The notes below the pieces were generated by a model. The model saw only the letters and a program-made list of their open reading frames with translations. It did no database searches and had not been told where the DNA came from. A DNA stretch of 64,000 nucleotides from positions 7,492,635 through 7,556,634 of the forward strand of contig NC_087079.1 of assembly GCF_026151205.1 (NCBI RefSeq), written 5' to 3'. The translations under genes were made by a program, and so were the position numbers. This stretch comes from Bolinopsis microptera. Its lineage: Eukaryota > Ctenophora > Tentaculata > Lobata > Bolinopsidae. Shown piece after piece: positions 1 to 64,000 of the stretch (positions within the stretch are counted from its first letter, which is position 1; each line of letters opens with the position of its first letter).

Positions 1-34
1 CATGAAACAGACATGTAATATGTATGTAACTCAC

Positions 35-1599
35 TTAACAACATCCTCAAAGCTAGTTAGCCCGTCTGCAATGAGAACACTACCGTACCCAAACACAGCA
101 GCGAAGGTGAAATAAGTAGCCGCTTCACTCAGACCCATGCATAGACCCACCACGTGAGCTTTCCGGGTCGTTTCTCTGGAATTTTAATATTTTAGACCTT
201 AATTTTGGTGGGGTAACAGTAATTTCAAGTGATATCAAACACTTACACTGAAACGTAGATTCATCGCGGACTATGAGAAAACTATGAGAAAACGAAAAGG
301 GTGTGGCAAATAACCGGGATTAAATAAAATTGTACCTCCTGGGTGCTCTGAGCGCTTGACAGTAGTGTTTGTAGAACAGGTTCTCTATTCCAAGTGAGGC
401 TACTGTCCTTATGTTCTCTATTGACTCTGCTGCTGTTTTACCTGATAAAACGCAGTTTCAGTAACTCAATACTAACATGTGCATTGTGCATGCATACTGT
501 ATAGAAACGTAACTAACCGTCAAATAACCATTCAGAAATTCCAATAACTGTATAAATTGAAAATGAAAAGAAATATTACAGAACGTGCTGTAAACTTCTA
601 GCGGCAGATTTAGTCACTTAGAGATATATCTCTATTTAGACAGTTAGTACCTGAAGCTTCGTAAAGTTTAGCTACTCCCTTGGTAGTTCCAGTTACCTGC
701 CACATCTGAATTATACCTGAAAAGTTGGAGTTTATTCGATAGTTTTAAACTAGACCTACAAAGATGCCTCAATTATCCATATTCTTCGGATCATAAACCA
801 CCGAACAAGTCCAAAAATTAAGATTATATTATAACTTTTCCTGTGGTTAACTTTAATCATTAAACTCAAATAATCAGCCTTTAAACCATCCCTTTTTCAG
901 TAAACACTAAACAGGAATGAACTTGGCTACACAACTCCACAAACCTCCAATTACGATGAAGGGAATACAACCCAGGCATACCAGAGCCAATCTCCACTCT
1001 GTCATAAAAGCTATAACAAGCGCGGCAGACATTCCTACCACAACCTGGATCACGGTAGCAACACGTGAACCTGCAGGTTACCATGGTTATATTGTGGTCA
1101 CGTGGTGTGACACGTGAACCTGCAGGTTACCATGGTTATATTGTGGTCACATGGTGTGACACGTGTACCTGCAGGTTACCATGGTAATATTGTGGTCATG
1201 TGGTGTGACAAGTGTACTAGTAGCAGGTTCTGATCTAGTTTAATAATCTTAATCATTTTCACCTGTGGCATCCTTGACAGCGTTTGCTTCAGTGGATAGT
1301 CTGGTGGTAAGGGCTCCGATTGAGTTGGCGGGGTCGTCGAAAAACGCTAAATTCTGAAATTTAAGTGGATCTAAAGTTAAGAAACTTTGAAAATATTTCG
1401 CTGTCAGTGCTTAGTTTATTTCTGGGGTATAAAACATGAGCACCATATAATAAAAAATGTCGGATGGCAATTGAAAAACTGTCATTTATGAAGTTACCTG
1501 TCGTAGAATAGCTTTAAAAGATCTGACTCTTAATCTTCGAGTGAAACTCTCGCTCATAAGTCCAATACAGTATGTCTGAAGTAGAGTCATGTAGAATTT

Positions 1600-1666
<67 letters not shown>

Positions 1667-2527
1667 AACTCTCGCTCATAAGTCCAATACAGTATACATA
1701 CTTCAGACATGTCTGAAGTAGAGTCATGTAGAAATAGTCAGTAATGTTATAATCTATCATTTTGACACGTGAATTTTGACACGTGGTAAAATTTTGAAAT
1801 CGCGTAAAATTTTTGGAGGGAGAAATACTTGATGAGTGTATTAAAAGCAAATAAAGCAAACAAAATGAAATGTTATACGAATTTTCAGTAGATAAAGACT
1901 AATTGTGACGCAGTGCTTTATCAATCTTATCAACATAAATACATTCCGAAATATAATAACAGCAGAGGAGACGATGATGACAACTGAATTTAGCATCTGT
2001 TTTTAAATTATTTTAGTTATTGTACTAGCTATTTGATTTAGTAACTTTAAAACCACAGTACCTGGGTGAAGAAAGCAAGTGCAGTCCCAATTCCCAGGAA
2101 AGCAAAGTACATGGCCCATTTGTCAGTTTTACTGAAATCCGGATCCTCTCCTGCTTGATGAGCAACGGCTAGTCCTACTAGATCCTGCAGGTTACATAGT
2201 GTTTGTACATCTTTTGAAAGTTAAGTTTGGATATAAAATGTTCATCATAAGATCATCTACGTCTACATTAACATGGTTCACGAAGTGGAGTCATCTTTTC
2301 TGCACAATAAAAGAAATCATCAAATCATGCTGGCTACTCAAAATACTAAAGACTTAAAGAGAGGAAAAGTAGACTCACATTAATAACTACTAAAAAGAGA
2401 AAGAGAAAGAGAAAGAGAAAGATAAAAAGTAGACTCACATTAATAACTACTAAAAAGAGAAAGAGAAAGAGAAAGAGAAAGAGAAAGAGAAAGAAAAAGA
2501 AAAAGAAAAAGAAAAAGAAAAAGAAAA

Positions 2528-2562
<35 letters not shown>

Positions 2563-4363
2563 CAGTAGACTCACATTAATAACACCAGCAAAGAGGACCG
2601 CGAAGACAGGCATAGTAACACCATTAGCTGCCGCACCCAGACTTCCCAATCCTGAGGGAGAGAGTGTTATCCTGGTGGTGAAAATATGGAACGTTATAAA
2701 ACTTATAGTGTGACGTCACACCACGTGAAAATAGGGCACGTTATAAAGCTTATAGTGTGACGTCACACCACGTGAAAATAGGAACGTTATAAAACTTATA
2801 GTGTGACGTCACACCACGTGAAAGTAGGGAACGTTATAAAACTTATAGTGTGACTTCACACCACGTGACATGACGTCACACCACGTGAAAATAGGGGACG
2901 TTATAATTTATAATACTTAAAGGAGCACGTTATAGAAGCTCAGCAAGTAAACAGTTTCAGAGATAAGTAAGACTTTTCACGAATTTTTGTTACCTTAAAT
3001 AATTGATGAGGAACAATTATAGCTAGAATAATATTTAAGTCTAAAGATATAAAGATATTATAGTTAACTTCTGCTTTCTTTCTACCATTAATGGTAATAT
3101 TATATAATGAGTTGTAGTATTTACCCATGAGAGTATACTCAGCATGATTACATTCGTTTAATATCTCCAAAAACGTAGCTGGTTTGATTTCTTCCTCAGG
3201 GATCTCTTCCACTTTCTCGTCAGTCACTACTTTTACCTGCTGTTACAATCTGTTTAATCTCATTAGATGACGATTTGATCCCTGGGATGTGTTTTGAACA
3301 GATCTTTTTTTTCTTCTTTTTTTTTAAACTGTAAAATCCGACATTTGAGAGGATCTATGAGTCTGAAAGGTTCTATGATAGGTTCTACATGAAATAATTG
3401 AATGAAAATATAAAATGTTAAGATTTTAACCTCTTCTTCAGCGTCAGAAAGCATGTCCAAAACATACCGGGACTCTTTTACAGGACTTCCAACTTTTCCA
3501 TTAAATGTATCCTGAGCATGCAATAATTAAGTAATCAAGCGAGTTAATTTAAAACAACAACTTTTCAGTTCGTTGATAAATTGATAATTAACAAATGATT
3601 GGACTCTCAAATCTCACACATAGACACAATGAGTAATGAGCATGTAAACACTTTACATTGACAATTTCCATTTAAAAAGTATATTGTAATGAGTTACTGT
3701 TCACAAAGACTGAAAGGAGTGTTCACATTTAACGGTAGCTCGGTAGTGATCTGTGTAAGATCTGTGAAAGATGTGTGTAAGATGTGTGTAAGATGTGTGT
3801 AAGATATTTGTAAGATTTTTGTAAGATTTTTGTAAGATAAGCGATTGGCTCAACATCAAAACAACACACTAAACCTACATCCAAGATTTGTTCAAGTTCG
3901 ACCTGTTGAATCGTATGCTGTTCATCATTTCGATGAAAATAAATGAAAACATATCGACAATTCACATCATATTAATAGTTTTGATGTAATGATAAATCAA
4001 TCAAAGTGCAACCTTTATAGAATTTATTCTTGAGAAAACATATAAATCGACATTGAATTTACGCAATTTTAATATAAAATTTCACAAAATGTACCTAACA
4101 ATATAGGTAAAAACACGTTTAAGGTATATAGCAAATAATAAGGATATTTTGACGAGAAACTTTCGGAAATGTTTAAAATTGTGAACGTTATATTAAATTA
4201 TTATTTAAGAAATGTAAATTTCTTTAATCATATAATAAAAGATTACGTCTGAAAGAAGTATAAAAACCTTAATTTCCTGTAGAGTTGAGGGGAGTTCTAC
4301 TCCATCCGCCGTCATTATACTTACAACCTTGTCTGAAACTGTCATAGCCTTCTCATCTTCATC
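35..4363 (-). CDS. ABCB exons 15-25: linker and TMD2
   Basis: Linker exons 15-16 (4363-4268, 3511-3431) are acidic and low in conservation. Exon 17 (3236-3125) begins TMD2 with [16 protein letters not shown]. Exon 18 (2651-2575) is [20 protein letters not shown] (TM7). Exon 19 carries TM8. Exon 20 (1575-1498) is [15 protein letters not shown]. Exon 21 has [17 protein letters not shown], the second coupling-helix motif. Exon 22 (1070-913) has TM9-10. Exon 24 has [15 protein letters not shown], and exon 25 has TM11-12 ([19 protein letters not shown]). The exon 25 donor at 35/34 shows that the gene continues leftward into NBD2. The 3' end of exon 18 and the 5' ends of exons 20 and 22 are duplicated in neighbouring intronic repeats. 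Confidence 0.92.
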
Positions 4364-7300
4364 CTGATGATTATAATATATTAACTAATAGCTAATTATT
4401 TTTTTGATTAATAAGTCAATTAGTTGCACTAATTTTTCCTATCAGAAACATTATTACAAAGTTACACACTACAACCCGCTATGTAGGTACTCCATAACGG
4501 AATCAACTGTTCAATGCTAATTAATTATGACTAATTAATGAGTTAATTGATCCTACACTAGTAATTACCTGAACAGCTTGTTGGTAGTTAACCAGACCCC
4601 GGTAAAGTCCGCCAGTAACCTACACTAGTAATTACCTGAACAGCTTGTTGGTAGTTAACCAGACCCCGGTATAGTCCGCCAGTAACCTACACTAGTAATT
4701 ACCTGAACAGCTTGTTGGTAGTTAACCAGGCCCCGGTAAAGTCCGTCAGTAACCTACACTAGTAATTACCTGAACAGCTTGTTGGTAGTTAACCAGACCC
4801 CGGTATAGTCCGTCAGTAACCTACACTAGTAATTACCTGAACAGCTTGTTGGTAGTTAACCAGGCCCCGGTAAAGTCCGTCAGTAACCTACACTAGTAAT
4901 TACCTGAACAGCTTGTTGGTAGTTAACCAGACCCCGGTATAGTCCGTCAGTAACCTACACTAGTAATTACCTGAACAGCTTGTTGGTAGTTAACCAGGCC
5001 CCGGTATAGTCCTTCAGTAACCTACACTAGTAATTACCTGAACAGCTTGTTGGTAGTTAACCAGACCCCGGTAAAGTCCGTCAGTAACCTACACTAGTAA
5101 TTACCTGAACAGCTTGTTGGTAGTTAACCAGACCCCGGTAAAGTCCGTCAGTAACCTACACTAGTAATTACCTGAACAGCTTGTTGGTAGTTAACCAGAC
5201 CCCGGTAAAGTCCGTCAGTAACCTACACTAGTTATTACCTGAACAGCTTGTTGGTAGTTAACCAGACCCCGGTAAAGTCCGTCAGTAACCTACACTAGTT
5301 ATTACCTGAACAGCTTGTTGGTAGTTAACCAGACCCCGGTAAAGTCCGTCAGTAACCTACACTAGTAATTACCTGAACAGCTTGTTGGTAGTTAACCAGA
5401 CCCCGGTAAAGTCCGTCAGTAACCTACACTAGTAATTACCTGAACAGCTTGTTGGTAGTTAACCAGACCCCGGTAAAGTCCGTCAGTAACCTACACTAGT
5501 AATTACCTGAACAGCTTGTTGGTAGTTAACCAGACCCCGGTATAGTCCGTCAGTAACCTACACTAGTAATTACCTGAACAGCTTGTTGGTAGTTAACCAG
5601 ACCCCGGTATATTCCGTCAGTAACCTACACTAGTTATTACCTGAACAGCTTGTTGGTAGTTAACCAGACCCCGGTAAAGTCCGTCAGTGACCTACACTAG
5701 TTATTACCTGAACAGCTTGTTGGTAGTTAACCAGACCCCGGTATAGTCCGTCAGTAACCTACACTAGTTATTACCTGAACAGCTTGTTGGTAGTTAACCA
5801 GACCCCGGTAAAGTCCGTCAGTAACCTACACTAGTAATTACCTGAACAGCTTGTTGGTAGTTAACCAGACCCCGGTAAAGTCCGTCAGTAACCTACACTA
5901 GTAATTACCTGAACAGCTTGTTGGTAGTTAACCAGACCCCGGTAAAGTCCGTCAGTAACCTACACTAGTAATTACCTGAACAGCTTGTTGGTAGTTAACC
6001 AGGCCCCGGTAAAGTCCGTCAGTAACCTACACTAGTAATTACCTGAACAGCTTGTTGGTAGTTAACCAGACCCCGGTATAGTCCGTCAGTAACCTACACT
6101 AGTAATTACCTGAACAGCTTGTTGGTAGTTAACCAGGCCCCGGTATAGTCCTTCAGTAACCTACACTAGTAATTACCTGAACAGCTTGTTGGTAGTTAAC
6201 CAGACCCCGGTAAAGTCCGTCAGTAACCTACACTAGTAATTACCTGAACAGCTTGTTGGTAGTTAACCAGACCCCGGTAAAGTCCGTCAGTAACCTACAC
6301 TAGTAATTACCTGAACAGCTTGTTGGTAGTTAACCAGACCCCGGTAAAGTCCGTCAGTAACCTACACTAGTTATTACCTGAACAGCTTGTTGGTAGTTAA
6401 CCAGACCCCGGTAAAGTCCGTCAGTAACCTACACTAGTTATTACCTGAACAGCTTGTTGGTAGTTAACCAGACCCCGGTAAAGTCCGTCAGTAACCTACA
6501 CTAGTAATTACCTGAACAGCTTGTTGGTAGTTAACCAGACCCCGGTAAAGTCCGTCAGTAACCTACACTAGTAATTACCTGAACAGCTTGTTGGTAGTTA
6601 ACCAGACCCCGGTAAAGTCCGTCAGTAACCTACACTAGTAATTACCTGAACAGCTTGTTGGTAGTTAACCAGACCCCGGTATAGTCCGTCAGTAACCTAC
6701 ACTAGTAATTACCTGAACAGCTTGTTGGTAGTTAACCAGACCCCGGTATAGTCCGTCAGTAACCTACACTAGTTATTACCTGAACAGCTTGTTGGTAGTT
6801 AACCAGACCCCGGTAAAGTCCGTCAGTGACCTACACTAGTAATTACCTGAACAGCTTGTTGGTAGTTAACCAGACCCCGGTATAGTCCGTCAGTAACCTA
6901 CACTAGTTATTACCTGAACAGCTTGTTGGTAGTTAACCAGACCCCGGTATAGTCCGTCAGTAACCTACACTAGTTATTACCTGAACAGCTTGTTGGTAGT
7001 TAACCAGACCCCGGTAAAGTCCGTCAGTAACCTACACTAGTAATTACCTGAACAGCTTGTTGGTAGTTAACCAGACCCCGGTAAAGTCCGTCAGTAACCT
7101 ACACTAGTAATTACCTGAACAGCTTGTTGGTAGTTAACCAGACCCCGGTAAAGTCCGTCAGTAACCTACACTAGTAATTACCTGAACAGCTTGTTGGTAG
7201 TTAACCAGACCCCGGTATAGTCCGTCAGTAACCTACACTAGTAATTACCTGAACAGCTTGTTGGTAGTTAACCAGACCCCGGTATAGTCCGTCAGTAACC

Positions 7301-8581
7301 TACACTAGTTATTACCTGAACAGCTTGTTGGTAGTTAACCAGACCCCGGTAAAGTCCGTCAGTGACCTACACTAGTTATTACCTGAACAGCTTGTTGGTA
7401 GTTAACCAGACCCCGGTATAGTCCGTCAGTAACCTACACTAGTAATTACCTGAACAGCTTGTTGGTAGTTAACCAGACCCCGGTATAGTCCGTCAGTAAC
7501 CTACACTAGTAATTACCTGAACAGCTTGTTGGCAGTTAACCAGACCCCGGTAAAGTCCGTCAGTAACCTACACTAGTAATTACCTGAACAGCTTGTTGGT
7601 AGTTAACCAGACCCCGGTATAGTCCGTCAGTAACCTACACTAGTAATTAACTGAACAGCTTGTTGGTAGTTAACCAGACCCCGGTAAAGTCCGTCAGTGA
7701 CCTACACTAGTTATTACCTGAACAGCTTGTTGGTAGTTAACCAGACCCCGGTATAGTCCGTCAGTAACCTACACTAGTAATTACCTGAACAGCTTGTTGG
7801 TAGTTAACCAGACCCCGGTATAGTCCGTCAGTGACCTACACTAGTTATTACCTGAACAGCTTGTTGGTAGTTAACCAGACCCCGGTAAAGTCCGTCAGTA
7901 ACCTTCATCAGCTCCTCGTGTGTCCCCTCCTCCAATACCGCTCCGTCTGATAAAGCGTATATCTTATCTACATCCCGTATTGTTGAGAGACGATGTGCTA
8001 TTATCAGAGTCGTACGTCCTTCTCTAGCCTGGAGTGTTCAACTTTTACAATACTAAATACTCCTTTATAATAGTCTTACAGTTACATACTTTCATGGAGA
8101 TTTAAGTACGATTTCTGTTGCATTAAATCTTGAATCCAAATTAATTTCACGACAATATATAAGTTAAATCTTAACCCATTTTTTTTGCAGTGTTATAAAC
8201 TTTCCCCACCTTATCTAGTGCCTGTTGCACTATTTTCTCCGATTTGTTATCGAGAGCACTGGTCGCCTCATCAAGAAGGAGAATCTTAGGGTCGCGCACT
8301 AGTGCACGTGCAATGGCTATGCGCTGCTTTTGCCCTCCTGACATCTGACTCCCTCTCTCGCCACATAACGTATCGTAGCCCTGTTAAGAATTAGTTACAG
8401 GTATATTTTAGTGTTGTCAGGTAAAATGGGCACTACAAATTACCGCTAATTACACCAATTCTTTAATATTTTGATTCACTATTCTGTTATTAACAACTCT
8501 CATTTCAGTACAGGGGCCTATATAAAGTTAAAACACGTTTACACTATACATGATATTATAGGGAAGTAAGACAATAATCAT

Positions 8582-8628
<47 letters not shown>

Positions 8629-11600
8629 TCACCTACATCCTCCCTGATTCCTGGTAAGCTGGTACAACTCTGTTACTCAGTTGTAACCTAAATTAACTTA
8701 CGAACAATAAAACTGCCTCATTTCTATACCGGTGCAATTTCACATTACACAAGCATAATTATGGTATAAATACTTGAAGTTAATGTACATTATGGAACTT
8801 ACCCAGACTGGATATAACTATAAGTGGTCCACTGTGATAATATAAGTGGTCCACAATTATGGTCACGTACACAATTACGGTCACGCACAGTAATTTAAAT
8901 TGTTCAAGAGCATCTGTCTCCCTGTAAAACACTGGATGGAGTCTGTAGACCTTTGGCATGGTTCTGACTTTTCATGACAACTTTTGTCTGCACTTCAATG
9001 GACGCAAATTTTTATAAAGATTTTGCCACATTTCCGAATAAAATGGTTGACGGACGATTATTCCTCCAAATATCATGGCAAAACAAGGATATGGATCTCT
9101 CAGTAAAGCGCGGCTCTCTCCTGGAAGCAATCTTAGTGTGTGTACACTGTACATTGTACATTGTGCACTATACAATGAGCAGTGTAAATAGTGCATATAT
9201 CCGGATCTTAACTTACTTGAGCTAATTTTCAAATAGTTTTGACAAGAGAGAGAGAGAGTAGAGACCACACGAGCTGAATACAGTCGTTAAAGTGGTTTGT
9301 ACGGATTGAAATAATCATGGTAACAAGCTCACAGCTACACAGTACACAGTTATACACATAGTGCAGTGTGTAAACGGTACGTGCCGTACATGTCTTGTAC
9401 GTACCGTGAACGTGTCTTGTACGTGGCGTGTACGTGCCGTGTACGTGCCGTACGTGCCGTGTACGTGCCGCACGCGTACACACTAGACAGTAGTTATTAC
9501 ACTGCATTTTATACTGAAGATCAGAGAGTTATGCGGTGTGCAGCTCGTCATTAATCTCTGGTTTAGAACTGTCAATTATACTCCGTATATAATAAGTGAG
9601 TATAATCTGCGAGTCAGTGCCATGTGAAGCTTATTTAAATAATAATATAATGATTATTAACCTGTAATTTACTAGCAATTTATTCATGAATTATAGACGT
9701 TCCCAGAGTGCAGGGTTTCCACACAACAAAGTTATAAAGTAAATTATACGCTCAACTTACCCTACTAAGTTATACGCTCAACTTACCCTACTAAATTATA
9801 CGCTCAACTTACCCTACTAAATTATACGCTCAACTTACCCTACTAAATTATACGCTCAACTTACCCTACTAAATTATACGCTCAACTTACCCTACTAAAT
9901 TATACGCTCAACTTACCCTACCAAATTATACGCTCAACTTGCCCTACTAAGTTATACGCTCAACTTACCCTACTAAGTTATACGCTCAACTTACCCTACT
10001 AAATTATACGCTCAACTTACCCTACTAAATTATACGCTCAACTTACCCTACTAAATTATACGCTCAACTTACCCTATTAAATTATACGCTCAACTTACCC
10101 TACTAAATTATACGCTCAACTTACCCTACTAAATTATACGCTCAACTTACCCTACCAAATTATACGCTCAACTTACCCTACTAAGTTATACGCTCAACTT
10201 ACCCTACTAAATTATACGCTCAACTTACCCTACTAAATTATACGCTCAACTTACCCTACTAAATCATACTGCTGGGATAGGCCAGCTACCATGGGGTAAG
10301 ACCCATATGATAAGACAGATAGTATGCCTGGTTTTGGTCTTTAGGTTGGGTAGTGGTCGGAGCCTGCAGCGGATCTGCAATAGAGAAGTCAGACGGGGTC
10401 ATAAAAGTGGCTACCTCAGCCTACATCGGTACCACGCCTCCTGCTTCTCTAAGGCCCCGGGAGTCTTTATTTAGAGACGAGTTGCCCGGGTTAACAATAA
10501 AGGCTTTGTAGGCATCCCTCCACTTACCTGTACTCCGGAAAAGGACAAATTTAGGTAGTCGAGAGTCCTCGACGGTTGAAGCAGGAGAGGGACAGAGTTG
10601 TATCTGTGTATGTGGACGTCGGTTTGACACAGTCAAAGGCAGGAATATCCATCGGGGTCGAATGAAGTGCATTTGGGAAGGGGAGTCGTCGGCTGGCAGT
10701 ATGCCTGTAACTTCGACGGAGGTATCTAGCCAGGAAAACAACCACAGTGCTAGAGATATCCGGGCTCTCCTTGACAAGAGAATTTCAGTCGAACCACCTG
10801 CTAGCAAAAGAGACAAGGTGAAGTGGCCGGCGTCCAATGATGGTCGATGGAGTAAGTTTGATGAGTGTTTGGTAGAGAAGTTTGCAGTGGTTCTCAAGCG
10901 GAAACCATTTCAAGAGAAGATGGTGAGTCATTGTGATGTAGTGTACGACGAGGGTGTCAAGTTGTTTGGTATTGTTGAAGTAGGTGCTGGTAGTGGAAAG
11001 AAGTCCATGAGCTTTAAGAACAGGCGAAAGGAGGAGATTGACAGCCTGATTGAAAAGAGGAAGCAGTTGAGGAGGAAGAAAAGGAAGGCAAGGAGTGAGA
11101 TAGAGAAGGATGGTTATGAGGCATTATTGAGAGTGTTGGCTGGTCGTTTGATGAAGTTGAGGAGGGCTGAGAAAAGGAGACAGAAGCAGAGAGAGATAAG
11201 GAGAGTTAGAGGGGATTTTGGACGCGACCCTTTCAAGACAGTCAAGGGAGTGCTAAATCCAAGTCCAGTGGGGGAGCTTAAGTGTTCAAAGGAGGAGCTA
11301 GATGATCACTTGGCCAGAACGTACGGAGATCCAGCCCGGCAGCAGCCCCTTGGTATACTTGAGGGTCTGCCTGAGTGTGCTCCTGAACCCTCTGTTGCCT
11401 TTGACCTCACAACGGTATCCAAGAAGGAGTTTGAGGAGGTTGTAAAGAAGGCAAGGAGCAAGAGTGCCCCGGGGAACAACGGGATCCCGTACACAGTGTA
11501 CAAGAGATGTCCTGGTATTGCCAAGAATCTCTGGGACCTGTTAAGAACTGGATATAAGTTAGAAGAATATCCTGACAATTGTAGGTATTTCGAGGGTGTC

Positions 11601-14600
11601 TACATCCCAAAGGCGGATGGCGACTTTTCACCAAGTTCAGGACGGCCTATTTCCCTGGGTAACATTCAAGGGAAGATTTATTTGGCGATCCTGGCGAAGA
11701 GGTTGACCAGCTTTGTTGTCTCGAATGGATATGTAGACCTCTCTATACAGAAGGGTGGTGTGCCAGGCGTCCGTGGGTGCACGGAGCATTTTGGTGCCAT
11801 GTGGGAGGTACTGAAGGAGGCAAAGGTCAAGAAGAAGGATCTGAGTGTGGTATGGCTTGACCTGGCTAACGCTTACGGAGCGGTACCCCATGTTCTGATT
11901 GCCAGGGCCCTCCGTTTCTACAACGTCCCCGAGAAGGTTATCAATATTATCCTACGGTACTTCTCCGGGGTATTCGGAAGGTTCTCCTCAAGAACGGTGA
12001 CATCAGACTGGCAGCAGTTTGAGATAGGAATCTTCATGGGGTGTGTGATATCAGTCATCTTGTTTGTCTTGTGCATGAACCTTGGGCATGAACACCTAAA
12101 GTCTAAGGTTCCGAGAAGCATTGAGTACATCAAGGATGACACACCGATACCAACTCTGAAGCTGTTTATGGACGATAGCTGTCTGACGACCGCACGTGCA
12201 GAGGATATGCAAACGTTACTCAATGTGTTTCAGAAGTACGTGGACTGGTCCAGATTTAAGTTAAAGTCCTCCAAGTCCAGAGCACTGGTGTTGAAGAAGG
12301 GAGTGGCTGTGAGGTGGGTTGAGGAGGTAGTGGTAGGAGAGGAGGAGGTGGAGAGAGAAGAGGTGTGTTTGCAGTTGGGTGGTGAGGTGATTCCGAATGT
12401 GTCAGAGAAGCCGATAAAATTCCTTGGGAGATGGATAAGAGTGGAAGGAAATGACAAATCAGTCATCGACTCAACCAAGGTCGACCTTAACACTTTTCTT
12501 CGGAGACTCGATGAAAGTTCCCTTACTGGACTCCAGAAGTGCTGGGGATATCAGTACATGGTCCTTCCAAAACTGAAGTGGCCTCTTGCCATCTATGATA
12601 TTCCGATCACAACAGTTACCAGATGGGAACAGAATACCAATAGTTTCCTCAGGAAGTGGTTAGGGGTGGGGCACACTCTGAGTGGTCTTTGTCTGTTCAG
12701 TCAATCATCCAGTGTGGCCTTACCGGTGAGCAGTTTGACAGATACATGGAAGATAGAGAAGTGTCGACTGTTGCAATCCTATCAGACATCTAAGGATGAC
12801 CTGATTAAAGCAGTCCAGCCCCAAGTTCGTTCTGGTAGAGTTTGGAGGCCTGAGACAGAACTGGAAGAGGCCAGAAGAGATTTGGTCTGTGAATCGGTGC
12901 GAGGGATGGTGCAACCTCAAAAAAGAGTTGGCATCGGTTTTGGTGACTGGAAAAAATCTTGGGAGAGGATGGATGAACGGGAAAGAGAGAGGGAGGTTAT
13001 GCTGAGAGTGAAGGAGAACGTTGAAAGAGAGAGGGAGGTGCAAGTAGGTTCTCTGGAGATGCAGAGCAGGTGGGGTGAGTGGAGAGAGCTCGTAATGAAG
13101 ACGGATTTGAGCTGGCATACACTTTTTAAGTATGGTGACTCACTTATTGGGTTCATGCTAAGTGCTGTGTACGGCACCCTCTTAACCCCCTCTATGGTTT
13201 CCAAGTGGAGTGAAGATGAGGATGGGAAGTGCAAGTTATGTGAGGAGAGGATGGGCACCATTCAGCACATTTTGGCTGGGTGTAAGGTGGCCCTTAGTCA
13301 AGGAAGGTATAGATGGCGGCACGACAAGGTTCTGAAGCAGATCTCTGAACAGGTTGTCTTCCATTGTGATCGCCGAGTGAACACTTATAAGAACAAGGCC
13401 GGCGATGGAAGGCAGTTCATTGATTTTGTTCCTGCTGGGAAAAGAAAAGCAGGTACAGACGACCGGAAGGAGAGTCGTGGTTTTGGGATCCTGAGTGGGT
13501 ATCGGGATTGGATAGTGCTGTCAGACCTTGAGGGGCAGCTTAAGTTTCCCAGTGAGATTGTGGAAACACGGCTGAGGCCGGACCTTGTGATATTCTCAAG
13601 GTCGGCAAAGACAGTTATTTGGTGGGAGCTAACAGTACCATCTGAAGAGCGGATCGCTGAATCGCACGAGTACAAGCTCGACCGATACAGCGGTCTGCAG
13701 GCTGAGATTCAGGCGGAAGGTTGGTGCTGTTATAATGCCGCAGTCGAAGTTGGAGCTAGGGGAGTGGTTGCGCAGAGTTTAGAGAGAGCTGCGAGGAGGA
13801 TTGGTTTTAGGGGAAGAGAGCTGAAGAAGCTGGTACGGGACAGTGGGAAAGAGGCAGCCCACTGTTCCAGATGGATCTACTTGTTATCGAGAAAGAGGGA
13901 GTGGGAGTTCAGGAAGGTTGGAGCTTGAGAGTTCACTATAACATCTAGAGGTACCATAAAAGTTATCTCGTCGCCAATTGCGAGCTCTAACGGGTCTCCT
14001 CAAGTGACTCTCGGATCAGATGGTGGTTCAAGGGTGGACTGCTGGGGCGCCTGACAGGAAACCGTATTGCGATTAAAGCCCCGAAACGGTGTCAGGTTGG
14101 TAACTGATGATTCTGATCCATGCTCCTGTGAGTTTGCTGTTGTATCTCAACTCGCTAAACTGAGGCATCTCCGCATCTTGGGTGAATATGCGTACATCTT
14201 CATACTAAACCCAGGTGTGGCATGTGTCAGTGAATACGGGCGAGCGGATGCAATAGCGAAGGTGGTGTGACAAGGCCTAAAAGACACAGTCAGATAGTTG
14301 TCAGCTCGCTGACTGTAAGGGAGAAGGTATATCCGTATTTCGCTGCTACTGATGCAGTCCTTGATCTGGCAATCAAGGCTTCTCTGTTTTTCGTCTAACT
14401 ATGTACCGTTGGGCTTGTGGAACCCGTCAGGGGGACATATATAGGTTAGAATGGTTTTGTGCACCAAGAGGAGTGAGGGAATGAGGGTTGAAGAGAGAGA
14501 GCTAGAGAGTTGTTAGGGTGGTTAGGATCAGTATGTGGAGTGTTTGGTTGGAGCGTTCTGTTTTTGCTGTATAGCATTTTAGTCACTCCGCAGTTTATTA

Positions 14601-17600
14601 ACTGTGTCTCAACTATACGCGCTCAACTTACCCTACTAAATTATACGCTCAACTTACCCTACTAAGTTATACGCTCAACTTACCCTACTAAATTATACTC
14701 TCAACTTACCCTACTAAATTATACGCTCAACTTACCCTACTAAAAATACTAAAATTCTTATCACACTAAAATGAACGTATCATACTATACTAAAATAAAA
14801 ACCTTGATTGAAATGTACAGGCTATAATAATGCATATTATACTTGAACACTGAGTATGATCCTAACAGAAACACCGCTGCAGTAAGAGGTAGGGACTAGG
14901 GAAGGTGCCAAGAATTATACCCGAAATGGCAGTAATCAGTATACTGACAGTGTGTAAACTATGTCATTTTACTGGCACCTGTTTCTATACACTCTAATTA
15001 ATTGATAAGGTATGATAAAGAACTTCAATAGAAATTATAACGTGTATCAGGAATGTGAACTGCAATCCTCAGCAGCTCTAGACTGGGTAAATTATCGTTA
15101 TGTTTTCTTTACACAGTAAAACAGTGTGTGTAACCCATAACATAATGCATCACGTACCTGCATCACGTACCTACCGTGCAATTAGGACAGACTACACGAC
15201 GTAGTGACGTACACACTAAAGGTACACCTCTCTGAGGCAGGGGTTTGGTTAATTAGTTAGAGCAGACACTGTATTACGTAATTGATTACAGCTGATGTTC
15301 TAGACAAGAATTATAGGGTATTACGTAATATAGTAGGATTAGGTATAGACTTTAGTATGGGTTAGTAGGGGAACTACTGGTTACCTAACACTCTCTATGC
15401 CGTCTAAAGCGAGTGATTTTTTCAAAATATTAAGTCCACACAGCGCAAATTTGATTTTTCTCTCCGACTGATCTTTTTTAGCCTTTTTTTCTTGAACGCC
15501 CGATAAAACAGCGGGGACGCAACTTACAATCTAATTCATTCTTTACAGTTTGAATCACAGTGTAATGAAAGTACATTGTACAAAAGATCTGTTGGTGTGG
15601 CAGGGAAGATCAGAAAGTCCAAAAGATGCAAAATGTACAAGAATTAAGATGCAAGTTGTAAGTTCATGGCAATTAATCTTGACTAGGTACCTGCTTCCGC
15701 TAACCAAGACACCAGTTACCAGTCACCAGATCTCAGTTACTAGATAAGTTACCAGATCTCAGTTACTAGATAAGTTACCAGATCTTTTGTCTGATTTTTT
15801 AATAGAGCTGAAATTTAAATATGTACTACAATTAACCACAAGCGAAGACATGTATTCTCCAGTTCTTGTCTCTAACCGAAAATAATCTATTATATTCTGA
15901 GCTCTCCCATTCGGAGGTAAGAGTTGACATCTTACAGATTTAACTGATCCTAACTAAGGTTAAACCCTAGTTTAACTCAATTAATTAACTTATTAATTAT
16001 TATATTATATAACTTTATTCAAATCAAAAATAGAACATAAAGAACATCTTGATGACCTTATGAGTATTGCTGAAAGCACAGTGTAAGGCCTACACGGACC
16101 GCCTCTAACTAGCCAATCCCTGTTTACATGACTTATTAATTAACTCATTAATTAACTCATTAATCAACTCATTAATTAACTCATTAATTAACTCATTAAA
16201 TGACTCATTAATTAGCTCAATAATCCAACAACTCACATCTGGAAGCTGGGATATAAAGTCGTGTGCGAACGCTTTCTTAGCTGCTTCAACTATCTCCTCT
16301 TTACTAACACCTTCCCTTCCGTAACGGATATTTTCCTGATTAATGAATATTATACTTTAAATTATTAAAGTTGTCACTGAATTTACTGAATTTAAATTAG
16401 TATGTAATGTAAAAGCAATGACTTAATTCAAAACGGTAAATAATAAAATTATACCGAAACAGAATCATCAAATTATATCGATCAATGATATTTAAGTATC
16501 GAGATTAATGATTAAATATAGGTTTAAATAGTGAAATTAGTGATTAAATATCCTAACCTCAACAGAGGTGGAGAAAAGTACAGGTTCCTGTCCAACTAGA
16601 CCGATCTGTTCTCTTAACCAATGTAAATTCAGCTTCTTTATGTCCACTCCATCAAGTAAAACCTAAGATATGTGTGCTGGTAAATTCCATTATAGCCATA
16701 ATATAGGTATTCGTTAGATTGTTGGAAACAGACAGCACGAGTATTTGCTGTGACAACTAAATTAATGGTTACCATGACAACTACACTGGTTACCATGATA
16801 ACTACACTGGTTACCATGACAACTACACTGGTTACCATGACAACTACACTGGTTACCATGACAACTACACATGTTACCATGACAACTACACTGGTTACCA
16901 TGACAACTACACTGGTTACCATGACAACTACACTGGTTACCATGACAACTACACTGGTAACAACTAACCGATCCCTCAGTAACATCGTAGAATCTCTCCA
17001 GAATGGCCACAGCAGTACTTTTACCACACCCACTTTGACCAACGAGAGCGTGTGTTTTGCCAGGCTCTAATACCAAGTTGAAATCCTTCATTATCTGAGG
17101 TAGAGAAATCAGAGAGTTAGCTGGTTATTGACTATGATTGATTCTTCGGAGATTTACAGGGGTGACAAGAAGATTGGTACATCTGGAATCTGAACATATC
17201 ATGTAGCACGACCAATCAATAACCCAAACGGGTCAATCGTTGGAAATATTAATCTGATTAAGCTATTAATTAAATAACACTACTAATAAATATTCGTTAT
17301 GTACAAGTTCTAACTTCTATTCCATTTGATTAAACAAAATAAAGTAAAATGGTATTTACCGTAATATCAGATCGGGAAGGATAGCTAAAATTACAGTTTT
17401 TAAACTCTATTCTCCCCTCCAATCCTGGTATCGTCTCCCCTCCCTCCTCCTCGTGGTCTATCTTTGATTCCTGAAGTTTGACAGCGGTACAATACTTGCA
17501 AAATCTTGTAAAATCATTCAAAAATAACTTGAGGAGACGATGAATCTATTCTGATTATTGACCTTCTTCATAAAACAAAACACGTAAATCTCACAGACCC

Positions 17601-20600
17601 TATCAATAGTAGCGAATACTTTACAAGCAGCCCCGCGCCCTACAGTCATTATCTTCCACTGGGGAGCAGCGAAGCCCATTCCCCACGCTCCAATCAGGAC
17701 GTTGAAGAAAGCAACTAGAACATCAGCTGGTTTAGTGGTCCCCTCCCCTGTTAGCTTAGCTCCGTACCTAGAGGGGTTACACCGTGGTTACTGTGGTTAC
17801 TGTGGTTACTGTGGTTACTGTGGTTACTGTGGTTATTGTGTTTACTGTGGTTACTGTGGTTATTGTGGTTATTGTGTTTACTGTGGGTACTGTGGTTACT
17901 GTGGTAACTGTGGTTACATGCTGTTGTAGGTCACAGTTATCATGCTATACAGATTAGAGCATTATATACTTCGCTGAGTGCCATGCTAGAGTTGGTTCTT
18001 TTGTGATACTGAAAACGCTACAACTAGCACTGGATCGCGACAACGAGTGCTGAATAACGCTAGTTGTCGATATCCAGCGCTAGTTGTCACGTTTTCACTA
18101 TCGCAATTTAAGAACCCTAGAGTTAACATCAAGGTCGGCATAATTAAGTGTAAGATGGTCTTAAAAGTGAAATTAAAAGTAAAATTGTACTCAAATAGTC
18201 TAATTGGTTGAAGATTGTAATTTCAAAGTACTTTGAAAATCACCTAAATTTCAATGTAGAGATGATTACTACATCGGATTACTCACCAAAATGCCAGTGC
18301 GTACATCAAAAACATCAGTCCATTAACTGAGGCAAGAGATAAGGCATAAACTAGTGTGTTTTTCTTTCCAGTTTCCACTGTTGTGTCTAACTTTCCCTTA
18401 TACCTGAAATATTACAATATTATGATTAAAAACTTTAAAATATTATGACAGTCATTGAATAATTATACAATTTTCTCAGGTTCAAACTACGATTAGATTT
18501 AACAAGTTAGTGATGCCTTAGATGATCGTTTACCACCGAAGACACATATTCTATAGCTATGGTCTCTAATCTACAATTTATATGATGTATTTTTAGCTCT
18601 TTACCTCTGATAACATGACAACTACACAGGTTACAGGTTACCATGACAACTACACAGGTTACCATGACAACTACACAGGTTACCATGACAACTAGACTGG
18701 TTACCATGACAACTACACTGGTTACCATGACAACTACACTGGTTACCATGACAACTACACTGGTTACCATGACAACTACACAGGTTACCATGACAACTAC
18801 ACAGGTTACCATGACAACTACACTGGTTACCATGACAACTACACAGGTTACCATGACAACTACACAGGTTACCATGACAACTACACAGGTTACCATGACA
18901 ACTACACTGGTTACCATGACAACTACACAGGTTACCATGACAACTAGAGAGTCACATCTGATGACTTCAGTGAAAGGGCTGATGACTTCAGTGAAAGAGC
19001 TGGTGACCTAGTGAAAGTGCTGGTGACGATGAGAAAGACCATAAACCAGGGATTCCTTCGGGAGCATGTAAGATTATATCCAAAGTTTGTTCGCCAATGG
19101 GGTGTGTCTGGGTGTCAAAGATCTTCAAGGTGGGTGCTACTTGTGATGAACTCTAGAAGGATGGGATGGTAATACTCGGTCTGGCCGTCTGGAAGCCCAT
19201 AGAATTCCAGTTCAGAAACCGAGTAAGGAGGTGCGGCTACTGATGAGAAGCCTCCTTAAAGTTTATTTGGGTTAGAAACGACATCTGGGTCCCTACCCTC
19301 GCACAAGATTATTCTCAATTTTCTTGTTGTGTCCACAACTATACCGTTGATCAGAGTCACATCTGATGACTTCAGTGAAAGGGCTGATGACTTCAGTGAA
19401 AGAGCTGGTGACCTAGTGAAAGTGCTGGTGACGATGAGAAAGACCATAAACCAGGGATTCCTTCGGGAGCATGTAAGATTATATCCAAAGTTTGTTCGCC
19501 AATGGGGTGTGTCTGGGTGTCAAAGATCTTCAAGGTGGGTGCTACTTGTGATGAACTCTAGAAGGATGGGATGGTAATACTCGGTCTGGCCGTCTGGAAG
19601 CCCATAGAATTCCAGTTCAGAAACCGAGTAAGGAGGTGCGGCTACTGATGAGAAGCCTCCTTAAAGTTTATTTGGGTTAGAAACGACATCTGGGTCCCTA
19701 CCCTCGCACAAGATTATTCTCAATTTTCTTGTTGTGTCCACAACTATACAACTACACAGGTTACCATGACAACTACACTGGTTACCATGACAACTACACA
19801 GGTTACCATGACAACTACACAGGTTACCATGACAACTACACTGGTCACTATGACAACTACACAGGTTACCATGACAACTACACTGGTTACTATGGCAACT
19901 ACACAGGTTACCATGACAACTACACAGGTTACCATGACAATTACACAGGTTACCATGACAACTACACAGGTTACCATGACAACTACACAGGTCACCATGA
20001 CAACTACACAGGTTACCATGACAACTACACTAATTACCTCTGAACCTCTGTTTTCTCGCCCCCAAAAGCAACCACAGTCCTAATACCCCCGATAACTTCC
20101 TCTGCAACAGCCCCAGCTGCAGCGTAAGCAGTCTGCTCTTTTGCTGTGAAACCCGCCAGGACCTGGTTGTAATAATCCCAATAGTACAGAATATCATGAT
20201 AAAGAAAATTTAAACGATTATAAGAAATAATTGATTTTACAATTTAGAACATGGCTGGTTATGAAAACAGGTGCGACTAGACGTCGAGGAACAACTTTAA
20301 TTTAAGACTGCAAGATTTTGAAATTTTAAAACTGAAATCTTTGTCTTTTTTAAAATCCTATTTCACAGAAAGTGCAAACTGTGCATTTTTATATTTGTTA
20401 GATTTTTCAACATCTTTTCAGCTTTTGTCGTACATTTAAATATTATTATAAACAGTAGCACAATAATATGGTACCTTAGCAAAAATAGCACTAAGAACAC
20501 CCATGATAGGTGCGACAGACATTATAACCAGGGATAGTCGCCAGGAGTAGGAGAAAGCAATCGCAATACCACTTAAAAAACAGAAGGTCCAAGTGACAAA

Positions 20601-22322
20601 TAGGCCTGATTTGTCTGACAGACCGTCTCTTATCATCTCTATATCCCTGAATTAACGTTTATTACTGGTTACCATGAAAACTACACTGGTTACATGAAAA
20701 CTACTGCACTGATTACCATGACAACTAGACTGGTTACCATGACAACTGATTAAAAGATAATAAAAAACATGCCAACCCCTGGAGTCTTGTAGTAAGTTCA
20801 CCACTTGATACCGTATCATACCATCCCACCTCTTGTCTTAGCATTGCTCTGAAATACGCTTTACGCACTCTGGACGTTTGCCTCTCCGCAGAAATGTTTA
20901 AAAATGCTGTGGCGACATATCCAGCCAATACCTGGAACAGGCCCAGGCCAATGTACCATAATGCGAACGTTAACATTTCTTTTTGTATATTAATATTTGG
21001 ATCATTCTCCATAGCTTCAGAATTTGATCCTAAGTTTTCAATCATTTCACCTGGAGAAACGTAAGTGGGTCAATATACGTTTAGAAAATGAAACTGCGAG
21101 ATTATGTGAGTGGTAACTCATCAAAAAAACATTTTAAAACTTTGGTAATCTAGCTAGGCACACTTGGGGAACACTCGTGACACACTAGGGGCAAAAAGTT
21201 ATTTGGGGCACACTTGGGGCCACAGACAGCTGCTTTTTAGGGAAGTCGTTTTTTAGGGAAGTTGTTCACTTAGATAAAAATGAGAGGGATGTTAACAAAA
21301 AATCAATTTGGGGTATTTTTGGTACAACCTAATTTATTTAAAGATAATTTAATTAATAATTAATTATAAATTACATTCTTACCAAAAATAATCATGATTC
21401 CAGGCCAGGAAAAGCCTTTGAACATCGCAAACAGGAATCCAGTTAAAATCAAAAGCCAGTCAACTGCTGTTGCATATCGATACTGAAAAATACATGATCA
21501 TGTGAATTTTTAATATTCAGGAAATTGCTGAACAGCAACCTCTACATGATTAAGTTTGAGATAGGCCTTTTGTATTCAATTTTGAAAATCTTGGACCTGG
21601 CCTCGTTTTCTTACGATTTTTTGAGGTCCAAGATTTTCAAATTAAATAAAAAATTTAAATAAAAAAAAGGCCTAGATCTCAAAATTTTGTCTGAGCGGTC
21701 TCTTTTAAATGGTGCCTATACTAGAACATATCCTGAAAGTTTGAGGGTGATTGCTCAAAAAAAGTAGGATTTCAGAGTGAATTTTGACGAAGACCCTTCT
21801 CCCGGCCCCCTTAAATATGAAATCACAGGTAAGGAAGGCCCTAACATTAACGAATAATTAGTTATAGTTACTTACATATTCAAGGATTCCAATAAGAGGT
21901 TCTTCTTCCTTTTTTTCCTTCTTTTTCTTGCCAGACTTCTCCTTCTCCCTGAATGAATGTGGTTATTTCGATAGGATTTTCCAGATATGATAGTTGAATG
22001 TACATGTTGTGTGCAACTATAATGATTGTGTCTTTTCCTAAAATTTCAGTAGTCAATAAAACGAGTTGATTGTTTTCAATGTAACTGTACAGTGGCCGTA
22101 TCGTGACCGTATCGTGGCCGTATAGACTATAGAGCCGTATAGTAACCGTATAGTGGCCGTAAAGAGGCCGCATAGTGGCCTTATATAGGCCATATCTACC
22201 AATTAATCTCCATATAATAAACAATCAAGTACATACTTTTTTGAAGGTTCATCAACCTTAACACTGACATCCATCGCTTCAGTTTCATTCAAACCGTTTG
22301 ATAGCACACTTTCCGATGCCAT
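35..22322 (-). CDS. ABCB full transporter (P-glycoprotein/MDR-like), 3' end beyond window
   Basis: Multi-exon gene for an ABC subfamily B exporter, a plasma-membrane ATP-driven pump of hydrophobic compounds in known family members. Coding exons in transcript order: 22322-22237, 21948-21876, 21482-21383, 21050-20777, 20646-20475, 20162-20038, 18403-18287, 17767-17599, 17470-17360, 17094-16969, 16662-16558, 16335-16237, 8380-8210, 8028-7852, 4363-4268, 3511-3431, 3236-3125, 2651-2575, 2184-2062, 1575-1498, 1353-1263, 1070-913, 696-651, 441-336, 175-35. All junctions keep frame and give about 1005 residues. Order is TMD1, NBD1 (Walker [10 protein letters not shown], signature MSGGQ, Walker [14 protein letters not shown]-loop IIAHRLST), linker, TMD2. 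NBD2 must lie left of position 35. The initiator is [10 protein letters not shown] at 22322, in a hydrophilic N-terminus typical of the family. Introns are unusually rich in minisatellites. Exon edges at 913/696 are the least certain. Confidence 0.95.
913..1210. repeat. 49-bp tandem repeat copying the exon 22 acceptor
   Basis: Three copies of a 49-bp unit start near 1062, 1111 and 1160. Each contains, on the coding (minus) strand, the exon 22 splice acceptor context CCTGCAG/GTTCACGTG or a one-base variant. Units also contain CACGTG. The genuine acceptor is the copy at 1071/1070, which joins in frame to exon 21. Confidence 0.8.
1575..1735. repeat. GTGAAA microsatellite with a partial second copy of exon 20
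   Basis: Exon 20 (1575-1498) is followed upstream on the coding strand by a (GTGAAA)n run at about 1602-1668. Beyond it, at about 1669-1730, lies a second copy of the exon 20 acceptor and its first 30 or so coding bases (plus-strand CTCTCGCTCATAAGTCCAAT). The second copy runs into the microsatellite and cannot encode the full exon. Confidence 0.75.
2365..2590. repeat. GAAAGA-rich repeats carrying duplicated exon 18 donor
   Basis: The sequence around the exon 18 donor (minus strand ATTAAT/GTGAGTC) occurs three times, near 2375, 2435 and 2570. The copies are separated by (GAAAGA)n and (AAAAGA)n tracts. Only the copy at 2575/2574 follows coding sequence. Confidence 0.8.
2690..2900. repeat. Tandem repeat with CRE (TGACGTCA) and E-box (CACGTG) sites
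   Basis: An intronic array of four to five degenerate units of roughly 46-60 bp. It contains perfect TGACGTCA palindromes at 2711, 2758, 2804 and 2871, each followed within a few bases by CACGTG. TGACGTCA is the consensus for CREB/ATF-type bZIP factors and CACGTG for bHLH factors. Whether the sites are used is unknown. Confidence 0.8.
4567..7918. repeat. 67-bp minisatellite, 50 copies, derived from the 3' end of ABCB exon 14
   Basis: The anchor GAACAGCTTGTTGG starts at 4571 in the first copy and 7854 in the last, exactly 49 periods of 67 bp. On the coding strand each unit is 51 nt of coding sequence (17 codons ending [14 protein letters not shown]) plus a 16-nt intron piece GTAATTACTAGTGTAG. 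Every copied segment is thus flanked by an apparent acceptor (GTGTAG/GTTACT) and donor (CAG/GTAATT). Variants spaced 1139 bp (17 units) apart recur, for example CCTTCAG at 5010 and 6149, showing a higher-order duplication. No unit seen has a stop or frameshift in the 51-nt part. One unit near 7648 has lost the donor G. Confidence 0.95.
7852..17470 (-). CDS. ABCB exons 9-14: NBD1
   Basis: Exons 17470-17360, 17094-16969, 16662-16558, 16335-16237, 8380-8210 and 8028-7852 encode the first nucleotide-binding domain. Seen in order: aromatic A-loop region [10 protein letters not shown], Walker [10 protein letters not shown] (about residue 430), Q-loop [19 protein letters not shown], signature MSGGQKQR (Met for the usual Leu), Walker B with catalytic Glu ([11 protein letters not shown]), D-loop and H-loop (IIAHRLST). 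These residues predict an active ATPase half-site. Exon 14 ends [14 protein letters not shown]. Its last 51 nt plus 16 nt of intron form the unit of the 50-copy 67-bp array. The 7856-bp intron between 16236 and 8381 holds an R2-like retrotransposon. Reading through the exon 14 donor adds VITSVGY and then a stop. Confidence 0.95.
8581..8626. repeat. CT microsatellite
   Basis: A pure (CT)n run in the large ABCB intron, with no associated gene feature. Confidence 0.95.
9370..9480. repeat. GTACGTGCC-type short tandem repeat
   Basis: Imperfect tandem copies of an 11-bp GTACGTGCCGT-like unit rich in CG dinucleotides. It gives spurious open frames on both strands. The rest of 8381-9740 shows no gene. 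Confidence 0.8.
9741..10264. repeat. 26-bp minisatellite, left array (about 20 copies)
   Basis: The unit is built on ATTATACGCTCAACTTACCC plus TACTAA. On the host-gene (minus) strand each copy carries AGTAGGGTAAGTTGAG, a near-perfect splice-donor consensus (AGG/GTAAGT). The array breaks at 10264, where the R2-like element starts, and resumes at about 14614, so both flanks belong to one original array. Confidence 0.92.
10662..13928 (+). CDS. Retrotransposon polyprotein: reverse transcriptase plus restriction-like endonuclease
   Basis: 1088 codons from the first ATG. The frame is open upstream to 10512, and that extension encodes a finger-like [18 protein letters not shown]...C motif, so translation may start upstream at a non-ATG codon, or the start is lost. 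RT motifs: [16 protein letters not shown] (catalytic Asp), [31 protein letters not shown] (FMDD rather than the commoner YADD/FADD). After the RT comes a CCHC finger [18 protein letters not shown] (residues about 860-877). A PD-(D/E)XK-like nuclease follows, with [20 protein letters not shown]. The protein is expected to nick its target and prime cDNA synthesis there. No disabling mutation was seen. Confidence 0.93.
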   Translation: MKCIWEGESSAGSMPVTSTEVSSQENNHSARDIRALLDKRISVEPPASKRDKVKWPASNDGRWSKFDECLVEKFAVVLKRKPFQEKMVSHCDVVYDEGVKLFGIVEVGAGSGKKSMSFKNRRKEEIDSLIEKRKQLRRKKRKARSEIEKDGYEALLRVLAGRLMKLRRAEKRRQKQREIRRVRGDFGRDPFKTVKGVLNPSPVGELKCSKEELDDHLARTYGDPARQQPLGILEGLPECAPEPSVAFDLTTVSKKEFEEVVKKARSKSAPGNNGIPYTVYKRCPGIAKNLWDLLRTGYKLEEYPDNCRYFEGVYIPKADGDFSPSSGRPISLGNIQGKIYLAILAKRLTSFVVSNGYVDLSIQKGGVPGVRGCTEHFGAMWEVLKEAKVKKKDLSVVWLDLANAYGAVPHVLIARALRFYNVPEKVINIILRYFSGVFGRFSSRTVTSDWQQFEIGIFMGCVISVILFVLCMNLGHEHLKSKVPRSIEYIKDDTPIPTLKLFMDDSCLTTARAEDMQTLLNVFQKYVDWSRFKLKSSKSRALVLKKGVAVRWVEEVVVGEEEVEREEVCLQLGGEVIPNVSEKPIKFLGRWIRVEGNDKSVIDSTKVDLNTFLRRLDESSLTGLQKCWGYQYMVLPKLKWPLAIYDIPITTVTRWEQNTNSFLRKWLGVGHTLSGLCLFSQSSSVALPVSSLTDTWKIEKCRLLQSYQTSKDDLIKAVQPQVRSGRVWRPETELEEARRDLVCESVRGMVQPQKRVGIGFGDWKKSWERMDEREREREVMLRVKENVEREREVQVGSLEMQSRWGEWRELVMKTDLSWHTLFKYGDSLIGFMLSAVYGTLLTPSMVSKWSEDEDGKCKLCEERMGTIQHILAGCKVALSQGRYRWRHDKVLKQISEQVVFHCDRRVNTYKNKAGDGRQFIDFVPAGKRKAGTDDRKESRGFGILSGYRDWIVLSDLEGQLKFPSEIVETRLRPDLVIFSRSAKTVIWWELTVPSEERIAESHEYKLDRYSGLQAEIQAEGWCCYNAAVEVGARGVVAQSLERAARRIGFRGRELKKLVRDSGKEAAHCSRWIYLLSRKREWEFRKVGA
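13929..14613 (+). other. 3' UTR of the R2-like element
   Basis: Non-coding tail of the element from the stop codon to the resumed 26-bp repeat. Open frames here are short and unsupported. The terminal bases (TGTGTCTCAACTATACG) resemble the end of the 405-bp module at 18947-19749 (TGTGTCCACAACTATAC). Confidence 0.7.
14614..14744. repeat. 26-bp minisatellite, right array (about 5 copies)
   Basis: Continuation of the array at 9741-10264 on the far side of the retrotransposon, same unit and orientation. Confidence 0.92.
14745..16236. other. ABCB intron sequence without recognised gene
   Basis: No coding exon recognised. Contains short repeats such as ATTAATTAACTC copies at 16135-16215 and TTACCAGATCTCAG copies at 15717-15785. 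The exon 12 donor is at 16237/16236. Confidence 0.7.
16766..16968. repeat. 21-bp X-box-like minisatellite, array A (about 9 copies)
   Basis: Tandem 21-bp units with the core GTTACCATGACAAC. The array starts directly at the exon 10 donor (16969/16968). The core fits the degenerate RFX X-box form RYYNYYATRRNRAC and is one base off the canonical GTTACCATGGCAAC. Period 21 is a multiple of three, so long meaningless ORFs (MTTTLVT repeats) appear. Confidence 0.9.
17599..22322 (-). CDS. ABCB exons 1-8: N-terminus and TMD1
   Basis: Eight exons encode the cytosolic N-terminus and first transmembrane domain. Exon 2 (21948-21876) is a Lys/Glu-rich pre-TM stretch ending PLIGILEY. Exon 3 (21482-21383) has TM1 ([19 protein letters not shown]). 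Exon 4 (21050-20777) has TM2 and the intracellular loop ending [17 protein letters not shown], matching the family's SGELNTRL coupling region. Exon 5 begins [15 protein letters not shown], exon 6 contains [14 protein letters not shown], and exons 7-8 hold TM5-6. The exon 4 donor (GGG/GTTGGC at 20777/20776) is weak but is the only one that joins in frame to exon 5. Introns 4, 6 and 7 hold tandem arrays that start at or near donors or acceptors. Confidence 0.93.
17780..17925. repeat. 9-bp GGTTACTGT tandem repeat beside the exon 8 acceptor
   Basis: About 16 copies of a 9-bp unit in ABCB intron 7, starting about 15 bp from the exon 8 acceptor at 17767/17768. Confidence 0.9.
18613..18945. repeat. 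21-bp X-box-like minisatellite, array B (about 16 copies)
   Basis: Same unit as array A, in ABCB intron 6. It is separated from array C by a duplicated 405-bp module. Confidence 0.92.
18947..19749. repeat. 405-bp module in two near-identical tandem copies, inserted in the 21-bp array
   Basis: The two copies start with GTCACATCTGATGACTTCAG at 18951 and 19356 and end with GTGTCCACAACTATAC near 19343 and 19749. They look identical by eye. The module lies inside the 21-bp array, and its end resembles the 3' end of the R2-like element. It may be a 5'-truncated retroelement tail or a SINE-like passenger; no coding capacity was recognised. Confidence 0.8.
19742..20037. repeat. 21-bp X-box-like minisatellite, array C (about 14 copies)
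   Basis: Starts right at the exon 6 donor (20038/20037). One unit near 19884 reads GTTACTATGGCAAC, closer to the classical X-box. Confidence 0.92.
20664..20748. repeat. 21-bp X-box-like minisatellite, array D (degenerate, about 4 copies)
   Basis: Short degraded stretch of the same family in ABCB intron 4, about 30 bp from the exon 4 donor. Confidence 0.8.
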
Positions 22323-22589
22323 TGTAACACCTAAATGAAAGAGGAAGACAATCAGAAAATAATTAGTAACAAGTGAAGCACCCACAATTAGCTTCGATTT
22401 TGAAATATTTTTTATGAATAAAATCTACCACAGCCCTGAAAACATCCACAACCCCCAAAACACCCATCTTGTACCCAAATGACACAGTTTGATTCGGTGT
22501 GTTTGAAGTTATTTCAACTCTTCATTCTATGTGTCCAATAGTTCTTCCTGCAGTTTTACCACTTTCTATTGAGCTCCCCTTTTGTTGCC

Positions 22590-22617
22590 CCCTCCCCCCC
22601 CCCCCCCCCCCCCCCCC
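22590..22617. repeat. Poly-C tract
   Basis: A run of about 27 C just upstream of the ABCB start region. Length is likely unreliable in an assembly. Confidence 0.9.
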
Positions 22618-22649
22618 TAAAATTGAACGAATTAGGTTATTTTAGTATA

Positions 22650-24531
22650 CCTTACTCGGGAATATTATAGCGGGTTAATTTATGACTGGGAAAATTAATA
22701 ACCGGGAAAAATATGGCGGACTTTCCCAAAACCCGCCAAATTATCCCGGTCATGTATTTACCGGTGGCCGACCTTTCAAGTTTGTTTTCAGAGGTCAACA
22801 AATTTTCAACCGAAATTTCTGTTTTTTTTACTTGTTAAAGAAGTTATTTCAATTTACAGTTACTGATATTACTCATAAATAGAAAAAAAGACACGTCTAG
22901 TATTTAAAGGAAAATAAATCTATAGCAATAATAAGTCAAATCTTCATTAAAGCGTATTCTCATTCTCATTATCGCTAATGTCCCCTCCATTATCATTATT
23001 GATATCCCCCTGCTGCTGACCGTCAAATTCGAAGTTGTATTGTTGTCTTAACAAGACTTTCATTTTGTCCGCTAATGGGGCTACTGCTCTGGAGGTCAGC
23101 CGGAGCTTAATTTCCTGCCCACCGCTTGGTATTGGGGAACGTCTTGGCTTTGCATATTCAACTGCTCCAGTCATCAATCCACCGTGGACCATGAAATTGA
23201 AATAAATTTTCGTGCACATACAGAATGAATGGTTAATAATTTAATATTATATATGTAGACCAAGCTCTGTGCACGGGATGCTTCCTGGAAGAATCCAGTT
23301 CTTTTAGCGGGGCACCCTACCTAAAGCCAAATTGAGATATAATAATCATATTCCTAGAGAAATAATCAGAAATCGAATACCAATCAAATAATATGATATA
23401 TATGAGTAGTAACCATATTTACTATGCAAAATGCCCCAACCACATAGTGTAAATTTATATAGAATTCAAATTCCATATCATCATTAAACCTCAATACCTA
23501 GTCAATATAATAGCCCAAGCAAAATTAAATAACTTCTTATATACCTTACTGTCATACTACAAATTAATTAAACATTTGAAATCTGTTGACCAGAGAATAA
23601 ATTTCTAAGCCTAATGCAAGTGAAATAATTTAGATGCAATAATGAATGCCTAATGTGAGTATCATTTGTCAATGTCCTTGTAAAAAAGTCTGTACAAGAG
23701 ATATGAGTAACTAATATAGAAGAAAAAACAGGAAGTTGTCGTCTGTTGTAAAATAAATAAAATATCTAGAATATAAATTAGAATATAAAATAACATTCAG
23801 TCAATGTGTCGTCAATAAACTGTACAATTATCAAATGTTAAAACTGGGTGATACAGTCACCAAAAAAAAATACTAAGTATGATAAGTTAATAAATTAAAT
23901 GTGGTCTATAAAACTACCACTAAGTATAATAGGTCAATAAATTAAAAGTGGTTTATAAAACTACCACTGTGGGAACCCCTTCTCCAGTTAAAACATGTCA
24001 GTCATGTGCAAAATCAATCAGAATGGTAAGGTGGTAAAAAAGGGAATATCTTTTCGATACATCAATTATATATGCCTCAGATTTAAAAGAATTAGAAGTT
24101 ACTTAGTTATCGGCGACTATGATTGCAGTGTAAAATTTGTCATATGAATTGTCGACGGTATAATTAGGGTCTGTTGTTATAGATGATAGTAGCTGTTTGA
24201 AATAGTGGCACAGTTTACTCACTTCATGGAAAAGAAAAGTGAGAATCACGGTCCACCCTGAAATCTGATTTCTATAACCAAATTGTGATTTTTATAACGA
24301 AATTATGGTAGCAACCGCCAATAAAGTTACAGCCCTCTATCCACTGCTTCAAAAGTCTTCTCTAGCACATATGAGACTTCAGGTAAAATATGATGATCAC
24401 CACCCCCTTGGAACCCCATAATCTGAGTCGGCGGGTTTTTTTATGACTGGTAAAATTTTTAACCGGGAAAAATATGGCGGAATCTTCCAAAACCCACCAC
24501 TTTATCCCGGTTATAATAATCCCGAGTAAGG
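22650..24531. mobile_element. Inverted-repeat element with TA flanks, about 1.9 kb
   Basis: Left end CCTTACTCGGGAATATTATA and right end TTATAATAATCCCGAGTAAGG are inverted copies, and each is flanked by TA. Both subterminal regions contain a direct block with TTTATGACTGG and AACCGGGAAAAATATGGCGG. No transposase is recognised. A 90-codon minus-strand ORF at 22947-23219 with an Asp/Asn-rich end is of unknown meaning. It could also be a short MITE split by a later insertion. Confidence 0.55.
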
Positions 24532-25042
24532 TAGAGGATACGCCGGTAAAATCACTTAAAAAGTGTGTTGCTAGTACCTCAGTTAAGTTTTTCAAGATTG
24601 CCCCACATTCAAACGACGATTTTGCCCCCCAAGATGACCCCACTCCCCCACACAGCAGGGTCAACAGGGCCCTTTGTTACGCCACTGCTCCAACTGGTCA
24701 ACAGCACACAGCAGATCAGCAATAATTAATCAATTAAAAACGATGAACAAAATTGGATGTCAGTAAATATACATCTTTTGTTGACTAATTGCCCACCCAT
24801 GGTCCACATATTAATCAAGGGGTTCCTTGTAAGGAAACTATAAATAGTTTATGGTTGGTTATCAATAACATCTGCAATCACAAAATCAAACAATTACTCT
24901 TGTCCTAATATTTAACAATTAGCAGTATGCATTACAAAATATAATATATAAAATTATTCAAACAATATACACATAATATAGCAATGACCCTATATAAAAT
25001 CAACCCTTTAAGAATTCAAAAATTTCCCTTAACAACCAAAAA

Positions 25043-25535
25043 TTACCCTTGGCCTTGTGGCTCCAAGTTAAGATCTAGACTGTTTATATCAACAATGTTT
25101 TTTCTCGCACCTCTGTCTCCACGGAGAGAAATCACTGTTGTTCTTAGGATTTCAAAGCGAAGACGCTTTCTAATGTATCCTACAGCGTCTGAGTACCTGG
25201 CCAGTGTGGTACTCCATCTTACTGGCCAGCTTCTTGACCAGTCTCTCAGCTTCACCACCCATTCCACCAGAAGTCGAGAACACTAAAGGTGTGAAGCTTC
25301 CTTTCCCCACTTCAAGAACCCTTGCATTGTAGCATCGCTTTTTCTCATTTTCATGGGACAGGTACATTGCTGGTATCAATTTGTTTGCATTGGAGGGGGC
25401 TGGGGCATGAAATACCCTAACATCAAAAAATGCCCTCTCTGAAGCATTCCAAATCGATCTTGCAGAAATGTCCAGCCTGGCTTGGTCTCCTAGGACTGTT
25501 CCCTTTGGTAACTCTAGACCATCAATATTTAACAA
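25043..25535 (-). pseudogene. Frameshifted relic of a transposon-associated nuclease-like ORF
   Basis: The minus-strand frame from 25535 reads ARLDISARSIWNASERAFFD, then VRVFHAPAPSNANK, HENEKKRCYNARVLEVGKG and SFTPLVFSTSGGMGGEAERL. The C-terminal part YIRKRLRFEILRTTVISLRG continues in another frame at 25267-25043. This signature (DIRVF, NEKKR, FTPLVFS.TGGM, then an Arg-rich end) recurs in transposon-linked ORFs of invertebrate genomes. The frameshift and missing N-terminus make it a relic. Family name uncertain. Confidence 0.6.
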
Positions 25536-26059
25536 TTACCCAAAAACCACCCACTAGCCTTACAAACATCAATGTCTAATACTGAAACCAAGCAACTCTT
25601 ATCCCTATGACAACTACTCATCCTCAAACACTCAAAGTTGATAAAGAACAACCCCCACCATGACTACTGCAGCAGGAGATGCAAGTTAATAAATAACCTC
25701 TTGGAACCAGTATATTTTTACCAGTGATCAATCAGTGAGGTCGGTGAAAGTGACACGAGTCACCATCATGCAAAGTACTGGAATCAGTATATCCGGAAAA
25801 ATATTGATGCAATGAAAATTTTGAATTAAATATGTCCCACCGGTAGCTGAAATTCGAATATTGAATATAGAATATGTCCTCGCGTTGTATACAATGCCTC
25901 TTATCGTGCGCGCGCTGACAGCAGGCCGGAAAAAGTTTTCCCGTCTATTCTTTTCTGAAATAAAAGGTACACTGGAGTGTCACATCTTTTCGTTATTTCT
26001 GATAATGATATCATGATATATAATACAAACAGTGTTTACTGTTAAACCAAAAATTTTCA

Positions 26060-26175
26060 TTAAACCATTGTAGCGCGATGCACTACTGGGCCGCGCCGCG
26101 CATCTTCTGGCATGCAGATCGGCGAGATGCGAAGGATTGACATCGTGAATCAAATTAAACCATAACTCCACTTCC
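26060..26175. repeat. Dispersed repeat copy (GTAGCGCGATGCACT...GAAGGATTGACATCGTGAA)
   Basis: About 100 bp shared with 47846-47962, same orientation. Part of a MITE-like family; the minus-strand ORFs in both copies (HDVNPSHLA) are translation shadows. Confidence 0.7.
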
Positions 26176-26387
26176 AGACCACCGATTTACAAAATAAAAA
26201 ATAAGTGTTTGCTGCATGTTTAAAGCTAGAAAATGTTAAAATATTCTTTGTTCTTGTACGTTAAAAATAATTGATAGTGGTCATTTGAATTGTGCTGCAA
26301 AATTTGAGGGTTTCGACGCGCCGCGCAAACTATCATTTTTACTTTGCAACGATATCATTGCTTTGTTAATTCGCAAAGCAAATTAAT

Positions 26388-26455
26388 TAATTGGTTGAAA
26401 AAGTCAACCCGTTAATTTGCGCAAATTAACGGGTTGACTTCTTCAATCAACCTGT
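26388..26455. repeat. 40-bp perfect palindrome inside a longer hairpin
   Basis: AAGTCAACCCGTTAATTTG is followed at once by CG and its exact reverse complement, with further imperfect pairing (GGTTGA...TCAACC) outside. Confidence 0.85.
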
Positions 26456-26500
26456 TGAAACAATTATCACACTTTCCCAGAAAACCTTACCGCCTGCACA

Positions 26501-26755
26501 CAGGGGAGCTGAAACCAGGTTTTCGATCAAACATTGCCATTTGTAGTCAAACGTCGCCAACAGTTGCTCTCGTCCAATGAAATTTAATCGCTGCATTATG
26601 AAAGCCAAGCTTCGCATACGAATGTATGTAATTCAATTGTGCATAATGGCAGGCAAAATGCAGCGATTTAATTGGACGAGAGCAACTGATGGCGACGTTT
26701 GACTACAAATGGCAGCGTTTGATCGAAAACCTTGTTCCAGCCCCCCCCCCCTGTG
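26501..26755. mobile_element. MITE-like inverted repeat (CAGGGG ends), copy 1
   Basis: Terminal inverted repeats of about 110 bp, beginning CAGGGGAGCTGAAACCAGG and ending in the complementary GTTCCAG-C-tract-CTG. A second, half-deleted copy starts at 47686. The CAGGGG ends suggest a hAT-type MITE, but no clear target duplication was found. Confidence 0.65.
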
Positions 26756-27639
26756 CCTGCTGGGCTCGCTAGAGGTGATAAATTTTCAACAGCACGTTTG
26801 TCGTCGCGCGTCAAGTCAAGTTTACTTTTCGCACGCTGCATTTAGCCTAGTAGTCATGACAACGACATTTAATTACTTTGCAAAGTTTAAAATCTGTGAT
26901 CTTTTATTTAGCCCAAAATCAAACTTTTCGGTTTAATTGATCAGAATCTAACTTGTCCCAAATTTGGCTCCTGGGGAGCTAATTTTAAATTTACGAGACG
27001 GAAATTTTGTTGAAAACCGGAAGGTACTTCTATCTATTTTACAATTTTGGAGATATACCCCAGCCGGTAGGGTTTCCTGGGTTGTAACAGCATATGTATC
27101 AAGGACAGCTTCACCACAAATAAGAACATCAGTAAATAAAATTGCCACAAGTGTTTCTCTCATTCACTTTCGATAAGACACATTGGAAATTCTTACTTCC
27201 ATAAGATTCGGAATTTTTTTAAACGCCGAAGAATATAGGAATTTTATAAAATTTAATCGCACTAATCAACCTTTGAACGGTTAATCGAACACAATAATTT
27301 TCAAGCATGTCAACGCTGAAAATTACATTTTAACTACATGCAAAGTTGTTTAACCAATTTTGAGTTTTGATCATTATCTACAATGTAAATAAAACACCTT
27401 CTATAATTACTCACGTTCAAGGTCATAGTCACGTGACTTCAGGCTCATAATCACGTGACCTCAGACCCAATCGATTGGGTTCTGGCCTGGTCAGCCCCCT
27501 GTCATCCGATCTTGAGGTGACGTACGACACCTCGTTAACCCAATCAATGTCTGGAAGGCTGCAAATTTTCACATGCCAAATTCACAAGATTCTTAAAGAG
27601 TTGTGCGAGATACATAGAGGCCGCAAAATTATGAGGACT

Positions 27640-29310
27640 ACCAGATCCTGGTATCAGAGCAAATATGAACATAAAACTGACAAAATTTTATCGAATAGGG
27701 CTTATCTGAAAATTAACGAATAGCGTGACGTGTACAGGAGATAAAAGATTAAAAGAGATATCAGACAAAAGAAATTAATGGACAGCAGAGAAGTGAAATT
27801 TAAACGAAAATATTACTATTTACACGTCACTTAACTAAAAACTGTGTAAGTTTGTTCAACTCTGTTTTGTCGTTGAGGGTAGGTTTCATTTCAACTAAAA
27901 ATCGGGCTTCTTTAATCTTTCTGTTGATGAGTGATGTTCCTATGTCTACGATTTGAAGTTTTAGCTTTGGGGGGCCAGTGTGCTGAGGGTGACTTTCCTA
28001 AGTCGATCTTCTTGTAGACGTTTTCTTGTAAAACTCTGCTGTTTTGTCAGCGACGGAAATTTCAAGGTCTTCAACACCTACAGGATAAACTGGGCAAACA
28101 AAAGTACATACACAAGTTAACTAAAACTCTAGAAGACGATGTTAACTCAACATTCAAGAACATTGCCAAGAGTCGTAATCTCCCTCAAGATGTCACTAAA
28201 CTGTTAATGAGTTATCACACCACCCTCGCTACTGCAAGAGTGATGCTTAAAACCCACAAGTACACAAGTGAGCAGATCAAGACCCTTAACCCTGACACAA
28301 TGAAAACTAGACCTATTGTTTCAGGCTGCAACTCCCCTTTTCACAAAATCCTTTGCTTTGTCTGTCACATTCTATCTCCTCTGATGAATCTAGTACCTTC
28401 ACATTTGAAAAACGATTTTCTTCAAAGGATTAAAAACAACACACCAAATGATCTGAAGAGTCTTACTTTCTTCACAGCAGACGTCGAAGCTTTATACACC
28501 AACATCAACGTACTAACAGCAATAGAAGATGTCATGGAATTTGCTAAAGAAAATAGACAGTCAATCAGTACATACGGTCTCCATCTCTCTGATTTACAAG
28601 AACTACTAGAGACAACCCTACTACCCTAGGAAAGTCATATTTTGTCTACAACAATCAAGTCTATCTACAGCTTCTTGGATTGTTCATGGGAACCAACCCT
28701 GCACCTATACTAGCTACTGTCAAAGTAGCTAGGGAAAGTCACCCTCAGCACACAGGCCCCCCAAAGCTAAAACTTCAAATCGTAGACAGAGGAACATCAC
28801 TCATCAACAGAAAGGTTAAAGAAGGTCGATTTTTAGTTGAAAAGAAACCAACACTCAACGACAAAACAGAGTTGAACAATCTAATACAGTTTTCAGTTGA
28901 GTGACGTGTAAATAGTAATATTTTCGTTTCAATTTCACTTCCCTGCTGCCATTAATTTCTTTTATCTCTTTTAGTCTTTTAATTTTATCTCCTGTACACG
29001 TCACGCTATTCGTTAATTTTCAGATAAGCCCTATTTGATAAAATTTTGTCAGTTTTATGTTCATATTTGCTCTGATTTCGTAAAAAACTATTTTACAGTG
29101 GATAACTATTTTACAGTTATATATTTTGTTTGAAATAAATTCCGTCGTAAAATTTTTGTATGTACATATTGATTGTTATAATTGAATTAAAACTATTTTA
29201 GAATATGAGTATGACGTAGAAATGTCGATACGTTATTCAGCTATTTATTTCCATTAGAATCTGTCTTCTCTGAGTCTATTCAGAAACAATCAAAAATTTG
29301 AATAAAAGAA
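27640..29310. mobile_element. Penelope-like element relic with inverted terminal repeats
   Basis: A central plus-strand RT fragment (28084-28905) is flanked by inverted copies of about 400 bp (27650-28010 versus 28730-29090). The terminal sequence to about 29300 recurs at 46855-47070 in inverted orientation. Complex inverted terminal arrangements are common in Penelope-like elements. The left inverted arm carries an N-terminal RT-like frame on the minus strand, so this copy is rearranged. Confidence 0.7.
28084..28905 (+). pseudogene. Penelope-like reverse transcriptase fragment
   Basis: Reads KTHKYTSEQIKTLNPDTMKT then RPIVSGCNSPFHKIL, and further on FFTADVEALYTNIN, a Penelope-type RT core (RPIVSG...SP and the D-V-x-A-L-Y-T-N-I motif A). 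A frame break near 28630 is followed by YFVYNNQVYLQLLGLFMGTNPAPIL, written here as two pieces: YFVYNNQVYLQLLG and LFMGTNPAPILA (motif B region). The catalytic YxDD region and the GIY-YIG domain are missing. Non-functional. Confidence 0.75.
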
Positions 29311-29548
29311 CTATACAAACTTAATATTAATGTTTTCTTAATATAATTTGTTTTCGTGTTCAATATCAGGGTTCAAAAATATGTGCACTAAATATTCCAA
29401 AAATATTTCACAATGTCTATTGTCTACACTCTACAGACTGCTTTTACATTTTACAAACAGAGGCAGATTACCAGGAACCAGTCTAACCCTAAAATGGTGT
29501 CAAGACTCAAGAGACTAAAACAATTATTACCTATTTAATTCGCGTTTT

Positions 29549-29640
29549 TGACACCACTTGGGGTACCAAATTTTGGGCTCTAAAACTCCTATTTCTTGGC
29601 CAATTTTTTATTTTTTCATGCTGATTTGGAGGCCATTAAA
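29549..29640. repeat. Dispersed repeat (TTTTGACACCACT), also at 34133-34210
   Basis: Two related copies share TTTTGACACCACTyGGGG, CCAAATT and GACCAATTTTTTATTT blocks. Class unknown. Confidence 0.55.
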
Positions 29641-29852
29641 GCATTTGACCCAGTCAAAAAAGTTTCAGTTGTATATCTTTTACGGTTTTTGCAGAAATTC
29701 GCGTTAAAGTTGATGCCGTGGTGTCAGTAAAATGGCACAGATAAATATATATATATCGTCTCGCTTTATATATAGTAAGATTATAAATGCTCATAATAAG
29801 TTCTAAGAATCTGCTGTAGATGAAAATTGTCTGATTCACTCACCACACTTAA

Positions 29853-31252
29853 GGGGACATACACCAAAACCTTTTTTGCCGGGACCCGGGATTTGACTTC
29901 ATATTATGAAAGTATAGATTACAACTGTAAGATTTGAGGCATTGAAAATTTTTTTGAGAGTACGCACATTCGAAAAAAAAATTATTTTCTTTTTCGAAAG
30001 TTTTGGAAATTTTGAGAAGTCTGTCACTGTAGTACCGATATTTCAGTCATTTTAAACTTTTTTTGGCTGATTTTTTAACTGAACATTATTTACAATGCGT
30101 ACAAGAAGCCCTTCAAAGGATTTCATAATTAAAGAATAGATGACGAAGTTACAGACCAAACAAGGTCGAGAGAAGCAAAATTGAAATTTTTGTAAAAATC
30201 AAAGTTGTATATTTTACCATTCACCCAGGTCATAAGATATCGCTTCACAAATTCTTGTGAGTGTAGCTGATGATCATATCCAACTTTTTGGAACAGGATT
30301 TCTCTCAATTTTGAGTTTTAAGGTATGAAATGTGGCCTCAAACGACTTAGTAAAATTCATCGTAAAAAAGGGCCAAACATGGCAGATTTAAGGCTTAAAA
30401 TGCCTATAACTCAAAAAGCATCAATGTTTTTGAAATAATTTTTACAGAATCGTAATCAGCTTGAGAAGACGAATCTTTTAGTACCAAATAGGTTATTTTA
30501 GAAGACAAATTGTCTTAAATAATTTTCTAGCTTGAACACAAGGGTCCCCTCTTGTATAAATTTTGTACAAATTGTACACATTTTTTTACAAATTTTGTGT
30601 CTTAAACTATTATAAATTTGGTACTAAAAGATTCGTCTTCTCAAGCTGATTACGATTCTGTAAAAATTATTTCAAAAACATTGATGCTTTTTGAGTTATA
30701 GGCATTTTAAGCCTTAAATCTGCCATGTTTGGCCCTTTTTTACGATGAATTTTACTAAGTCGTTTGAGGCCACATTTCATACCTTAAAACTCAAAATTGA
30801 GAGAAATCCTGTTCCAAAAAGTTGGATATGATCATCAGCTACACTCACAAGAATTTGTGAAGCGATATCTTATGACCTGGGTGAATGGTAAAATATACAA
30901 CTTTGATTTTTACAAAAATTTCAATTTTGCTTCTCTCGACCTTGTTTGGTCTGTAACTTCGTCATCTATTCTTTAATTATGAAATCCTTTGAAGGGCTTC
31001 TTGTACGCATTGTAAATAATGTTCAGTTAAAAAATCAGCCAAAAAAAGTTTAAAATGACTGAAATATCGGTACTACAGTGACAGACTTCTCAAAATTTCC
31101 AAAACTTTCGAAAAAGAAAATAATTTTTTTTTCGAATGTGCGTACTCTCAAAAAAATTTTCAATGCCTCAAATCTTACAGTTGTAATCTATACTTTCATA
31201 ATATGAAGTCAAATCCCGGGTCCCGGCAAAAAAGGTTTTGGTGTATGTCCCC
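29853..31252. mobile_element. 1.4-kb foldback element, TTAA target duplication, copy 1
   Basis: Two near-identical arms of about 635 bp in inverted orientation (29853-30487 and 30618-31252), around a 130-bp loop. Ends are GGGGACATACACCAAAACC, and both sides are flanked by TTAA (29849-29852, 31253-31256). TTAA duplication is typical of piggyBac-type mobilisation, although these ends begin GGGG rather than CCC. No ORF. It sits just downstream of the GPCR stop codon. Confidence 0.85.
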
Positions 31253-31385
31253 TTAAGCTATGAAGTTTACTGTCCTATCAACAAACCATTTCCTTTTAGG
31301 TTATTACTGGTTTCTTAGTCCATAGTTATACTAGATTTGGGGAATTTTTTCCATCATCCTGGTTTTCTTTCTCCTCCGATTCAAT

Positions 31386-33589
31386 CTAGTCAGATCCTTT
31401 CTCTATCCTTGCTATCTCACATTCTTCGACATCTTCATATATTATATCTTCCTCTTTTCTTCCATCTTTTTTCTCGGCAACAGCTGCTTCAGCTCCTTGA
31501 GAAGAATTTGCATAAGGATTAGAATTGACAACAGAAGCCTGAGTAATGCTGACATTCTGTTTCCCCTCCTCTTTCTTAGACTGTTTTATTCCCAATAAAG
31601 CAAGTGTGTTGTCTTTGACATCTTCTTGGAACACGACCAAAGCAGTGAAAAGGAGAGGTCCTTGTAGTCCTGTTAGAAGAATGAAAAAGTACTGCATGTA
31701 CACAGCTCCAGGACCAACTGCAAGGGCGATCACAATCCAAGGACACCCAATTGAGACTGCAACCATCATCAATGCTTTAGCTGTTCTTTCTAAACTAGAA
31801 ATTCCACTTCCAGACTTTGCTGCTCGGATAATTACTCTAGCTATCATTCCAAAGCAGACACAGTTGAAGAGAATAATAGTGTACGCAGGCACCATGAACC
31901 CAACATACTTCCAAGGATCTTCAACCCAGCAGCTGGTGTCATTCTTTCTTGCTGCTCCAACATACGGCGTAGAGTAGTCATCCTTATTCAGTGTAAGTGA
32001 CGTCAAGAAGGCTGCAACTGGAAATATCAGTGGTAGTAACCAACTTACAGCTACACACTTGTGGAAGAAAAACTTGTCTTTATTTCCGAAGGTCTTTATA
32101 GCATTAACTATCTTTCCGAAGAAGTTCCAAGCACAGCATACCATCCAAGAAAGAGCAGACAGAAAGAAGTATTGGGTAATGATCACACCTGCAACACATC
32201 CTTTGTTTAATGACAATAGAGGGTTACCAGATTGGTCCACAGTTATTTTGGTAGAGGCAGAAAGGGAGGTAAAGGACAGGTTAGCCAATATCAGAGCCAG
32301 TATAAGATTAAGTTGGATCAGAGTGGCCTGCTTCTGTCGCAGCTTCTTGAACGGAAGAATCAGGCCAAGAGTCAGGAACAGGAAGATAAGGTTTACTGCA
32401 GACATAAAGTAGCTGAAGATATCCTGGGCTGGATCTGTCACTTCTGTTGGACTTAGCAACACTGCAAAGCTTGTTGTATGAGTACAGGTGCACATGCAGG
32501 TTTTGTCTTCATTTAGGATAGTTGTGCAACCCTCAGTCAGCCATTCATCCGTTACTACGTCAAGATATACACATGTTCTTTTGATGTTATTCCCAGAGAT
32601 AGTCGAATCCTTCTTTTGCTGGAAGATCAGTGAAAAGTTGTAGCCGTCCATTATTTCACTGTCTAAAAAGTTGATTGAGACTATTGGAGAGCCCAAAGTG
32701 CTATTTGGAGTTGTTGGTTTCGGCAGCATTTTTTTATAGGATTCATCCATGACTGCCACATTTATTTTTAGTCCTCGTTGGTTTCCGAAATCTAGCATGA
32801 TGGGAAGATCGTCTGCTGGGACAGTTTCAGGAGCTGTCAGGTTAATGGCAGGTTTTTCTTTAGACATGGTCGGGGTGACTGATTGCAATACAATCGAGTC
32901 CGTTGTTATTATGTTATCTTCTGTATTGGACTTGGACACAGTTTCCAAAATCTTTATTATCTCTGATTTCTCCGATTCCTTCAAAAATTCAGATTCTCCC
33001 CTCCTCAGATTTTCCATTGACCTTATCATGACCAAACTTAGCTCTTTCACCTCAGAAGTAGGATGTTTGGTTAATTTCGAAAGAAGATCAACAATTTCAT
33101 GAGTGTCTCTGGGGGACAGTATAAGTTCTGCTCCCGCGTCAGCAACACAGTTCAGTTCCTTGTTGAGATCGTGTACTTTGTCTGCATTCAAGTCACTTTC
33201 AACTTCAAGTACTGATTGCAAGCAAGATGACAGTGGGGAATCACATTCACCGGTGTCAGTGTGATCATCCCAATATCCTTCTACAGTGCACTCTTTGTAA
33301 AGTTTCTTGTATGGATCTCCAGGACAGTTAGCTGAGCTTCTGTTTCCTGCCCAGGTTTCTGCAAATTCTATAGGTGATCCCTTATTCAACCACGGTAGTG
33401 TGATGGAAGTAGGCCCACACCTGACATTGGCACTTACAGGCAAGCAAGCTGTCTTTTCCCTATTCACAGATCCAGCGCAGGCTAAACATCGGGTTTGTTG
33501 AGGATATGGTTGGTATTCAGAGGGATCACATCTCAGGCAGCTAGGTTCTTTTCCTCCATTGCGAGAATACCACCCAGGTGCACAGATAT
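31386..33589 (-). CDS. Adhesion GPCR last exon: HRM-like, GAIN/GPS, 7TM and tail
   Basis: The open frame runs up to 33653, but the exon starts at 33589 after TTTCAG; the upstream Met-rich stretch is intronic. From residue 509: Cys-rich start (ICAPGWYSRNGGKEPSCLRC), then an HRM-like block (ITLPWLNKGSPIEF...CTVEGYWDD). A helical GAIN-like region and the GPS motif CMCTCTHTTSFAVLL follow. The cleavage tripeptide is HTT where most family members have HLT or HLS, so autocleavage is uncertain. Seven hydrophobic helices span about residues 900-1160, with TM1 FMSAVNLIFLFLTLGLILPF and TM7 GLQGPLLFTALVVF. The tail is acidic and Lys-rich (EDIIYEDVEECEIARIEKGSD) with a possible Tyr phosphorylation site. 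Confidence 0.95.
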
Positions 33590-36500
33590 CTGAAATTATT
33601 GACTTTTTATTGTAGTTGCATAGTTTATAAGCTTTGCACTTTTTACACATCATAGTTATTCAAAAGCCCATCTGTCAGTTGAATTAACTATTTCAATAAA
33701 GTTCAGTTGCCGAATTGCTTTAGTACTGATAACAAAAACTTAGAACATACGTTTAATACTAATCTGAAAATCTAAATCTAAGACGAAACTACTATTTTAA
33801 CGACTTAAACCGTGATAAACACTTTCTATATTATTCCTTACATACCACATTGAGTTTTATCTGAGTTTGCCAATATGTTATCATCACATTGTCTACAGAA
33901 AATAGCTCCCTCTATAGGACTAATCATGTTTCCCGTACAAGAGACACACTTGGTTGAATCCATTTCAGCTTCTCTAAACGTTCCCGGAGGGCACAGTTCA
34001 CATGTTATCATGCTGCAAGTTTTATACTGCCCAGCTGGGCATGTTTCTGAAAGCGATTGTATTATTACATCTCATAATATTCATTATTTTTTATTTATTT
34101 TGAATACGAGTTTAACTAGTTATCAATTTTATGATTTTGACACCACTCGGGGCTCCAAATTGCAGGACCTAAAGTTATTATTCATTGACCAATTTTTTAT
34201 TTCGTCATACTGGACCAGCTATTCCATTGGTCTTTTCTGAGCATGAATTCTCCTACTCTCAAAAAATTGAAGAACTACAAAAGTCTTGGGATTGACGTTA
34301 TCTCTAATGAGCAGTTAAAGTACGGGGCAAGTGGTCTGAGCGAACAGAAAGTAACAAATTGTGTCTCACGGATCTGTTCTTCAAAGATCTATGAGTCCGT
34401 TTCTGACTAAGTTAATCATCATCCCGTCCATTACAACCAAAGTATTTTATTTTTTTCGAATAAAACCACTTCGGTCGAAATAAATTAAGGCCAATACATG
34501 ACGCTTGTTATATGTAAAAAAGGAACGATAAGATTGAAACATTTAATTGACTTCAGAGGTCCTTCTCCACACGGCTCTGGAATTAAACGAATTAAGGTAC
34601 TTCAGTCCATGGTTTATGCTACACTGATTAATATGAGCCTAAAATGTTTTTTCGGTTTCGAAGTCCCCTTCTACCCTGCCTTCAGAGGTACGTATCGAGA
34701 ATGACTCAACAGAAAATTTTCTCAGTCGAAATCTTTCAGAATTTTTCTGGAAACCACTTTTGTTCATGTTTCATGCTACCCTGATAATTATGAGCCGAAA
34801 ATAGTCCGTACCTACATTCGAAAAAATGTGTATCAAATGGTCGGCTTCGAAAAAATATTTATGGCTCATAATGATCAAGGTAACCTGAAATGTAAACAAA
34901 ATTTGTTTCCAAGATAACTTTGTAAATTTTTTGACTTCGAAAATGTTCGGTCCGAGTCATCTCGCCTTTTTGTTAAGTTTATATCCTTTAAGTTATCCTT
35001 TAATGGTGATGCTATGGTTATTTAGCATGTTTACTGTTTCAATACCTGGATGTATACACTCGGGTTCATCGGATTCGAAACGAAATTCCGTTCCTGAGAT
35101 GCAGATCACCTCGCTGCTCCCTTTATTGAGAGCTCTGGATTCAACACAATTCACTTCCACCACGGTTCCTGGGACTACTGGGAACTGTGTCGTTGTCCAG
35201 ATCGTAGTCCTCCACTCAGCCTTCAGTCCCGTGCAGCTCACTGTCGATATGTCATATTAAATCACGTTAAACTGATTAATAAGGGTTATTTTGACGGTTT
35301 CTTATGATCACTTTATTAAGTTATAAATAACAATATGTACTAACTATCCTATATCCCATATCCTATAATATATGTGTTTATGTTAAATAACTAAATGGCA
35401 TACTTGAAATTTAGACAGAAAACACGTAATCACGAGCTTACGAGAGAATCAGCAAGTTGGCTTATTTGTAAATTAAAGTTATTGTTACTTTGTTAAACCA
35501 AAGCTTGTTATTATTAGTCACCTGGTTGTGTTCTGTAGTAATCAGATGCTGTGTCGGAGGAAGAGAACTTTATCTTTGCCACGTCCGTGTTCCAGATCGT
35601 GCTCCACCAGCTACCGTCACACGTTGCTAGAGAGATCATTATGTTGAGCACCTCTACCTCGTTACAGTGTATCACTACTCTGACACCTGCAGTTCTGGTT
35701 ATACGCCACACCTTGTCAGCAGTAGAGGGGAGATTAACAGGGAAGTTAGTGGAGGATGTGCACCAGCTGAGGTTGTATTGTGGAGTAGAGGTGAAGAAGA
35801 GCGCGACTGCTCCTGCAAACTCTCCCCCAGCAGAGTAGAAGTCCACATACACCATATTGTCACTCCCCAGCACACTATTAGTTCTAATTTCTAAAGGTGT
35901 CGACTCAAGATCCCACTCTATTTTCACCTCACGTTTCACTGGTAACCAATCTGTTAATTGTATGTTTAATTCATGACTACTGAGCAACGATTAATGAATA
36001 TTATGAATTTAAAGAAGAGGTGTTCTAGCAAAATTGTAAAGGAATTGTATGAATGTCGCCCATAGTTTATTCTCAGAATTTAAGGGCCCGACCATACTAT
36101 GCCTATCTGATAATCTGTGCCTAACTGCAGGCACAGTCTGTTCAGTAGTCGTGCCAACTGTCATGGATAACGCGACGTCACGATTTATACCTTATAAGGT
36201 CAATATTTTACGTGATATGGACATTGGCGGTACAGAGTGCAAAAATAGTACAGACAGATCCGTCTGAAAAAATCGATCTACTGACACAAGAAGCTTCCAA
36301 AGAATTTATGACGTTTTTTGGTTACATTTTTAGGTTTCATTAAGCTGACCAATTTTTCCAAAATTTTCCACTTGTCTTAAGGCCACATTTTGCCACTTTT
36401 TACCTCCTTTCTTGTTTGTCAAATATCTTCAGCTGTGAACATCGTAGAAGGTTACGAATTAATAAAGGGTGATTATCATATCGACGAGAAACACTTTTGT

Positions 36501-39500
36501 GAGAAAAATGTTCATGTCAGACAATCAGATAATTCGAAGAGAGTTGACAAGCCCCTTCCTCCACCAAAGCATCAGGGGAATGGTTGTGCTCCTCAGGTCC
36601 AGTGGAAAGGGTCTTGTCGCGTGAGAGCAAAGGCACTTCACACTCCAGTTCTGTGAGCATCTCCAGTGATCTTTGGGTGCAACTGTCGTGTTGACAATCT
36701 GACATGACGAATCAGAACACGTCACTGATTGGGAGCCTATTAATGGCCTGTTAAGGGGAGATACACCAAAAACGTTTTTGCTCCGAACATCGATTTTATT
36801 TTATATTATGGTTAAATAGACAAAAAGAATAAGATTGCACACCTTCAAAATTTTCTAAAAATATTCCCTCATCGAGAAAAAAAATATTTTTCTTTTTCGA
36901 AAATTTTTAAAATTTGGAGAAGTCTGTCACTGAAATACCGATAGTTCGGCCATTTTAAAAGTTTTTTGGCTGATTTTTTAACTGAACATTACTTACAATC
37001 CGTACAAGAAGCCATTGAAAGTATTATATAATTTAACGATAAATGACGACGTTACAGAGCAAACAAGGTCGAAAAATAAAAATTGAAATTTTTCCCACTT
37101 CTAAAGTTGTACATTTCACCAATCACCCGGGTCAGCAGATATCGCTTAAAAAATTCTTGTGAGTGTAGCTGATGATCATATCAAACTTTTTGGAGTAGGA
37201 TTTCTCTCAGATTTGAGTTTTAAGCTATGCAATGTGGCCTCAAACGACTTAGTAAAATTCATCGTAAAAAAGGGCAAAAAAGGCAGATTTAAGGCTTAAA
37301 ATGCCTATAACTCAAAAAGTATCAGTTTTTTGAAATAATTTTTACAAAATCGTAATCAGCTTGGGAAGACGAATCTTTTAGTACGACATTTATAATATTT
37401 AAAGACACAAAATTTGTAAAAAAATGTGTACAATTTGTACAAAATTTATACAAGGGGGGACCCTTGTGTTCGAGCTAGAAAATTATTTAAGACAATTTGT
37501 CTTCTAAAAGCACCTATCACAATGCTGGCAAGCATTACCGTCGCCCTTATATTCACAATACTATTTACCCCCTATACTAGTATATCCCCTTTATTGTTTT
37601 CCCGGCATTAAGACTCATCGAAAGTAGTTCAGCAGGTATAATTATGTTAAAACATTCTAATTCAATGTTAAAGATGACAGGAATAAGAAATAGTTATGTG
37701 GAGGTTTTTAAGAAATTTGCGCAAAATACGCGCCAGCATGTTATACGAAATTAGGTAAAAAACCCAAAATCGCCATATTCAGGTGCCTTAAAAACCATGT
37801 TAAAATTGAGTTAGAGATTTGAAACTTTGCAGGGCGTCTAGACCTTGTCCAAATCGACTGTAAAAAAAATTTCATGTTTCAGGAGTATCGGGAAGTGGGT
37901 TTTCTGGAACCCCTGTTTTATAACAGATTGTCGTGAAGTATATATATGTATGTGTAGACGCTTTTTGCAGTCAATTGTAGCCTACATTTAAGTGTCCGTA
38001 GATTCAAAAGTATAAAAGATACAGTCATTTCGAACCACAGGTTTTAAAGATAATTGTTTATACTTTAGTTTACATTATTTTAAAAGATAATTTATTTTCA
38101 TCATCATCACTTGATGACGTCATCAAATTAAGTGTTTTTAAAACTTGATTTTTGACAAAGTAATAACTTTTCAAATCGATTTTAAACCATTAAGAAGTAA
38201 TTTTATTCAAAATCTGAGGACATTTTCACCTTAGATAATTGTTCAAGCATTCTGAAAATCTACCGGAAAAGTTTCTTACTTTGCTCCTTCATAAAGATAT
38301 GCGCTATTGAAGTAAGTGCTTTTTTGAAGAATAATTTTATGAAAAAACAAAAGTTGTGAATTAGTATTCTCTGGTGTTGGGCCATCCCTTGGGTTGTGGA
38401 GCTCAATTTTGCTTTTTAAAGGTCTAAATTGTGTTATAGGCTAGTTTTAAAGTTGAAAATCGAAAAGGTGCACGCGTGGGGACACGCCCAAATTGATAGA
38501 AAATTGCTAAAATTTCTGAAAATTGTTTCACCATTTTTATCAACTTTGGAGTCCCGTTGTGATCCAAGTTCTGTATGAAATCTTCTAAAACTTTGCATGC
38601 TTATTAAACTATATAAAAAATACTGCTATGCAAAAATTTACGGTGATTCAATATTTTATGCGCACGCAACGTCCGCTCAAAGTTTGCACGTGCGAAAGGT
38701 GAGAATTTTGCTCATTCGTGATTTCGAATAAATTCTGCTTTCCCACGATATTTAAATGGCATTATATATGAATTTAATGCCAACTTGAATGAGTAAAAAG
38801 TGCCATGTTCAGTTGGGTAAAATTTCGAAATCGATGAAATTACCTCCTTATTATTATAAATGTTAATGAAAATATGAGTTTACATTTCAGCTTTGTAAAT
38901 TATCCTGACATTATAATCAAAAAGAGATGATATTTGACCAAAACCCATAATCATGGGTAGAGTGTACCGCTGCCAGTGTCTCTCTTTTCCAAACAAAAGG
39001 AAATGATATTAATTTAAATAACCGTCCGCAAATGCAAATTGATACCGAGAATGAAATCGGTCGCTCGCTTTTCCAATCAATAATCTTTATTACAATTCGT
39101 AATAGCCGTGATCGAATGGAAAAAGCGAGCGACCGATTTCATTCTCGGTATCAATTTGCATTTGCGGACGGTTATTTAAATTAATATCGTTTCCTTTTGT
39201 TTGGAAAAGAGAGACACTGGCAGCGGTACACTCTACCCATGATTATGGGTTTTGGTCAAATTTGGTACTAAAAGATTCGTCTTCCCAAGCTGATTACGAT
39301 TTTGTAAAAATTATTTCAAAAAACTGATACTTTTTGAGTTATAGGCATTTTAAGCCTTAAATCTGCCTTTTTTGCCCTTTTTTACGATGAATTTTACTAA
39401 GTCGTTTGAGGCCACATTGCATAGCTTAAAACTCAAATCTGAGAGAAATCCTACTCCAAAAAGTTTGATATGATCATCAGCTACACTCACAAGAATTTTT

Positions 39501-42341
39501 TAAGCGATATCTGCTGACCCGGGTGATTGGTGAAATGTACAACTTTAGAAGTGGGAAAAATTTCAATTTTTATTTTTTCGACCTTGTTTGCTCTGTAACG
39601 TCGTCATTTATCGTTAAATTACATGATACTTTCAATGGCTTCTTGTACGGATTGTAAGTAATGTTCAGTTAAAAAATCAGCCAAAAAACTTTTAAAATGG
39701 CCGAACTATCGGTATTTCAGTGACAGACTTCTCCAAATTTTAAAAATTTTCGAAAAAGAAAAATATTTTTTTTCTCGATGAGGGAATATTTTTAGAAAAT
39801 TTTGAAGGTGTGCAATCTTATTCTTTTTGTCTATTTAACCATAATATAAAATAAAATCGATGTTCGGAGCAAAAACGTTTTTGGGAAATGGGTGCAACTG
39901 TTGGTAGGCATGTATATTGTATAGTTAGTAGTTACCTTGGTCGGACCCCTCAGCAGTTCTCCATAACAGCAAGCGAGCAACGAACGGGATTATCACCTTC
40001 ATAGTGACATGATCCCAATGTCCTACATATAGCTTTGGTTCAGACAAATTATATTGTATTGCTATCTGGAAAACACACAAATGCAAATGAAAACTCGCAA
40101 ACATTAACCCTCGTAACAAGAATTGCACAGTTTTTCTCGTAGGATTATGTTGAAATAGATAACACGCGCCAAATATTGTTGAAAATATGAATTTGGAAAC
40201 GATCTACTGTTATTAGTAGATTTGCTTTCGTAGAAATGTGTGACTTACACAATGTAATAAAGCAAAAATTAAAAGTCTGGGTTATTATCGCCCTCAGTCA
40301 ATGAAGATGTAGTCAATATCAACATAATGAAAAAGTATGGAGATTGGACAGATAAGGAGAAGATTGAACAAGTATGTAGATTGGGGCCACTATCTAGGCA
40401 GAACTCTGGAGAAAACACATGAAACAACTCTGTAAACAACAAAATGTTGTTTGCTTGAACTACCCATAACCTGTACTTCTTCGATCTTAGCAGGGCTTAG
40501 GCATTAAAACAAAGATCACTATTCTACTAAAACAAGGATTAGTTGCTCGTATCGAGAAAAAACGGTAGACCCACAAACCGTATGTACAAATGTATAGTAT
40601 ACACCTATAACCATAACGATGGCTTAGTGCCAATACTTGTTGTCTGACCAGTGGCCACATTAACGACCTGTGTCCCTTCTTCCTACACAAAGATAGATCC
40701 TACTTCTCCTGTGCACGCGCCTAATTTATTTACCTAATCTCATTAGAGTTTGAGGACCTACACGTGAAAAAATTTCAAAAGGAATTAGTGACCGATTTCA
40801 TTCTGGGCGTCATTTCAGATACATTACCGTACTCAATAAATATTCATTTCCACACTTACTTGAAACCTCTTCAATGGCTTCAGCAGCTTTATCGGAGTCG
40901 ATTCTCTCAGTAGTATCTTGTTTCTCTGAAGAAAAAAATTTGGTCCACACCACCTAATTTTTCAGTTTTGGTAGGTTAGTAATTGGGTAGTTATTTAGTT
41001 AATTAACATCAGCAGAGACGCAGTAAAACAGTTAGCTCTAAAACGAGTGGAATGGAGGAACATGTTATGCCGTAGAAGAGATGTGTGTGATGCAGGCCAC
41101 TCCAACGACTAGGAGGAGACCTCTTCATGTAGCATGTATGTATTTAGTTAATTGACAATAATTCATTGATTACTATAAATATAAAGTGAAGTTGGACGCC
41201 AAAAACCTGGTAAAACGGAAACTTTTAGTTTTACAGATAAAAGAACATGAGATCTTACCAGCGGAATTTTCGACAGCAAGGCCTAGCCATCCGCTGTATT
41301 CCCAAACTTGTGTTTTGACAATAGTGGTAGCTACACGGCAGTTTCCGTCGTTGTAGGTGAAAGCTTGAGTATACAAAACCCTTCCTGCGTTCTTGATGGT
41401 TACTCTGTCAGCTGTCTTTTCAACTCTGTTAAAGAGTGATCATTTATTTTTCATTAAAATGAACAAATTTTAGTACTCACAAAACACTTTTACATTAGAT
41501 GCGCGCTCAAATAAAATATTATATGTTTTAACCATTTTCATTATTATATTATCAAGAAAATGTATTTGAATATCATCGGGGCCGAACTCACAAAATAATT
41601 ATGTTTTTGTTGTCGGATTCACACTTCATGATACTCCCCATATTGAAATCAGTCTTCTCTCCGTCGTACCTAGCACCAGCACCGTTACAAAAAATGTTTC
41701 CTTTTACCTGAAGTTGATATAAAATACACTTTTGTTACTTTTCTAACAAAATTTCAATCTTAACAGTCTTGCAGACTGATCCAATCAATATGAATAAAGT
41801 TAAAAATAAAATCCAAAACTATCTGATAAATAGAACCAACTCAGTGACGGAAAAATAAGAGTATGCTGCTTAACCCACCTTACTGAGAAGTTCAACATGG
41901 GAGTTGGGACCATGCTCACGTCGGAGGAAAAGCTTGAACCAAACGGATCTATCACAAGGAAGTCTCACGTAGAACCGCTCCACGGCAAGGTTGGAAAAGT
42001 CGGTGGAGATGACGGCTTGATGTGAGACAGAGAAAGGAATCCAAGTAAGATTCTGTGCTGGAAGAGTAAAAAATTGATTTTTTTGATTATTGTTAAGTTG
42101 AAGACGATTTACACATGTATTTTAAAAGCAGATTCATTCAAATTTGTTGTCTGCTGACACTTGTAGAAATATCAAATATTCACGTTTTTAGCAATATCAC
42201 CTTCCCTGCTCATTATAAGGCCCACAATGTTATAAAATTAGGATTGATAAAGTACGTTAATTATTTTATGAAATATGATTGTCCTCCTTACCCACCTTCA
42301 GAAATATTTGGGCAGAGCAGGAGTATTGCCAATCCTATCAT
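31386..42341 (-). CDS. Adhesion G-protein-coupled receptor with multidomain ectodomain
   Basis: Ten coding exons: 42341-42296, 42057-41879, 41707-41592, 41425-41259, 40925-40860, 40061-39936, 35950-35522, 35240-35046, 34046-33846, 33589-31386. They total 3729 nt, exactly 1242 codons plus stop. Exon 1 is a signal peptide (MIGLAILLLCPNISE). Ectodomain exons 6-9 end in phase 1, the pattern of shuffled extracellular modules. Order: unnamed N-terminal modules, an extracellular module ending SSSDTASDYYR, one sushi/CCP, Cys-rich repeats, hormone-receptor-like region, GAIN with GPS, 7TM, cytoplasmic tail. Such receptors sense adhesion or matrix ligands through an autocleaved ectodomain; the ligand here is unknown. 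The intron at 39935-35951 contains a foldback element. A sushi-like fragment at 36530-36756 might be an extra exon, but the model is in frame without it. Confidence 0.88.
33846..34046 (-). CDS. Adhesion GPCR exon 9: Cys-rich (ephrin-receptor/TNFR-like) module
   Basis: Phase 1-1 exon. CPAGQYKTCSMITCELCPPG and CVSCTGNMISPIEGAIFCRQ follow the CPPGxF...C..C pattern of GCC2/ephrin-receptor-like repeats. It joins as codon GAT to the last exon. Confidence 0.88.
35046..35240 (-). CDS. Adhesion GPCR exon 8: sushi/CCP domain
   Basis: Phase 1-1 exon of 65 codons, starting VSCTGLKAEWRTTIW and ending RFESDEPECIHPG. Four Cys (VSC, VNC, VIC, PEC) are in CCP spacing, though the second half lacks the usual Trp. 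Confidence 0.85.
35522..35950 (-). CDS. Adhesion GPCR exon 7: extracellular module of uncertain family
   Basis: Phase 1-1 exon of 143 codons. It reads DWLPVKREVKIEWDLESTPL, then STPQYNLSWCTSSTNFP, DKVWRITRTAGVRVVIHCN and ends SSSDTASDYYRTQPG. Alternating hydrophobic strands and two to three Cys suggest a beta-sandwich. It resembles secreted modules sometimes labelled farnesoic-acid-O-methyltransferase-like, but I cannot confirm the family. Confidence 0.85.
36530..36756 (-). other. Sushi-like fragment next to the foldback element, possible broken exon
   Basis: A minus-strand frame reads PLIGSQSVTCSDSSCQIVN and HWRCSQNWSVKC, reminiscent of the second half of a CCP domain, then runs 27 codons or so to a stop. 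No clean acceptor in phase exists. ACAGTTGCACCCA occurs here (near 36677-36689) and again beyond the foldback (39891-39903), so the element may have disrupted a former exon. Confidence 0.3.
36755..39884. mobile_element. Foldback element copy 2, with nested insertion and truncated right end
   Basis: The left arm starts GGGGAGATACACCAAAAACG after TTAA (36751-36754) and runs to about 37392. The right inverted arm runs from about 39258 to 39884 and stops at CGTTTTTG, lacking the final bases and TTAA. Loop sequence matches copy 1 in inverted orientation. A second transposon (37510-39256) interrupts the loop. Lies in a GPCR intron. Confidence 0.82.
37510..39256. mobile_element. Nested non-autonomous element with hairpin end (family F2), copy 1
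   Basis: One end is marked AATGCTGGCAAGCATTACCG; the other is a 320-bp palindrome (38937-39256) with AAACCCATAATCATGGGTAG at both tips. The sequence between recurs inverted at 43663-45255, for example GTGTTGGGCCATCCCTTGGG versus its complement near 44255. No protein. Confidence 0.75.
39936..42341 (-). CDS. Adhesion GPCR exons 1-6: signal peptide and N-terminal ectodomain
   Basis: The start was chosen at 42341 because MIGLAILLLCPNISE is a classic signal peptide, and its donor (GAAG/GTGGGT) gives phase 1, which matches the next exon (AQNLTWIPFSV). Later segments include FYVRLPCDRSVWFKLFLRRE, GNIFCNGAGARYDGEKTDFN, RVLYTQAFTYNDGNCRVATT and YNLSEPKLYVGHWDHVTMK. No family recognised. Exon 6 uses a CTATAG/CAATAC-type acceptor (40061), because the nearer CAG gives an in-frame stop. 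Confidence 0.75.
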
Positions 42342-42954
42342 CTTGTTATGTAATATTGTTGTTATCGCAGTTCCATTGACATATATAGCTAAATAACAAA
42401 TTGATTATGAAACAAAAGAACTCAAAACAAGATGAAAATGACGATATAAAATTAAAAACTCAATAGCTTCCTCGACAATGTTGAATTTCTCCTTGATTAT
42501 GATTGTGTCTGTATCACGTGAGCCACCTCACTCAGGGACTCAAGAGTTAAAGTAGAGTAAAGTAAAGTAAAAATTATGACATAAAATCATCACACATGTC
42601 TACAAAGTATCAAATCACTATATGGAAAAATATAAATATCTTACCACCAAAATTAATAAATTATTAACTACAACTTTATTAAAAAATTTCAAATAAATTC
42701 AAAAATAATCCCCAAAAGATAACCCTATTCATACTTCCCAGTGGAATAAAGATTTATAAATCGCTTTTTTGCCACAAAAGGTGCCACAAAAGATCTCAGC
42801 TCTGATGGTCGGAGAGATATCACCCTATAACAGAACAAAAGCTCACACGCAAACAAGGAAAGATCTACGACACCGTCGTCCGATGTAGTGTGTAAACCAC
42901 TAAATAGGCTTAACAAGAGTGTAGCTGCTTGCCAATCAGACTTAGCACTGTGTA

Positions 42955-43030
42955 AGGTGCAGTAAGGTGCAGTAAGGTGCAGTAAGGTGCAGTAAGGTGC
43001 AGTATAGTAACATTTGTAAGGTGCAGTATT
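42955..43030. repeat. 10-bp AGTAAGGTGC tandem repeat
   Basis: About six copies of AGTAAGGTGC, then degenerate copies. Intergenic. Confidence 0.9.
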
Positions 43031-43153
43031 ATAGTAACCTTATAATGCCTGGTATCCTTAGAATGTTGTTCATGCCTTTGTTCTGCATTATGATATTCTG
43101 GCAGAGTCCAGGGAGGACAATTTTTAATATGAATAGCTTATGTATTATTTTAC

Positions 43154-45255
43154 CAAAACCCATAATCATGGGTAGAGTGGACCGCTGTCAGTGTCTCTCT
43201 TTCCCAAACAAAAGGAAATGATATTACTTTGATTGACCGTTCTCAAATGCAAAATGATACCGAGAATGAAATCGGTCGCTCGCTTTTCCCATTCATTCAC
43301 GGCTTACGAATTGTAATAAGTTTCGATTGATTACATCAATCAGATGCTGTAAAAATCTCTTTGGGTTGCGTTCGGGTCGATACCTAGTATTTCGGGGTAA
43401 GGGTGGTAGTTATTAGTATTACTTATTGAATTAGCTGAAGTTTATTGAATCTTCATTGCCGAGTACAGCTGCCTTTGGGTAGTTTTTCTTAATCTATTAT
43501 GTATTACAATTGTAAATGAATGGGAAAAGCGAGCGACCGATTTCATTCTCGGTATCATTTTGCATTTGAGAACGGTCAATCAAAGTAATATCATTTCCTT
43601 TTGTTTGGGAAAGAGAGACACTGACAGCGGTCCACTCTACCCATGATTATGGGTTTTGGTAAAATATCATCTCTTTTTTATTATAATGTCAGGGTACTTT
43701 ATAAAGTCGAAATATAAACTGATATCTTCATATCATTAATATAAAGGAGGAAGTTTCAACGATTTCGAAATCTATCCTTTAAAAACATTTCCTTGTGTTT
43801 AGGGAAGCATATCGGTCGATCACTGACTGAATATGCCACTTAATACTCATTCAAGTTGGCATTAAATTCATATATAATGACATTCAACTGTCGTGGCAAA
43901 GCAAAATTTGTTGGAAATCACGAATGAGCAAAATTCTCACCTTTCGCACGTGCAAACTTTGAGCAGACGTTGCGTGCGCATCCAATATTGAATCGCCGTA
44001 AAATTTTGCATGTAATTGTTTTATATATAGTTTGATAAGCATGCAAAGTTTCAAAGTATTTTAATAAGAACTGTAATCACAACGGCACTCTAAAGTTGAC
44101 AGAAAATGACGAAAACAGCAATTTTCAGTGATTTTAGCGATTTTCTATCAATTTGGGCGTGTCCCAATGTGTGCAACTTTTCGATTTTCAACTTTAAAAC
44201 TAGCCTAATACACAATTTATACATATAGGAAGCAGAACTGAGCTCCACAACCCAAGGCATGGCCCAACACCAGAGAATACTAAATCGTAAAATTGACGTT
44301 TTTATAAAATAATTCTTCAAAAAAGCACAAACTTCAATGACGAATATCTTTATGAAGGAGCAAGCTAGAAAAACTTTCCGGTAGCTTTTCAGAATGCTTG
44401 AACAATTATCTAAGGTAAAAATTTCCTCAGATTTTGAATAAAATTACTCCTTAATGGTTTAAAATTAATTTTAAAAGTTATTACTTTGTCAAAAATCAAG
44501 TTTTAAAAACGGTTAACTTGATGACGTCATCAAGGGGTGTTTATGACGTCATATAATTTTTTTATACAATGTAAACTAAAGTATAAACAATTATTTGCAA
44601 GACCTGTGGTCGGAAATGGCTGTTTCTTTTATACTTTTGAATCTATGGACAATTAAATACAGGCTACAATTGACTGGCAAAGCGTCTATCCCTGAATATA
44701 TGTATATATGTATCACGACAATCTATCGTAAAACAGGGGTTCTAGAAAACCCACTTCCCGATGCTCCTGAAACCTGAAACTTTTTTTGCAGTCGATTTGG
44801 TCAACGTCTAGACGCCCTGAAAAATTTCAGATCTCTAACTCAATTTTAACATGGTTTTTAAGGCACCTGAATATGGCGATTTTGGGTTTTTTACCGAATT
44901 TCGTATAACAGTGCTGGCGAGTATTTTTACTATTTTATGCAAATTTCTTAAAAATCTCAACATAACTATTTTTATTCCTGTCATCTTTGACATCAAATTA
45001 GAATGTTTTGAACTAAAAATAAATCTGCTGAACGACTTCCGATGAGTCTTAATGCCTGAAAAACTCCTGCCGGAGGCGGCGGCCTTCGGCCGCCGCCTCC
45101 GGCCGGAGTGCACGCTTCGCGTGCACGAAAGAGGCTTCCGACGAGTACCAAAGGGGTTATAATAGTAAAGGGGGTATAATAGTAAAGGGGGTACAATAGT
45201 AAAGGGGGTACATAGTATACCCCCAATAAAGACACCGCTCGTGCTTGCCAGCACT
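43154..45255. mobile_element. Family F2 element, copy 2, inverted relative to copy 1
   Basis: Begins with the long hairpin (43154-43662; arms AAACCCATAATCATGGGTAG and complement, with a different central spacer from copy 1) and ends with GTGCTTGCCAGCACTGTGAT at about 45255. It carries two extra GC-rich hairpins at 45060-45130 and AGTAAAGGGGGTA-type repeats at 45150-45215 that copy 1 lacks. Confidence 0.75.
45060..45130. other. Two adjacent GC-rich hairpins, each closed by C(TTCG)G
   Basis: GGAGGCGGCGGCC-TTCG-type loop with its complement (45073-45101), then GTGCACGCTTCGCGTGCAC (45107-45125). Both have perfect stems and cUUCGg tetraloops in the RNA sense. Embedded in AT-rich transposon DNA. 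Confidence 0.85.
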
Positions 45256-45573
45256 GTGATGTAAGTCATATTATAATCACGGTGACCTTTGAGGTACTGC
45301 AGTTCATACTTACCACAAGTACTGTGCTCATGATGGAATAAAGTAGATTATTCACTAAAAGTATTGTTAAAACTTTCCCAGAGCTTCAGTTTATGATACA
45401 GGCTGATATGCTGAATGTACACACATATTGGAAAAATGAAGTTATTAAGTTAACAACGATCATAATATTCTTATCTAGCCTGGTAAAAATAATATACTTA
45501 TCCAGCCTGGTAAAAGTAAACACGGGCTTAAAAATGTAAAAGTGGGCCACTAGCTGCGAGGCTGGACTCGAAG

Positions 45574-46096
45574 CAGGGGTGTGCGACGCCGCCGAACGCC
45601 GCCGCCGCCGAGTTTTTAGCCCACGCCGCTGCGTCGAACAATTTATCGGCGGCGCAAACGGCGTGAACGTGGTATTTTTAAAATTTGAATTTTCAAAAAA
45701 TTACTCAACAAAATTTAATGAAAAAATTTGAAAATTATATCGAACGCGTATTACCGCTTAAGCGCGCTGGTGACGAGTGTATAAAATCCCTCTAGCATGT
45801 CTGACGTCAACATCAAGTAGTTCGATGTAATTGTATAGCATATGCAATGTTTCATGAAATTGTGAATTCCTCTCATACGATCAACGATGAATTGAAGTGA
45901 TTTGATTTGAAACTGTCAAAACCTTATTAATACTATTACTAAGTCAATCCTTTACCTAAGCAATGAATTTCCATTTTGTCGAGTCACAACTGAAACTGCC
46001 AATTGTCCACAGGCCACGCCGCCGAACGCCGCCGCCGCCGCTAATTTTGGCCACGCCGCCGCCGATTTTGGTAGAACACGGCGGCGCACACCACTG
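45574..46096. mobile_element. hAT-like MITE with 8-bp target duplication
   Basis: Ends CAGGGGTGTGCG and CGCACACCACTG are imperfect inverted repeats. Both flanks carry the 8-bp duplication ACTCGAAG (45566-45573 and 46097-46104). Subterminal CGCCGCCGAACGCCGCCGCC blocks occur at both ends. CAG...CTG ends with an 8-bp duplication identify the hAT superfamily. No transposase. Confidence 0.88.
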
Positions 46097-46854
46097 ACTC
46101 GAAGGATAAGAAAACGGACAGGTTTTGTTAGACTCGTTTATGTGAACCTAGGCTGTTGAATAATACGAGGGTGAGATGCCGGTAGCAGACGAAAAATGTG
46201 GGCCCCATTTGTTTAACAATGGCGCCCACGTCCGAGTAAAGATCGCACCTAGAGGGTGCTCCAAGGTGCTCCAGGGTACTTCACGGTGGTCCGGGTTCCT
46301 CTAGGTGCTCCAGGGTGCTTCACGGTGCCCAGTATAACTAAGTAGAATAGTAATGTTGGTTTTCTTGCTCGGGTGGTTATATATAATTCATCTTACTTGT
46401 AACCTGTTATTTGTAACATGTTTACTGAATCCTTAGGATGGTAAGTTTAGGCGTGTGAACTGTTGTGTGTGATTATTGTGTGAAGTGAAGGATAATGATT
46501 TGTTAGTGTATAACGTACCATAACTGTGGATAATGATTTAGCCTTCGCGTAGTGAGAGAGATGCCGCTCAGGCCGCCTTAGACTAGTGCAAGTGTTTACT
46601 GTCTAAATCATGCCCCATACTATTGAGGCAGCTTGAACCCAGGAAGCTTTATTCCACTATGACGTTAACAATGTTCATTGTTCATGCATAGTGCATAGTG
46701 CATACGGAGTATTTTAAAGTCGCCGTTTTTTTGTGTGGACGAAATATCAAGGAAGTTATAAACATATTTCATATAAAATAATATAAAACATCCGCATCCA
46801 TACTATACAAACTGGTGGATTTGTGTAGTGTTATTGAGTCTCATGATTTGATAG

Positions 46855-47625
46855 TTCTTTTATTCAAATTTTTGATTGTTTCTGAATAGACTCAGTGAAG
46901 ACAGATTCTAATGGAAATAAATAGCTGAATAACGTATCGACATTTCTACGTCATACTCATATTCTAAAATAGTATTAATTCAATTATAACGATCAACATG
47001 TACGACGAAATTTATTTCAAACAAAATATATAACTGTAAAATAGTTATCCACTGTAAAATAGTTTTTAACGAAATCAGAGCAAATATGAACATAAAACTG
47101 ACAACATTTTATCAAATAGGGCTCATCTGAAAATTAACGAATAGCGTGCGACGTGTACATGAGATAAAAGACTAAAAGAGATAAAAGAAATTAATGGCAG
47201 CAGAGAAGTGAAATTTAAACGAAAATATTACTATTTACACGTCACTTAACTAAAAACTGTGTTAGATTGTTCAAACTTCAACTCTGTTTTGTCGTTGAGT
47301 GTTGGTTTCTTTTCAACTAAAAATCGGGCTTCTTTAATCTTTCTGTTGATGAGCGATGTTCCTCTGTCTACGATTTGAAGTTTTAGCTTTGGGGGGCCTG
47401 TGTACTGAGGGTGACTTTCCTATGTCGATCTTCTTGTAGACGTTTCCATTGTCGAGGTGAGTTGTAGTTGTCCTGATGTGATCTTCCTTGGGCATTACTA
47501 ATACTACAAACTCTGCTGTTTTGTCAGCGACGAAAATTTGAAGGTCTTCAACACCTACAGAATAAACTGGGCAAACAAAAGTACACAAACAAGTTAACTA
47601 AAACTCTAAAAGACTATCAGTGTCT
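46855..47625. mobile_element. Penelope-like element relic, copy 2 (terminal fragment)
   Basis: Matches the termini of the 27640-29310 element. A minus-strand frame at 47334-47588 reads ADKTAEFVVLVMPKEDHIRT and LDNGNVYKKIDIGKSP, like the N-terminal RT region of Penelope-type elements. The catalytic region is absent. Confidence 0.65.
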
Positions 47626-47685
47626 TCGGCGTCGCGCGCTACTTTAAGCGAGTTAGCGAGAGGGCTCTGGTTAGAGTAACTATCC

Positions 47686-47970
47686 ACACAGGGGGGCTGA
47701 AACCAGGTTTTCGATCAAACGCTGCCATTTGTTGTCAAACGTCGCCAACACTAACAGTTGCTCTTGTCCAATAATGAATAAAATCGCTGCATTTTGCAAG
47801 TCATTATGCATAATTGAATCACATATATTCGTAATTTCGTATGTTGTAGCGCGATGCACTGCTGGCACTGCCACTGGGCCGCGCCGCGCATCTTCTCGCA
47901 ACCACACGTATGCAAAATGCAAATCGGCGCGAGATGCGAAGGATTGACATCGTGAATCAATGATTACGAT
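47686..47970. mobile_element. MITE-like element copy 2 joined to the dispersed GTAGCGCGATGC repeat
   Basis: The left end CAGGGGGGCTGAAACCAGG and following 120 bp match 26501-26640. The right half is replaced by the repeat also seen at 26060-26175. Confidence 0.6.
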
Positions 47971-48856
47971 TAATTTCGTGGTTAATAGTACTAGTAGTTC
48001 GAGGAATTATAATTTCCATGAAAGTTAGCGATTTATATCATTTCAGGCTCCTTACCTAACTGGAATTGCAGAATGTGTGATTTTTAGCCAAATGAGATAA
48101 ACGTTAGGATATGAAATATCAGTTGTCGTTATTAAACATTGTCGTTTAGATTCGATTCTAGAACAAAATTTTAGGATTAGTTTATAGTTGCTTTGGTATT
48201 TTTCATTGTAATTGTATTTGTACTGCATGTGGTACATAAACACTAAATATTGATTAGTATAACTAGAAGTATAACGTAATTAAAATTTGAGATGGAAAAC
48301 TAAAACATTATATAAAATCGATATCAATCGTAAATTTAACTGTTTCTAAAATTTTGACTCGTCAAAGACTAACTCGTCAATTTTTGAAACTGACAATAAT
48401 AATTTCAACAATAAACTGGCATAATAATTACGATAATGTGAACACGATAAACAATTAAACATTAAACTTTACCGTTTTAAATAACTATAAGGCCTTGTCC
48501 AATCAAGCTACGTTATCGATATTATCTATTTCCCCAAACCCTTTTTAAATCTTTAAACTTAATAGGGGTCGTTCACATATAACGTAATCAGCCGAGGGGG
48601 AGGGGGGTTTCCGAACGATTACGCTAGTGTAATTTTGACACAATAGCTATGTGTAAAACATATTACAGAAGGGATACAAGGTTTATACATGGTTTATGGA
48701 GTGCTCGAAATGGAATGTTTAAGCTGGGTGGCTTGAATTTGTCTTAAAACGGATTTGTATTTTCAAAGCAGGACTAATTGTACGTAGGACGGGCATATAG
48801 CTAGTGACGAATAATTTAGTTTCAAATCCAGTCCAACATTAACGTTACACAATTCT

Positions 48857-48965
48857 ACAGGGGGGGGGGGGGGGTCATGAGTATTTTTGAGAATTTTTGA
48901 ATCTGAGAATTTGACCATTTTTGTCGGGGCTTTCAAAAATACTCATGACCCACCCCCCTCTACAG
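48857..48965. mobile_element. Short hairpin element with poly-G/poly-C ends
   Basis: GGTCATGAGTATTTTTGA and its complement TCAAAAATACTCATGACC lie about 50 bp apart, bounded by G and C runs. About 110 bp, MITE-like. The surrounding 47970-49030 shows no gene. Confidence 0.6.
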
Positions 48966-49030
48966 CTCCGGATTATTTCTGAAGTCAAATTGTATTCCTA
49001 GCAATGATACCAATAACATTTACACGAACA

Positions 49031-50657
49031 TCAGTTTTTTAATCGGTTACTGTAAAGTTCGATAAATTCGTGCTTCAACAACTCTTCTGCAGAAGGCCTT
49101 TCTTTAGTGTCCCTGAAAATTAAATTTAATGTCATCAAAAATACGAAATGTAGCATTAGTTAACAAATTTATTTACCATTTATATTTATTGTGATAAGAT
49201 TAATCAATTAATTAATACAGTAACTTAAATATATAATAAATGAAGCTGTAATTAATAAAAACTTCAGATTTTCGTATTGATGACTTACACAATGAAGCAA
49301 GCCTTCATGAAGTCGATGCAGTAATCAGATGCGTTATCAGGATATGCGGGCAAACGGCCGGTTCCTATCTTGTAGATAGCAGCCATTGTTGGCAGAGTGT
49401 GCCTGAGGTAAAACTCATCAAAACTTTGCCAGACTACAAAATCTAAGCAATGTTATTTTAGATTAATTGAGTAAACAATAAACTAAAAGTGCAATATAAT
49501 ATAATATATAATAATATAATATGATAAAATAAAGTTGACAAACCAAGGAGGGTGCCCGGACAACATCTCGAATACGGTACAAGCTAAGCTCCAGATATCT
49601 GACTTGATGCCGTGACCGTTACCAGTAATCACTTCAGGTGACATCCAGTACGGAGTACCTCGCATTGTTTTCAGTGCGTCCGCGTTGTGCATGCTCCTCC
49701 GCAAACGTTTACCGCACCCAAAGTCGATCAGTTTGATCTGATCGTCCCTTGTAACGAGGATGTTCTGTCCCTTGATGTCGCGGTGGACGATGTTTTTAGC
49801 GTGGATGTATTTTAAGGAGTCCAATAGTTGGAAAGTGTAGCTCTGTATTGTTCGTTCAGGAAGACTGCCTAGCTTTTTGATACGAGATGCTAGTGAACCA
49901 CCGTCTGAAACGTTTTGCTTGTAAACATACACTTTAATAAGAACGATTATTTGAAATAGTAAAATTATTTTGTAAATTCGACCTGTGCTTAAATTCGCCG
50001 GCCATGGAATCATCATCTTCACAAAAAATAAAACCAAAATTTTAAGTCAAGGAAACATTACTAACATAGTTTTTATATGCGTTGTATCATCTTCTCAGCA
50101 GCTAAATTGTTAAGACCTACTGATACTATACATAAGAGATATTCGACAAAACATATTCAGCACTAACCGATGTACTCCATGAAGATGTTCACGCAGTTGT
50201 CCTGTAAACACGTGCCGTAGTACCGAATGATATTGTCGTGTTTCAGGCACTTGAGCAGTTTCACTTCCTCTTGGAGCTCAATGTACTCGTCCCTAGCTTC
50301 CTCGTGCTCTCCGTACAGTTCTATCTGCTTCACTGCTACCTGGGACACGTGATGTTATGATTGAGTCACGTGGGATATGACCACGTGGTGTTATGATCGA
50401 GTCACGTGGGATATGACCATGTGTTATACTGGAGTTTTAACAGTTCCGAGGCAACAAACAAGGAATCCTAACGCGAACGGTTCGTATACTTTCCGTGTAA
50501 TAACTGTAGCGTATAATTTCGAGATGATAAGAAATAATTACCTCGATCTTCTCCTGAGTCATGCCGTACCAAACTTTACCACCTCCACCTGACCCTAACA
50601 AGCGTCCCTTCTTCCACTGGGTAGTGTCACCCATTATACTCTCAATCCTGGTCGTGC
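49031..50657 (-). CDS. MAP3K19-like Ser/Thr kinase domain exons
   Basis: Five exons. Glycine loop GRLLGSGGGGKVWYG, Lys in VAVKQIELYGE, alpha-C and hinge EEVKLLKCLKHDNIIRYYGT and CVNIFMEYI, catalytic loop IVHRDIKGQN, DFGCGKRLRRS, activation segment TMRGTPYWMSPEVITG, then SDIWSLACTVFEMLSGHPP. All catalytic residues are present, so activity is expected. LQEEVKLLK, YLGTCLQ-like YYGTCLQDN and LIDFGC resemble MAP3K19/YSK4 more than MEKK1-3. At the 49544/49423 junction the usual PPW Trp becomes Cys in the only in-frame join. Ends FIELYSNRLKN at 49031. Confidence 0.9.
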
Positions 50658-53600
50658 CTGGGGAGCAAATTGTAAAACTTGTCCTAGAAATCTTTAAAAC
50701 TGAAATAATTAATTCTGATGTGAAAGGAAGATAAAGGCACAGACCCAGTCCCAGATTGTAGGTATAAAATAATGTAACCACCTGTGAAGCTAGTCATAAC
50801 AGATTTCTTGTCACTCCACAAGGACCTATTATCATTGAACCTAACATCACCCGGAGCTTCTCCTATAACCTCCACAATCTGCTTGCTCACAAGCTGAAGA
50901 GGATTGGTCGACACCAGGGCGTCTAGATCCTTCATCGTGGACAGTCTCTTCAGCAGATTCTTGTCGTGCCTTGTTATCTGGTCTAGTTCCGCGGTTATCT
51001 TGTCTTCAGAAATTTTGTCAGGGTCCTCCGGTTCTTGGGGTGAGGATTTGTCTGATCTGGAGTCGCTGGTTTTGGGGCGTGGTTTGTGTTTGGAGGGGAG
51101 GTTTACTCCAAGTACTGGTTTCGAGGGTACAGTACCAGGGCGAGACACGTTCTGATTCTGAAGAAGAAAATTTAATTAGAATCCTGAGAGTTAGATGTCG
51201 TTTTTTAAACATGGCTCACTGCATAGTTAAAAATCAAAGTTTCAAGTCACAACCACAATATGAAAATGAACTGATTGAAATGTCAACCACTCACAGGAGT
51301 GTTCTCTTTCTCCCCGGAAGACTCAGAAGTACCACTCTTGGCACTGCGCGTCGCCCTCCTTTCCCTCTTCTTGAACCGGGATATTGCCGAGTCACCTCTC
51401 TTCAATGTTCTATTCTCTTCCTTGATCTGAGAACATATTGTAGGTTTATAACCTCAAACTTAACAAGACGCGCGCCGAGTTGGACTTGTCGACGGTCTTG
51501 AAACAAATATTTTAAGAGTATCACCCGTTAAAGAAGATATCACCATGTTATTTGCTGCAAATCAGCAAACAAATGTTCTTATTTACGGACGGTTTGAAAA
51601 GAACAATATCCTTTAAAAATTAAAGGGTCAGAACTCACCTGAGGAAGACGACGACTGTACACTTTTTTCTTGAATGTCAGTTCCTTGAACTTGTTTGGGC
51701 GATTGTTGCTGTTAGACAGCTTTGGAACTGATTTAATCCGCTGCCCTTGTAACTGCAGGACTTTGTTATGATTGACACCGACTATAGGACCAGCTTCCTC
51801 CATAGCCTCAGGTTCTTCAACCTCAACCGACTTTTCAACTTCAGGTAAGCTGGCCTCTCTCTCCTCCGCCTCTTTTTTCAGCGTGATTTCACCCGACTTC
51901 ACATTTTCATCTTCCTCAACCTCAGTTTCAGACCCACTGTCAGAGTCCCCGTCCTTCTCCACGTCACCACGTGACTCCTGGCTCACCACTACAGCGGTCA
52001 CGTGTTTTGGAGCCGTCTCCTCCGGGGTCTCCTGCTCAGTGGGACGGTTGAGGAGGGTTGCTAGGCTGCTGGTTGCTAGGCTGCCGTAACCAGAGTCTTT
52101 GGAGGAACGGCTTGAGATTTTAGGGGTTTCTGAGGGCGAGTTGTAGGGGGATGCTATGTTCACAACTGACATTTTTCTGCAGTCGTCGTTCGAGTTTCGT
52201 CTGTGAAGATTGTGGTTTTAGACAAGATTCACCTGAGTGTTAACAAGTCACGTCTTATTAGGCTTGAACGATGACTGATGAATTTTAAAACGACGTCTCA
52301 ATGTAAAAACCAAGCTGTTATTTTTACCCTGAAACTGATATATAATCTGAAACTAAATAGTAAATACCTTATAATTGACCGATATCCAGTAAACACTAAC
52401 CTGAGTATCAAATCATGTGGACGAGTTATAGAACTCCTCCTCTCTTTAGTAATAGAGCCCCTCCTCTCTTTTGAGACTGAACCGTTAATTCTTTCCACCA
52501 CAGGTTTAGTAGATGCCCTGAGGGGTTGATCTTGCGAGGCAGCAGGAGCTGGAAATTGTCTCAACTTGGGAAGATTTACTGACGGCATTTCCGGGGTGGT
52601 TTCCCCGATTGATATCCGAGAAGCGGTGATGGTTTCTGGGGTTGCGGAGGGTTCTGCGGCGGGTTCTGCTGATGCGCTTGTCATGCTCTGACCCGACATC
52701 GAGGAGCTGTCTGTAAAGTTGTGATTATCAGCTGTTAGATTTATATTAGGGTGGCCAAAAGTGTTTTATCGGGTTCTATTTAGCAAATTGTTAAACTCGA
52801 GAAAACAATTTTCACGAACAATTTTCACGAGTCCGTAATATCAATTAAGTTTCGTCGCGGAGAAAATTTTGCCTTGATCTTATAATAACTTCGAAATCAT
52901 TATCAAAATACTCAAATCCACTCAGAGGTTATACGGAGAGTGGACAACATATTCTGAGCTTACCTGAGAAGTTATGAGATCTTATAGAGGAGCTCGCTTC
53001 GCTCACCTTGTCAGGGTCATCATCTTGCAGCAAGAAGTCCACAAACCCCATCTCTTTAACTTTTATAGGTCCTGAGGCAGGGGTTCTATGAGCTGACATA
53101 AAACAAGACCCCCTAATAATACCCCCTTATAATACCCCATAATAATACCCCATAATAATACCCCCTAATAATACCCCCTAATAATACCCCCTAATAATAC
53201 CCTCTAATAATACCCCCTAATAATACCCCCTAATAATACCCCCTAATAACACCCCCTTATAATACCCCCTAATAATACCCCCTAATAATACCCCTAATAA
53301 TACCCCCTAATAATACCCCCTAATAATACCCCTAATAATACCCCCTAACAATACCCCCTAATAATACTTACTCTGTTGCTGTACGTATCTATCCAGCAGA
53401 TTCTCATGGTGCATTCCTTTGCTAGCTGCTAGAATGTTCCTCAACACGTGTTTCAGGTGTATTTTAGGACCCTTGAAGGACTGGGAGGAGGACCCGGTCA
53501 CAGCGCTTGTTGGACGGGAACGTGAACCGTCACTTCCGTTCAGTATCATTGGGGCTCCTGTGTAGTGTGGGGGTTTACGTTAAATATACGTCTCTTCAAA

Positions 53601-56600
53601 TATTGACATTAACTTAAAGATGTACTCCGAATTCATAACAATTTTTCAATATCCATCTTTAGTCTTTACATTTCTTTTGCATTTCTCACATTGCACGCTG
53701 CGGTCACCACACAGAACTCTGTCTAAACAGATATTAGTCAACAAGCAGTTTCACACGGTAGCTGCTGCCTGCATCAACCACTGCAATTAACCGCTGCCAC
53801 ACTTTAAAATAAACAACTAATACACCCAATTTACATATGATCTAATCTTTAAATGAAGTAATTTAGTTTAAAACTAGCTGTAGTTAAAACTGCTCAAGTT
53901 ACATAATACAGTGACTTCATTTTGAAAATGCAGTCATCAGATAGCAAGCAAAATGTAAGCTTGTGGCTTTGAAAAGGTAATCAGCAAATTGAAATTATCA
54001 GTTGTCTGTGAGTACAAGCTGCAGTTTTTATCATGATTAAAAATTTAGAGTATTAATTCAGATTGTGCTTTATAATATTTTATTATTCACGATATTTCAA
54101 CTGACAGTAACCGATAGAATAATGACCCAAACATAAAATAGCAAACACAGCACTAAATTCTAAATACATAGTACAAAATAAGCTACAATTTTACAAACTA
54201 ACCGGGTAACCATTGCTCATTGTCCGGCACTTTGTTGTTATTCCCACCGGAAGCGTTGCTTTCTTTATCTGATTTTCGGGTTTTATCGCTACCATTTCGG
54301 TCTGGTTTAACGAATCCACACGTGTGTTTTGGGATGGGGGGCCGGGTCCTGAGGAGAAATTGAAGTTAGTTTACAGGGTGTTCTTCACATCTTGAGATTT
54401 ATTAATAGTACGCTCATTTCGTGGCGTCGAGTTTGAAAACAAAAGTGTCCCAAACTAAAAATAACCTCAAACATAAGAAGCTAATGAAACTAACTTGGGT
54501 ATATCAGTGAGTCCGCTCTTCTGACAAGAGTTCTGGGTGATGAACACACCGTTGGGCTTCAGGCGGGACTGTTGTCTCTGCATGATGGGCACCTCTATCG
54601 GACTGTTCATGTGACGCTTCAACAGTAAAACTGGATTCTCCGGCTCGATACGTGGGAATCTGGTCAGATAAGAAGATTAGAGAGGGATACACCTCAAGGG
54701 TCTTCTATAAATTAATGTGAGACTTATTAATCTTTTGATTTATTCATAAATAATAAGAGGCGACTTTAAATCCAAAGTCTACAGCGATTTCTAAATTTAG
54801 TCTACACAGCCGAGCAGCAAGCTGAAATGTAACAGCAGAAAGAGTGGGGCGATAGCACGTACAAACTAACAACGGATTTGTCCGAGGAGCGTCTCCGAGC
54901 GTTGTAATCCAGTCTCTTGCCTTCCACCAGCCGGGGTACTCGCTTGTTAACGTCGTAATCGTACTTGTTCCGGTACGCACTAAAACGGTGTTTAGTTACC
55001 ATGACAACTACACAGGTTACCATGACAAAACGGTGTTTAGTTTTTAGGTTTTGTGTAGGGTGGGCCTATATTCACACAATGCCGCAGATGGAATGAAACA
55101 GTAAGTTTCACAAAGATAATTTAAAGATTAGAGTTCAGGTCGGAGCCATTTATACTGACTCGTTGATGAGTGCTCTCTGAAGAGGTTTATAATCGGGTCT
55201 CCCAGTGTCCATCTTCTCCTTTGGTTCCGGAGGGGGAGGGGGAGGGGGTTCCAACATCTTCTGTAACTTCCTCTTGCTCATTAGCTCGTCATACTTCAGT
55301 TTTATTTCCAGTCCCTTGTCCGCTGCCAAGTCCGCAAATAGAGCTGCAAAGAGGGAATTTGACTGTTACTACAATCGACTTAACAAGAAATTTTCAAAAA
55401 TGTTCCTTTTCAAAAATATTCCTTTTTAAAAATAGCAGTAAAGTAAATTCCATACTGGGCATTTCTTTAACAAATACAAACAAGCACACTACAAACCAAG
55501 TGGTATATCTACATTATTTGCCCATGTACTCACATCTCATGAGTTCCCTTATCTTGTGACTCCTTGCAACACAGAGAGGAGTCATACCGGCACTATCCAG
55601 AGCATTTACATCTCCACCCGCTAACACCAGCTTCCTGATGATATCCTCGTTCTCTTGCTGAGCCTGGGGGACACGGGGAATGGGTTAATTTGGGACGTGA
55701 AGCCTGGGAGACACGGGGAATGGGTTAATTTGGGACGTGAAGCCTGGGAGACACGGGAAATGGGTTAATTTGGGACGTGAAGCCTGGGAGACACGGGGAA
55801 TGGGTTAATTTGGGACGTGAAGCCTGGGAGACACGGGAAATGGGTTAATTTGGGACGTGAAGAGTTGTAATGGTGTTTAAAGATAGGGTTAGGAGCTTAT
55901 TATTTATTAATTGCACTTAAAGGACTGTGATCTGAAAGGGAAGATAAAGATGAAGAAGAATAAGAGAAACCAATACTCACTCCGATATGAAGAGGTGTGG
56001 CACCACCTATACCGTGAAGGTTAGGATTAGCGCCGGCGGCTACCAGCGCCGCCACTACCGCCACATTATCATTATTAGTTGCCGTGTGTAGTGGTGCTAG
56101 ATTCGTTCGGTCCAGGATATCTGAAAAGTGTTGTATTTCAATTGTTCGTTTTGAGGGCAGCATTTAGAGTGTCCGCATTAATCTGGTAAACTCAAAAGTC
56201 TCACCGCTTCCTTCTATCGTGGTTTTTTTTTTATTTAAAGAGCATTTCTATTTAAAGAGTATTACACTATTACTATTGTATCGCTTGCATCTAACAAAAT
56301 TCTTACTTATAACAGGTCTGTGAAGAAGGAGCAGTTCGACAATGTCTCTGCAGAGTTTCTGTGCCGATATCCGGGTAGCAAAGTGCAGTGCAGTGTGCCC
56401 CTCCATATCTGTAGCGTTCACGTTTCTGTGTAGTGGGACAGGTTTATTGTTGCATTTTAATGGGGCGGGTATGTAGTTGCATTTAAAAACCATATTAGAA
56501 ATGGAGCACATTATAATCCTCCTAAATGTGCATCTTTATAACAGTTTCTGCAATGTTAAAAACTAATTTTTGTATCATTCAACGCAATATAAAAATTGAC

Positions 56601-59600
56601 GATGTTAAATTTCCAGAATGGTAAATTTCCAGAATGTTCAATACTTACGCTTTGTGTTTCAGGAGCTCCTGGATGCATTTAGTTGGATCGTAACTCAGTC
56701 TGATCGACCGCTGTACTGCAAAATGTTCATGTCAGATAGAGACAAATCATGAGGGTTAAATATTCAAACAAAACAGAGGGCACACAATAAACTTAATAAA
56801 AAACAAACGTAAATTTTAATATCTTCAACAACTAGAATGAAATCTCAGTACGTAAATTTAGTAAACTTACATCTGAGGAAGGTGTTAATGTCCCGGGTTA
56901 CAACTAGAAGTGGCGTTAGTCCCTCCTCCGTCATGTTATCCAGCACATTACCCCCTGAATGGGTAGCCTGTGACAGGAATTACAATTAATTAACGTTAGT
57001 GATTGCCAGGTCGAATGATTTCTAGGGATTAGAAGTAGATAATAAATGGTGAGTATGCGTACGTGGCTATGACGTAAATTGAGGGATAACAATTTGGTAA
57101 GCATAAAACAAATGTTAAGATGAAAATTCACCAGTATGTTCTTAAGAGACACGATATCTCCTTGCCATGCTGCCTTTATGACGGCTACTGCGGAATGAGC
57201 CGGACTCTTTGGGTACTTCGACAGGACGGAGAGTCGGAGATAGTTGGAGGCTAGATCCAGAGCCCCTTTACCATCCTCGTTCAGGAGTGTCACATCAGCT
57301 CCTCTCTCTACCAGCGCTTCTACCACCTGGATACACACATTATCTAATTCACACATTATCTAATTCATTGTGAGAAGTAGGAAATGTCTCCTTCTACCAC
57401 CTGGATACACACATTACTTAATTCATTGTGAGAAGTAGGAAATGTCTCCTTCTACCAACTGGATACACACATTATCTAATTCATTGTGAGAGGTAGGAAA
57501 TGTCTCCTTCTACCACCTGGATACACACATTATCTAATTCATTGTGAGAAGTAGGAAATGTCTCCTTCTACCACCTGGATACACACATTATCTAATTCAT
57601 TGTGAGAAGTAGGAAATGTCTCCTTCTACCAACTGGATACACACATTATCTAATTCATTGTGAGAAGTAGGAAATGTCTCCTTCTACCAACTGGATACAC
57701 ACATTATCTAATTCATTGTGAGAAGTAGGAAATGTCTCCTTCTACCACCTGGATACACACATTATCTAATTCATTGTGAGAAGTAGGAAATGTCTCCTTC
57801 TACCACCTGGATACACACATTATCTAATTCATTGTGAGAAGTAGGAAATGTCTCCTTCTACCACCTGGATACACACATTATCTAATTCATTGTGAGAAGT
57901 AGGAAATGTCTTCTTCTACCACCTGGATACACACATTATCTAATTCATTGTGAGAGGTAGGAAATGTCTCCTTCTACCACCTGGATACACACATTATCTA
58001 ATTCATTGTGAGAAGTAGGAAATGTCTCCTTCTACCAACTGGATCAGAGGCACATATTAGGTGTGGTAAAAAAATCGAAATTATGCGGTACCGCACCCTA
58101 CTATAAAGGTAAAATGTGCGGTAAGGTGCGGTAAATTTTTACCAATTATGCGACAAATGTGCGGCGATTTTTTCGAAATTTGTGCGGGAATTGTGCGGGT
58201 TTTTTTTGCATTTTCTTAAGGACTTTGGAAATTCTAAACGTATAACCGCCGCTCTTATCAAAAATAGGTCTGTTTATGTGTTACTGAGGGTGTAGTTCTT
58301 TACTAAGACCATGATTGAACCTATATTGAGGTCAGTTATCTGAAAACAGTGACTTGATCTGGTAGAGATCAGGAATCAGGATACAGTTATTTGAAGACGC
58401 CTCTTGATAGAGTCGATCAGATCCCATGTGTGATCGCAAATATGTGACACGCTTGTTGGCATTGATCGTCAGTATTTGTGAACCATTTGATCCAAGATCC
58501 ATTAAGCCCACTATAAAGCCAACGCTGCAACGAATAAAGCTTATTACCCTTTACACCTACTTCTTCTATTATCACCTACGAATGATAACTGATACACTAT
58601 AATCGAAGTACGGTAACGACGAGGGTTCCATAATGGCCTGGGTCACGGTCCCGAAGGGGCCTGGATCACGGTCCCGAAAGGGCCTGGGTAGTGGGTAACG
58701 GTCCCGAAAGGGCCTGGGTAACGGTCCCGAAAGGGCCTGGGTCACGGTCCCGAAAGGGCCTGAGTCACGTGGCCTAAGCATGAGTTCCAAAAGGGCCTGG
58801 ATCACGGTCCCGAAAGGGCCTGGGTTAGGGTCCCAAAAGGGCCTGAGTCAGGGTCCCGAAAGGGCCTGAGTCACGGTCCTAAAAGAGCCTGACTTTTAAC
58901 ATATTTTGGTTTTTACACTCGAAAATCTTAACGCGAAAATTTCAAAATTATGCGAAATTACGCGGAAAATGCTAGATTATGCGGAAATATGCAGATAATT
59001 ACAAAATGTGCGGAAATGTGCGGAAAACAATAAATTGTGCGGAAGTGTGCGGAAAACGGTAAATTGTGCGATCCCGCACCCATCGCACCTAATATGTGCC
59101 CATGAACTGGATACACACATTATCTAATTCATTGTGAGAAGTAGGAAATGTCTCCTTCTACCAACTGGATACACACATTATCTAATTCATTGTGAGAAGT
59201 AGGAAATGTCTCCTTCTACCACCTGGATACACACATTATCTAATTCATTGTGAGAGGTAGGAAATGTCTCCTTCTACCAACTGGATACACACATTATCTA
59301 ATTCATTGTGAGAAGTAGGAAATGTCTCCTTCTACCACCTGGATACACACATTATCTAATTCATTGTGAGAAGTAGGAAATGTCTCCTTCTACCACCTGG
59401 ATACACACATTATCTAATTCATTGTGAGAAGTAGGAAATGTCTCCTTCTACCACCTGGATACACGCATTATCTAATTCATTGTGAGAAGTAGGAAATGTC
59501 TCCTTCTACCACCTGGATACACACATTATCTAATTCATTGTGAGAAGTAGGAAATGTCTCCTTCTACCACCTGGATACACACATTATCTAATTCATTGTG

Positions 59601-62600
59601 AGAAGTAGGAAATGTCTCCTTCTACCACCTGGATACACACATTATCTAATTCATTGTGAGAAGTAGGAAATGTCTCCTTCTACCACCTGGATACACACAT
59701 TATCTAATTCATTGTGAGAAGTAGGAAATGTCTCCTTCTACCAACTGGATACACACATTATCTAATTCATTGTGAGAAGTAGGAAATGTCTCCTTCTACC
59801 AACTGGATACACACATTATCTAATTCATTGTGAGAAGTAGGAAATGTCTCCTTCTACCACCTGGATACACACATTATCTAATTCATTGTGAGAAGTAGGA
59901 AATGTCTCCTTCTACCACCTGGATACACACATTATCTAATTCATTGTGAGAAGTAGGAAATGTCTCCTTCTACCACCTGGATACACACATTATCTAATTC
60001 ATTGTGAGAAGTAGGAAATGTCTCCTTCTACCACCTGGATACACACATTATCTAATTCATTGTGAGAAGTAGGAAATGTCTTCTTCTACCACCTGGATAC
60101 ACACATTATCTAATTCATTGTGAGAGGTAGGAAATGTCTCCTTCTACCACCTGGATACACACATTATCTAATTCATTGTGAGAAGTAGGAAATGTCTCCT
60201 TCTACCAACTGGATACACACATTATCTAATTCATTGTGAGAGGTAGGAAATGTCTCCTTCTACCAACTGGATACACACATTATCTAATTCATTGTGAGAA
60301 GTAGGAAATGTCTCCTTCTACCACCTGGATACACACATTATCTAATTCATTGTGAGAAGTAGGAAATGTCTCCCTCTACCACCTGGATACACACATTATC
60401 TAATTCATTGTGAGAAGTAGGAAATGTCTCCTTCTACCACCTGGATACACGCATTATCTAATTCATTGTGAGAAGTAGGAAATGTCTCCTTCTACCACCT
60501 GGATACACACATTATCTAATTCATTGTGAGAAGTAGGAAATGTCTCCTTCTACCACCTGGATACACACATTATCTAATTCATTGTGAGAAGTAGGAAATG
60601 TCTCCTTCTACCACCTGGATACACACATTATCTAATTCATTGTGAGAAGTAGGAAATGTCTCCTTCTACCACCTGGATACACACATTATCTAATTCATTG
60701 TGAGAAGTAGGAAATGTCTCCTTCTACCACCTGGATACACACATTATCTAATTCATTGTGAGAGGTAGGAAATGTCTCCTTCTACCACCTGGATACACAC
60801 ATTATCTAATTCATTGTGAGAGGTAGGAAATGTCTCCTTTAACGTCAATAAAATTAACTGGAAACAGAACCCTAATGGTGGCGTCCGATCCAGATTTGTT
60901 CTAGCAAACCTTAGAGTTGTTTCCTTTTGCAGCAAGAAGGAGGGCGGTGTCCCCGTTAGTTTCGTCCCGTACGTTTATATTGATACTGTGTCTGTCTAAG
61001 GTTCGGAGCAGTATGTCCATGTCCCCATACTGAACATGTTAGAAGTAATTATGTTGGGCACGAGTACCACTGATCAATGATATCTTAATTGAGAAATTAA
61101 TTCTCAACATAACAAGAACAAATGAATGTCAAAAGAGTGGCATGTGTATAAGGGTTTTCATTCTTGATAGGATGAGAACGAATTGAATAAAAATGTGTGT
61201 AAATTACCTTAGCAGCTGCTAGAAATACATTGTCAAGTTCCCTAGTATTTCCACTGAAAATAAACAGAACAGTAAGGAATAATGAATTGTAAAATATTTT
61301 AAGAACATTGGCAAATGGGACACCAACCAGCGTCAAATTAATTTAAAAAATAGATTCACGTCCGGCCCGTCACAAATAATTACGAAATCTTTCACTATAC
61401 TACTAACCTGAAGTTGTTCTTCTCAAGAACAGTAGAAGAAGCAAGGGTGTAGTACAGAGCTTTACTTGAGTCATTACCTCGACCGTTCAGATTGGACAAA
61501 CGCTCTGAAAATGAAACAATCATAGTTCTACCTACTTGGGTTACAAGGACTGGAGTAAAAAATAACTGAGTGTGATGAGGCGAAGGTATTAAGAATTCTA
61601 AGTGTGGCAGGTCGATTGTTTGTTTTCGTGGGATCTTTGATGATGATTAAGAAGAACAGCTCATCACTTGTTGCTGCATCAAAATAGTTTGATGTGTTTT
61701 TAGTGTCAGGTGAGATGAGCGATAAAGTTGTGATGAAACTATCCGACCAAATCCATCTGCTTAAGAGATTCATTATGTGAACTGAAATCCCAAAGATTGG
61801 GACATATACCGGAGACGTTGAGAGATCTACACTGCTAAAATAAGAACTGAGAAAGATCATGAGACTAAAAAAGATTCCTAAATCCCAGTTTGTATTAAGG
61901 TTTCACCACTAAAACACGTTGATTTCAACAAAGATGTCGAGCACTCGAATAAATGAGTTACAATTTCCTGGAAGATACATACTTGGGTTAAGTTCAACAC
62001 GATTTGGTTCGCCCTTCTGTCGCCTCATAACAACTCCAACAAACAAAGCATTAAAACAGTATCAACTGCGGCCCGTCCTACAATACGGCTTGTTAGACAC
62101 TCATCACGTGACCCTTTTTTCGCACCACGTGACCTGAGTTTTATATCACATGACCTTATTTGGCAGTCACGTGTTCAAGTGTGTTCTCATGTGCTGATAG
62201 CTATACGCTGCAGACGATTCTTTTTCTTGAGCATGCACAGTGAAAAGAATGAGTGAACGTGGGTAACAGTTAAAAGATGAGGGAATATGTTCAGTTTACT
62301 GGGAGGCACGTGCTGTGTGGAAATAGCACGTGCTGTGTGGAAATAGCACGTGGTATGAAGACTATCACGTGCTAGCTTTTAGGTCCTTGTGATTGGTCAG
62401 ATCCCAGAATTTTTAGTTGCGGTGATAGGACAGAAATCTCAAACTGTTGTTTGACACTTATCAGACAGTTTTCGCAAGTATCGTAAGCGAAAATTATAGA
62501 AAACGATTGTTTTATTGTTTTTAGTAGTGTAATCGTCTGGACTGTGTTAAAGCGTGATTTAATATCTCTCTTGTGTTTTAAAACTTTTAACGTTAATGAC

Positions 62601-63320
62601 GTTTCACATGAAGTATAAAAAGTATAAAAAGAAGATCAAAACATAAATATAAAACTTCGGACAGCAAATTTACCGTACGAATCAAACAATTTGTATCAAT
62701 AACAGTAAACAGTATCAATACTTCAATACAAGCCGGGAGATAAATATGACACCTTTATTTTGTTAGAGATATTTTGTTACCATAGTAACCGACGGGAGGA
62801 AATTAAAATGTTATCTCAGTGGAAGCATGATCTCACTGAAGCGTGCTGGAAGAATCCCGTCATCCCAAACAAATACCTCAGAGCTTGAAAAACGGTTCTT
62901 TTTCCAAATTCCAGCTTAATTCAGAGTTTCAATCTTGTTAAGGTTTGGATGATAACCGGCCGTGTGGCTAATCAGATCATAACGTCTAAGATAAGGATGT
63001 GAAGTATTGCCATTTATTGGGTTTATGAGTAGATACGATAATGATAACGTGTACCGTGTACGAAATGGTGCCGGACGTTATTTGTTAAAGTGGGAATTTT
63101 AAATGTTTAAAAAGTATTATAGGGTGTGCGGGGAGATCTGAGAAAGTTAGTAAAATCAGTCGGATTGAAGGGAAGGGTGCAAGGATCATCTCACGAGATC
63201 AGTACTATGTAGTACAAAAGTTTCCTTTTTTAGATTGAACTGAAGTTGTCAATTCATTTCTGGAAAACTTTTCTTTTACGCCAACTCACCCAAATCCTCT
63301 CGAGCACTTCTCCATGGCAT
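49031..63320 (-). CDS. Ankyrin-repeat protein kinase, MAP3K19/YSK4-like
   Basis: Hand-built model. Coding exons: 63320-63290, 61504-61408, 61253-61208, 61029-60910, 57326-57132, 56967-56871, 56715-56649, 56425-56307, 56120-55981, 55663-55534, 55343-55160, 54979-54863, 54659-54495, 54348-54203, 53557-53372, 53092-52964, 52710-52401, 52200-51639, 51426-51295, 51157-50782, 50657-50542, 50339-50168, 49904-49544, 49423-49289, 49112-49031. Total 4215 nt = 1404 codons plus stop, with every junction in phase. About residues 40-350 are ankyrin-like; 350-1110 is Ser/Pro/Lys-rich and probably disordered; 1125-1395 is the kinase. The kinase would phosphorylate MAP2Ks or similar, with ankyrin repeats as docking sites (inferred). 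First exon (MPWRSAREDLG, 31 nt coding) and the weak acceptor at 49423 are the least certain. Two separate genes remain possible. Confidence 0.72.
50340..50430. repeat. CACGTG-containing 49-bp repeat, two copies
   Basis: GTTATGATyGAGTCACGTGG occurs twice, with GATATGACCACGTGG-like sequence between. It directly abuts the acceptor of the kinase exon ending at 50339. Confidence 0.75.
50782..55343 (-). CDS. Low-complexity middle exons of the kinase gene
   Basis: Ten exons of hydrophilic sequence: a Pro run (LEPPPPPPPEPKEKMD, 55343-55160), YRNKYDYDVNKRVPRLVEGK, TRPPIPKHTCGFVKPDRN, HLKHVLRNILAASKG, EMGFVDFLLQDDDPDKVSE, a Ser/Pro-rich exon (52710-52401), an acidic exon (52200-51639, SDSGSETEVEEDENVKSG), then KRERRATRSAKSG. 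No domain recognised. RRGSITKERRSSITR (52440-52480 region) has repeated basophilic phospho-site motifs. The exon 55343 donor is CGA/GTCAGT (55160/55159); reading past it gives a stop after three codons. Confidence 0.75.
53105..53370. repeat. 13-bp CTAATAATACCCC tandem repeat at an exon donor
   Basis: About 20 imperfect copies filling the intron from the donor of exon 53557-53372 to within about 15 bp of the next acceptor. The array makes up nearly the whole 279-bp intron. Confidence 0.92.
54990..55030. repeat. Two copies of the 21-bp X-box-like unit in the kinase gene
   Basis: GTTACCATGACAAC appears twice, 21 bp apart, just upstream of the acceptor at 54980/54979. Same unit as the ABCB arrays 35 kb away. 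Confidence 0.9.
55534..61504 (-). CDS. Ankyrin-repeat exons of the kinase gene
   Basis: Nine exons carry ankyrin consensus pieces: NGDTALLLAAKGNNSK (61029-60910), VVEALVERGADVTLLNEDGK (57326-57132), EGLTPLLVVTRD (56967-56871), DMEGHTALHFATRISAQKLC (56425-56307), NLAPLHTATNNDNVAVVAAL and GGATPLHIG (56120-55981), GGDVNALDSAGMTPLCVARS (55663-55534). The leading exons (61504-61408, 61253-61208) contain ELDNVFLAAAK. About seven repeats, predicted protein-binding solenoid. The intron at 60909-57327 is filled by the 58-bp array, whose unit includes the acceptor of the exon at 57326. Confidence 0.85.
55661..55865. repeat. 40-bp tandem repeat (5 copies) containing an ankyrin-exon acceptor
   Basis: The unit includes, on the coding strand, GTGTCTCCCAG/GCT, the acceptor context of exon 55663-55534 (CCCCCAG/GCTCAG). 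The array begins at that acceptor and extends into the intron. Confidence 0.9.
57320..58044. repeat. 58-bp minisatellite, left block (about 12 copies)
   Basis: Each unit carries, on the coding strand, GTGTGTATCCAG/GTGGTAGAAG, identical to the acceptor and first ten bases of the ankyrin exon 57326-57132. Interrupted at 58044 by a hAT-like element. Confidence 0.95.
58045..59104. mobile_element. hAT-like non-autonomous element (1060 bp) inside the 58-bp array
   Basis: Ends CAGAGGCACATATTAGGTG and CACCTAATATGTGCCCATG are inverted repeats. An 8-bp duplication AACTGGAT flanks the element (58037-58044, 59105-59112). Subterminal regions are rich in TGCGG motifs. The centre (about 58625-58890) is a tandem repeat of CACGGTCCCGAAAGGGCCTG. 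No transposase ORF. Internal ORFs are repeat artefacts. Confidence 0.9.
59105..60836. repeat. 58-bp minisatellite, right block (about 30 copies)
   Basis: Continuation of the array, about 42 copies in all. Marker variants recur at 986 bp (17 units; ACACGCATTA at 59462 and 60448) and at 2170 bp (TTCTTCTACC at 57911 and 60081), which is 19 units once the 1068 bp of hAT insertion is removed. The array therefore grew by block duplication before the hAT insertion. Confidence 0.95.
62100..62375. promoter_or_regulatory. Cluster of CACGTG E-boxes in intron 1 of the ankyrin-kinase gene
   Basis: About seven CACGTG hexamers in 270 bp, two within TCACGTGAC or CCACGTGAC and three within GCACGTG. An isolated X-box-like GTTACCATAGTAAC lies 400 bp further at 62778. 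Consensus for bHLH (USF/MITF type) and RFX factors, respectively. Regulatory use is inference; part of the cluster is a 20-bp tandem repeat (GCACGTGCTGTGTGGAAATA). Confidence 0.45.
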
Positions 63321-64000
63321 CTCTGTAAAAATCCCCATCCTTTCTCAAATCAACCGAAATCTTTTATCACTACAAAAACTTGGCTTTACAAAATATTCGC
63401 CACCAGTTGAAAATACAACTCCAAACTAAAATCCAACTCACAACATCAAATCCAACTCACGCCAACAAATCCAACTCACAATAACAAGACCAACTCACAT
63501 AATCCTGGGAACAGTGACGTCAGCATTTAATCCCGTGTCACTATTCATAGTCCATGTTACAGTCCATTCATTGGCCCATAGCGATCACAACCTGTATGTT
63601 GTTAACAACTTACCAAACGTGTTTTGATTGGTCAGTGAGCTGCTGTTCTCATCTGTGATTGGACGGTGTGCGGTTAAACCCTATTCCCATTGGATAATGT
63701 ACCTGTTCGCCCCCAGATTACAGGTGGCCCAGTAACCAGGTTATAATAGTGATTTGGGTGAGATTTGCTAATCCTGACGTTACTATCATTAGATCTAGTG
63801 AGCAGGTATTCAATTGAATATGACTTCATGACTTGTTCCGGCCAAATGCTGCCTATATTTGCAATAAAATTCTAAAACACACGAGTTTAAGTTAACCCAG
63901 TATCTCCCCTGGCCCGCTTCTGACAGTACACACTTCTGACAGTAATTTATCATGATATTATCTCGCAGTACCTAGTACAACAGTATACACGCATTACCTA
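63321..64000. other. Presumed upstream region of the ankyrin-kinase gene
   Basis: No coding exon recognised. Contains short CCAACTCACA-type repeats (63420-63500) and a TGACGTCA-like GTGACGTCAGC at 63514. Further 5' UTR exons may lie here or beyond the window. Confidence 0.4.

Follow-up and report, generated by a model that had tools for sequence, protein, structure and literature searches.

A 50-unit minisatellite across an exon-intron boundary of an ABCB1-like transporter gene in Bolinopsis microptera, probably inert and recently expanded

The original report of a 'mirage' minisatellite, in the Adh of amphioxus, is said to have been published in NAR in 2002. Later work (PMC3087553) describes such repeats in Adh3 and in the globin genes BflGb6 and BflGb9: they are minisatellites made of duplicated intron-exon boundaries, at either edge, with many AG and GT signals; their copy number is unstable, they undergo concerted evolution in the cluster, and splicing is apparently regular by RT-PCR. 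The same paper gives 6 and 3 units for BflGb6 haplotypes, states that the units at the cluster boundary are excluded from homogenisation, and mentions somatic instability of the Adh3 mirage (PMC3087553). In human segmental duplications, variable ITRs at exon-intron boundaries, with units of 30 bp repeated 4 times on average, have been associated with RNA-supported new introns (PMC2812944). A related process, intron gain by tandem duplication (the Rogers model), is described for potato RdRp (PMC4974935) and for Drosophila cases (PMC2891723).

The array described here, from the ctenophore Bolinopsis microptera, looks long but otherwise ordinary in kind, an exon-edge repeat of the sort already described in amphioxus. 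As in the amphioxus mirages, each unit spans an exon-intron boundary, with 51 nt of exon and 16 nt of intron, copy number differs (here 50 vs 4 between duplicates) and the units evolve in concert. Unlike BflGb6, with its 6 and 3 units, the array has 50; moreover, copy number was compared here between paralogues and not between haplotypes, and the host is not amphioxus. The likeness to the human variable ITRs lies in a boundary minisatellite whose number of copies has diverged between recent segmental duplicates, but here the unit is 67 bp long and repeated 50 times, with no sign of a new intron. The tandem duplication with AG/GT at the unit edges (here and below, a slash marks the splice junction) recalls the Rogers model. 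However, that model starts from a gene in which the intron is absent before duplication, and here four paralogues without the array share the donor position; intron and donor are thus ancestral, an existing boundary was duplicated and no new intron is implied. No published report of this array was found in searches on boundary repeats; the one search directed at ctenophores listed no paper that mentions them, so that absence from print is not thereby established.

The window, i.e. the whole stretch of 64000 nucleotides that was analysed, contains the array on its minus strand at positions 4553 to 7902. TRF reported it at 4552-7904, with a period of 67, 50.0 copies, 97% matches and 0% indels, and parsing of the minus strand from 7902 down to 4553 gave 50 units of exactly 67 bp each, free of indels. 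The preliminary description of this DNA had correctly given 50 tandem copies of 67 bp, each made of the last 51 nt of an exon and 16 nt of intron, but had placed the ends at 4567 and 7918, 14-16 bp off. The unit reads GTTACTGACGGACTTTACCGGGGTCTGGTTAACTACCAACAAGCTGTTCAG (51 nt, 17 residues) followed by GTAATTACTAGTGTAG (16 nt). Across the 50 units 9 of the 67 columns are variable, and 13 distinct unit types occur. In every one of the 50 units the 51 nt form an open frame, in agreement with the earlier statement that the exon part bears neither stop nor frameshift in the copies then read. The further claim that every copy keeps both splice sites holds for the AG/GT ahead of units 2-50, which is intact in 49/49, but not quite for the donor GT, which is kept in 49/50 units and replaced by TT in unit 4. 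As had also been noticed, the commonest coding variants, three in number (present in 20, 5 and 5 units), are all synonymous; the four rarer ones (2, 2, 1 and 1 units) are all non-synonymous. The 17-residue peptide is identical in 44/50 units, with one substitution in each of the other 6, so that the copies do not encode different sequences as those of a cassette array should.

Unit 1 (7836-7902, minus strand) consists of the genuine exon end (7852-7902) and the first 16 intron nt, with the donor CAG/GTAATA after 7852, as indicated by the unit parse, the exon chain and the same exon end in four paralogues. Judged by the exon chain and the structure match, the host exon (E11 by our own count; 7852-8028, minus strand) encodes the end of NBD1 in a transporter that resembles ABCB1. 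The host intron, delimited by comparison with the duplicate described below, covers 4364-7851 of the same strand, i.e. 3488 nt, and the array lies at its start; the next exon, identified from the exon chain and acceptor scoring, lies at 4268-4363 (minus strand) with the genuine acceptor ATCATCAG/GATGAAG and an own donor end that is less certain. Joining 23 exons gives a 947-codon open frame, which leaves out one further 5′ exon that does not join in phase; the frame runs across the junction after 7852 and thereby confirms the donor proposed there. Over residues 1-946, the best match of the 947-residue product among solved structures is ABCB1. The idea of a transporter lacking NBD2 was dropped, since an NBD2-type exon is present at C8:7480439, C8 being the sequence that holds the window, and at C5:19290887. 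Between E22 and the NBD2-type exon of C8, a protease-like frame (papain-like by eye) occurs on the same strand at L011:1877-3002, apparently inside the transporter gene.

The host exon is found with 100% protein identity at one other place, C5:19260701. The two regions are segmental duplicates of each other: they align in pieces, the main ones 88-99% identical, which start at window position 17917, pass the start of the window and end about 10 kb outside it. The C5 copy of the array has 4 units vs 50 in the window, and the host intron measures 397 nt vs 3488 nt; the 46 additional units (3082 bp) make up nearly the whole difference. A comparison of exons E6-E22 (1948 nt) between the two gene copies gave 27 synonymous against 2 non-synonymous changes (ratio 0.023) and no stops, with a silent divergence (pS) of 0.060. 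These coding differences show that both array-bearing copies, the 50-unit one and the 4-unit one, are under strong constraint, and hence that the array is tolerated. Four further ABCB paralogues were examined, two on C13, one at C8:10.36 Mb and one at C5:7.02 Mb, in which the neighbouring NBD1 exon is 73-85% identical. In all four the host exon ends at the same codon (...LVMYQQQVQ/GTATA), with a single unit, and the array is absent. Thus the first donor is ancestral and the array derived. The C5 stretch also holds a 39-bp repeat of 34.6 copies (L009:986-2342), within a part that is inserted relative to the window copy.

As to the history of the array, a higher-order repeat (4821-6696, minus strand) emerged from the unit parse and a lag test: units 19-29 (6696-5960) are the same, in order, as units 36-46 (5557-4821). 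When units were compared at 25 different lags, a lag of 17 gave an identity that 0/1000 shuffles matched, the next best lag being 18 (P = 0.012), and together these observations point to exchange of large blocks. The four C5 units carry 5 of the 9 variant states of the C8 array, which suggests either that a small array of several types predated the gene duplication or that the copies exchanged units later; the other 4 states are absent from C5. If each lineage has accumulated about 3% silent change (half of pS), 49 units of 67 bp should together hold some 98 private changes, against the 4 variant states just mentioned. So few private changes, given the silent divergence of the two copies, indicate a late expansion in C8. 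The coding unit 1 of C8 is distinguished from that of C5 by two sites, both of which segregate inside the C8 array, and the only unit type common to both arrays is C5 unit 1. The coding copy therefore appears to have been exchanged with array units, unlike the excluded boundary units of BflGb6, and seems to join homogenisation; two sites carry this conclusion, and recurrent mutation is an alternative.

The copies show no clear sign of the selection that the preliminary description had suggested, while naming homogenisation as another possible cause of the pattern. Among the 7 distinct coding changes a synonymous excess was not seen (3 synonymous and 4 non-synonymous; P = 0.31 if the changes are neutral), and the coding part has the same density of variants as the spacer (7/51 vs 2/16). 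An equal spread over codon positions, which had been put forward as evidence against selection, is not strictly what is found: the distinct changes number 1, 2 and 4 at positions 1, 2 and 3 (P = 0.17 for at least 4/7 at position 3) and, counted by units, 1, 3 and 32. The division into common variants, all synonymous, and rare ones, all non-synonymous, gives a one-sided Fisher probability of 1/35 = 0.029, but this split is post hoc, and an array undergoing homogenisation does not yield independent variants.

The real donor, after 7852, scores 7.3 bits, and 35 of the 50 array donors score higher, at 8.2 bits; competition between them is plausible. Use of any of donors 2-50 leads to a stop (49/49), which follows VITSVGH, so that the choice of another donor cannot alter the linker, contrary to what had been put forward as a possibility. 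Alternatively, splicing might join donor 1 to an acceptor from unit 3 onwards, in which case 17-codon mini-exons would lengthen the NBD1-TMD2 linker in frame. Inclusion of any of units 2-50 would indeed keep the frame in 49/49 cases (51 nt, both ends in phase 0), the AG/GT is intact throughout, array donors are strong and the common coding variants are silent. But the array acceptor, GTGTAG/GT, scores at most 1.7 bits with a matrix built from 23 sites of one window; 20 of these 23 real acceptors score higher, the remaining 3 fall below the array's best, and a score as high is reached by about 20% of the AGs of the minus strand. Given the 16-nt spacer, moreover, at least one unit (83 nt) would have to be skipped, blocks were duplicated in unit order, so that invariance of the AG/GT need not mean conservation, and the four paralogues do without the array. 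We regard inclusion of mini-exons as very unlikely. Its extended form, a live ladder in which some transcripts would carry in-frame 17-codon units, the length of the linker being set by splicing and by the size of the array, and the 49 intronic copies constantly overwriting the coding one, deserves slightly less credence still. The preliminary description had left two readings side by side: either one copy is chosen at a time, or an exon edge gave rise to an inert satellite. The latter is supported; the former is disfavoured by the stops (49/49), the weak acceptors and the want of clear selection.

The 49 extra donors could also act as splice-regulatory decoys that titrate U1 or restrain premature polyadenylation, with copy number tuning expression. 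The commonest array donor, CAG/GTAATT, agrees with the donor consensus at 8/9 positions, and 24 of 25 listed donors reach 7 at most. Yet unit number is 50 in one and 4 in the other of two constrained duplicates, and the spacer is as variable as the rest of the unit (2/16 columns, one of the changes destroying a donor); a decoy role is accordingly as doubtful as the ladder of mini-exons. Finally, long near-identical arrays are prone to misassembly and the true copy number might be far lower, but the 50 units stand in perfect 67-bp register, with 13 unit types and a block structure, and a small array of the same 67-bp unit is present on C5. Of all the explanations considered, an assembly artefact is the one to which we attach the least probability.

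The best reading is that of a recently expanded, inert boundary minisatellite, in whose turnover the coding unit may share; that it is a 'mirage' of 50 units in C8, with the first donor used and 49 inert intronic copies, we hold to be highly probable. Its first step would have been a short tandem duplication of the final 51 exon nt together with the donor and 16 intron nt, probably through a 2-3 bp microhomology, AG(G), between GATGAAG/GTTACT in the exon and GTGTAG/GATCAA in the intron. A small array of several unit types probably preceded the C8/C5 gene duplication, unless the copies swapped units later. The C8 array would then have grown to 50 units by unequal exchange of multi-unit blocks, C5 being at 4, and the coding copy itself may have exchanged with array units. 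Judging from sequence, the gene very probably uses only the first, ancestral donor, to which the spliceosome would keep; the other 49 copies would lie in the intron with nothing visible to selection, and are presumably inert and without function. If so, nature has set up at this locus a clean test of how splice sites are chosen, for dozens of intronic donors score as well as the real one, and copies with 50 and 4 units are both constrained despite these donors. The array further suggests that boundary mirages of the amphioxus type also occur in a distant animal, that within a gene rich in minisatellites they occur about as often as chance predicts (one gene having been tested), and that they may draw coding sequence into satellite turnover.

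Other boundaries in the window are duplicated as well, as found by TRF, motif counts or both. On the minus strand, the exon end GTTATTAAT/GTGAGT occurs three times at the E15 donor (2360-2585; both methods), the acceptor and exon start CTTCAG/ACAT of E17 occur twice with a run of TTTCAC hexamers between them (1540-1735; motif count), and a 49-bp repeat of 3.1 copies holds three copies of the E19 acceptor CTGCAG/GT (1061-1214; both methods). In the C5 copy, a 40-bp duplication at L010:7663-7745 contains the E20 donor GAAGCTTCAG/GTACTA twice (motif count) vs once in the window. Outside the transporter, a gene that is ankyrin-like by eye carries, at 57350-60839 on the minus strand, a 58-bp unit with the acceptor TATCCAG/GTGGTAGAAG in about 12 + 30 copies by TRF; by motif count the acceptor is present in 40 of about 42 units, followed by G in 31 of them, as in the coding copy, and by T in 9. 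Translated from the acceptor, the consensus unit ends in VVEGDISYLSQ and a stop. This array is split by an insert of about 1 kb (58045-59106), whose ends resemble inverted repeats.

An enrichment of arrays at splice edges was considered and rejected. In the 22.4-kb part of the transporter gene, arrays cover 4 of 48 edges vs 14.4 expected over all circular shifts (P(≤4) = 0.007), with the TRF list after extension of one array and addition of one by hand; the TRF list alone gives 2/48 vs 13.9 (two exons being placed roughly). Shrinking the big array to 4 units lowers the expectation to 7.8 edges, with P(≤4) = 0.15. The number of arrays that touch a splice edge is 4 vs 5.0 expected (4.5 with the shrunk array). 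Splice edges are not targeted by arrays but, if anything, avoided, and in the one gene tested the boundary duplications are tolerated chance hits in minisatellite-rich DNA, with no targeting mechanism. Arrays with a period of at least 18 cover 10352/64000 bp (16.2%) of the window, 5815/60000 (9.7%) of the C5 stretch and 2553/20000 of the C8 flanks, vs 4807/157050 bp (3.1%) of 44 other loci, which were picked by gene matches and not at random (the 30 best kinase matches, mostly with the whole domain within one open frame, and 14 ABC loci). By this comparison, the window is array-rich.

Within introns of the transporter gene, a 21-bp unit (GTGTAGTTGTCATGGTAACC-like) forms four arrays, at 16766-16958, 18633-18946, 19748-20030 and 20664-20747, three of which lie within 30 bp of an exon edge. 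A 405-bp segment is tandemly duplicated at 18948-19749 with 100% matches by TRF, and this duplication is probably very recent. A 26-bp array (9740-10269 and 14620-14744) is split by an element at 10266-14620 with a reverse-transcriptase-like frame (non-LTR by eye); the C5 duplicate has about three copies of the 26-mer at this site and lacks the element. The first 396 bases of the element are found at 13 other places with at least 99% identity, all matches starting from the same base.
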